Shown here one piece after another: positions 1-36,754 of a DNA stretch of 36,754 bases. The stretch lies in contig NZ_JTCM02000065.1 in the NCBI RefSeq assembly GCF_000817785.2, positions 1-36,754 on the forward strand, given 5' to 3'. The notes beneath the pieces are model-generated. The model saw nothing but the letters and a program-made list of their open reading frames with translations, searched no databases and was not told the origin of the DNA. This DNA comes from Hassallia byssoidea VB512170. Its GTDB lineage: Bacteria; Cyanobacteriota; Cyanobacteriia; Cyanobacteriales; Nostocaceae. The number at the start of each line of letters is the position of its first letter. The first letter of the stretch is position 1. Made by a program: the position numbers and the translations under genes.

Positions 1-1
1 T

Positions 2-82
2 TTATACACACGTGAGCTTATTTCTGCTCCGAGTGTTAATTTATTACACACTCATTCGGGTATTAGTGATTTTTCCTGGTAG
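2..82 (+). CDS. C-terminal end of an upstream gene (partial)
   Basis: An open frame runs from the window edge to a TAG at 80-82 and encodes the last 26 residues of a protein ending in HTHSGISDFSW. Its stop touches the GTG start of the coupling-ATPase gene, so the two probably form one operon. Too little is present to name it; its position suggests a conjugation-associated protein. Confidence 0.5.
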   Translation, partial: LYTRELISAPSVNLLHTHSGISDFSW

Positions 83-1564
83 GTGCAAGATCTAAGTAAA
101 TACAAAGGACAAAAACTACCAAAGGGGAGTGGGGGAACACCCATGTACGTGCCTGATGTTCAAAGAGGTACAGCCGTCATTGGGGCACCCGGTAGCGGTA
201 AATCTTTTTCGGCAATCAACCCCATGCTATATTCAGCAATTGACCAAGGATTTGGTATTGTACTATACGATTTTAAATACCCCTCACAAGCCAAAATCGC
301 TTCTTATGCTAAATCAAAGGGGTATGAAGTACACGTCTTTGCGCCAGGATTCCCCGAATCGGAGGTATGCAACCCCATTGATTTTTTGCGCGACAGTAGC
401 GATGCTGAAACCGCACGTCAGCTTGCAACTGTGATAAATAAAAACTTCCGGATGTTGGGAGGCGCCAATGAGGACGCATTCTTTGGACCTGCGGGGGATC
501 AACTCACCCAGGCAATCCTCATGCTCACCAAAGAGTTTGGCGAGTTCGCCGATATCATGACCGCAGCAGCAGTTCTATCGAGTGAAAAGATGGTCGAACG
601 TTTGATGGCTGCGAGCCTCAACCCTTGGATAAGAATAGCTTTTGGTCAGTTATTTAGCTCTAGCGGATCGGAGAAAACCATCGCAGGTATCGCCGGTACC
701 GCATCGCTCATGTTTACGAGATTCATGGCTAAGAACACTTTGGGCTGTTTTATCGGTCAGACCACCTTACCACTAGAGGTAGATAAAAAACAGATGATTA
801 TCTTTGGACTCGACCGCGAACGCCGCGACGCAGTAGATCCACTCATGACTTCTATTTTACACATGACCGTCGCTCGCAGTATTGCCAAAAAGAGGAAATA
901 TTCTGGCCCACTTGTGGTTAGCGTTGACGAACTACCGTCAATTTTTTTACCAGACTTGTTTAAATGGCTTAACGAGTCGCGTTCTGAAGGATTCTGTGGA
1001 ATCCTCGGATGGCAAAATATGGGTCAGTTGGAAAAAATTTACGGCAAGGAAATCTCAAAAGCAATCCTTGGTGCGTGCGGTACCAAGTTTGTATTTAATC
1101 CTGGGGAAGAGGAATCTGCAAGGCTTTTTAGTGCTTATTTAGGTGAAGAGGAAATCAGCTACAAACAAAAATCTCGGTCAACTGGAGGGGGCAAAGCTTC
1201 AACATCTATCTCCGACCAAGAGAAAACTCGCAAGCTTTTTGAACCTGCCCAATTTCTCAAATTGCCACCTGGTAAATGTGTATTTATTAACCCTGCTTAT
1301 GATAATAAAAAGGAAGGTTCTGTACCCCTATTAAAGACTATTAAAGTATCAAAATATCTGATTAGCTTGGAGTCAGAAAACGGAAACAATTGGGACAAGC
1401 TTATCAAGCAGCTAGCACGGAAAAGCACCCAAAAACGACCTACTCAAGAAGATTTAGATCTCAGAGTAAAAGAAGTAGATAAGCGTTTCCCCATTCCCCA
1501 AGCGCCCGTACAGGCTGGTAATTCACCATTACCCGTAGACAGTTATGCCGATTTCTTTAAATAA
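83..1564 (+). CDS. VirD4/TraG/TraD-like coupling ATPase
   Basis: A 493-residue P-loop ATPase. Seen directly: Walker A GAPGSGKS at residues 34-41, a Walker B strand VVSVDE with D282/E283, and a later GWQNMGQLEKIYG segment like those of type IV coupling proteins, then a motor-domain end with FNPGEEESARLFSAYLGEEE. Proteins of this family are inner-membrane hexamers that feed plasmid DNA and relaxase to a type IV secretion channel. No N-terminal transmembrane pair is visible after the start used, so this may be a soluble or shortened form, with any anchor on a separate protein such as the upstream partial gene. The start is GTG at 83, right after the upstream stop; a later ATG (residue 21) is a weaker option. 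The C-terminal 60 residues are charged and probably disordered. The family call is firm, the conjugative role inferred. Confidence 0.82.
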   Translation: MQDLSKYKGQKLPKGSGGTPMYVPDVQRGTAVIGAPGSGKSFSAINPMLYSAIDQGFGIVLYDFKYPSQAKIASYAKSKGYEVHVFAPGFPESEVCNPIDFLRDSSDAETARQLATVINKNFRMLGGANEDAFFGPAGDQLTQAILMLTKEFGEFADIMTAAAVLSSEKMVERLMAASLNPWIRIAFGQLFSSSGSEKTIAGIAGTASLMFTRFMAKNTLGCFIGQTTLPLEVDKKQMIIFGLDRERRDAVDPLMTSILHMTVARSIAKKRKYSGPLVVSVDELPSIFLPDLFKWLNESRSEGFCGILGWQNMGQLEKIYGKEISKAILGACGTKFVFNPGEEESARLFSAYLGEEEISYKQKSRSTGGGKASTSISDQEKTRKLFEPAQFLKLPPGKCVFINPAYDNKKEGSVPLLKTIKVSKYLISLESENGNNWDKLIKQLARKSTQKRPTQEDLDLRVKEVDKRFPIPQAPVQAGNSPLPVDSYADFFK

Positions 1565-1569
1565 TAAAC

Positions 1570-1863
1570 ATGATTAATAAGGAGATTATAAAAGAAATTA
1601 ATAAATATCAAATATTGCCGAAATGGAATTATCAATTTCCACCTTATGTGGAAGCTCATTATTTCGACAATATCCTAGTTTCCCATTACGACCGCAATAG
1701 CCCAAATAATATTTATTGCGATAAATTTTACCAAAATGGTGCTAAACCATCATTACTAATCATCAGATTTGATAATCAATTAGTGTTCGTTAAATATCAA
1801 AATTCAATACTTATCGATAGGTTTCCAACACCACCATGTTTGACCCTCAGCAACAACGAATAG
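1570..1863 (+). CDS. small hypothetical protein
   Basis: A 97-residue frame starting 5 bases after the coupling-ATPase stop and running 28 bases into the next gene in another frame. It is rich in Tyr, Asn and Ile (for example NYQFPPYVEAHYFDN) with no signal peptide, membrane helix or motif that I recognise. Tight spacing on both sides favours a real, co-transcribed gene. Function unknown. Confidence 0.5.
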   Translation: MINKEIIKEINKYQILPKWNYQFPPYVEAHYFDNILVSHYDRNSPNNIYCDKFYQNGAKPSLLIIRFDNQLVFVKYQNSILIDRFPTPPCLTLSNNE

Positions 1864-4364
1864 CAGATAACTATCTTCAACTGGCTGATACTACTGGTAA
1901 AGCAGCCTTAGAATTAGCCAAAATCCTGATTGACACTTTTAAAAAAATTCGAGAAATATTTAAAGAGGGGGAAGAAACAGATAAAATAGCAGTTGAAGTT
2001 GGCAACGATACCTACAACCTCGTACCCGATAAATCTACCCCTGGAGCTTACAAATGGGAAAAAGTAGATTTAAACCAAGGGATAGATGGTAGAGACACAG
2101 TAATCCTCATGCCAGATATGTACATGGATAATGTACGGTACAGCATAGAGTTTGAGACACACAACGAACCTAGCGATTATCAAGCACAAACTATCGCCGC
2201 CCGAATTGTACAAGATGTACCCGATTTAGGTGAAAATTCAAGCAGCGATTATGAACCAGCTATCAGGATAACTGCCTACACTGAATTAGGCAATAAAACT
2301 GTCATTTACGAGCAAGATTCAGAAGGCAAATGTCGAACAAATTTAATTACAGAAAATCTCTCCCAGGATGAAATTATGGATGTAGCTTACGAGCCACTCA
2401 TAAAGCTACTACCTCCTTCATCTGATATCGTTAAAAATTACCAAGATACTAAAAATTTTCTAGAAAAGAGCGAGAATTTTCAACCTGAAACTAACGTGAA
2501 CAGCCAACGTTCTGATATTGAAAGCAGCCAATTTGACAATATATCAGCAGCAGCAAATGATATGCTTTCAAAAGTATTAAATAATACTAATTTTGACGCA
2601 AATGTAACAGAGTTAATTGCTAATACAGAGAAAATTCAGTCAGGAGAATTTATTACAGTAGAAGATATACCCCCAGATGAAGAGACAATTGACTTTGTAG
2701 AAAATATAGATATTAGCAATCCTCCAGATTTTGATTATCCACCAGATGAAGATGAGCAAATTACTGCGATCGCTCAAAATCATTACGAAGTTGAATTAAC
2801 AGACAACACTATACTAGAACCCAGCAATCAGATAGATAACCAACCTTTAAATGTTGAAAATTCTGAGTCCACACTATCAACTGTAGCAGAGTCAGCCGAA
2901 GATAACTTTGAAGAATTTATCATCAATAATCTTCAGGAAGAAATAGAAAATCAGGAAAATTATACCTCAAATGAAATAACAGTTACCAATAAAAAGAAAT
3001 TTGTTGAGTCAGAAAATCCAAGCGTAACTCCCAAAAAAGAAAATTTAGAAGAAGAGGAACAATACGCCGCTCAATACACTTACCAACAAGCAGCCTACTC
3101 TGAGGGGGTAGAACCACAAGCGCAACAATGGGCGCGTCAAGTAGAAGTACCAATATACGAGATAAAAAACAAACAAGCAGAAAAGGAACGCTACAACGGC
3201 GAGAACAAAGATATTGCCCAAGCTGCAACCGAAATGTTGAAGAAATACAGCACCATTGAGCAAGATGGTTCTCGTATTTACAGAAGTGATGCCTTTGTAA
3301 TTCGGCAAGAAGGGGATACCGTCAGCATCCATCGCCGCAGTGATGAACTCCAGGGATGGAGTAATTCGCTGATGAAGTTCAAACCCGGTAAAGGAGATAA
3401 AGAACCCAAAATCACCAAACAGCCCACTAAAATGTTAGGGGTCGAACGTCAGGAATTCCTGATAATAAGCGAACACCTTCAGGATAAAGGCAAACTACCC
3501 GATCTAAGTTCTTCAGACATCCGAGATGTGGCAAATAGCCTCGGCAGTCTCGCTCCTGCTGGTACTATCAAAACCTTGGAGGTATTCAAACAAAACGAAA
3601 TGTTGGACACTCTCAACAACATACTCCTGACAGCGCTTAAAGATGAACTTGCCGTAGGAGAATTTACGATTAAACGCACCCGCGACCCTGAAGGAAAAAA
3701 AGCCAGCCTGCAACTTTTTAAAACCACCGAGGAAAGGGGTACTCAGGAATTAGTCAAATTTGATTTAACCAAAACTGAGGAGGGCATAAAAAAAGAGGTC
3801 GCCAAGATGAATATCAGCGACTATGACATTAACCAAGTGAAGTTTATTGCCCAAAACGCCAACAAGCTTAATCTTGAACAGATATTTGAAGGGGGGCAAA
3901 CAGCACAGACGCAACAACCACCTAACCAAGGAGAACAGCAGGCTCCCCAACCTCAACAAATCCAAAGTGCAGGTGATATCCCTGTCCAGGTTCACCCCTA
4001 CATCGCCCAAGAGTGGGCAGAGATGACAAAAAAAGGCGGTCCTGCCTGGGGAGGGGCAATGAATCAAGGCAATGAAGAAATCCTGCAAAAGCTTAAAGAT
4101 AACAATGGCAAGCTCCCTATCGCCGATCAACGAGAAATGTACCTCAAAATTATGACTCACAAAACAAACGAGGCGCAAAAACAAGGGGAAAGCACTATCG
4201 AATTTACCCCACTAAAAAACATTATGCAGGATTTACAACAGTGGCGGGCTCTTGAAATCAAACAGCAGTTTACTCCCACCCAAGTTGTTAGGGACTACAA
4301 AAAACAAAAAGTCGCTGCCGCTGCACCCGCACGCAAAACGGTGGGAGGAGGGTTAGAACTTTGA
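1836..4364 (+). CDS. large acidic protein next to the coupling ATPase, unknown function
   Basis: An 842-residue protein of unrecognised family. The N-terminal part (about 1-75) looks helical with a run of charged residues around FKKIREIFKEGEE; residues about 90-200 look like a compact alpha/beta domain; about 220-430 is strongly acidic and low-complexity, probably disordered; about 460-680 looks folded (IYRSDAFVIRQEGDTVSIHR, then helices); a Gln/Pro-rich linker (QTQQPPNQGEQQAPQPQQIQ) precedes a helical C-terminal domain of about 120 residues containing the motif GGPAWGGAMNQGNEEIL. No membrane segment or nuclease or ATPase motif is visible. Its place directly after the coupling ATPase suggests a DNA-processing or transfer accessory role, but that is inference only. 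Confidence 0.7.
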   Translation: MFDPQQQRIADNYLQLADTTGKAALELAKILIDTFKKIREIFKEGEETDKIAVEVGNDTYNLVPDKSTPGAYKWEKVDLNQGIDGRDTVILMPDMYMDNVRYSIEFETHNEPSDYQAQTIAARIVQDVPDLGENSSSDYEPAIRITAYTELGNKTVIYEQDSEGKCRTNLITENLSQDEIMDVAYEPLIKLLPPSSDIVKNYQDTKNFLEKSENFQPETNVNSQRSDIESSQFDNISAAANDMLSKVLNNTNFDANVTELIANTEKIQSGEFITVEDIPPDEETIDFVENIDISNPPDFDYPPDEDEQITAIAQNHYEVELTDNTILEPSNQIDNQPLNVENSESTLSTVAESAEDNFEEFIINNLQEEIENQENYTSNEITVTNKKKFVESENPSVTPKKENLEEEEQYAAQYTYQQAAYSEGVEPQAQQWARQVEVPIYEIKNKQAEKERYNGENKDIAQAATEMLKKYSTIEQDGSRIYRSDAFVIRQEGDTVSIHRRSDELQGWSNSLMKFKPGKGDKEPKITKQPTKMLGVERQEFLIISEHLQDKGKLPDLSSSDIRDVANSLGSLAPAGTIKTLEVFKQNEMLDTLNNILLTALKDELAVGEFTIKRTRDPEGKKASLQLFKTTEERGTQELVKFDLTKTEEGIKKEVAKMNISDYDINQVKFIAQNANKLNLEQIFEGGQTAQTQQPPNQGEQQAPQPQQIQSAGDIPVQVHPYIAQEWAEMTKKGGPAWGGAMNQGNEEILQKLKDNNGKLPIADQREMYLKIMTHKTNEAQKQGESTIEFTPLKNIMQDLQQWRALEIKQQFTPTQVVRDYKKQKVAAAAPARKTVGGGLEL

Positions 4365-4434
4365 GATTATTTATAAGAAAACCGCGTAAATACGTCTTTG
4401 AAAATATTGTTAATTACGAAAAATTACAAAAGTA

Positions 4435-4451
4435 AGAATACTTAGTATTCT
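4435..4451. promoter_or_regulatory. 17-bp palindrome in the gap after the 842-residue gene
   Basis: AGAATACT-T-AGTATTCT is a perfect dyad with a one-base centre. It lies in a very A+T-rich gap (4365-4624) that otherwise shows nothing I can name. It lacks an adjacent T-run, so an operator fits better than a terminator for either neighbour. Confidence 0.4.
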
Positions 4452-4624
4452 GCTTTATAAAAATATAAAGATTTTTAAGATTGTTTCTTATCTATAAATA
4501 ATATCTTTAAAAAGATGAGGTAATTCAAACTTAAAAACATTCATTAAAAACTTAAAAATAAGACATTAACAATAGTAAAATTACTGATACATTATGAATA
4601 TATAAATCAACCTCAGCTTGAAAG

Positions 4625-4957
4625 ATGTTTTCAAAAGTAAGAGCATTTACCACCAAACCAAATAATTTGTTTACAAGATTCGGCAATCACTTAGAAAAGC
4701 TAGAGTCACATGACAAAGTAGAATTTCAAGCAAAATTATGCGTTTGGGCAATAGCAGTAGAAATGGCAGGTAACTATAACGCTATCTTCAAAAATTTAAA
4801 TCATCGAACAGGGGAATATAGCGATAACATAAATGAAGCATTAGCTCTTGTAGAAGGAATGAATTTAATAGAAATAAATAACCTTATAGATGCCATAAAT
4901 AAAAATAATGACTTGAACGAAGCTGAAACTTGCGACGAAATTCTCTTTGCTGCATAA
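4625..4957 (+). CDS. hypothetical helical protein
   Basis: A 110-residue, mainly helical protein that I do not recognise. The middle (FQAKLCVWAIAVEMAGNYNAIF) looks like an amphipathic helix pair; the C-terminus is acidic. No nucleic-acid-binding motif or membrane helix. The gene lies 35 bases upstream of the cupin-like gene and is probably co-transcribed with it. Confidence 0.55.
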   Translation: MFSKVRAFTTKPNNLFTRFGNHLEKLESHDKVEFQAKLCVWAIAVEMAGNYNAIFKNLNHRTGEYSDNINEALALVEGMNLIEINNLIDAINKNNDLNEAETCDEILFAA

Positions 4958-4992
4958 ATCCATCTCATTCAATTGAAAACAGGTAAACAATC

Positions 4993-5370
4993 ATGCAAAT
5001 ACTAACATCCTCAGTTCCAATTAGCGAAGAAAGTAATTTCTCTTTCAGCCACACAGAAGGCTCTTGGGTAAAAGTAAATTATCAATGCCTCCAAGAACGT
5101 AAAACTCACGGTAGCTACTCTCAAAAAGATGAAAGCGAACTGTTTATAATTATCTCCGGCAGGGTACAGGTATCTGTCAAAAATACCCTCACCAAAAAGT
5201 CATACTCGTTCATCGCCGCTTTTGGCGATAAATTTATCGTTGAGCCAAACGAGACATACAATCTCTACACTCTTACCAAATGCGAATGGTTAAATCTAGT
5301 GTCGAGTACAGACGAAAAACATCAAGCCCGTTTGGATCAGGTATACGATTTGATGGGACTCGCTGCTTAA
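4993..5370 (+). CDS. small cupin-like protein
   Basis: A 125-residue beta-rich protein. The segment ELFIIISGRVQVSVKN, then SYSFIAAFGDKFIVEPNETYNLYTL, has the spacing of the two cupin strands around a G(X)n-P turn (xSGRvxV ... GDxFxVxPxExY). The usual metal-binding His pair is absent, so any role would be in ligand binding rather than metal catalysis. A stem-loop terminator follows 44 bases after the stop. The fold is inferred from pattern; the function is unknown. Confidence 0.5.
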   Translation: MQILTSSVPISEESNFSFSHTEGSWVKVNYQCLQERKTHGSYSQKDESELFIIISGRVQVSVKNTLTKKSYSFIAAFGDKFIVEPNETYNLYTLTKCEWLNLVSSTDEKHQARLDQVYDLMGLAA

Positions 5371-5414
5371 AAGAAAGCCTATTGCCTATCCAATGCTCTT
5401 TGCAATTCCCTAAA

Positions 5415-5443
5415 TCCTCAAGTTTAAATGCTAAATTTGAGGA
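5415..5443 (+). terminator. stem-loop terminator after the cupin-like gene
   Basis: TCCTCAAGTTTA pairs with TAAATTTGAGGA (12 bp, one G·U) around a 5-base loop and is followed by ATTTTC. Confidence 0.6.
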
Positions 5444-5623
5444 ATTTTCATTACCGACTTTATCATAAAAAAAACAAATTTACGCCTAAAGTAATTAGAA
5501 AATTTAACGAGCGTAACAGTTACCCATAACCAAAAGATTGGATAAAAATAATTAGTTTTCTCACCAGATAAGTATACAAAATATTTAAAACTGAAAGTTA
5601 AAAAGCGACTTAGCTGTATCCTA

Positions 5624-7021
5624 ATGCAGGTAAATTTTTTCACCACCGCAGCCAATACTCGCACTACTGGTAGTAAACGATTAGGTAAGTTTATGAAACC
5701 AGGCTTTTATGCGGTATTGGGGAAAAGAGATTATTGGAAGATAAATGATAAAAAGGTAGGCATATGGGAACTGACCGAATATCAACCCGCTGGATGGTTG
5801 TGTTCGCTAGCTATCAAACCAGAAGTAATGCCGCAAAACTGCGATATCATCCATGACTGCGGTGCATTTGGATACCGCAAGCAGGATTACCCCACCATTA
5901 ATGGTCAATATGTTGACGCACAGTGGGCAGCCAACCGATATCGAGAACGCAGCCGAGAAGGAGATACTGTTACCTGCCCCGATAATCTACTCCTCAGAAA
6001 TATTGAATGGCGACGGCAATATAATCTGGAACAAGCACAAACTTTTATCAAAATAGCCGAAGAAAAACTGCCAGGAAGAATTCCCCTAGCCGTTATTCAC
6101 GGACTGTCGCTCCAAGAAAAAGTTGAGTATGCCTTAAAAATTTACCAGTTGGGTTACAAAAACCTGGGAATAGGAGGGTTAGCAGTACAAGCCAAAGAAT
6201 ATTCAGCTAACCTACACATTATCAAAACAATCGTTCAGAAAATACACTCACTAGATAAAACCGTCCATTTTCACGTTTTCGGTTTATGCTCGCCACAATA
6301 CGCTAAGGCATTCTTTAAGATAGGCATTAGCTTTGACGGTTCAACCCACGCGAGGGAAACCTTCAGTAGCAATACACTCCTGTTCAACAATGGCGAAAAT
6401 CTGCTCAGATATCCAGCTCATCAAGCACCCAGATGTAGCTGTCGAGTATGTGCGTTAACGAAGCGGTTTTTTGTTGGGAGCATCGCAAGAAATCACAACA
6501 GCGATCGCGCATCAAGCATAATCAGATTGACACACAATCTCAACTCGCTACTGGCAATTTATCACTACATTAAAAAACCAGAAACTCTTTGTCTTGTTGC
6601 CGGGTGCGGTAAACAAACTAACCAAAGAGCCGCTGCAAAAGACCTTTACTGTTCTCAACGCTTCCAAGCCTGCCGCAACTATGCCCAAACCCAAGTCCGA
6701 TGGCAAATCCTCTCACCCCTACATAGGCTACTTGAACCAGAAAAAGTAATCTCGCCTTATGACAAATCTCCCTACTCCCTATCCCCAAAAGAGCGCCAGA
6801 TGTGGGCACAGCAAGTAGTGGATAAACTCATAAAGATAACTAATCCTAATATAGAAATTGTTTTTCTAACTGGCAAAGTATACCGACAGCAAGTAATTCC
6901 TATTTTGCAAAAGCACGGCTACATCACAAGAATTCCGATGGAAGGTTTGGGAATTGGACAACAAATTAGGTGGCTGCTAAATCAATCATTAGCACCCAAA
7001 CAGCTTACCCTCAAGCTATAA
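5624..7021 (+). CDS. TGT/DpdA-like base-exchange enzyme with C-terminal DUF6884 domain
   Basis: A 465-residue two-domain protein. Residues 20-320 resemble the tRNA-guanine transglycosylase superfamily: DCGAFG with D78 (compare DSGAFQ), GGLAV at 184-188, SFDGSTHAR with D238 at the nucleophile position, and a zinc site C271-x-C273-x2-C276 ... H304 in THNL. Residues about 324-452 match DUF6884: LVAGCGK, KDLYCS..F, SPYDKSPYSLSPKE and GLGIGQQIRWL. The TGT superfamily swaps guanine for 7-deazaguanines; the DpdA branch does so in DNA, and the absence of tRNA features plus the plasmid setting favour a DNA substrate, though this is inference. No preQ0 or queuosine synthesis gene is in the window, so the base would come from elsewhere. 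The protein ends in QLTLKL, a clamp-binding-like hexapeptide. The ATG at 5624 has no clear Shine-Dalgarno; M24 is an alternative start. A terminator follows. Confidence 0.75.
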   Translation: MQVNFFTTAANTRTTGSKRLGKFMKPGFYAVLGKRDYWKINDKKVGIWELTEYQPAGWLCSLAIKPEVMPQNCDIIHDCGAFGYRKQDYPTINGQYVDAQWAANRYRERSREGDTVTCPDNLLLRNIEWRRQYNLEQAQTFIKIAEEKLPGRIPLAVIHGLSLQEKVEYALKIYQLGYKNLGIGGLAVQAKEYSANLHIIKTIVQKIHSLDKTVHFHVFGLCSPQYAKAFFKIGISFDGSTHARETFSSNTLLFNNGENLLRYPAHQAPRCSCRVCALTKRFFVGSIARNHNSDRASSIIRLTHNLNSLLAIYHYIKKPETLCLVAGCGKQTNQRAAAKDLYCSQRFQACRNYAQTQVRWQILSPLHRLLEPEKVISPYDKSPYSLSPKERQMWAQQVVDKLIKITNPNIEIVFLTGKVYRQQVIPILQKHGYITRIPMEGLGIGQQIRWLLNQSLAPKQLTLKL

Positions 7022-7029
7022 AATAATAG

Positions 7030-7064
7030 TTAGCTGGTTCTTTATTTAAACAAGAACCAGTTAA
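7030..7064 (+). terminator. terminator after the TGT-like gene
   Basis: TTAGCTGGTTCTT pairs with AAGAACCAGTTAA (13 bp, one G·U) nine bases after the stop codon; A/T-rich sequence follows. Confidence 0.65.
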
Positions 7065-7110
7065 TTTATCAAATTTTTACATAAGAAAATATTAATTAAT
7101 ATTACTGTAT

Positions 7111-7881
7111 ATGCGTAGTCGAACTATTGACATTGGAGAAAAGTTTGGTTACTGGCAAGTACTTGAAAGCCAAGGGTTAGAAATACTATGCCAGTGTACA
7201 GCCTGCGGAACCCAAAGAAAAGTATTTAAGTTTAATCTTTTAAACGGCAAGACAAAAAGTTGTGGTTGCGTCAAAAAAGGAAGTCTTCTAGAAATAGGTA
7301 CAACTTTCGGTAGATTAACAGTAATTGATAACCAAGAGATAAAACAACTAGGTAGGTTAGCAAAAGTCTTGGTGAAATGCAGCTGCGGGACTGAAAAATA
7401 TGTGTACAAGCATAGTTTAATCAGCGGCAGCACTAATAGCTGCGGTTGTCTCAGAAGAGAATTATTGCTTAAAATTAATCCAGAAAACTTGAGAGAATAT
7501 CATTCTTGGAGCTATATCAAACAAGCCTGCTATAACACAAATCACCCTTTTTACAAAAAACATGGGGGGTGTGGAATCGAAGTACATCCATCCTGGAGAG
7601 ATAACTTTAACCAGTTTCTTCTAGATATGGGAAAAGCCCCAAATAATACAATAATTGCTCGTATTGATATCACTGGAGATTACGCACCCGGCAATTGCTT
7701 TTGGAGCAATCGTAAAAAATATTGGCAAGAACTCGAACGAGCAGAAATAAATAAGTTTATCAAAAACTTTTATATCAGTATCGCTCAAGATAAAAAAGCT
7801 AAAATATCTGAATCAACTATTCGCCTAATATTAGAAGAACACATGAATGGAGAGGCAAATATAAATAACATTGCGCGCTAA
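7111..7881 (+). CDS. zinc-ribbon repeat protein with HNH/AP2-type homing-endonuclease-like core
   Basis: A 256-residue protein. Two tandem zinc-ribbon-like units are visible: C27-x-C29-x2-C32 ... C51-G-C53, and C90-x-C92 ... C111-G-C113, each after a matching G..FG.l.V segment. Residues about 130-202 (HSWSYIKQACYN, KKHGGCGIEVHPSW, FLLDMG, IARIDITGDYAPGNCFW) match the phage and plasmid proteins in which an HNH-like core sits beside AP2-type DNA-binding elements. Such proteins are usually free-standing homing endonucleases or DNA-binding regulators. The classical HNH histidine pair is not clearly complete, so nuclease activity is uncertain. It is monocistronic, between a terminator and a long gene-free gap. 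Confidence 0.6.
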   Translation: MRSRTIDIGEKFGYWQVLESQGLEILCQCTACGTQRKVFKFNLLNGKTKSCGCVKKGSLLEIGTTFGRLTVIDNQEIKQLGRLAKVLVKCSCGTEKYVYKHSLISGSTNSCGCLRRELLLKINPENLREYHSWSYIKQACYNTNHPFYKKHGGCGIEVHPSWRDNFNQFLLDMGKAPNNTIIARIDITGDYAPGNCFWSNRKKYWQELERAEINKFIKNFYISIAQDKKAKISESTIRLILEEHMNGEANINNIAR

Positions 7882-8530
7882 TTCAAACTTACTCTAGATG
7901 ATGTAATAAATATCATTTTCAGCTTCGGCATATAATCACTACTTTCTATTTACATATAGCGGGATGAAATTATAACAGAATAACTATGAAATATAGAGTT
8001 GCTTGTATGAGCAAAAAACTAAAGTTATCTGGGTATAATTGGCGATTTAGCAGTAATCCATCTCTTGCTGAATTAATTCTGCTAAACCAATTTCGCTAGA
8101 CATCTCAAAATACTTATAGAAAATTAATATCGTTAAATGTTAAAGTTACTACAGCACTGGGATATTCACTTTTATCAAGCGGTGACTGAGCGTGTTTGTC
8201 TAAAGTTAGGTTAGATTAAGAGCTATTTTTAAGAGTGAAAACGGCAAAAACTAAGAGAATACGCCCTTGAGTAAAATAACAGATCCCATATAGTTTCAAC
8301 TACGCACGTTTGCTTTTGGAAAGCACCTCAAGGCTAAGTATTGTCTCTATTTCTGAAGCGATCGCCAAAAGCTTCTATCCGTAATTTCATTGCTTTTCAA
8401 AGAAAATCTCTCAATAACTACCAAAGGCAGGTAATAAATTTAACAATATTGTTACAAAGATTAAAGACAGCTTGACAAATAATAGTGAATATGAATTACA
8501 AGGGTTGCTTATGTTGGATGGCACAAAATA
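7882..8530. other. gene-free stretch of about 650 bases
   Basis: No coding frame on either strand has a convincing start or conserved motif. Short arms such as ATTTAGCAG near 8045 and CTGCTAAAC near 8090 could form a loose hairpin, and one near-HIP1 site (GCGATCGCC) lies around 8358. It looks like a degraded junction between the conserved module and the pseudogene zone. Confidence 0.5.
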
Positions 8531-8551
8531 ACCCCCAATCAGGTTGGGGGT
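8531..8551 (-). terminator. perfect hairpin closing the minus-strand pseudogene zone
   Basis: ACCCCCAA-TCAGG-TTGGGGGT forms an 8-bp perfect stem with a 5-base loop. Read on the minus strand it is followed by TATTTT, as expected for a terminator of the minus-strand genes to its right. Confidence 0.65.
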
Positions 8552-8577
8552 GTTTGGTAATTGCACTAACGCGGTAA

Positions 8578-8789
8578 TTATGGCTGATGCATTTGTTTGA
8601 GCATTGCTAAACCGCGTTCTATTTTTGGCTGTTGAGTGAAACTGTCGGCACTGTCTACCAGCAATAAATACGCCTGACGTATTAAGTTATGCCCTTCACG
8701 ATATCTTCCTTGTCTGATTAGCTGTAAGCCTTGATTACTCAAGTTCTTAGCATCATTAGCGATCGCAAGCGTGCTTGCTCTGTATTCAT
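8578..8789 (-). pseudogene. small frameshifted helical gene remnant
   Basis: Minus-strand translation gives LAIANDAKNLSNQGLQLIRQGRYREGHNLIRQ (written here in pieces: LAIANDAKNLSNQG, LQLIRQGRYREGHNLIRQ) up to MHQP-stop at 8578. This is TPR-like and coherent, but the frame has no start of its own. The ATG at 8789 (MNTEQARLRSL) lies in another frame and hits a stop at once. One small indel near the GCGATCGC at 8760 would join the two. I do not recognise the family. Confidence 0.4.
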
Positions 8790-8792
8790 GGC

Positions 8793-9772
8793 TTACTCAG
8801 TTATCGGTTGGTAAATTTCTCTTAATTCCTCCACCGTGTTAAGTGTTTTTAATGCAGTTAAAATTGCTGACAATTGCTCGACATCTTGAATTTGGGAAAT
8901 TTCCTTAAATAGTTCTGACTGCATTGCACCAAATTTCAATTGCAAACAGGTATCAATTCCTTGTAATAAACCTTTGCGAGTACCTTTTTCAATGCCAATG
9001 CGCTCAACGCTCGTTACATACTGCATACGTCTAGATTCCTCGAAAATACTATATTCTTGCCAAAACTCCCGTGCTAAATTGGCGGGTAAAGTCATCATCC
9101 AATCGATGAACTTGAAGTGCGATAATTATCGAATCCCGCTCAAATCCTAAGTCATACAACCTTTTTACCAAAGTTAATTTTTGCTGCTTGCGCTCGGTGC
9201 GATTGCTGGTTGTTGCCTTAGCTTGTAGATGCGCCATAACCACAATAGCAAAGGGATTGCGACTAGCTTCAAGCTCGGACGACCTTTGTTCGTAGTCTAG
9301 CAGTTTTATTACTGGAAATCGAAAACTTATCCCACAACCAAATAGTTGAGAATTAAATTGCGATGGTCGCCAATTTGGGTTTTCATCACCGAGAATAGCC
9401 TTCTTATACTACAAACTTTTGATATTTGTCGTAAATACGATAATTGTAGGTGTACATCCGTAAAGCAAAATTAGATTCTTCTTTACTTTGAATTTCGACA
9501 TGAATAAGTATCCAATTTTCTTCTCCAGAAATACGATAAATCTTGACTAATTTATCGGCAAATCGTGTACCAATTTCTGCATCGCCAACCACAGAAATCA
9601 GTTCTTTATCGAGGAATTCATGCTTTCTAGTCCAATCAATCCTTCGATGTGCTTGGGGGAAGAAAAATAGTATGAAGTCTTCAAAATATCTTTCTAAGAC
9701 ATCTTTCCAGGGCGAATCATACTCGGTTTGAGGATTTAACGAATCAAGTTGAGTTTGTGAATTATCTGTCAT
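8793..9772 (-). pseudogene. Rpn/DUF4351-type PD-(D/E)XK transposase-nuclease, broken by two frameshifts
   Basis: Three minus-strand pieces align end to end with the cyanobacterial Rpn-like family. Piece 1 (9772-9404) has YDSPWKDVLERYFEDF, WTRKHEFLDKE and LIHVEIQSKEE, which carries the PD-(D/E)XK core, and ends YNYRIYDKYQKFVV. After a stop near 9404, a second frame continues ENPNWRPSQF ... FPVIKLLDYE ... RNPFAIVVMAHLQAKATT to about 9120. A third frame then resumes with FKFIDWMMTLPANLAREFWQEY and YVTSVERIGIEKG to the stop at 8793. The frame changes lie near 9390-9404 and near 9125. Intact members are mobile-element nucleases linked to recombination; this copy is almost certainly inactive. Confidence 0.75.
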
Positions 9773-9774
9773 AA

Positions 9775-10152
9775 CTACTGCACCAAAATTGAGCGGCTTA
9801 AAATACTCATGACCTCGCCTGGATTAGGACTTGGCAGTAGTGGACTCCAATCGCCAACATCCGCATAACCAATTACTTGCAGATAGTGAATTGTGCTGGT
9901 TACAGTTCTCGCCGTACCAATTAATAGATGTTTAAGTGGTTCCCGGTTTGGCTCTGTTTGGGAACTTCCCTGGCTGAGGATAGGTACGTTTTGAGCATCA
10001 GCGTCAGGTAAAAAGTTTTGAGCGGCAGATTGAACAGAATACTTTGCACCAAGAGAGGACGTTACTAAAGAAGCTTGTCGGGCTATGTACAACTCAAATT
10101 CAGACTGTGCTAGTGCTTGCTTGTCGATTGCAAACGTTTGTAATTGTATCAT
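9775..10152 (-). CDS. conserved-looking hypothetical upstream of the Rpn pseudogene
   Basis: A 125-residue protein ending two bases before the start of the Rpn pseudogene, on the same strand. The sequence (KQALAQSEFELYIARQ ... LLIGTARTVTSTIHYLQVIGYADVGDWSPLLP) reads as a genuine soluble protein with an Asn/Pro-rich C-terminal loop. I know no function for it. It may be a passenger of the decayed Rpn locus. Confidence 0.5.
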   Translation of the reverse strand: MIQLQTFAIDKQALAQSEFELYIARQASLVTSSLGAKYSVQSAAQNFLPDADAQNVPILSQGSSQTEPNREPLKHLLIGTARTVTSTIHYLQVIGYADVGDWSPLLPSPNPGEVMSILSRSILVQ

Positions 10153-10518
10153 GATTTTATTTGTCTTTCTGTATTGGGGGTTTATGTTGAAGGCGATCGC
10201 ACTCTTAAAAGCCGATTGGGAGCAATCGCTTTCATGTTGTTTGGTTTACGGTTCGGTGGTAATGAAAGGCGTTTTTGTTCAACAAATTGCCTCAATTCAT
10301 CAACCGAATTGAGGATTGTGCTATATTGTTGAACGCGCAGCACTGCTGAGTGTACTGCATCAGAATCCGAAGCGGTGACTCTTAGATGTATTGCCTCAAT
10401 AATTGTGACTCTTGTTGATGGGCAGATACATTGATGTCAGGTTTTGACACATTTTACATAGTTCCATCTTTTGCTCAAGCGTTGGTTTCATGGTTCGGTT
10501 TTCATAGTCGGTAACGTG

Positions 10519-10553
10519 GGCGATGCCTTTGGCAGGCGCTCTGCGCCATCGCC
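10519..10553. repeat. small nested palindrome of the cyanobacterial repeat type
   Basis: Outer arms GGCGATG (10519-10525) and CATCGCC (10547-10553) enclose an inner GGCGC-TCT-GCGCC hairpin. G+C-rich hairpins with this CGATGCC/GGCAGGC wording are a familiar dispersed repeat in filamentous cyanobacteria; this is the only clear copy here. Confidence 0.5.
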
Positions 10554-10640
10554 AAAGTTATACACTTTAATATACGTTAACGTGTCGATGTGTTAATGTT
10601 TTAATGTAGGAAAAACGAGATAAAAATCGTTGTATTTCGG

Positions 10641-10670
10641 CAACTTTGGTGCGTTGGTGCGCCAAAGTTG
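10641..10670. promoter_or_regulatory. 30-bp inverted repeat 50 bases before the HTH gene
   Basis: CAACTTTGG (10641-10649) and CCAAAGTTG (10662-10670) are perfect 9-base arms around TGCGTTGGTGCG. The position upstream of a putative repressor suggests an operator for autoregulation (inference). Confidence 0.4.
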
Positions 10671-10719
10671 TACTCCAGCGCGTAAATTAGGTTCAGGACA
10701 AAAACTGTATGGTTCTGAA

Positions 10720-10941
10720 ATGCCTAAATACGTTGACCTTTCTCGCTATTGGACAGAAGACAAAAATTTATCTATTCAAAAAGCTAGGGAAAAGACTGGG
10801 TTGGATAAGAGAACCCTGTCAGCTGCCAAAAAAGGACAACTGGAACGGGGGCAGTTTGAAACTTTGTTTAAGCTTAGAGATTTGGCTTCTGAACTAGCAG
10901 GTAAACCACTAACACTAGAAGAAATTTTTGAGGATGATTGA
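10720..10941 (+). CDS. small Cro/C1-like helix-turn-helix protein
   Basis: A 73-residue protein (from MPKYVDLSRYW) with a likely HTH in LSIQKAREKTGLDKRTL SAAKKG, matching the helix-turn-helix spacing, and an acidic end LEEIFEDD. The ATG at 10720 is preferred to upstream starts because those would translate the inverted repeat and add unrelated sequence. Its stop overlaps a TTG that opens the GIY-YIG remnant. Role: probably a DNA-binding regulator; target unknown. Confidence 0.5.
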   Translation: MPKYVDLSRYWTEDKNLSIQKAREKTGLDKRTLSAAKKGQLERGQFETLFKLRDLASELAGKPLTLEEIFEDD

Positions 10942-11132
10942 AGATAAAAACTATAAATCCCCTAGACCTTCCTTGGGTCATGTTGGAAAATCGCATCCAG
11001 CTGCCCAAAACTCCTTGCATATATTTTGCAATTGATTCTCAAAATGCAGTGCAGTATATAGATAAATCAATTATTACTCGGAGGGCGTTGGATGCAACAC
11101 CACCGCTACAATTTGTAGGCGCGACAGCTTAG
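10938..11132 (+). pseudogene. truncated GIY-YIG nuclease domain
   Basis: Sixty-four residues overlapping the HTH stop. LPKTPCIYFAIDSQNAVQYIDKS matches the first half of a GIY-YIG domain (here CIYFA ... VQYID instead of GIY ... YIG); then the sequence ends after RRALDATPPLQFVGATA without the catalytic Arg/Glu helices. The last Gly of YIG is Asp. An HTH gene followed by a GIY-YIG gene would be a sensible intact ancestor. No activity is expected. Confidence 0.5.
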
Positions 11133-11142
11133 TTCCTTGGTC

Positions 11143-11166
11143 TTTATAGTACGAAAATACTATAAA
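11143..11166 (+). terminator. hairpin after the GIY-YIG remnant
   Basis: TTTATAGTA-CGAAAA-TACTATAAA, nine perfect base pairs, A/T-rich, ten bases after the stop. It may be a terminator, though no T-run follows. Confidence 0.4.
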
Positions 11167-11190
11167 AAGGCAACTATTCTTAATTTAGTC

Positions 11191-11254
11191 CTGACAAAAT
11201 GCTTCTACTTATTAGTTCAAAAATACTATTTATGAGCGTTCATAAATTTGTCAG
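11191..11254. repeat. 64-bp element with terminal inverted repeats
   Basis: CTGACAAA (11191-11198) and TTTGTCAG (11247-11254) bound a segment whose right half holds a second dyad, TTTATGA-GCG-TTCATAAA. It could be a miniature mobile-element remnant or a nested regulatory hairpin upstream of the next gene. Confidence 0.3.
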
Positions 11255-11321
11255 ACTTTAGGGTGCGGAATGTGGGTTGAAAAGCTGGTAACTCAACTTG
11301 AATGGGAGATAACCTTGACGC

Positions 11322-11741
11322 ATGAATATACAATCATTGCCCCTTGAATTTGAACTTGCTGCATCCCAAATTGCCGCGCAACACTACAATGCCGCACGAT
11401 ATAAGCTCATTTCCACTATCAGCAGTAATAGCATAAATATCGAATTCCAAGGGTATTTTACTGAGAAATTCGACCCGCGTAACCGCCCCGAACCCAACCC
11501 TACCGATAAATTCTATCGAAACGAAAAAATAGATTTTACTCTTTTCTATAGCTATAATCGATTATCTTTATCCGGGCGGTGGCGTTCAGCAATACTGAGT
11601 GTCGAATATACCGCTAACAATGGATATACTTGGATAAATGAAGATGGGGAAGAAATCACCCGTCCCTATCCAGATGGTGAGAAATTTGAGATAATTATGG
11701 CGCAATTATATCCCCTCTTGCAACAATATTTTACTTTTTAA
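11322..11741 (+). CDS. hypothetical protein
   Basis: A 139-residue beta-rich protein (KLISTISSNSINIEFQGYF, FTLFYSYNRLSLSGRWR) with charged ends and no motif that I can name. A weak GGAG lies about 14 bases before the ATG. No membrane segment or signal peptide. Confidence 0.5.
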   Translation: MNIQSLPLEFELAASQIAAQHYNAARYKLISTISSNSINIEFQGYFTEKFDPRNRPEPNPTDKFYRNEKIDFTLFYSYNRLSLSGRWRSAILSVEYTANNGYTWINEDGEEITRPYPDGEKFEIIMAQLYPLLQQYFTF

Positions 11742-11811
11742 CTATTAATTAGTTGTTAGTATTTTTGAGCGAGATGCTGATAACGTTCATCGGAATGCTT
11801 CTTAGGTCTAT

Positions 11812-12225
11812 TTAAAGTTCAAATGCCGCAGAATCTTTGGATGAGAAAGCTTGAAATTGCCGTTGTCGCGAGGCAGCTATCTCGGCAGGTGTATCAAACT
11901 CAGTAGCTTTGGTTCCAAGTTTTAGCTCCTCAGCAAGGGTTAGACCATCACCGTCAGAATCACTTTCCAGTATTCTTGCCATTGCACTCTGAGGGGCAAT
12001 CTGCGCCAATCTAGTCAAAGCCATCGCCACAAATTCGTTAGAAGCATCACAACTATCTAGAAAATTCACAAAATTAGTGGCATCTTCCTCCGTCATCTTG
12101 GCAGGATTTTTTATTCCCCCTTCAATCAAAAAATCGTCGTACAGGGCAATCTCGTTATCATTAAATTTCTCTTGTTTCGCCCGCTCAATTATCAAATTAA
12201 CTTGAGATGTCTGTTCAAAATTCAT
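11812..12225 (-). CDS. small protein with one EF-hand-like calcium loop
   Basis: A 137-residue protein from MNFEQTSQ (a further in-frame ATG at 12252 would add nine residues; neither has a clear ribosome site). The body is helical. Near the C-terminus DSDGDGLTLAEEL has the D-x-D-x-D-G-(L) ... E-E pattern of an EF-hand or thrombospondin type 3 loop, followed by KLGTKATEFDTP, common after such loops in bacterial surface proteins. There is no signal peptide, so calcium binding would be cytoplasmic. It diverges from the helicase gene across a 430-base gap. Confidence 0.5.
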   Translation of the reverse strand: MNFEQTSQVNLIIERAKQEKFNDNEIALYDDFLIEGGIKNPAKMTEEDATNFVNFLDSCDASNEFVAMALTRLAQIAPQSAMARILESDSDGDGLTLAEELKLGTKATEFDTPAEIAASRQRQFQAFSSKDSAAFEL

Positions 12226-12611
12226 AAATAAACACCCGCATACATAATCCAAATTAACCCATATATTTAAATCGTCAAGTTAATATTACCTTTAATCAAA
12301 ATTCACTTCCTCATATAAAAACATCATGAAGCTAAATCATATTATTTAAAATACAAAAAATTAAAATAACAATATCTACATCAGTAACTATATCAAAAGT
12401 TCTATTACCCTCAAACATCTAACAAACCGTAATTTATAGTTTTATGGGATTATTTGTTTGGCTACTGGAATAGTTAGTATAAACTAATACTAAACTTAAT
12501 CTGCGTAGACAATTTTATTACAATAAAGGTTATTCTTCGGTAAATTTTATCTAAATTTGAAAGCCACAAATTAATAACTATAATTTGCTTGCATAAAAAC
12601 CACCGCCATCG
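12226..12611. other. A+T-rich divergent promoter region
   Basis: This gap separates the minus-strand EF-hand-like gene from the helicase. No coding frame is credible. It should hold both promoters. The dyad at 12474-12493 is the clearest site in it. Confidence 0.5.
12474..12493. promoter_or_regulatory. operator-like dyad
   Basis: TTAGTAT-AAACTA-ATACTAA is a perfect 7-base inverted repeat with a 6-base spacer, centred between the divergent genes. The spacing suits a dimeric repressor. The binding protein is unknown. Confidence 0.4.
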
Positions 12612-12646
12612 CTAACGCCTACTTGTTACAAACAACAAGTAAGTAG
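12612..12646 (+). promoter_or_regulatory. CTAACGCC octamer plus stem-loop abutting the helicase start
   Basis: CTAACGCC (12612-12619) is followed at once by ACTTGTT pairing with AACAAGT (12621-12627 with 12634-12640), then AAGTAG and TTTTTT running into the ATG at 12653. There is no Shine-Dalgarno. A hairpin plus T-run directly on the start codon resembles an attenuator or a terminator positioned in a leader. Confidence 0.45.
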
Positions 12647-12652
12647 TTTTTT

Positions 12653-15355
12653 ATGAACAACCGACCAGAGTGGTTACAACCAAGTCGCTGCATTTACTCC
12701 AAACAGTACGGAACAATTCAAATTAACACAATTATTGGTGAAAATCTCCATTTTCGTAAAGGGAATATTAGTCAAGTTATCTTCAATTGGAGGGAGGAAA
12801 TAGAACAAGGAAATCTTACCCCGGTTCAAAATGCTCTATCTCCAAGAAGTTTAATTTATCAACAAATCGCATCTGAGCTAGAAGGTAGAAATAAACTTGC
12901 CCACTGCGATATAATTCCCGAACAACCGGCAAACTATCAACCAATACCAGAAAATGTTCATCCAGCAGTAAGTAAGGCTCTCACTCAATTAGGAATCAAT
13001 CAATTATACTCCCACCAAATTCAAGCATGGTCAGCATACAACCAATCATCAGATATCATTCTGGAAACTCCAACAAGTAGTGGGAAATCGATTTCATTCC
13101 TACTTCCAGTTATTCACGAATGTCTCAAAGGCAATTCATGTATCATCTTCTTCAACCTCAAAGCCCTTGCATTTGACCAAGAGGAGAAAATAAAGGAGTT
13201 TATCAATCTCCTACCAGAGCCTATCCGCCCCGCAATTCTAAATATTAATGGCGATACTCCATCCCAAGAACGCAAAAAGCTTTATACACATAAACCCTCA
13301 ATTATTTGCGTCACGCCCGATGTTTGGAATCACGAGCTTACCAACTACCAATTTGATAACTATAACTTCATTGAAACACTACGCAAAATTTCCATAATCA
13401 CGGTTGATGAGGCTCATTACTATGGTGGTATTTTTGGTAGCAATTTCGCTTTGCTAAACCGTCGCACTCAACTACTGATAAAACTAGCTGGAAGTGATAT
13501 ATCCAAATTACAATATATCTTTGCCTCAGCTACTATCAGCAATAGCCAAGAGATAGCCCAAAAAATTTCCAACCGTAAAAGCAATTTTACAGTAATTAGC
13601 CAAAGCGGTGCAAGAAAAGCTGAAACCACATTTATCAGTCTCAAACCCCAGAATAGTACTTTGTACGCAACTGCCGAAATAGCAGCTTCACTTGTCAGTA
13701 AAGATGTGGTGGGAATATGCTTTTGCGACAGCAGAGAAATGGTCAAAACCCTAACCCAAACAATCCGCAAAATATTAACTGAAAATGGGTTATTTAACCT
13801 CCAAAATAGTATTTCTGCATTTTACGCCAATTTGAAAAACAACCAAAGGAGGAAAATCATTGCAGATATCAAATCTGGGGAAATCAAATTTATCGTGTCA
13901 ACGTCAGCTCTCGAAGCGGGGTTAGACTTAGGCTGTATTGATGCCGTCCTGATTTGCAAGTATCCTGGCAGTATCCTATCCTTCCGGCAAAGGGCAGGTC
14001 GTGCTGGCAGAAAGGAAGAAGGGCTAGTTGTCTTCATACCTTCCAAACAGTCTATTTTAGACTCTTACTACTCGAAAAATCCCGAACGGTTGTTAACCGA
14101 CCCACCGGAGGTCATCAACTTCAACCCCAATTTTGAAAATCTACTCGCGTGCCATATTCTAGCTTGCTGCAAAGAGTCACGCCCGACAATCAACCAAATC
14201 AGCAAGCATTTCGGACAAACTGGACTTGCGATCGCAAACCAACTTCTTCAAGAAAACAAGCTCGTGTACAGCTTCAACAGCAAGCTAGCGTGCGCCCGCA
14301 ATTTAGGTTATGTACACGGCGATATCAAGATTAGGGGGAGCAAAAGCAACAATATCAACTATATCAACACCTCAACTGGGGAGGAGTTTGAACAAAGTGC
14401 GGTCAACACTGCTTTAAGAGAAGTATACCCTAATGCAATTTATACAGCCCAGGATTTTGATGGTAATCCAGTTTGGTATAAATCATCAGAGTTAAAAATC
14501 CAAGAAGGGCAAGCTTTCCTCAAGCCTATTGGACAAACAAATTTATTTACCCGCCCTCAAGGACTAATTAAATTTGAGGAAGTTAAAACTACTGGGGAAG
14601 CAAAGTCAATCAAACTGCCAATGGGAGTAATAAAACTTACTCATAAAATATGTAACATCTCTGAGTCAGTGTCCGGATACAGATTATACAATCGAGAGTC
14701 AAAATGGACTTGTCCAAATCAAGATTGCAGAAACCACAATCAATCTCTAGCAAGTAAACTACAAAACTGTTCCATATGCAACAGCGAACTCACAGATAAA
14801 GACATAATCCAACTAGTAGAAGAAGTATTATATAAGGAAGCTTTGACTATTAGCTGTTCTACCAGTTGTTTGCAAATTGAGATAGACAGACAAGCGAGAA
14901 ATTTCTTCAAGTCAAAAGTAGAGCAAATTAGGTTACCAATAAAGAATCAGAAGTACATTCCAAAAGAGGAGAGGGAGTTATTTGAATATAAAGAAACCGA
15001 CATTTGTATCCACAGTCTAGCACATCAACTGATGCTAGCATTACCACTAGTTGAACATGGTGCTAGTAGTAAAGATATTGACTTTATGCTTTATGAAGAA
15101 CCAACTCAGCCTAACTTAGTCGGCTACTTCTTCGATACAGTTGAGGGAGGAACCGGAATGTGCAATACACTATTTCAATATCTGGAAAAAGCCGTATCGA
15201 GGGCAAAGTTATTAGTGGAAAATTGTCCATGCAAGCACGGATGTTCAAACTGTACTGTTATTTACAGATGCCCCGATGACAATACAGCAATCTCCAAACA
15301 AGTTGGATTACTTATACTTCAAAATTTAATCCAACAAGAAGTACAAATAGTCTAA
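12653..15355 (+). CDS. MrfA/YprA-like DEAH helicase with DUF1998-type zinc cluster
   Basis: A 900-residue superfamily 2 helicase. Walker A ETPTSSGKS (K145), DEAH at 252-255 (TVDEAHYYGG), motif III SATIS, and motif VI FRQRAGRAGRK in the second RecA domain. The C-terminal half has a zinc-ribbon-like C-x4-C ... C-x2-C (WTCPNQDC ... NCSICNSE) and then a DUF1998-like region ending in C858-x-C860-x3-C864-x2-C867-x5-C873 (CPCKHGCSNC). This is the layout of MrfA/YprA, which works in a UvrA-independent excision repair path with the exonuclease MrfB; DISARM DrmB shares DUF1998 but not this helicase fusion. No MrfB-like gene is nearby. The gene is alone between a leader hairpin and a strong terminator. 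Family call strong; repair, defence or plasmid-maintenance role open. Confidence 0.8.
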   Translation: MNNRPEWLQPSRCIYSKQYGTIQINTIIGENLHFRKGNISQVIFNWREEIEQGNLTPVQNALSPRSLIYQQIASELEGRNKLAHCDIIPEQPANYQPIPENVHPAVSKALTQLGINQLYSHQIQAWSAYNQSSDIILETPTSSGKSISFLLPVIHECLKGNSCIIFFNLKALAFDQEEKIKEFINLLPEPIRPAILNINGDTPSQERKKLYTHKPSIICVTPDVWNHELTNYQFDNYNFIETLRKISIITVDEAHYYGGIFGSNFALLNRRTQLLIKLAGSDISKLQYIFASATISNSQEIAQKISNRKSNFTVISQSGARKAETTFISLKPQNSTLYATAEIAASLVSKDVVGICFCDSREMVKTLTQTIRKILTENGLFNLQNSISAFYANLKNNQRRKIIADIKSGEIKFIVSTSALEAGLDLGCIDAVLICKYPGSILSFRQRAGRAGRKEEGLVVFIPSKQSILDSYYSKNPERLLTDPPEVINFNPNFENLLACHILACCKESRPTINQISKHFGQTGLAIANQLLQENKLVYSFNSKLACARNLGYVHGDIKIRGSKSNNINYINTSTGEEFEQSAVNTALREVYPNAIYTAQDFDGNPVWYKSSELKIQEGQAFLKPIGQTNLFTRPQGLIKFEEVKTTGEAKSIKLPMGVIKLTHKICNISESVSGYRLYNRESKWTCPNQDCRNHNQSLASKLQNCSICNSELTDKDIIQLVEEVLYKEALTISCSTSCLQIEIDRQARNFFKSKVEQIRLPIKNQKYIPKEERELFEYKETDICIHSLAHQLMLALPLVEHGASSKDIDFMLYEEPTQPNLVGYFFDTVEGGTGMCNTLFQYLEKAVSRAKLLVENCPCKHGCSNCTVIYRCPDDNTAISKQVGLLILQNLIQQEVQIV

Positions 15356-15358
15356 AAC

Positions 15359-15390
15359 AAGTTCTGCTCTATACATTAAGAGCAGAACTT
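15359..15390 (+). terminator. terminator after the helicase
   Basis: AAGTTCTGCTCT pairs perfectly with AGAGCAGAACTT (12 bp) around ATACATTA, followed by TTTATA. Confidence 0.8.
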
Positions 15391-15459
15391 TTTATATGAA
15401 GTCTATTACCTTTATAAAAAATTTTACACAACACTGCAACAGCAAAATCACGACACTAA

Positions 15460-15494
15460 CTAACGCCTAACCAAATAAAAAATAATTTGGTTAG
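15460..15494 (+). promoter_or_regulatory. CTAACGCC octamer plus perfect stem-loop before a start codon
   Basis: CTAACGCC (15460-15467) leads into CTAACCAAAT-AAAAAATA-ATTTGGTTAG (15467-15494), a perfect 10-bp stem, with TATT before the ATG at 15499. The layout and spacing match the helicase leader at 12612. Confidence 0.5.
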
Positions 15495-15498
15495 TATT

Positions 15499-16230
15499 AT
15501 GTACATAGAGCTAGTTCCTGACTGCGAACAATCACCTCAAAAATTTAAAATCGTTCATGCGCCAACATATTTACTTCTGGATAAAAATTACCAAATAGGT
15601 GATTGTATCCCTGCATCCGATATTCACCTAATAGTTGAACATGCAGTAAATTTAGGATATCAAGTCAAAATCTATCCCCCGATCAAATATCCCTTACCTG
15701 CAATTAGTGATGAATTAGCTGATTTGATGACCTTTTATCCATCTGATTTAAAAATGCGCCTTAACGGTATGGTTTTTGAGCAACGGGCATATGTAATGGC
15801 AAAAAGCCATGACGAAATATGCCTGGATAGAAAATCACGCACCCTACTTCAAGAAGCAGAATACTGGTTAATTAATTACGCTCGCGAAGTTATAGCTAAA
15901 AGGGAGAGTTGTGTATCGGATATTCTTAATTACATGGATAACACGACATTTAGAGAAAAAGCAATCAATACTCTTATGTCCTGGCAACCCAATTGGGAAA
16001 AGGCTATTTCCCTACACGCAAAAAGTAAATTTGAAGCAGGTAACAATGAATTTGAAGTCATCAGCTATCATCACTTACTAAACAAAAAGGGAAGGGAGGG
16101 AACAATGGTGATGTGTAGGGTAACAAAAGCTATAAATAAATTCCCGGAATTTCCCACTTTCCCCTATGATGCAAACTGCACTCTTGGAACTTACCAAGTG
16201 GAAAATGCTCTTAGTCAACGATTAGCTTAA
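15499..16230 (+). CDS. hypothetical protein
   Basis: A 243-residue soluble protein from MYIELVPDCEQ; the ATG right behind the leader hairpin is preferred to a TTG within the hairpin arm. The N-terminal 80 residues look alpha/beta (IVHAPTYLLLDKNYQIGDCIPASDIHLIVEHAV), the rest is helical with several Trp residues. No catalytic motif recognised. A hairpin follows the stop, so it is probably monocistronic. Confidence 0.55.
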   Translation: MYIELVPDCEQSPQKFKIVHAPTYLLLDKNYQIGDCIPASDIHLIVEHAVNLGYQVKIYPPIKYPLPAISDELADLMTFYPSDLKMRLNGMVFEQRAYVMAKSHDEICLDRKSRTLLQEAEYWLINYAREVIAKRESCVSDILNYMDNTTFREKAINTLMSWQPNWEKAISLHAKSKFEAGNNEFEVISYHHLLNKKGREGTMVMCRVTKAINKFPEFPTFPYDANCTLGTYQVENALSQRLA

Positions 16231-16236
16231 AACATA

Positions 16237-16262
16237 GGGCAAGTAGTAATAACTGTTTGCCC
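16237..16262 (+). terminator. terminator-like hairpin
   Basis: GGGCAAGTAG pairs with CTGTTTGCCC (10 bp with two G·U) around TAATAA, six bases after the stop at 16230. No long T-run follows. Confidence 0.5.
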
Positions 16263-16297
16263 AAAATACAGCTAACCACCACCAAAAGCTCATGCAT

Positions 16298-16318
16298 CTA
16301 GTTACTAAAGTTAACTAG
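16298..16318. promoter_or_regulatory. dyad upstream of the primase/PRTRC operon
   Basis: CTAGTTA-CTAAAGT-TAACTAG, perfect 7-base arms, 18 bases before the ATG of the primase. A candidate operator or leader hairpin for the operon that follows. Confidence 0.4.
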
Positions 16319-16336
16319 TAGGAATCAAATGAAATC

Positions 16337-17305
16337 ATGCACGCCCAGGCAGGTAAAATTATCTCGTCCCTGGAAACACTACCCGACAGATGGAGGGTTA
16401 TACCCACATTTGGCAAGCGACCTCTGGGGGGAAAAGAATGGCAGTATAAAACTTACTCACCCAAACAGCTACAAGCCGAACTCATTCGTACTAGATGCAA
16501 AATTTGGTCGGGGAAGAGGTATACACCTGCCACTGGGGTTGCTATTGTCTGCGGCGATAACCAACCCGAAGGACACATCGTCGCTATCGACTGCGACGGA
16601 TTCCGCGCCTGGGGTCAAATTCTAATCCTCAACAAAAAACTAGAAGAGGGTGAAATAGAGAAAATTTCTCCCCAAAAGTTATACGAAGGCGCACTTGCAT
16701 ACCTCCCGGCGACAGTCGCATTCACCTCTGGAGGTGAATACAAGCGCCAACTTCTATACCTAATTACTGAAAAATCATCAATCAAATCCAGCAAAATCTC
16801 AAATCTGGAGTTTAGAGGCAAAAATCATGCGTCTGTTTTACCTCCTTCCTACCACCCAGAAGGAAGATACTATCAGTGGGTTCCCGGTTGCAGTCCGCAA
16901 GAAAAACAAGTTGCGATCGCACCAGATTGGGTAATAGCCCAAATGCTATTAAAGCAGGAGAAGGAAAGGGTAATTCATTCTCCATCGAGTTCTCTCCAAG
17001 AAAAATCTAACCGCACACATGAGGCAAACAGATGCGTAAACTTATACCCCAACATTGAAACCAATATTCAAGCTGCACTTACATTCTTAGAAGTCATACA
17101 CCCCAGATTCGCTTCTGACTATACAACTTGGATTCAAGTTGGAATGGCACTTAAATCAGTCAGCCCTACCTTACTCGAAGCTTGGGATATATGGAGTCAG
17201 CTATCACCCAAATACAAACCAGGAGAATGTGCCTACAAATGGCAGTCTTTCCGCAGAACAGGCATTACCATTCGTACCCTTGCAAAATTTGCCAACCTCT
17301 CATGA
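16337..17305 (+). CDS. primase-polymerase (AEP superfamily) with PriCT-2 domain
   Basis: A 322-residue replication primase. The N-terminal prim-pol domain (about 15-205) has D85-x-D87 in AIDCDG, SGGEY at 131-135, and the third-site region FRGKNHASVLPPSYHPEG followed by YYQWVPG, as in the bifunctional DNA primase/polymerase family of plasmids and phages. The C-terminal 80 residues (SDYTTWIQVGMALKS ... WDIWSQLSPKYKPGE ... WQSFRRTGITIRTLAKFA) match PriCT-2. It would synthesise primers or short DNA tracts on this replicon. No helicase domain is fused, so a partner helicase must come from elsewhere. Its stop overlaps the next ATG (ATGA), tying it to the PRTRC genes. Confidence 0.82.
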   Translation: MHAQAGKIISSLETLPDRWRVIPTFGKRPLGGKEWQYKTYSPKQLQAELIRTRCKIWSGKRYTPATGVAIVCGDNQPEGHIVAIDCDGFRAWGQILILNKKLEEGEIEKISPQKLYEGALAYLPATVAFTSGGEYKRQLLYLITEKSSIKSSKISNLEFRGKNHASVLPPSYHPEGRYYQWVPGCSPQEKQVAIAPDWVIAQMLLKQEKERVIHSPSSSLQEKSNRTHEANRCVNLYPNIETNIQAALTFLEVIHPRFASDYTTWIQVGMALKSVSPTLLEAWDIWSQLSPKYKPGECAYKWQSFRRTGITIRTLAKFANLS

Positions 17306-17751
17306 ACAATCAAGAGCAAGAAAGTGTAACTAACTCTAAAGCAAGTTACAGTAGTGATTTGAATTCTAATAACAACAATAGCTTAGAAGATAGTGATGAA
17401 ACAGATGACTATGAAGATAACAGCAACAGTATATCAAACCCTAAAGTCTATCTAATAACCATCCAAATTTATCCAGACGAGCAACAGGCTATTTTCTCTA
17501 TTGGTATTAAAAATGCACCTCCCATTATCAAAAATGCTAGCTATCAGGAAATAACCCAACAACCCATCATTCAAGAAAGTATTCAAGAATTAGAGGTAGC
17601 CTTACCTAAAATTATTGAAGCTGCCGAAAAAAGAAAAATTACTATTAATCATATTAATCAATCTCAGGAGCGTAAACAAGTACAAAAACGAGAATTATCT
17701 AATAATTCTCATCCAACCGAGTCGGATAAACAACAACTTTCACTGTTCTAA
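17302..17751 (+). CDS. PRTRC E-like protein ending in a clamp-binding motif
   Basis: 149 residues, starting at the ATG that overlaps the primase stop. The first 45 residues are Ser/Asn/Asp/Glu-rich and disordered. A strand-turn-strand unit (KVYLITIQIYPDEQQAIFSIGI) follows, then APPIIKNASYQEITQQPII and a helix to about 115, and a charged tail ending SDKQQLSLF. Place and order (just before protein C) and the short beta unit fit PRTRC protein E, but similarity is weak. QLSLF at residues 145-149 is the consensus bacterial sliding-clamp-binding pentapeptide placed exactly at the C-terminus, as expected for a functional site. Confidence 0.5.
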   Translation: MNNQEQESVTNSKASYSSDLNSNNNNSLEDSDETDDYEDNSNSISNPKVYLITIQIYPDEQQAIFSIGIKNAPPIIKNASYQEITQQPIIQESIQELEVALPKIIEAAEKRKITINHINQSQERKQVQKRELSNNSHPTESDKQQLSLF

Positions 17752-17756
17752 TCGCC

Positions 17757-18179
17757 ATGAATTATATCGCTATTATCGAAGGGCAGCAAGTTCCTATCCC
17801 ACCAAATACAGCAATAGATGACAACAAGCTAAGACTGGCAATCTGCACTTATTTTCCAGAATATGCCAATGCCGAAATCACTCGTACAACTACAGGAGAA
17901 ACAACCGAAATAAGACTTGTTAAACGCGCCGGAACCAAGGGTAATTGCATCACAGAACTCAAATTTGCACCCGAACAAATTAACCCAGCGTTTGTATTAG
18001 CTTGGGAATTGAAGCTTCTAGAAATAAAAAATCAACTAACTTTAGAAGTTTTAATTAGTATGCGCTCACAAATAAATCAAACAATCAAAATGGGGGAAAA
18101 CTGGGAAACATATACAGATAAAGTTTTTAAGTCCCTCAGACAACAACCCCCTGCATCCAGCAATTATCCCGTATTGTAG
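17757..18179 (+). CDS. PRTRC protein C (prokaryotic ubiquitin-like) with C-terminal extension
   Basis: 140 residues. The first 62 match PRTRC protein C, the Prok_Ub ubiquitin-like family: a short beta unit, IPPN, then LRLAICTYFPEYANAEIT and the closing EIRLVKRAGTKG (family: FRRAVGTKG). Known members end at GTKG. Here Gly62 is followed by NCITELKFAPEQ and about 65 more mostly helical residues (LAWELKLLEIKNQLTLEVLISMRSQ). If the glycine end is used for conjugation or signalling, this form would need cleavage, and a JAMM peptidase is encoded two genes on. Alternatively the extension is a stable second domain. It sits five bases after the E-like gene and shares its operon. Confidence 0.72.
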   Translation: MNYIAIIEGQQVPIPPNTAIDDNKLRLAICTYFPEYANAEITRTTTGETTEIRLVKRAGTKGNCITELKFAPEQINPAFVLAWELKLLEIKNQLTLEVLISMRSQINQTIKMGENWETYTDKVFKSLRQQPPASSNYPVL

Positions 18180-18184
18180 TTAAG

Positions 18185-18209
18185 CAACGCCGCTATCCAC
18201 ACTAGCGGC
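18185..18209 (+). promoter_or_regulatory. CAACGCC plus hairpin before the F-like gene
   Basis: CAACGCC (18185-18191) overlaps a perfect stem GCCGCTA-TCCACAC-TAGCGGC (18189-18209), 13 bases before the ATG at 18223. It repeats the octamer-hairpin-start pattern in a weaker form and could lower expression of the downstream genes relative to E and C. Confidence 0.4.
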
Positions 18210-18222
18210 AGTTCTCAAAATC

Positions 18223-18945
18223 ATGATATCACTAGAACTATTTAAAATACCCATCACCTGTACAGAAACAATCACCTATCTGGAAAACTTCTCTCAAAAA
18301 GCAACTTTACTCAGTTTATATCAAAAACTATTTGCAGAAGAATGGGATAAGTCAAAAACACCTATAAACAGAAAGACACATCCTAATTGCATATATTCAG
18401 ATAGAGAAATTGAATTTATTCACCTAGTAAATTCAAAGTTGTTTCCAGTTGAATTTATTGATGAAATAGAAACATACGAAGAATATGAAAATATAGTTAT
18501 ATTACCACAAAGACTTGAATGGTGGAATGATAACTTTGAAGATTTAGAGGCAAACGAAAAATTCTTACTCTCTGTTGTGGGTAATGGATATAGCCTTGAA
18601 TATTGGGAAGAAGAATTTGGGTTTAAACCTGATTATATAGCAGATGCGGAAAATATAGACTTTCAAAAACTTGTGAAAATCTGTAACAAGTTCAAAACAC
18701 CAATCAAATATTTAGTACCTAGCCTGAGTCTTCTCGACTATTCAACAGGGAATATTTGGTTAGACACAACCTATGAAACTGGATATTGGTGGGAGTGGAG
18801 CGAAGAAAATGTATTATTTATCGCCGATAAATGGCAAGAAGCCAGCATCATCCTAAACCAATTTGAAGAGTTATCAGACTGGATAAAAGTATCAATAGCC
18901 AATCGAAAGAAGGTAGTCAAAATATGGAATCAAGCTGCCATATAA
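18223..18945 (+). CDS. PRTRC F-like protein
   Basis: A 240-residue acidic, Trp-rich protein between proteins C and B, the place of protein F in PRTRC cassettes. The C-terminal helix region YWWEWSEENVLFIADKWQEASIILNQFEELSDWI (shown in pieces: WEWSEENVLFIADKW, QEASIILNQFEELSDWI) has the W-S-x-E ... L-x-x-x-W-x-x-A ... L-x-x-W pattern I associate with that family. The rest is poorly conserved and shorter than usual. Biochemical role of F is unknown. It overlaps the next gene by 22 bases. Confidence 0.5.
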   Translation: MISLELFKIPITCTETITYLENFSQKATLLSLYQKLFAEEWDKSKTPINRKTHPNCIYSDREIEFIHLVNSKLFPVEFIDEIETYEEYENIVILPQRLEWWNDNFEDLEANEKFLLSVVGNGYSLEYWEEEFGFKPDYIADAENIDFQKLVKICNKFKTPIKYLVPSLSLLDYSTGNIWLDTTYETGYWWEWSEENVLFIADKWQEASIILNQFEELSDWIKVSIANRKKVVKIWNQAAI

Positions 18946-19640
18946 ATATAGGATTAAACACTCAAATCATACTGAATAACATTCCACAACAGGAAATTTT
19001 AGGGCATCTAATCATTCTCAAAGGACAGTTTGTACTGATAGAAGAAGAAGGTAATAAAACACAATATAAATTTCTATCACCTGAAGCTGTGGAAAAAGCG
19101 TTTACAGCCAAAACTGTAAATTCAGGATGGTTATCTCCCAATACGCTCTGGTGGGAGATAACACCAAATGGAGAAGGTATTATTCAATTTTACCCGCCTC
19201 AAAAATATTCAGTCTCAATACAAACCCCAGAAGGAAACAATACAATAACTATTCCCATGCCAGCATTTATATTCGCTGGATGCAACAGTAGCTACTACTT
19301 ATGGGCAGTTAAAGGAAGAACCTTCAAGCAGGATTGTCAATTATACAAAGCGCCGTTACCAAATATTTGGGACGACTCAAATAAAATCTGCTTCGGTAGG
19401 AACATCCCACCTGCTTGTAATCCCGACTCAATCAATAAAACCTGGGAATTGTTTTGGAACAGCCCTTTCAACCAAGACTTCAGCCAAAACAAGTCAAAAT
19501 CACACCCCCACAATGTCTGCGACTTATTGATAAGCCTACGAACCACAAAATCCTTTCCAGCAAAGGAATTAGTTGCTAGAGAGTATCAAACAATCAAAAC
19601 GCCAAACGATATATCCAAGTATCTATTCCAACATGAATAA
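18924..19640 (+). CDS. PRTRC protein B (E2-like)
   Basis: 238 residues. The core IPMPAFIFAGCNSSYYLWAVKG, then QLYKAPLPNIWDDSNKICFG and WELFWNSPFNQDF, follows the PRTRC B pattern (LP.PALVF...LYVWA.KG, LYRAP.PNV..dG.vC.G, W..fF.S.F). This family is the Prok-E2_D group of E2-like proteins; C156 in KICFG is at the conserved cysteine position. If it acts as an E2 it would accept the protein C tail from the ThiF enzyme. That transfer is inferred from operon logic, not shown. It overlaps its neighbours on both sides. Confidence 0.75.
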   Translation: MESSCHINIGLNTQIILNNIPQQEILGHLIILKGQFVLIEEEGNKTQYKFLSPEAVEKAFTAKTVNSGWLSPNTLWWEITPNGEGIIQFYPPQKYSVSIQTPEGNNTITIPMPAFIFAGCNSSYYLWAVKGRTFKQDCQLYKAPLPNIWDDSNKICFGRNIPPACNPDSINKTWELFWNSPFNQDFSQNKSKSHPHNVCDLLISLRTTKSFPAKELVAREYQTIKTPNDISKYLFQHE

Positions 19641-20229
19641 CCTCTTCATCAGCTATAACTACGCTGTCAGTCACAACCTTCCCCCAAAGAGCCAAAAGCT
19701 TCAGGAATACTGGCTTGCATCTGATGGAGTATATGCGCGATCGCACCGCCCAGAATTAGAAATCTGCCTGCAAATCGCCCATACCCACATAGCAGGATTG
19801 GCACAAATACAACCCTATTTCAAGTTAAATGTACCGAAAGTCCCAGCAAGCATAATTACAGACATCATCAATGCTGCGCGGATTAATCCCCATCAAGAAA
19901 TCCTTTTTTATCTGGGGGTTGTAAATAGCCAATGGTGGTGTCACACACCAGCACAAGAAGCATCCTCAACTCATGTGCGATGGGCAAAGCCCCGCCAAGG
20001 GCGATCGCTGGAAAATACAAACCTCAGATACAGCCAAACATTGGTTGAAATCCACTCACACGGCTGTATGAGAGCAATCCCCAGCAACCAAGACAACCAA
20101 GAGGAGTCAGGAAAGTTCCGCATATTCGGAATTATCGGCACAGTTGACAAAAAGCCTACCATCTACACCCGCGTAGGGGCATACAACCACTTCCTTGAAA
20201 TTGACCCCAATTTGATATTCGAGTTATGA
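19633..20229 (+). CDS. PRTRC protein A (JAB/JAMM metallopeptidase)
   Basis: 198 residues from the ATG overlapping the protein B stop. The JAMM zinc motif is complete: E89 in HQEILFYLG, then H141-S-H143 ... S151-x2-D154 (EIHSHGCMRAIPSNQD). The N-terminal 40 residues are specific to the PRTRC version, and the core ends with IFGIIGTV and YTRVGAY. JAMM peptidases of this class remove or process ubiquitin-like modifiers. With protein C carrying an extension after GTKG, maturation of C is an attractive job for it, though desampylase-type reversal is also possible. Its stop overlaps the ThiF start (ATGA). Confidence 0.82.
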   Translation: MNNLFISYNYAVSHNLPPKSQKLQEYWLASDGVYARSHRPELEICLQIAHTHIAGLAQIQPYFKLNVPKVPASIITDIINAARINPHQEILFYLGVVNSQWWCHTPAQEASSTHVRWAKPRQGRSLENTNLRYSQTLVEIHSHGCMRAIPSNQDNQEESGKFRIFGIIGTVDKKPTIYTRVGAYNHFLEIDPNLIFEL

Positions 20230-21023
20230 TACAAATCGACACAGAATTTTTCTTACCCGTTCTCCCCCGTCCCCACCGCAAAGTAAATTTTATTTTAGTA
20301 GGGGCTGGTGGCACAGGGGGGTATCTTGCCGAAGATGTTTGCCGCCTCATAGTACAGCTACAGCAAAACGAGAAAAAGGCTAACCTCACCATCATCGATG
20401 GAGATAACGTCGAACCTAAAAATATCGCACGCCAAAATTACCAACCATCTGAGATAAGTTTTCCCAAAGCACAATGTCTAGCCACCAGGTGCAGTGCCAA
20501 ATATGGGGTAGAAGTAACAGCAATTTCAGATTGGTTTTCCCCTAACCATGTAGAAAATTACAAGTGGAATACCCTCACAATTATCATCGGCTGCGTGGAC
20601 AATGCTGCCGCCAGGGCAGAAATTCACTCGTGTTTAAAATATAACAGCCCACGCGACGAACAAGCTGACTTATTCTGGCTAGACTGCGGTAACAGTTCAC
20701 TATCAGGACAAGTTATATTAGGAACCCACGCTGATTTCAATATTGTAAGCGCCTCCAATAACCCAGATAAACCCGCATTCTGGAAACACCTACCATCCCC
20801 AGCGCTGGTACATCCCGAATTACTAATCCCAAAGCCTGAAGAACTCAGCAGCAATAACCTCTCGTGTGCGGAAATTCAAATACTTAATCACCAAACTCTA
20901 TTCATAAACCGCATGACATCAGCCATTGCATCCCAATACCTTTTAGAGTTAACCCTAATAGGAAAAATAAGCAAGTTTGTTAGCTACTTCAACCTAATTC
21001 CTATGTCTTGTCGCAGCATCTAA
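20226..21023 (+). CDS. PRTRC ThiF-family (E1-like) adenylating enzyme
   Basis: 265 residues with a Rossmann ATP site GAGGTGG at 26-32, the IDGD strand (58-61), NIARQNY with R69, K81, and CVDN with D125, all as in ThiF/MoeB/E1 enzymes. Later come LDCGNSSLSGQVILG and NNLSCAEIQILN; the cysteine of LSCAE lies where the PRTRC branch has a conserved Cys. Expected role: adenylate the carboxyl end of a small beta-grasp protein (here protein C) and pass it to a thiol. The usual paired CxxC zinc sites are not visible. It is last in the operon; a gap and hairpin follow. No PRTRC ParB or protein D is in the window. Confidence 0.82.
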   Translation: MIQIDTEFFLPVLPRPHRKVNFILVGAGGTGGYLAEDVCRLIVQLQQNEKKANLTIIDGDNVEPKNIARQNYQPSEISFPKAQCLATRCSAKYGVEVTAISDWFSPNHVENYKWNTLTIIIGCVDNAAARAEIHSCLKYNSPRDEQADLFWLDCGNSSLSGQVILGTHADFNIVSASNNPDKPAFWKHLPSPALVHPELLIPKPEELSSNNLSCAEIQILNHQTLFINRMTSAIASQYLLELTLIGKISKFVSYFNLIPMSCRSI

Positions 21024-21090
21024 ACCACAATTAAAAATTTAGATAAATATCACATTGTCTAAATAAAAACAACCACAACAGTTAACACAT

Positions 21091-21119
21091 ATCTGTTCTG
21101 AGTATTTCTTAGGACAGAT
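21091..21119 (+). terminator. hairpin with T-run directly before a start codon
   Basis: ATCTGTTCT pairs with AGGACAGAT (9 bp, one G·U), followed by TTTTTATT and then the ATG at 21127. It may end the PRTRC operon or attenuate the next gene. Confidence 0.6.
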
Positions 21120-21126
21120 TTTTATT

Positions 21127-21801
21127 ATGGACAGATTTAATCCAAGTCTGTTAGAAAAGCTTGAATGTGAAAGTAAAAGTTCAGGCAAAAACACCATACG
21201 TAAATCACCAATTAGCCAAGGTGAAAAACTTGGTGGCGAGTTTCACATCATCATGCAGCAGATTGGGCTAGGACTACCTGTAGAGCCATTCTTAAAGGCA
21301 TATCCTCAATTAGGCAAGTGGGTAGAAGTGCTGCTACCATTTCTAGAAATTCCTGGTAACAAACAATGGAATGCCGAAGCGCAGTATCTCTACAAGTCAC
21401 AGTTAGTCCACGCTAATTATGACTTAATCATCTATCAGGATCAACAGGTAATTGGACTGGACTGGACTATCCAAAAACCATCAACTTTTCAGTCGTTAGA
21501 GAATTCATTTCATACTCAACTAAGATTATTCTTACTCTATGAAAAAACCCAATTACCAGCGGATAAAATTAACCTAATCTACTTGTTCGTCAACACAGCC
21601 AATGTTTACCAATTCACCTATTCAGAAGTAAAACACCTAGTTTTCAAGGAAAGACTGTTGTCTATTATTACACAGTTTGCGGTAGAGGAAATTCAACAAC
21701 AAGTTGAGCAAGAAAGTTTAGAAATTATCCATCACAAGTGGATGAATAGGGAAATTACAACTAAAGAATATCTAGATGCAATTCCTGAAATTGAATTATG
21801 A
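21127..21801 (+). CDS. PD-(D/E)XK nuclease-like protein lacking the usual lysine
   Basis: 224 residues matching a cyanobacterial PD-(D/E)XK family: GGEFHIIMQQIGLGLPVEPF as motif I with E38/H40, YDLIIY with D99, GLDW with D112, and QLRLFLL with Q131. The canonical residue after DW is Lys (DWKT); here it is Thr114, with the nearest Lys at 117. It may be inactive or may use a displaced Lys. Relatives often accompany recombination helicases. The stop overlaps the next ATG (TTATGA), so it leads a three-gene set with the methyltransferase. Confidence 0.6.
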   Translation: MDRFNPSLLEKLECESKSSGKNTIRKSPISQGEKLGGEFHIIMQQIGLGLPVEPFLKAYPQLGKWVEVLLPFLEIPGNKQWNAEAQYLYKSQLVHANYDLIIYQDQQVIGLDWTIQKPSTFQSLENSFHTQLRLFLLYEKTQLPADKINLIYLFVNTANVYQFTYSEVKHLVFKERLLSIITQFAVEEIQQQVEQESLEIIHHKWMNREITTKEYLDAIPEIEL

Positions 21802-22235
21802 ACTCCTCAAAAATTAAAGTCAAAAAAGTTGAACTTACCCCCGATGGTTGGACATTTAACATTTTATCTCCGCGAGTCGCCACCATTACCAGTCCTACGG
21901 GAGTAAGAAAAACTACCTACTTTGGGTTTAACTCTAAGGAAAAAGCCGAAAGCTTCCTTGTATGGATAACCCGTAAGGACAAATGCACTAAAGCTGTAAT
22001 TCGCTCAAGTGAACGCCTAAATACTCCTTGGGAAATAAAAGTCTGGGGTACAGAAGAATCACTCATTGTCAAATGCGCGCTCAAGGATCTACAAGAAAAT
22101 GCAACTATCGCTCTTCAAAATAATCCCAGAACATACAACCCCCGGCGAAATCTACACCTTCAATCTCAACACTCCCAACCCGAAGCAAGCAGCGAAACTG
22201 CAAGAACTTGCCACCTCGATGCAACAATCAATTGA
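21798..22235 (+). CDS. small protein overlapping the methyltransferase gene
   Basis: 145 residues, start coupled to the previous stop. Residues 1-100 look folded (VELTPDGWTFNILSPRVATITSPTG, KAESFLVWITRKDKCTKAVIR). The last 45 (from NNPRTYNP) are unlike the rest and translate the first 137 bases of the methyltransferase gene in another frame. Either this is a true long overlap or an ancestral stop was lost. Family not recognised. Confidence 0.45.
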   Translation: MNSSKIKVKKVELTPDGWTFNILSPRVATITSPTGVRKTTYFGFNSKEKAESFLVWITRKDKCTKAVIRSSERLNTPWEIKVWGTEESLIVKCALKDLQENATIALQNNPRTYNPRRNLHLQSQHSQPEASSETARTCHLDATIN

Positions 22236-23160
22236 CAACAAGCTTAATCCTGCCATAAACAAACAGCGGGCAACCAAACGCCGCAAAACAATCGCTCAAT
22301 CAATTATCGCCGAAGGAGTAGAACTACAAACAATCCAATCTTGGTTACTTGCTATAGCCCAAATGTGGTTTGTGGGAAATACCCCCGAAGTGCTGCGGGG
22401 CATCTCCCAAAAGTCCCAAGCAGAAGCCCTGTACAAAATCTCTCAAACAGCAAGGACTCTCGAAGAGGTAGAAGAAATTCTCTCCAATGAATATTATCAA
22501 GATAGGATAAAATCTCTCAAGCGTGCAAGTATTTGCACCGCAGGCGAGATTATGTCTGCGATAGCTGAAATTCAGAAAGTTGTTAAACCTGATGAGGTTG
22601 ATACTACTCAACAAGAGCTAAATCGGCTGGAGTTAAAAATCATTGGAATGAAGTCTGGAGACTTCTTCCCCAGCCCGCCTTTTGTTTGCGATCGCTTAAT
22701 TCAGTTAGCAGAAATTAATGAAAACTCTCGCATACTTGAACCCAGCGCTGGCTCTGGCTGCATTGCCGAATCCATACTCAAGAAATATCCTCAAGCCAAT
22801 TTAGAAGTAGTAGAGATTAACCCAACTCTACGTAGCATCCTCGAATTGAAAGGGTTTAACTTAGTAGGTAGAGATTTTCTAGGTTATACAGCCGAAAATT
22901 CCTACTCTCATATCATTATGAACCCTCCCTTCTCTCAATTAATTGAACATATTTACCATGCGTGGAAGTTAATTCATTCAGGAGGAATCCTAATAGCAAT
23001 AGTTCCAGAGTCGGTATTCTTCAACAAGAAATATAAGGATTTTAAAGAATGGCTAGAAAATTGGAATTTATATGATGAGTCTCTACCTAAAGATGCCTTT
23101 TTGCAATCAAATAACCCCACAAACGTAGCCACCCGCATCATCAAAATATACAAGCCTTAA
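22099..23160 (+). CDS. predicted N6-adenine-type methyltransferase with N-terminal clamp motif
   Basis: 353 residues from the ATG at 22099, supported by AAGGA upstream. Order: an N-terminal helical region (about 20-160) with a very basic patch KQRATKRRKT; motif X-like FFPSPPFVCDRLIQLAEI at 189-206; motif I EPSAGSG at 214-220; acidic VVEINP; motif IV NPPF at 275-278. NPPF and this order suggest amino methylation of adenine in DNA; an RNA target cannot be excluded. No target-recognition domain or restriction partner is visible, so it may be an orphan modifier. Residues 2-6 are QLSLF, the clamp-binding consensus, at the very N-terminus, which could place the enzyme on newly copied DNA. Confidence 0.72.
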   Translation: MQLSLFKIIPEHTTPGEIYTFNLNTPNPKQAAKLQELATSMQQSIDNKLNPAINKQRATKRRKTIAQSIIAEGVELQTIQSWLLAIAQMWFVGNTPEVLRGISQKSQAEALYKISQTARTLEEVEEILSNEYYQDRIKSLKRASICTAGEIMSAIAEIQKVVKPDEVDTTQQELNRLELKIIGMKSGDFFPSPPFVCDRLIQLAEINENSRILEPSAGSGCIAESILKKYPQANLEVVEINPTLRSILELKGFNLVGRDFLGYTAENSYSHIIMNPPFSQLIEHIYHAWKLIHSGGILIAIVPESVFFNKKYKDFKEWLENWNLYDESLPKDAFLQSNNPTNVATRIIKIYKP

Positions 23161-23202
23161 TGTATTACAAACGCATTGTATACTGGCAGGTTGACGAAAA
23201 TA

Positions 23203-23238
23203 GGAATAGGTATATAACATACCTATTCCCCATATGGG
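23203..23238 (+). terminator. strong dyad after the methyltransferase
   Basis: GGAATAGGTAT-ATAAC-ATACCTATTCC is a perfect 11-bp stem; the palindrome CCCATATGGG (23229-23238) overlaps its right end by one base. No T-run follows, so it could be an operator pair rather than a terminator. Confidence 0.5.
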
Positions 23239-23307
23239 AGAAGCACATTAGCTACAAAATACTTGAATAGCAAGAGTTAGAAGTTAGAAGATGCTGTAAG
23301 CAAGTGC

Positions 23308-23321
23308 AAACTAGCTAGTTT
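23308..23321. promoter_or_regulatory. 14-bp perfect palindrome
   Basis: AAACTAGCTAGTTT, 70 bases before the small gene at 23392, next to a tandem GTTAGAA repeat near 23276. An operator candidate in a 230-base gap with no gene. Confidence 0.35.
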
Positions 23322-23391
23322 AAAGCTAAGTAATATCACCAATTTAGTCAACCAATTGTTGCAAAAAAAATCAAAATAACCAAGAAGTAAA

Positions 23392-23622
23392 ATGACAATT
23401 CAGACAATCACATCCTACAGATTTATTCCTGGAAAAGAAAGTAGCGTCACAGTGTACGGTAGTCCAGATGAACAAACAGTCGCAATACATAATTCAATTG
23501 GCACGACAGTGAGTCTAACTTTCACTACTGAAACCACGTTAGTTCTTCAAGAATTAATCATGAATTTAGAAAAAACATATCACAAACTTATTAAAACTAA
23601 AAATGAGTATTTATCAGGATAA
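23392..23622 (+). CDS. small hypothetical protein
   Basis: 76 residues; beta-rich first half (YRFIPGKESSVTVYGSPDEQTVAIHN) and a helical end (LVLQELIMNLEKTYHKLI). AAGAAG precedes the ATG. A hairpin terminator follows. No family recognised. Confidence 0.5.
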   Translation: MTIQTITSYRFIPGKESSVTVYGSPDEQTVAIHNSIGTTVSLTFTTETTLVLQELIMNLEKTYHKLIKTKNEYLSG

Positions 23623-23675
23623 TATTCATACGGCTTAGAAGATATTACTTAAATAATACTTCCAAGATTCACTTT

Positions 23676-23704
23676 AAAGTTACTTGTTTATAACAGGCAA
23701 CTTT
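23676..23704 (+). terminator. terminator before the DUF5895-like gene
   Basis: AAAGTTACTTGTT pairs with AACAGGCAACTTT (13 positions, one mismatch, one G·U), loop TAT, then ATTTTTTT: a textbook intrinsic terminator. Confidence 0.8.
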
Positions 23705-23766
23705 ATTTTTTTATCACGGCATATGCAAATGCACAGGGTATATGAACTAGTTCAAAAAGGATAAGT

Positions 23767-24684
23767 ATGGCTAAAAGTCAAGCCAATTTAAATGAAACTC
23801 AAACAAAAAATAATACTGCCGAAACTCATTCAACAACAATTCCTCAAGTAACAGAAAAAGATGAATTTTGTTCGCCTGAGTTTTTAGACCCAAATGCACG
23901 ACTCCCTCGCATCCAAGCACTTCGCGGTACTACCTCACAAACCTGCGGATATTTCATAAGTGTAGACCAAATGGCAAATGCTGGTTGGATGGACTTTGAC
24001 GACAAGCAACTCATAACCTACACATTTGAGTCTAGCGGTGCTGAAGAAAAGGGTATTCTTATCCAAAATCCCAGAATGTTGGTGTGTCCCAAATCGCCAG
24101 TGTTGGGATTTGATAGAAAGCAATCCCAAGAACCAAACTCGTCAACAATAATTTTAGGAAAGTACACTCTTGAAATGAAAGAAGACGAAAATATTGGCAA
24201 CCTACAGTATTTTCAAGTCTTCCTGCTAGACAAAAATAATCAACCCCTGCACCAAATTCCCCTAACTTATAAGGCAATGGGCGCAAATCAAGCATCCTTT
24301 GCCACTCATTGGCAAGAATTCTGCAAAGAATTAAATACTTGCCATTCAATTATTAATGGTATCCCAGCCAAACAAAAAAATACCCTATTTTATTCTCTAG
24401 GAATCTTTTGCTTCAAAACAGCTAGAGAACAAGCTGGAACCAAACAAAAAAGTTTTGCTTGCAAGGTAGTCGAACACGAAACCCCAACCCTAGAAACATG
24501 GCAAAACTACTTCGTAGGGTTTAAAGCCGACGTTAAGAATTACGTATGGGAATCCCTCGAACCCAACAAACCTATGGCAATTCCAGGTCTAGATAATTTA
24601 AATAATTTACTACTACCAGGTGCAGTAGAAACAGTGGGAATCTCACCAGCTAATTCATCCGAATTAGACAAATTGCCTTACTAA
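23767..24684 (+). CDS. DUF5895-like cyanobacterial protein
   Basis: 305 residues with a good ribosome site (AAGGA, spacing 5). After a 40-residue Thr/Asn-rich leader the core reads ARLPRIQALRG, CGYFISVDQMANAGW, TYTFESSGAEEKGILI, NPRMLVCPKSP and LPLTYKAMGANQASF-like text (here IPLTYKAMGANQASFATHWQ), the pattern I associate with DUF5895. The function of that family is not known to me; its position before the clamp gene hints at a DNA transaction, possibly single-strand binding or recombination. The C-terminal 60 residues are Pro/Asn-rich. Confidence 0.6.
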   Translation: MAKSQANLNETQTKNNTAETHSTTIPQVTEKDEFCSPEFLDPNARLPRIQALRGTTSQTCGYFISVDQMANAGWMDFDDKQLITYTFESSGAEEKGILIQNPRMLVCPKSPVLGFDRKQSQEPNSSTIILGKYTLEMKEDENIGNLQYFQVFLLDKNNQPLHQIPLTYKAMGANQASFATHWQEFCKELNTCHSIINGIPAKQKNTLFYSLGIFCFKTAREQAGTKQKSFACKVVEHETPTLETWQNYFVGFKADVKNYVWESLEPNKPMAIPGLDNLNNLLLPGAVETVGISPANSSELDKLPY

Positions 24685-24701
24685 CCATTTGTAAAACTTC
24701 A

Positions 24702-24729
24702 AGGGTGCTAGTTAACACGCTAGCACCTT
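24702..24729 (+). terminator. terminator before dnaN
   Basis: GGTGCTAG-TTAACACG-CTAGCACC, extendable to 10 bp at 24702-24729, lies between the DUF5895-like stop and the clamp start; TTC follows rather than a long T-run. Confidence 0.6.
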
Positions 24730-24757
24730 CACAAATCATGCCCAGGCAAAATACACC

Positions 24758-26077
24758 ATGAAACTAATAATTACTCAATCTGTACTGGCGGAACTCTTAG
24801 AAACAGCCAAAAACGGCATATCCACAAAACCAATAGACCCTATACTCGGAAGCCTGTTAATCGAAGCCTCGGATTCGGGCAGACTTACCGTCATTGGTAC
24901 TGACCTGAATGTAAGTATCAAAACTACAGCGATAACTAATATTATACGCTCAGGTGTAGTTGCCTTAAACGCCAAATTACTAGTCGATACAGTTAACAAT
25001 CTAGGAAGCGGCGAACTGGATATTGAAGTAAGCGATCGCGCCTGTGTTATCAGCCACAGCACGGGAAAATGTCGCATTATAGGAGGAAATCCCGAAGATT
25101 TTCCAAGCATCCCAGAAACAGAAAACCCTACCGAAATCAGCATTCCTAGCAAGAAGCTACAAGCTGCCCTGGAAGCTTGTCTGTATTGTAGCAGCGCAGA
25201 CGAAACCAAACTCATCCTCACAGGTGTACATTTTCAGTTACAAGGAGAAAATTGGAGTTGCGCCAGCACCGACGGACACCGCCTTGCGTTTGTATCTTCC
25301 AAGCTGGAGCGAAACTACGAACCACTATCATTCACAGTCCCTAGAAGAAGCCTCACCGAGTTGGGAAAAATCTTGGCGACAACAGCCGAAAATAACAGTT
25401 GTACGCTCAAAGTTGCAAACAACACCATCCAGTTTATCTTGCCAAATGCCGAACTGACATCCAGGTTGTTAGAAGGAGAATTTCCTCGTATTAACAACCT
25501 TATACCTAGAAGCTTTGCTAACGAGCTAATTGTAGAGCGCAAGGGTATGGAAATTATTCTCAAAAGAATCAGCCATTTCGCAGAGAAAAAACACAAGATT
25601 GTCAAAATCCTGTGGGAGGTGAACGATCAACAAGCAACATTAATGACGGGTAATACTGATATTGGCGATGCGGTAGATTCTTTACTTATGAAAACCCAAA
25701 CCAGTATAGGGGAAAACATCGGTATTGGGGTAAACAGTAGCTATCTACAAGAAGCACTCAAACACATTTCAACCGATGAAATCCTATTCAGATTTAACAA
25801 ACCCCTCCAACCAGTCATCATTTCTCCTGTAGGTGGATTGCTCGACCAATTAACACTAATTATGCCCGTAGACGTGCAGGATTTCGATAAACCAGAAAAT
25901 CTTGCCACCACTTCAAAACCAGAAACTGAAACAGTAGATATTTCCGAACAAGAGGTATCTAATGAAACAACCAACATAGCAGAAACATCCCCGTCTGATA
26001 CAGCTAGCACCAGCAAGTCAAAATCCCGCAAGCGCAACAAGCAGGAAGCAAAACCAGTAGAAACAGCAGCCTTATAG
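24758..26077 (+). CDS. dnaN: DNA polymerase III beta sliding clamp with extra tail
   Basis: 439 residues. The three-fold clamp pattern is clear: N-terminal LGSLLIEASDSGRLTVIGTDLNVSI, middle ILTGVHFQLQGENWSCASTDGHRLAF, and a C-terminal PVIISPVGGLLDQLTLIMPV that ends the ring. This forms the dimeric ring that tethers polymerases and partners to DNA. Family members stop near 370-390 residues; here about 60 more follow, first acidic and Ser/Thr-rich, then basic (SKSKSRKRNKQEAKP). Such a tail is unusual because the clamp's partner-binding cleft lies near its C-terminus. As a plasmid-borne clamp it may have its own specificity, matched to the motifs in neighbouring proteins. Monocistronic between hairpins. 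Confidence 0.9.
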   Translation: MKLIITQSVLAELLETAKNGISTKPIDPILGSLLIEASDSGRLTVIGTDLNVSIKTTAITNIIRSGVVALNAKLLVDTVNNLGSGELDIEVSDRACVISHSTGKCRIIGGNPEDFPSIPETENPTEISIPSKKLQAALEACLYCSSADETKLILTGVHFQLQGENWSCASTDGHRLAFVSSKLERNYEPLSFTVPRRSLTELGKILATTAENNSCTLKVANNTIQFILPNAELTSRLLEGEFPRINNLIPRSFANELIVERKGMEIILKRISHFAEKKHKIVKILWEVNDQQATLMTGNTDIGDAVDSLLMKTQTSIGENIGIGVNSSYLQEALKHISTDEILFRFNKPLQPVIISPVGGLLDQLTLIMPVDVQDFDKPENLATTSKPETETVDISEQEVSNETTNIAETSPSDTASTSKSKSRKRNKQEAKPVETAAL

Positions 26078-26086
26078 ACCAACAAA

Positions 26087-26112
26087 TATAGCCAGCATTT
26101 TTACTGGCTATA
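26087..26112 (+). terminator. terminator between dnaN and dnaX
   Basis: TATAGCCAG pairs with CTGGCTATA (9 bp) around CATTTTTA, ten bases after the dnaN stop. Confidence 0.7.
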
Positions 26113-26147
26113 CACAAATCCATTTAGAAAATTTGATTTTCTCAAAT

Positions 26148-27437
26148 ATGTACACACCACTGCATCTCAAATATCGCCCCCAGCAACTTTCACAAATAGT
26201 TGGACAAGAACATATTGTACGCACCCTGAATAATGCGATCTTGCTCAAAAAGACTGCCCCAGCCTATGTATTTACCGGTCCCAAGGGTACGGGTAAAACG
26301 AGTACAGCGCGCATTCTCGCCAAATCTCTCAACTGTCAATCAACAGAAGAACCAACAACTGAACCCTGTGGCGAGTGCAATTCTTGTCAGACTATTTCCC
26401 ATTCCTCATCTCTCGATGTAACCGAACTTGATGCCGCCAGCCACTCTGGTGTAGATAACATCCGCGAGATAGTATCCAACCTTCAACTTAAACCAATCGA
26501 GGGTAAATACAAAATCCTAATTATAGATGAATGTCATGCCCTTTCCCACCAATCGTGGCAAGCATTACTCAAAACATTAGAACAACCACCAGTCCATGTT
26601 GTGTTCATCTTCTGTACCACCGAGGTACACAAAGTCCCAGAAACTATTACCTCCCGCTGCCAAAAGTTCGATTTTAGAAGGGTTACCCTCTCATTAGTTG
26701 TAAATTACCTAGAAAAAGTTGCCCACCAGGAAGGTATAAATATCAATCCGCTAGCATTAACAGCCGTCGCCAAAGCAAACAAGGGACACTTGCGCGACTC
26801 ACTCAAACTTTTAGACCAACTAACCTTGCTGGGAGAAGAGGAAATCACTCCCAATTGGGTATGGGAACTATCGGGTATCATCCCCGAATACGATTTAGTC
26901 ACTTTCTTTGAAAATATCACTCTTAGAGAAATTACAGGTAATTTAGGCATTCTCCAAGATTGGATTGAATGCGGCAAGCACCCAATCACTGTTCACACAA
27001 GCCTTGTCAGCTTTCTAAAAGACCTGCTTGTGTGCAAAACCAACCCCGATGGCAGAAATATTACCCAACTGGAAGAGGAAACCTGGAATTCCCTTACAAC
27101 AATCTCCAAATCGTGGAGCGTTAACCACATCCACAGTGCGATCGCACTCCTGATGGCACGTCAAAATCTCATGCGAGATGAAAACGCGCACTTGTGGATG
27201 GAAGCTACCATTATCGAGATAGTTCAAACCACAAAGAGTAGTTCCCAAACTCAACCCTGGAAGGATTGGAAAACTGCCCAAGACGCAATTAACTGGGCAA
27301 AGGAACAGTTACCCCACTTATCGCAGACACAGTTACAAGAACACTGGCAAAAGCTTACACCCATTAATGGAAAGAAAGCCTTAGTGTGGGTGGAAGTCAT
27401 TCAAAAACTGCAACAAACACAACTGCAACAAGCTTAG
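26148..27437 (+). CDS. dnaX: DNA polymerase III clamp-loader subunit gamma (dnaX, no tau domain)
   Basis: 429 residues from the ATG of MYTPLHLKYRPQ (an upstream TTG would add five residues). Walker A GPKGTGKT at 44-51; zinc module C64 ... C74-x2-C77-x2-C80; DECH at 127-130; sensor SRC at 169-171 (ITSRCQKFDFRR). This AAA+ subunit forms the ATPase motor of the loader together with delta and delta-prime, also encoded here. Length equals the gamma form; the tau C-terminal domains that bind DnaB and PolIII alpha are absent, which fits a system whose polymerase is not PolIII alpha. A hairpin follows the stop. Confidence 0.9.
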   Translation: MYTPLHLKYRPQQLSQIVGQEHIVRTLNNAILLKKTAPAYVFTGPKGTGKTSTARILAKSLNCQSTEEPTTEPCGECNSCQTISHSSSLDVTELDAASHSGVDNIREIVSNLQLKPIEGKYKILIIDECHALSHQSWQALLKTLEQPPVHVVFIFCTTEVHKVPETITSRCQKFDFRRVTLSLVVNYLEKVAHQEGININPLALTAVAKANKGHLRDSLKLLDQLTLLGEEEITPNWVWELSGIIPEYDLVTFFENITLREITGNLGILQDWIECGKHPITVHTSLVSFLKDLLVCKTNPDGRNITQLEEETWNSLTTISKSWSVNHIHSAIALLMARQNLMRDENAHLWMEATIIEIVQTTKSSSQTQPWKDWKTAQDAINWAKEQLPHLSQTQLQEHWQKLTPINGKKALVWVEVIQKLQQTQLQQA

Positions 27438-27443
27438 AATAGC

Positions 27444-27467
27444 AGCTCTCCCTTATTAGGGAGAGTT
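27444..27467 (+). terminator. terminator after dnaX
   Basis: CTCTCCC-TTATTA-GGGAGAG, extendable by A-T and G·U pairs to 27444-27467, six bases after the stop. Confidence 0.65.
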
Positions 27468-27499
27468 AGTTATTAGTTAAAATAAAACCGCAGCTATAG

Positions 27500-27539
27500 C
27501 TAACGCTTTTAATATTATACAACTTACAATTCTTTGTAA
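27500..27539 (+). promoter_or_regulatory. CTAACGCT octamer with hairpin before a small gene
   Basis: CTAACGCT (27500-27507) precedes a short stem TTACAA-TTCT-TTGTAA (27524-27539), then AATAC and the ATG at 27545. It is the third close match to the octamer-hairpin-start layout at 12612 and 15460. Confidence 0.4.
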
Positions 27540-27544
27540 AATAC

Positions 27545-27775
27545 ATGGAATATCGCAAACTATTTCAGCAACAATTAAAAACTTTGGAAGAATTAGGAGA
27601 ACAAATTGAAAATGATGCGGGAGGACAAATCGAAGAAAGTCCTAAAAATGAACATGGGATGTTTATTAACCAAGAACTAGCAAATGATACTTTCGCTGCT
27701 GTCCTAGCTGCACAAGAAATCAAAGCCATAGTCCAACGATTTCAAGCATACCTGAACAACAGCCAACAAGCATAG
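27545..27775 (+). CDS. small helical protein before the polymerase
   Basis: 76 residues, mostly helical: FQQQLKTLEELGEQIEND, and FAAVLAAQEIKAIVQRFQAYL, joined by an acidic linker. This looks like a helical hairpin or short coiled coil able to dimerise. Family unknown. It lies between dnaX and the polymerase, each side bounded by a hairpin, so it may be a small replisome accessory or regulator; that is a guess from place only. Confidence 0.5.
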   Translation: MEYRKLFQQQLKTLEELGEQIENDAGGQIEESPKNEHGMFINQELANDTFAAVLAAQEIKAIVQRFQAYLNNSQQA

Positions 27776-27780
27776 CATAA

Positions 27781-27823
27781 GTTGAAACCTCTTTTAGTTT
27801 TGACAATTAAAAGAGGTTTCAAC
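27781..27823 (+). promoter_or_regulatory. 16-bp perfect stem upstream of the polymerase gene
   Basis: GTTGAAACCTCTTTTA pairs without mismatch with TAAAAGAGGTTTCAAC around an 11-base loop, five bases after the small gene's stop and 76 bases before the polymerase ATG. The loop-side U's and lack of a trailing T-run make it ambiguous between terminator and protein-binding dyad. Confidence 0.6.
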
Positions 27824-27899
27824 AGTCAATACCCACAAGCATCGCAATATATCCTGAACGCGAAAAATATTTTATCACAATTATAAAATTCTCTAATTA

Positions 27900-29714
27900 A
27901 TGAGTTATAACCACAGGGATTTTGTCAAAAAGTCTAGGGGTATAATCATTGTCGATGAAGACAAACTAGACATCTATTGGAAAGACCCCACTCCAATTAA
28001 ACCCTGGCAACCGCAAGTACAACTCAAGCCATACCAGGAACTTTCACAGTTATTTGTCGATATTGAAACAGCAGGTATAGACCCAATTGAAAATCGCATT
28101 TATGCCATCGGGTGTATGGATGAAATGGGATATCCTACTGTTTTTATGAATATTTCAGAAGCACAAACTATCACAGACTTTTTCAATCACCTAAAGAAGA
28201 AAAATCCAGATGTAATTTTCACCTACAACGGGATGGAATTTGACATTCCATTCATTATCACTAGATCCAACCTGCATGGCATAAAACACCCATTTAAAAT
28301 TGCATCCAAACCTCGGGCTATCCGAACTGCCAAGGTACGCGGCGAACCGCTAAAAATTCGGGAGGTATTTGTCAAAAATAGCCAGCACGTAGACGTTTAT
28401 ATCTGCGTTCTCAGGTGGGATTTTGTCACCAAAAAGCTAACCAACGGAAGGTCGCTCAAAAAGGTTGTGTTGGACATGGGACTGCGCCAAAACACCAGAC
28501 TGGTTCTTTCCTATGAGGAAATTTTAGCTTGTTGGAAAGATGGTCTAAACAGTAGGGGGTGGAAACGTTTAAAAGAGTATCTTATCTACGACCTCGAAGA
28601 CACCCAGTTAATTGCTAACAGGCTCGTACCCTCATACTATTATGAAGCGCCGATCGTACCGGGAATGAACCTCCAACAGTTAGCACTAGCTGGTAATGGT
28701 ACCAAGTGGGAGCGAATATTTGAGCATCACTACCAAGGGATAAAACCAAAACCCGATCGCAAGTACAAGTTCCAGGGAGGCATGGCTTACTCTATCCCTG
28801 GACTGTATAGAAAGGTCGGATACGCAGATATTAGCTCAATGCACCCTTGGGCAATGCTAGACAAGGGTATTTGCTCAATTAAAGATACAAAACGTATCGG
28901 GCTAAGTATCCTGCAATATTTGGTGAATGAAAAATCTAGACTGGAACAACTTGCATCTACTGGAAATATTGCTGCCAAGGAGAAGAGAGAATCTGTCAAA
29001 GTTCTAGCTAACTCCGAGTTTGGCTTCTTCGGCACATCTGAACTCGCCTTCAACGATATGGAGGCTGCGGCTTTGGTGACAGCCTACAGCAGAAGGGTAC
29101 TCAAACTCATGATTGAAATTATCACTTATGAAGGGGGTACTCCCGTGGAAGTTGACACTGACGGGGTATTTTTCACCCACCCCAACCCAGAAGAGATACA
29201 TAGTTTGCTTCAATCTCAACTGCCTGAAGGGATAACCGTCAAACTAGAGTTTATCGCTTCGGCGATGTTTATCCCGGAAAGAGGAACCAAAAACTACCTT
29301 TTATGGCTTCCGGATGGGAAAATCATTACCAAGGGGAACTGGCGCAATCGCGATCGCTCGCAACTAGAGAAAGAGTTTTCCATTCAGTATTTAACTCTCC
29401 TAATCCAAGATATATCAGCAGCAGAAGAGTATTACGCCCACATTTCATCCCATATTTCATCAAGGGAATATCCAAAAGAAAACTTGTGCATTACTCGTAG
29501 AATTAAAGAGGGTGAAAAAGAACTTCTCAAACTCGGAAAACCCGGAGATGTAGTGACTTATTATTACAGCATTCTGGGTGTAACAGACATCAACAGTTTA
29601 CAAAAGTATTCATCACAGTATTACATCAAATTACTCGCCCAAAAACGAGTAGAAATCCTGCAAATTGCAAACCCTCAAATGCTAAACAGTGCTAAACAAT
29701 TGACTCTTTTCTGA
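27900..29714 (+). CDS. compact family B DNA polymerase with proofreading exonuclease and C-terminal clamp motif
   Basis: 604 residues. Exonuclease: Exo I FVDIETAG (D54, E56), Exo II YNGMEFDIPF (N110, D115), Exo III YDLED (Y230, D234). Polymerase: motif A YADISSMHPWAM (D310), motif B KVLANSEFGFFG (K367, N371), motif C EVDTDGVFF (D419, D421), then GTKNYLLW as the KxY element. All catalytic residues expected for both activities are present, so it should be an active, proofreading replicase. It is short for the family (typically 750 or more), with a reduced N-terminal domain and thumb, and has no obvious protein-priming TPR insertions, so it probably extends ordinary primers. It ends QLTLF (600-604), a consensus clamp-binding peptide. 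It starts a run polymerase, unknown gene, holA, holB with 2- to 4-base junctions. Confidence 0.9.
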   Translation: MSYNHRDFVKKSRGIIIVDEDKLDIYWKDPTPIKPWQPQVQLKPYQELSQLFVDIETAGIDPIENRIYAIGCMDEMGYPTVFMNISEAQTITDFFNHLKKKNPDVIFTYNGMEFDIPFIITRSNLHGIKHPFKIASKPRAIRTAKVRGEPLKIREVFVKNSQHVDVYICVLRWDFVTKKLTNGRSLKKVVLDMGLRQNTRLVLSYEEILACWKDGLNSRGWKRLKEYLIYDLEDTQLIANRLVPSYYYEAPIVPGMNLQQLALAGNGTKWERIFEHHYQGIKPKPDRKYKFQGGMAYSIPGLYRKVGYADISSMHPWAMLDKGICSIKDTKRIGLSILQYLVNEKSRLEQLASTGNIAAKEKRESVKVLANSEFGFFGTSELAFNDMEAAALVTAYSRRVLKLMIEIITYEGGTPVEVDTDGVFFTHPNPEEIHSLLQSQLPEGITVKLEFIASAMFIPERGTKNYLLWLPDGKIITKGNWRNRDRSQLEKEFSIQYLTLLIQDISAAEEYYAHISSHISSREYPKENLCITRRIKEGEKELLKLGKPGDVVTYYYSILGVTDINSLQKYSSQYYIKLLAQKRVEILQIANPQMLNSAKQLTLF

Positions 29715-29716
29715 CA

Positions 29717-30502
29717 ATGGCTAAAAAATTATCACTGCTCAACAAAAATCAACGCAAGTGGTTAAATAACTTCCTTGAAGGAAAGCCCTACGCCAGATTA
29801 ACCAATGTCTATGACTCATTAGACGGCGACCGAGTTGTTGAAATTGTATGGTGGGAACATAGTATACCTACAGTTATTGACAGTCATACACTCATTCAAG
29901 GAAGTATATCTTACAAGGTAAGAATCAAACTCCGAAAGTTTGGCGACCCCAGACAAACAGCCAATTTCTCCTACGAGATTATCCCAGCCCAAAAACAAAC
30001 CTTACCCTACCGACTCAAAGAACAGCTATCACTTGAACTTCCACAAAGCTACTTAATACCCACTCCCAAAAACCCTGTAGTTGTCAAATCTAGGAAGACT
30101 AAACAGAAAATATTAGTCGCCGGTATAACCCAACAAACCCTACCTCTTGAGGGTATAACTGCCCAACTAAACGAGATAAATCTTAAAGATGGTGGTGTAC
30201 CCCTATCCGAACAGGAACTACTTCTAGAAACCACACCGCACATTGATTTAGATACTGGCACTCGATACAAACTTCCCAGTGCCATTATCAAAATTCTCAA
30301 CGATAAAAAAGCAAATTTTCGGGAGTGGGAATCAGCCATCTCGCTATATCAGGTAGCTGGTTCATCTGCGTTGTTGCAATATCTAAACGAGTTAGACGGC
30401 TGGCGCAAATACCACGGTACTCAGCAAGTTATAAATTCAGTTCAAGATGTCAACCAAAGTAAAGTTGATATACAATCGGTTGGCAACAAGGGAATCCTAT
30501 AA
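29717..30502 (+). CDS. unknown protein between polymerase and delta
   Basis: 261 residues, two bases after the polymerase stop, so surely co-translated. The N-terminal 90 residues look like a beta-rich domain (NVYDSLDGDRVVEIVWWEH, ISYKVRIKLRKF). A QLSLEL at 103-108, after a basic segment, resembles the hexapeptide clamp motif (as in Hda QLSLPL). A Lys-rich linker and a helical C-terminal domain (LPSAIIKILNDKKANFREWESAISLYQ) follow. I do not recognise the family; a polymerase accessory role is likely from position. Confidence 0.6.
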   Translation: MAKKLSLLNKNQRKWLNNFLEGKPYARLTNVYDSLDGDRVVEIVWWEHSIPTVIDSHTLIQGSISYKVRIKLRKFGDPRQTANFSYEIIPAQKQTLPYRLKEQLSLELPQSYLIPTPKNPVVVKSRKTKQKILVAGITQQTLPLEGITAQLNEINLKDGGVPLSEQELLLETTPHIDLDTGTRYKLPSAIIKILNDKKANFREWESAISLYQVAGSSALLQYLNELDGWRKYHGTQQVINSVQDVNQSKVDIQSVGNKGIL

Positions 30503-30552
30503 TTCGAGTTGATAACAAAGCAGCAGCAATACCCCAGGCGATAACAGAGGTA

Positions 30553-31350
30553 ATGACAGTTCCCTTGGGGGCAGGTGGAAAGATTGTCCACATTAGAGAT
30601 GGGACAATATTCAATAAATGTTCGGATGAAATAATTTCCTCACTCTTAAAAAATCTTGACAAAGTACCTACTCCAAACCTACTGTTAATTACCTCACTTT
30701 GGAAACCTGATAGTAGAAGCAAAGTCGTCAAAGCACTACTCAAACACGCCGAAGTTGAAGAATTTCCTCTCATTCCGAGTTGGGATAAACAAGGAATAGA
30801 AAAACTAATTCAAGCAGCAGTAAAAACCCATTCCTTAGAGCTTGTCCCCGCCGCCACTACCTATCTAGTGGAGGCAATTGGAAACAATACTGCACGGCTC
30901 GATAGCGAATTAACCAAACTTGCTATCTACGCTCAGGGGGAAAAATTGGAGTTAGGAGATGTTCAGTCACTTATAAGCAACAACAATATCAGTTGTACCG
31001 AACTCGCCCACGCCATTAAAAATAGTAGAGCCGATACAGCAGGGCAAATACTCCACCGCCTACTAGTTGAGGACGAACACCCTCTTAAAATAGTCGCCAC
31101 CCTCATAAGTTACTTCCGCACTTGGTTAATTACGAAAGCTGGGGTAGAAGAAAAACTGCCCGACAATAAAATCTCAACACTCGCCGAACTCAGCAACCCC
31201 AAAAGGCTGTACTTCCTCAAAAAAGAAGTCGAAGCTGTAAGCGTCGTTAAACTCAAACAAATACTCGTAGCACTAATCCAACTTGAAGGTGAACTCAAGT
31301 CTGGCATTGACAACTTCACCCCCACCATCATCAAAATCTGCACCCTATGA
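30553..31350 (+). CDS. holA: DNA polymerase III clamp-loader subunit delta, short at the N-terminus
   Basis: 265 residues from the ATG at 30553: MTVPLGAGGKIVHIRDG, then WDKQGIEKLIQAAVKTHSLEL, LVEAIGNNTARLDSELTKLA and NISCTELAHAIKNS ... LKIVATLISYFRTWL follow the delta-subunit pattern through to the collar domain. Delta opens the clamp ring with its first domain. The usual N-terminal 50-60 residues are missing. The frame is open upstream to 30469 and the codons just before the ATG still read like delta (DNKAAAIPQAITEV), so translation may begin earlier at a rare start such as ATT (30502) or by coupling to the preceding stop. It overlaps holB by 4 bases. Confidence 0.75.
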   Translation: MTVPLGAGGKIVHIRDGTIFNKCSDEIISSLLKNLDKVPTPNLLLITSLWKPDSRSKVVKALLKHAEVEEFPLIPSWDKQGIEKLIQAAVKTHSLELVPAATTYLVEAIGNNTARLDSELTKLAIYAQGEKLELGDVQSLISNNNISCTELAHAIKNSRADTAGQILHRLLVEDEHPLKIVATLISYFRTWLITKAGVEEKLPDNKISTLAELSNPKRLYFLKKEVEAVSVVKLKQILVALIQLEGELKSGIDNFTPTIIKICTL

Positions 31351-32159
31351 ACAACCTCTTTAACGAGATAGTCGGGCAGCATACCGCAAAACTAATCTTA
31401 AATAATGCGATTGCCCAAAATCAAATTTCAAGCGCCTACCTATTTACCAGCACCGTCGAAGGGGTAGGTAAAACCAAAACTGCCCGACTATTTGCTGACT
31501 ACATCTGTAGCACCACAGATATGCTGGAAGTGCGTCCGCAAGAAGACAATTCTACTATCGGAGTAGAACAAATACGGGAAACGATCGCCTTCCTTTCAAC
31601 CTCTCCCATTGAAGGCGATCGCAAAATAGTAATTATCCACGACTGCGACAGGATCACGCTAAACGCCGCCAACGCCTTACTTAAAATCTTAGAGACACCA
31701 GGAAAAGGAATATTTATCCTCATTACATCCCAAGCCCAGAATATACTGCCTACCATAAAAAGTAGGTGTCAAATAATTCCATTTGCTCAACTACCTATTG
31801 ATGAACTAAAAACTATTCTGGAAAACCATAAAATCTACCTCCATCAAGACATACTCGAACTTTGTTTAGGCAGTCCTGGTCGTGCGATCGCATTCCACAG
31901 TCTGTTAAATTCCATACCAGAAAGCATACTCGACCAACTGCAAGTACCTCCCAAAAATGTAATTACAGCCCTAGAAGTGAGTAATTGGACAAGTAAACAG
32001 GATAAATCAACTCAAGCTTTATTACTCACCTACTTAGAGACAAGATGGTGGGAAAAGACTAAAAAGACGGGATTGCTCGCTTTCTTTACGACAGCAAGAG
32101 AACAATTTCAATGTCACGTATCACCTAGAAACGTATGGGATAACCTACTCTTGCGCTAA
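31347..32159 (+). CDS. holB: DNA polymerase III clamp-loader subunit delta-prime
   Basis: 270 residues, ATG overlapping the holA stop. NNLFNEIVGQHTAKLILNNAI and AYLFTSTVEGVGKTKTARLFA are typical; SRC at 139-141 supplies the arginine finger to gamma. Helices after 150 match the collar region. Unlike E. coli delta-prime, the P-loop keeps GKT, but the Walker B strand reads VIIHDCDR without the catalytic Glu, so ATP binding without hydrolysis is possible. It completes the loader (gamma, delta, delta-prime). A terminator follows. Confidence 0.85.
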   Translation: MNNLFNEIVGQHTAKLILNNAIAQNQISSAYLFTSTVEGVGKTKTARLFADYICSTTDMLEVRPQEDNSTIGVEQIRETIAFLSTSPIEGDRKIVIIHDCDRITLNAANALLKILETPGKGIFILITSQAQNILPTIKSRCQIIPFAQLPIDELKTILENHKIYLHQDILELCLGSPGRAIAFHSLLNSIPESILDQLQVPPKNVITALEVSNWTSKQDKSTQALLLTYLETRWWEKTKKTGLLAFFTTAREQFQCHVSPRNVWDNLLLR

Positions 32160-32182
32160 AAAAATCCCCAAAAGATGAAGGC

Positions 32183-32214
32183 AGCCGCCAGCTAGTAATA
32201 ATTAGCTGACGGCT
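32183..32214 (+). terminator. terminator after holB
   Basis: AGCCGCCAGCTA pairs with TAGCTGACGGCT (12 positions, one mismatch) around GTAATAAT, followed by TTTTTAT that runs into the next leader. Confidence 0.8.
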
Positions 32215-32222
32215 TTTTATAT

Positions 32223-32227
32223 GGAGG
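32223..32227 (+). promoter_or_regulatory. strong Shine-Dalgarno fixing the start at 32233
   Basis: GGAGG lies 5 bases before the ATG at 32233. It overlaps an in-frame ATG at 32221 that would otherwise be taken as the start. Confidence 0.7.
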
Positions 32228-32232
32228 TTAAA

Positions 32233-32883
32233 ATGCAACAACAAAGCCTGTTTGATATTGAACAAACAATCAAAAATAGTAAATCAAAAAGAGAAAAAAT
32301 ACTAACTCCTAACATTCAAAAAATGCTTAAGATTCTAGCCAGCATGGGGATGGATAGAAAGGTATTCGCCTGTTTGTTAGAACTAGCAGAGGTGGATGCA
32401 CAATTAATTAAATATCTAGCTGGTCCCACAATCACTGGTGGGCGAGAATGGAAGGATGCTATTCCCAACTGGGTGTGGCAAGCAATCGCAATCGATAGAC
32501 TAGATACAATCCTAGAGGAGGTAGATAAAGGTGAGGTAGGGAAACTTGCTACGCCAAGCGAAGTGCTTGCTGTAATGATGCCAATTACTTTTGAAGTTCC
32601 ACTATCTTGGGAGTGGACAAACGTATATTTTTGGGCTTCACATGCTACTCTCTCCAAACACAAACCATTTCCAAATTATGATTACGATAAACTTTGGGAA
32701 AGTATTGGTATAACGCCAATCAATTACAAACAAATTCAGCATGATTATGAAACTCTCGCCACCGATATCCGCGCTTATGTGGTAAAGGGTGCAAGCAACG
32801 AATGGGGTAAAAAGCTTAAGCAAAAACCCCTCTTCAACAATCAATCTACAGAGGAAAATAATCCCCAATTATCACTTTTTTAA
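32233..32883 (+). CDS. unknown protein with clamp-binding motifs at both ends
   Basis: 216 residues starting MQQQSLFDIEQ and ending NNPQLSLF. QQSLF (3-7) and QLSLF (212-216) both resemble the clamp pentapeptide QL[SD]LF. Between them: a basic helix (KNSKSKREKILTPNIQKM), helices to about 80, and a Trp-rich domain (REWKDAIPNWVWQAIAIDRLD, VPLSWEWTNVYFWAS). No catalytic motif recognised. It lies alone between the holB terminator and a strong terminator shared with a convergent gene. A bivalent clamp binder that bridges protomers or rings is a reasonable hypothesis. Confidence 0.6.
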   Translation: MQQQSLFDIEQTIKNSKSKREKILTPNIQKMLKILASMGMDRKVFACLLELAEVDAQLIKYLAGPTITGGREWKDAIPNWVWQAIAIDRLDTILEEVDKGEVGKLATPSEVLAVMMPITFEVPLSWEWTNVYFWASHATLSKHKPFPNYDYDKLWESIGITPINYKQIQHDYETLATDIRAYVVKGASNEWGKKLKQKPLFNNQSTEENNPQLSLF

Positions 32884-32940
32884 ACAACCAACAGCTATCA
32901 TGCAGTTCTAGTTGTGCAACTATAAATCAAGCAAAGTATT

Positions 32941-32970
32941 ATCAGGATTGGTTAAACCAACCTGATTTTT
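32941..32970 (+). terminator. terminator between convergent genes
   Basis: ATCAGG-A-TTGGT pairs with ACCAA-CCTGAT (11 bp, one bulged A), then TTTTTT. It acts on the plus-strand gene; the minus-strand gene ends just beyond it. Confidence 0.8.
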
Positions 32971-32972
32971 TC

Positions 32973-33962
32973 CTACAATTCCGCAGCATCTTTTCTACCC
33001 CTGTTATAGAAGGGTAATAAATTAGAAAAAGCCTCCCATAAAAACCAGTTTCTACTTTCCTGCCATTCCTCAACACCCCTATTAGTTATAAAATAACCAA
33101 CCCGATAAACAGCAGCAACCAACAACGATTGAAAAGTAGTGGGGACGCGAGAATTAAACGGAATTAACATTATCTCGTTAAGGCAATTAGCATCATACCC
33201 ATGCCCAACAAATATGTAATACACTATCCTATGGATTAATCTTGATAAAACTGCGGTCCGGTCAGTCCATTTTTCAACATAGGGCAAGACCTGAAAATAA
33301 CCATCTGGCAGAAACCCAAGTTCAATGTTAAACTCAGCCCTTTCAACATCATCCATATTGTCTAGGAAATCTTCAATTCCCTCTTCATCTATATCGCTAT
33401 TCGCCATACCAAAATCACCTATAGCTACAACCTCAAGCGCAAGATAATGTAGCGCCAACCCCCACATCAAAGGATCTCCGTCCTCAATTCCAGTTAGAGA
33501 AAAACTATCTGTGCCAATAAAATATTTCTCACCCAAAGTTTTTAAGCTTTGATAAGCGATCTTGCGAGCAAAATATTGGTCGGTAGAGTTGATAAATCTT
33601 CCCTCAAGCTCATTATCTACAAGATGCATGAGAATTGCCACAAGAGCAGAATAAGAAGCATCATGCAAGCAAGTTGGGTTGGGAGAAAGAAGGTCTACCA
33701 AACAAAGTGACATCACCTCATCCCAAGCACCAATTCGAGCTGTATTAGATACCTTTCTAAAATGTTCGACATCGGAACCACCATTTCTATCCCACCATTC
33801 GGAATTGTCTACAAATAAAGGCGACGAGTAATTAGCACTTCCATCTCCGTGTTGGTCTTCATCATATTGCATCCACATTAGAGCAAGCAAGACTAACTTA
33901 CATTTGATAAATCTTGATTTAAAAGAGCGTGCTATATCTACTTCCAATTTAAATGTTTCCAT
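32973..33962 (-). CDS. hypothetical acidic helical protein
   Basis: 329 residues on the minus strand, the only minus-strand gene of the replisome region. It is acidic and helical, with several hydrophobic helices (LSRLIHRIVYYIFVGHGYD, FQSLLVAAVYRVGYF) too polar overall to be clear membrane spans, and an acidic loop SDIDEEGIEDFLDNMDD. Family unknown. It diverges from ssb over a 170-base promoter region, so the two may be regulated from the same sites. Confidence 0.6.
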   Translation of the reverse strand: METFKLEVDIARSFKSRFIKCKLVLLALMWMQYDEDQHGDGSANYSSPLFVDNSEWWDRNGGSDVEHFRKVSNTARIGAWDEVMSLCLVDLLSPNPTCLHDASYSALVAILMHLVDNELEGRFINSTDQYFARKIAYQSLKTLGEKYFIGTDSFSLTGIEDGDPLMWGLALHYLALEVVAIGDFGMANSDIDEEGIEDFLDNMDDVERAEFNIELGFLPDGYFQVLPYVEKWTDRTAVLSRLIHRIVYYIFVGHGYDANCLNEIMLIPFNSRVPTTFQSLLVAAVYRVGYFITNRGVEEWQESRNWFLWEAFSNLLPFYNRGRKDAAEL

Positions 33963-34131
33963 AAATAATTAATAAATCGATACATATATATTTCCCGTAT
34001 CTATAACTTTTCTACCAATAGCCAGATATTAGAAAAATTGTGGATATCCCCCATCCAGTCGCAAACAACCACAAACAAGACAGGTGCTTACGCAAAAAGG
34101 ATTTGAAGTATTAGGAAATTCAACAAATTTT

Positions 34132-34515
34132 ATGAGCGAGTATCTCAATCGCATCACAATTGTCGGACGCTGCGGTCAAGACCCGGAAATCCGTTATTTT
34201 GAAAGTGGCTCGGTAAAAGCAAGTATCTCGGTTGCAGTTAGACCTCCTTACAAAAGTGAAAATGCATTATGGTTCGACCTTATCGCCTGGGGTTCAACCG
34301 CCGAGGTAATTGCAAATTACGTTAAAAAGGGAACACAAATCGCTATAGTAGGTGAATTTGGATTCGATAGGTGGACAGACAAAAATTCAGGTGCAATGCG
34401 GTCTAAACCAATAGTAACGGTTCAAACAATCGAATTATTAGGTTCTCCAAAGAACGAGGATAAATCCTATAAAGAAGAAAAACAAACCGCAAGCATTGCT
34501 AACGCAAATTACTAA
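34132..34515 (+). CDS. ssb: single-stranded DNA-binding protein without the usual acidic tip
   Basis: 127 residues from MSEYLNRITIVGRCGQDPEIRYF; the further 16 residues possible upstream are not SSB-like. The OB fold is complete: VKASISVAVRPPY, LWFDLIAWGSTAEVIANYVKKGTQIAIVGEF and VTVQTIELLG. After the OB fold only about 20 residues remain, ending SIANANY. The conserved acidic tip (DDDIPF) that recruits partners is missing, so this SSB should bind DNA and tetramerise but not dock standard SSB-interacting proteins. See the next gene. Confidence 0.88.
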   Translation: MSEYLNRITIVGRCGQDPEIRYFESGSVKASISVAVRPPYKSENALWFDLIAWGSTAEVIANYVKKGTQIAIVGEFGFDRWTDKNSGAMRSKPIVTVQTIELLGSPKNEDKSYKEEKQTASIANANY

Positions 34516-34532
34516 AAATATCTTCGTCAAGT

Positions 34533-34566
34533 CCCCAGCCCAGAACAATCGGTTGGGGCATTGTTC
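34533..34566 (+). promoter_or_regulatory. two overlapping, mutually exclusive stems between ssb and the next gene
   Basis: CCCCAGCC (34533-34540) can pair with GGTTGGGG (34551-34558, one G·U); GAACAAT (34543-34549) can pair with ATTGTTC (34560-34566). The arms interleave, so only one stem can form easily, which is the layout of a two-state leader. The start of the next gene is 26 bases on. Confidence 0.45.
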
Positions 34567-34591
34567 GTTTAGTGAATTGTTTTACAACATC

Positions 34592-35011
34592 ATGATTGAA
34601 ACCAACGCAACAGTAGTAATCAAAAGCGTCAATGAGTCCCACGACTTATTGGGTAGTTTAATCACTTACGGAATAGCTGAATTTAGCTATCGGGGTAAAG
34701 ATGGGGCGGTAATAGATGAAATTTCCTACCGTGCCAAAGGTATCCCAGCCGTAGACATCAAATGTTCCGGGGGAAACTCCCAAGGCATAGCTACCGGATA
34801 CATCGACTTACAAGTCAACGAACGAGAAGGCTACAAAGAAAAAGTTGCTAGCCTCGTAATTAGAGGGTTCATCTCAACTGGAAAAACAATCCAGGAATTA
34901 GTGCAATTTGAATCTACAAAAGAAGAAACTCCCGACTTCGCACAAGAATTGCTAGAAGAAAATATTTCCAGCGATAGCGATGAGGAACTAAGCGAAGTGC
35001 CGGCATTTTAA
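34592..35011 (+). CDS. SSB partner-like protein with SSB-tip-like acidic tail
   Basis: 139 residues from MIETNATVVIKSV. The first 100 residues alternate strands (VVIKSVNESHDLLGSLITY, AEFSYRGKDGAVIDEISYRA, GYIDLQVNEREGYKEK, VASLVIRGFI) and could be an OB-like or other small beta fold. The tail is acidic and ends DSDEELSEVPAF: acidic residues followed by a terminal P-x-F, close in style to the SSB tip. Because the ssb just upstream lacks such a tip, this protein may supply it. Family not recognised. A long terminator follows. Confidence 0.6.
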   Translation: MIETNATVVIKSVNESHDLLGSLITYGIAEFSYRGKDGAVIDEISYRAKGIPAVDIKCSGGNSQGIATGYIDLQVNEREGYKEKVASLVIRGFISTGKTIQELVQFESTKEETPDFAQELLEENISSDSDEELSEVPAF

Positions 35012-35032
35012 TAAATTCCGATCCCATTTAAG

Positions 35033-35074
35033 AATAATGTTAGTGTGAGTCTAAACACTCATACTGACATTATT
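35033..35074 (+). terminator. long terminator closing the replisome region
   Basis: An 18-bp stem (35033-35050 with 35057-35074, two G·U pairs) around CTAAAC, followed by TTCTTTACTTTTTTT. The strongest terminator in the window. Confidence 0.85.
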
Positions 35075-35370
35075 TTCTTTACTTTTTTTCAACCACCCTT
35101 TGATAGAGTTGCATTTATATAGTGCGGGCGCTTTGCTCGCTTATCGGTTATGGCAGGACGGGCGCTGTCTTAAGCGAGCATCTTAGACAAAGTATTGCTT
35201 ATAAAGGCTAATACACCTCGCATATCTCAAACCTTGAGTAAAACTAGATTTATCAATTTTCTGTGCCTCAAAAATGCACTCATTGAACCATCAGAAATAG
35301 TAGAGTTAACCTATCTACGGCTTCTTATTTGTAAAACTGTAACACAAGAGCGAATATAATACTTCCATAA
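35075..35370. other. gene-free stretch between terminator and TnpB element
   Basis: No coding frame is convincing. It holds the inverted repeat at 35134-35180 and otherwise A+T-rich sequence next to the right end of the TnpB element. Confidence 0.5.
35134..35180. repeat. inverted repeat with 27-base loop
   Basis: TGCTCGCTTA (35134-35143) and TAAGCGAGCA (35171-35180) are perfect 10-base arms; GGGCGCT occurs on both sides within or beside it. It resembles a dispersed G+C-rich cyanobacterial hairpin. Confidence 0.45.
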
Positions 35371-35412
35371 GTTGACATCCTCACCGCCCAAAAAGGGCGG
35401 TGATTCCAAGAA
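35371..35412 (-). ncRNA. predicted right end and omega-RNA scaffold of the TnpB element
   Basis: Directly after the tnpB stop on the minus strand lies GATTC-TTG-GAATC and then the hairpin CACCGCCC-TTTTT-GGGCGGTG (plus coordinates 35382-35402), ending GGATGTCAAC at 35371. In IS200/IS605 elements the right end just past tnpB forms the 3' part of the guide RNA, and the flanking DNA (here beginning TTATGGAAG) supplies the guide. Position and hairpins fit; the RNA is not proven. Confidence 0.6.
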
Positions 35413-36615
35413 TCACTTCTTGGGCTTCCTCTTTCCACGAGTTGACTTGCTTGGAGGATTTGCATCACCCAAGTATTGGTCAGTCTCTCCAGAGGCGTTA
35501 GTTACGACGTGACCCGCCGTACGTAGTGCCTTTTCTAGTATGTTTCGTGCAGCGTTCCAATCCCTGTCTTGGGTATAACCGCAATGCTGACAATTATGTG
35601 TTCTGGTGCTAAGAGTTTTCTTAACGACTTTCCCACAATTAGAACAGTTTTGGGAGGTATAGTGGGGTGGGACAGCAACTGTGACCACGCCAAAAACACA
35701 TGCGAAATATTCAACCCATTCTCGGAATTGAGTCCACGCTGCGTCAGAAATCGATTTAGCAAAGTGTCGATTCCTTATCATGTTTCGCACCTTCAAGTCC
35801 TCATACGCCACGAGGTCGTTAGACATCACTACGCATCTTGCTGTCTTAATAGCAAAATCTTTACGCTGGCGACTTACCTTGAGGTGTTTACGTGCAAGTT
35901 TATTTCTAAAATTGGCTCTGTTTTTCGACCCTTTCTTGGTCTTGGACATACGGCCTTGAAGTCGTTTCAAAGACTTCTCGCTTTTACGGAGGTGACGCGG
36001 ATTGGCAACGGTGTTACCGTCAGAATCGGTGTAGAAGTGGTTAAGCCCAACATCGATCCCGATATTGTGAGCAGTCGGTTCTCGTTTCTCCAAACGTTCT
36101 TCATTAATGCAGAATTGACAATAATAGCCATCTGCACGACGAACAACACGGACACGCTTAATCTGCTTCAATTGGTAGAAGTGCAAATCGCGGGTTCCCC
36201 ACATTTTGAAGGTTCCCGCTTCAAATCCATCAGAAAAAGTGATACATCGCCTATCTTCAGAAAGTTTCCAGCCACTGGTTTTGTATTCAACAGACCCATG
36301 TGTTTGTTCTTTCTTAAAACGCGGATATCCCTTTTTCCCTGGTATTTTCTTTTTGCAGTTGTCGTAGAAACGAGATATTGCAGACCACGCTCGTTCCGCA
36401 CTAGCTTGACGAGCCATAGAGTTGAGATTGTCTGCCCATTCAAATTCTTTTGCAAGAACGGCACAATAAGCGCTCAACTCGTATCTGCCAATATCACGAT
36501 TGTCCATCCAGTATCTGACGCAACTGTTACGGACAAATCGTGCAGTACGGATAGCTTCATCCAGCTTTCCATACTGTTCGTTTGTTCCTTCCAACTTTGC
36601 TTCAAATACCAGCAT
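35413..36615 (-). CDS. tnpB: TnpB, RNA-guided nuclease of an IS200/IS605-family element
   Basis: 400 residues from MLVFEAKLEG; the 39 extra codons upstream translate a group II intron end and are rejected. RuvC residues are D188 (NIGIDVGLNHFY), E272 (VAYEDLKVRNM) and D352 (CGYTQDRDWNAARNI); the zinc finger is C324-x2-C327 ... C342-x2-C345. All catalytic residues are present, so it is probably active. There is no tnpA nearby, making it a solo (IS1341-like) element. A TATAAT at 36640-36645 (minus-strand reading) could be its -10 box. It belongs to a mobile element rather than the replisome. Confidence 0.88.
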   Translation of the reverse strand: MLVFEAKLEGTNEQYGKLDEAIRTARFVRNSCVRYWMDNRDIGRYELSAYCAVLAKEFEWADNLNSMARQASAERAWSAISRFYDNCKKKIPGKKGYPRFKKEQTHGSVEYKTSGWKLSEDRRCITFSDGFEAGTFKMWGTRDLHFYQLKQIKRVRVVRRADGYYCQFCINEERLEKREPTAHNIGIDVGLNHFYTDSDGNTVANPRHLRKSEKSLKRLQGRMSKTKKGSKNRANFRNKLARKHLKVSRQRKDFAIKTARCVVMSNDLVAYEDLKVRNMIRNRHFAKSISDAAWTQFREWVEYFACVFGVVTVAVPPHYTSQNCSNCGKVVKKTLSTRTHNCQHCGYTQDRDWNAARNILEKALRTAGHVVTNASGETDQYLGDANPPSKSTRGKRKPKK

Positions 36616-36660
36616 ATTTACGTTCAACTCACTAACGTAATTATAGGACAATTTCAGAAG

Positions 36661-36754
36661 GTAGGGTCGAGAGAAGTTATTACTAACCTCTCCCTCCCAT
36701 CCGAAACCGTGCTTGCGATTTTCACCGCACACGGCTACTCCGGTGTCCCCTTGT
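36661..36754 (-). ncRNA. 3' end of a group II intron (domains V and VI)
   Basis: On the minus strand, plus positions 36738-36700 give a classic domain V: AGCCGTG pairing with CACGGTT, an AG bulge, TGCG pairing with CGCA, and a GAAA tetraloop; the AGC triad is at the base. Next, GGGAGGGAGAGG ... TTCTCTCGACCC forms a domain VI with an unpaired A seven bases from a CTAC end, which places the 3' splice site near 36661. The intron body and any reverse transcriptase lie beyond the window edge. Confidence 0.75.

Follow-up and report, generated by a model that had tools for sequence, protein, structure and literature searches.

The window analyzed here spans one entire contig (36,754 bp) of the draft genome of Hassallia byssoidea VB512170, and it carries a compact set of replication genes (Table 1). 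A sequence-only reading had placed dnaN, dnaX of gamma length, a family B polymerase with proofreading exonuclease, holA and holB at 24758-32159, with an AEP primase and an SSB elsewhere in the window, and open reading frames and profile matches confirmed these genes. It had also called the set plasmid-borne. Circular plasmids with matching gene order were found, from which we infer a plasmid location, although the window itself is only a 36.8-kb draft contig. For the 261-aa protein encoded after polB, Pfam, NCBIfam and PHROG searches gave no match. The order of helicase followed by primase recurs in related plasmids.

Table 1. Features of the window, with positions on the 36,754-bp contig
Feature	Position	Strand	Evidence
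SF2 DEAD/DEAH helicase with MZB domain, 900 aa, upstream of primase	12653..15355	+	PF00270, PF00271, PF09369
PrimPol/PriCT-2 primase, 322 aa	16337..17305	+	PF09250 8.3e-21, PF08707 6.2e-22
Small protein 3' of primase, QLSLF end	17302..17751	+	Peptide conservation; start set to match relatives
DNA methyltransferase-like protein, MQLSLF start	22099..23160	+	PF05175 1.8e-6; start set to match orthologues
DUF5895 protein directly upstream of dnaN	23767..24684	+	PF19247 5.4e-50; equal position in relatives
dnaN, beta sliding clamp, 439 aa, C-terminal tail with basic end	24758..26077	+	TIGR00663 6.7e-75
dnaX, gamma-length clamp-loader ATPase, 434 aa	26133..27437	+	TIGR02397 6.6e-127
Putative recombination-exchanged stretch, Scytonema-like within Brasilonema-like cassette	27758..29557	+	Sliding identity, dS
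polB, compact family B polymerase with 3'-5' exonuclease, 604 aa	27900..29714	+	PF03104, PF00136, intact motifs, 18 cyanobacterial plasmid relatives
PolB C-terminal predicted clamp-binding peptide QLTLF	29697..29711	+	Conserved in cassette PolBs
Conserved protein, function not assigned, 261 aa, 2 bp 3' of polB	29717..30502	+	Near polB in most relatives
holA, clamp-loader delta, ~52 N-terminal residues missing	30553..31350	+	TIGR01128 2.5e-42 from profile position 53
holB, clamp-loader delta prime, 270 aa	31347..32159	+	PRK07399 1.6e-73, over cut-off
220-aa protein, function not assigned, QLSLF end, QQQSLF near start	32221..32883	+	Peptide conservation
SSB	34084..34515	+	PF00436 9.1e-22

Profile matches of DnaN and of the three loader subunits DnaX, HolA (delta) and HolB (delta prime) all exceeded their cut-offs. 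DnaN carries three DNA_pol3_beta domains (PF00712, PF02767 and PF02768, all above cut-off), a composition that marks it as a bacterial beta clamp. The window DnaX comprises 434 aa versus a 635-aa open frame for a third dnaX copy of the same genome. holA is present as predicted but not intact: the gene is 5'-truncated and encodes 265 aa compared with 309-338 aa in the uncut relatives compared, its product starts at residue 53 of its two closest uncut relatives, and 84 bp stand in place of ~430 bp of the Brasilonema sequence. A delta that is ~52 residues short could make the window cassette non-functional, with a second cassette on contig C219 (dnaN, dnaX, polB, a holA frame of 345 aa, holB and SSB) serving the cell. 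We regard such decay as doubtful, albeit compatible with the other readings considered below. The other cassette genes are open, and the remaining delta has a dN/dS of 0.24, within the range of its neighbors (0.11-0.27 for cassette genes compared with Brasilonema); furthermore, the short delta may stem from a draft-assembly error.

In PolB, the exonuclease domain PF03104 matched above the cut-off (3.5e-12) and PF00136 just below it (2.3e-4; 20.5 vs 23 bits). In the alignment, exonuclease motifs I-III and polymerase motifs A, B and C are intact and retain their catalytic carboxylates. By these motifs, PolB is a family B DNA polymerase with predicted proofreading activity. An AlphaFold2 model calculated from 10 closely related rows had a mean pLDDT of 36.8, and none of our conclusions draws on it. 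PMC7544198 assigns PolBs of Nostoc and Salinibacter phages to G3, which it describes as a large bacterial group with a conserved glutamate in motif C. Judged by this description, a candidate glutamate lies two residues before DTD (E417 in the window) in 13 of 14 cassette clusters (clustered at 90% identity, with mutual identity down to 35%); it is absent in Gloeothece L027 and in the two Nostoc-type phages compared, even though Nostoc phages belong to G3 in that paper. PolB was reported in 2016 on cyanophages A-1/N-1 and on plasmids of Cyanothece PCC 7424, Nostoc PCC 7120 and A. variabilis ATCC 29413 (PMC4916379), and its presence on such plasmids is thus already known. The earlier premise that family B polymerases in bacteria usually are repair or phage enzymes was hence too narrow, given the size of G3 and the plasmid PolBs described (PMC7544198, PMC4916379).

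PolB features a further element that the sequence-only reading had missed. For clamp binding, the consensus QL(S/D)LF is described (PMC11139829), and residues 600-604 at the C-terminal end of the window PolB read QLTLF. A C-terminal QL[ST][LI]F was found in 14/14 cassette clusters, a count whose independence, like that of all peptide and co-occurrence counts given here, is limited by shared descent. Left out of this count were L025, which an IS splits, L023, which a contig end cuts, ORFs of at most 450 aa (L007-L010 and others) and duplicate copies of one locus or sequence. The 3' PolB pieces of L008, L009, L023 and L025 likewise end in QLSLF. Tallied apart were four PolB relatives, two from Nostoc-type phages, one from a Salinibacter phage and one from Deinococcus, which lack the C-terminal peptide and whose records lack dnaN (the Salinibacter record being a partial genome). 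By its conserved peptide, PolB is a predicted clamp-binding polymerase, and QLTLF would supply the physical link between PolB and the clamp.

Similar peptides recur in the window. A terminal QL[SDT][LI]F was present in 4 of 25 window proteins as opposed to a shuffle mean of 0.0018, the proteins having been hand-picked from ORFs at 5624-35011 and the pattern set after some of them had been viewed. The 220-aa protein has QLSLF near its C-terminus in 18 of the 19 distinct sequences among the matches listed, down to 36% identity, with L018 differing. For the small protein after the primase, all nine distinct sequences among the matches listed, the window's included, have a C-terminal QL[ST]LF, and the others are 31-60% identical to the window's. 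The methyltransferase-like protein shows an N-terminal QLSL[FL] in full-length orthologues of at least 60% identity.

In 18/18 cyanobacterial plasmid records with this PolB, dnaN and holA lie within ~7 kb of polB. Clamp and loader genes thus accompany this polymerase, whereas homologues never lying beside such genes had been named as a refuting outcome, and the 18 best plasmid matches of the window dnaN are exactly these 18 records. PolB identities track those of dnaN (Spearman 0.87), holA (0.89) and dnaX (0.71); the holB correlation (0.47) was set aside, as holB finds its best match in dnaX at some loci. A complete Pol III alpha gene on the same replicon had been named as evidence against a family B replicase. 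Since the window's replicon is known only as a 36.8-kb contig, we searched its relatives: PF07733 was found on 0/11 complete PolB plasmids and 0/11 other delta-bearing plasmids, and it did match in 10 of the 14 genomes taken as controls, in the genome of the window and on the D. deserti plasmid. The match in the window's genome is confined to contig C201; the window contig has none. A DnaB-type helicase was found on none of the 11 PolB plasmids, which leaves the fork helicase without an assigned gene and counts against a replicase role. We also considered PolB as a supplement to a plasmid Pol III alpha, which the search of the 11 PolB plasmids did not bear out.

We consider it probable that the cassette encodes a DNA polymerase holoenzyme of the element's own, which copies plasmid DNA without host Pol III alpha. 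Gamma, delta and delta prime would form a bacterial-type loader for the plasmid-encoded beta clamp, placing it on primed DNA, and PolB would dock on this clamp via its C-terminal QLTLF and thereby become processive. Primers would come from PrimPol, and single strands would be coated by SSB. Plasmid DNA might then be copied either at a fork or during the conversion of a transferred single strand to double-stranded form, with no need for host Pol III alpha, in line with the gamma length of DnaX. The proposed family B replicase served by Pol III-type factors gains from co-occurrence, the clamp peptide and the absence of Pol III alpha on the relatives tested, whereas its role at the fork is one we infer.

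PolB might instead serve the plasmid in repair or bypass, in the manner of Pol II, with host Pol III running the fork and also able to use the plasmid clamp. E. coli Pol II indeed binds beta through a C-terminal motif (PMC11139829). Moreover, in T. variabilis plasmid C, ISAva7 splits polB so that exonuclease and polymerase lie in separate ORFs, and the plasmid persists (polB of strain 0441 is split alike). Of 41 delta-bearing plasmids from cyanobacteria, nine have no PolB or PolA of their own among the matches listed. Three of these nine, searched whole, contained neither polymerase, and one of the three also lacked dnaN. The split polB, the loader plasmids on which neither polymerase was found and the truncated window delta weaken a replicase role of PolB. 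G025 has an intact PolB, complete with the peptide, on a 69-kb contig, of which 53.9 kb were searched and contained neither clamp nor loader genes; a cassette without polB lies on another contig. However, a repair polymerase presumably would not require its own clamp, loader, primase and SSB, the plasmid DnaX is shorter than the 635-aa frame elsewhere in the genome, and PolA and PolB replace each other (PolA on 0/11 PolB plasmids, PolB on 0/11 others), as expected of one main polymerase. We hence think a repair role quite unlikely.

The set could also be used for transfer-associated synthesis only, as these elements often are conjugative. As an establishment module, it would synthesize the complementary strand in a new host before host replication begins, an idea that overlaps with the holoenzyme preferred here. 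Among 27 typed PolB records (Deinococcus included), 15 were conjugative; an ORF at the window start is putatively VirD4-like, and primase, SSB and methyltransferase lie in the same gene run. Yet 8 of the 27 records were non-mobilizable and 4 mobilizable, and a whole clamp loader seems costly for a single round of synthesis. We therefore rate a pure establishment role as unlikely.

Loader plasmids without this PolB point to a wider pattern. A family A polymerase (PF00476) was found on 8 of 11 such plasmids, with a clamp-like peptide in an inserted loop in seven of these eight PolAs; the Stanieria PolA has no such peptide. On these related plasmids, a like clamp and loader would be served by a family A polymerase through its loop peptide. 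To judge from sequence, family A polymerases with a clamp-like loop peptide on loader plasmids are a new observation, and the clamp and loader resemble a chassis open to unrelated polymerases. Our search found no literature report of cyanobacterial plasmid clamp and loader genes with PolB or PolA; it covered best matches, with subscription journals mostly outside, and is no proof. It seems to us an even bet that the large plasmids of cyanobacteria share a Pol III-free replisome, in which family B or A polymerases plug into a bacterial clamp and gamma-type loader by independently gained clamp peptides, run beside host Pol III and are swapped between plasmids as genes.

In the window, the stretch 27758..29557 appears, from sliding identity and dS, to be exchanged by recombination; it was measured in 300-bp windows and its left edge lies somewhere after 27158. 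Phage donation of the whole set is unlikely because dnaN is absent from the phage records A-1(L) and Dfl-JY23 (2 of 7 Nostoc-type phage records), one Salinibacter phage (a partial genome) and the D. deserti plasmid. A scan of viral contigs with exact peptide patterns found no relative.

Bacterial replication forks are taught as a family C polymerase with a beta clamp. If our reading is true, Pol III alpha is not the obligatory partner of the bacterial clamp, as an element can keep clamp and loader and install a family B or A polymerase. The plasmid set may then amount to a replication system with some independence from that of the chromosome, would offer a compact natural system for testing what makes a polymerase replicative, and would bear on replicase swapping in evolution.

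E. coli Pol II, a family B chromosomal repair enzyme that uses host factors and has no clamp or loader of its own, resembles the cassette PolB in its C-terminal clamp-binding peptide. The phage and plasmid PolBs of PMC4916379 belong to the same polymerase lineage, and two of its plasmids are among the records examined here; neither "clamp" nor "DNA polymerase III" occurs in its main text. Unlike the cassette plasmids, the A-1(L) and Dfl-JY23 records contain no dnaN, and the two phage PolBs tested have no C-terminal peptide. For G3, the passages on this group in PMC7544198 name no clamp or loader partner. Phage T4 (gp43, gp45 and gp44/62) likewise pairs a family B polymerase with a clamp and a loader that the phage itself encodes. 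However, the T4 clamp is trimeric and its loader nearer to eukaryotic ones (PMC3331839), whereas the cassette encodes a bacterial beta with gamma, delta and delta prime. Allocoleopsis pMIC7113.01 carries dnaX, holA, holB and SSB near its polymerase, dnaN elsewhere on the plasmid and a clamp-like peptide in the polymerase, which belongs to family A in contrast to the family B enzyme of the window.

All ORFs of the cassette were found where the sequence-only reading had placed them, and DnaN, DnaX, PolB with its exonuclease, HolA, HolB, PrimPol and SSB were matched by curated models; the polymerase domain model PF00136 scored slightly under its cut-off on PolB. Within the run, which lies entirely on one strand, 55 bp separate dnaN from dnaX and 462 bp separate dnaX from polB, while 3' of polB the 261-aa protein gene, holA and holB are tightly spaced or overlapping. 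DnaX comprises 434 aa versus a 635-aa open frame in another dnaX copy of the genome, hence its description as gamma length was correct. The window, 36,754 bp long, makes up one entire contig of a genome assembled into 219 contigs, and from its likeness to circular relatives we infer that it belongs to a plasmid.

Features of the window and of compared loci
Location	Strand	Feature	Observation
Window 18924-21023		Ubiquitin-like operon: Prokaryotic E2 family D (PF14460, 8.8e-41), JAB (PF14464) and ThiF/E1 (PF00899) genes	Between primase and dnaN
Window 24758-32159	+	dnaN, dnaX, polB, 261-aa protein gene, holA, holB	Cassette
Window 25871-26077		Clamp	C-terminal tail, long in PolB-type plasmid clamps and including a basic stretch close to the end
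Window 27758-29557		Stretch covering the polymerase body	80-92% identical to Scytonema, only 66-78% to Brasilonema (300-bp windows)
Window 34496-35011		Protein 3' of SSB	Ends SEVPAF
G000:C219:31807-33621		polB of a second cassette in the Hassallia genome	71% identical to window PolB
L031:24733-29934, L039:24474-29669		~5.2-kb gene 3' of holB, Calothrix plasmids	Product ends QLSLFDL or QLSLFEL

The full clamp loader claimed for the window held only in part: holA is present, yet its product is not a full-length delta, with an ORF of 265 aa as against 309-338 aa in uncut relatives. Its alignment begins at residue 49-74 of these relatives, at 53-55 in most, and where Brasilonema has about 430 bp, with the delta start among them, the window has 84 bp instead. 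The remaining delta has a dN/dS of 0.24, inside the range of the neighbouring genes; the gene was either shortened by a deletion not long ago or misassembled. The second cassette of the genome, on contig C219 (182,483 bp), holds dnaN, dnaX, polB, holA, holB and SSB, so that its PolB has its own clamp and loader, and the holA frame there is 345 aa.

Cyanobacterial plasmid relatives of PolB do lie near clamp and loader genes, a co-occurrence that the sequence-only reading had named for checking. With tblastn, 27 plasmid records matched PolB, 18 of them cyanobacterial and nine from Deinococcus. All 18 cyanobacterial plasmids carry holA, at most about 7 kb from polB, and the window clamp finds exactly these plasmids as its top 18 plasmid matches. 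Of the 43 records listed as matching holA, none is from Deinococcus, and the single Deinococcus locus inspected had no clamp or loader neighbours, dnaN being absent from its whole record. The recurrent order, complete or partial, is helicase, PrimPol, ubiquitin-like operon, methyltransferase, DUF5895, dnaN, dnaX, polB, 261-aa protein gene, holA, holB, SSB and ParAB. In many relatives the ubiquitin-like operon occupies the same site beside the sliding clamp. Relatives of the protein 3' of SSB end SDIPF or EPPF, and these ends, like that in the window, resemble the acidic tip that is the usual C-terminal end of SSB; the window SSB itself ends NANY, and most of its relatives end NANF.

Across 386 sampled genomes of the phylum, polB matches at E <= 0.001 came from 19, Hassallia among them; many were weak or covered short fragments. 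Intact copies beyond Hassallia occurred in G172, G345, G318 and G055, each with clamp or loader genes on the stretch examined. The exception is genome G025: its intact polB lies on a 69-kb contig, of which 53.9 kb were searched without a clamp or loader gene turning up; its contig C97 holds a cassette without polB in the 18 kb searched, and a further clamp lies on contig C18. Decayed or fragmentary polB copies (L086 and most of L094-L116) were seen on several other cyanobacterial contigs, some chromosome-sized, which suggests past integrations.

A six-frame PF07733 search of complete records covered 11 of the 18 PolB plasmids and detected Pol III alpha in none of them, in keeping with the sequence-only reading. 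It was likewise negative for 11 cyanobacterial plasmids with holA but no PolB (0/22 altogether) and for three phage records. PF07733 was found once on the D. deserti plasmid and once in the Hassallia genome (contig C201), which has three clamps in total but this one Pol III alpha match; 10 of 14 control genomes were positive. The DnaB_C profile was found in 0/11 PolB plasmids and, above cut-off, in 3/11 holA plasmids without PolB. Candidates for the fork helicase of PolB plasmids would be DnaB of the host and the conserved SF2 helicase.

The cassette PolBs end on a common peptide, QL[ST][LI]F, in 14/14 clusters (90% identity) of 27 distinct full-length proteins, some of which come from draft contigs or a chromosome-size record and are not proven to be plasmid-borne. 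The peptide is kept despite mutual identities down to 35%; Calothrix PCC 7716 PolB has two residues beyond it, and the G025 PolB carries it as well. Excerpts of PMC11139829 give QL(S/D)LF as the beta-clamp binder consensus and describe a C-terminal clamp-binding motif for Pol II and Pol IV. Even the relaxed Q[LMIV]x[LMI][FL] is absent throughout the PolBs of two Nostoc-type phages, a Salinibacter phage and D. deserti. Three more window proteins have the strict peptide at an end, namely a small post-primase protein, a methyltransferase-like protein and a 220-aa protein 3' of holB, amounting to 4/25 chosen proteins (5000 composition shuffles: mean 0.0018, maximum 1). Among six-frame ORFs of at least 90 aa, it was terminal in 23/561 on PolB plasmid loci, 1/272 on other loader plasmid loci and 0/259 on phage and Deinococcus loci. 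For all of these peptide counts, common ancestry reduces independence. The product of the ~5.2-kb Calothrix gene is possibly another clamp binder.

PolB identity correlated with that of dnaN (Spearman 0.87, 105 pairs), holA (0.89, 91 pairs) and dnaX (0.71, 105 pairs) among 15 cassettes, and the cassette therefore moves as a set. The window departs from this locally. Window dnaN, dnaX, the polB end, holA, holB and the gene 3' of holB are 79-93% identical to Brasilonema DNA (300-bp windows), whereas the polymerase body is closer to Scytonema; against Brasilonema, polB has a dS of 1.70 and dnaN one of 0.39. The polymerase body has been swapped between plasmids, while the clamp-peptide end remained of Brasilonema type. 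The clamps of the exchanging plasmids are only ~54% identical in residues, and a swap with retained end would fit a docking peptide as the main clamp contact.

Other loader plasmids carry a family A polymerase. PF00476 was present in 8/11 tested delta-bearing plasmids without PolB and in 0/11 PolB plasmids; PF00136 at E <= 0.1 matched 11/11 PolB plasmids (seven above cut-off) and 0/11 of the former. dnaN was detected in 11/11 and 10/11, respectively; it is absent on Gloeothece pP742401, and the L. boryana match was under cut-off. In Allocoleopsis the PolA gene sits between dnaX and holA, in other plasmids more distantly. Aligned with the PolA on Hassallia contig C147, assumed to be chromosomal, 7/8 loader-plasmid PolAs show Q[LMI][SP]L[FL] in the loop separating exonuclease and polymerase parts; Stanieria PolA and the C147 PolA lack it. 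Three small PolA plasmids outside the delta records have no strict peptide, one having QLTLV at that site. As far as listed, PolA-type clamps did not show the basic-stretch tail of the PolB-type ones. On 12-27 kb plasmids of Cyanobacterium and Geminocystis (L087, L088, L089), PolA adjoins a DnaB-like helicase protein, and the two may represent a minimal system for PolA-based replication.

Among the rows listed, 41 cyanobacterial plasmids with delta divide into 18 with PolB, 14 with PolA (including NC_014533, whose PolA is in two parts and whose delta is incomplete), none with both and nine with neither, a number that may shrink as PolA rows were the best 50 of 151 records; four of the nine are one plasmid across Leptolyngbya boryana strains. 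Gloeothece verrucosa Cy782202, one of the nine, retains the order DUF5895, dnaN, dnaX, holA, holB with polB missing. On such plasmids, the clamp could be used by Pol III of the host or by a different enzyme. Also against a replicative role of PolB, ISAva7 splits polB on T. variabilis ATCC 29413 plasmid C into a 265-aa exonuclease ORF and a 311-aa polymerase ORF, the latter spanning from just upstream of motif A through the clamp peptide; strain 0441 also has these two pieces. As plasmid C persists, either the split parts function or PolB is dispensable there.

Our literature search found no paper linking clamp, loader and polymerases of these plasmids. PolBs of the same lineage are reported, in the portions of PMC4916379 concerned, from three cyanobacterial plasmids and phages A-1 and N-1; an extract of PMC7544198 assigns Nostoc phage PolBs to G3, and one of PMC10899382 names CyRepA and CyRepX as initiators of large cyanobacterial plasmids. 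Pol II binds beta, as proposed here for plasmid PolB, and T4, like the cassette, combines an element-encoded clamp and loader with a family B polymerase. With these precedents, the plasmid system is not a new category.
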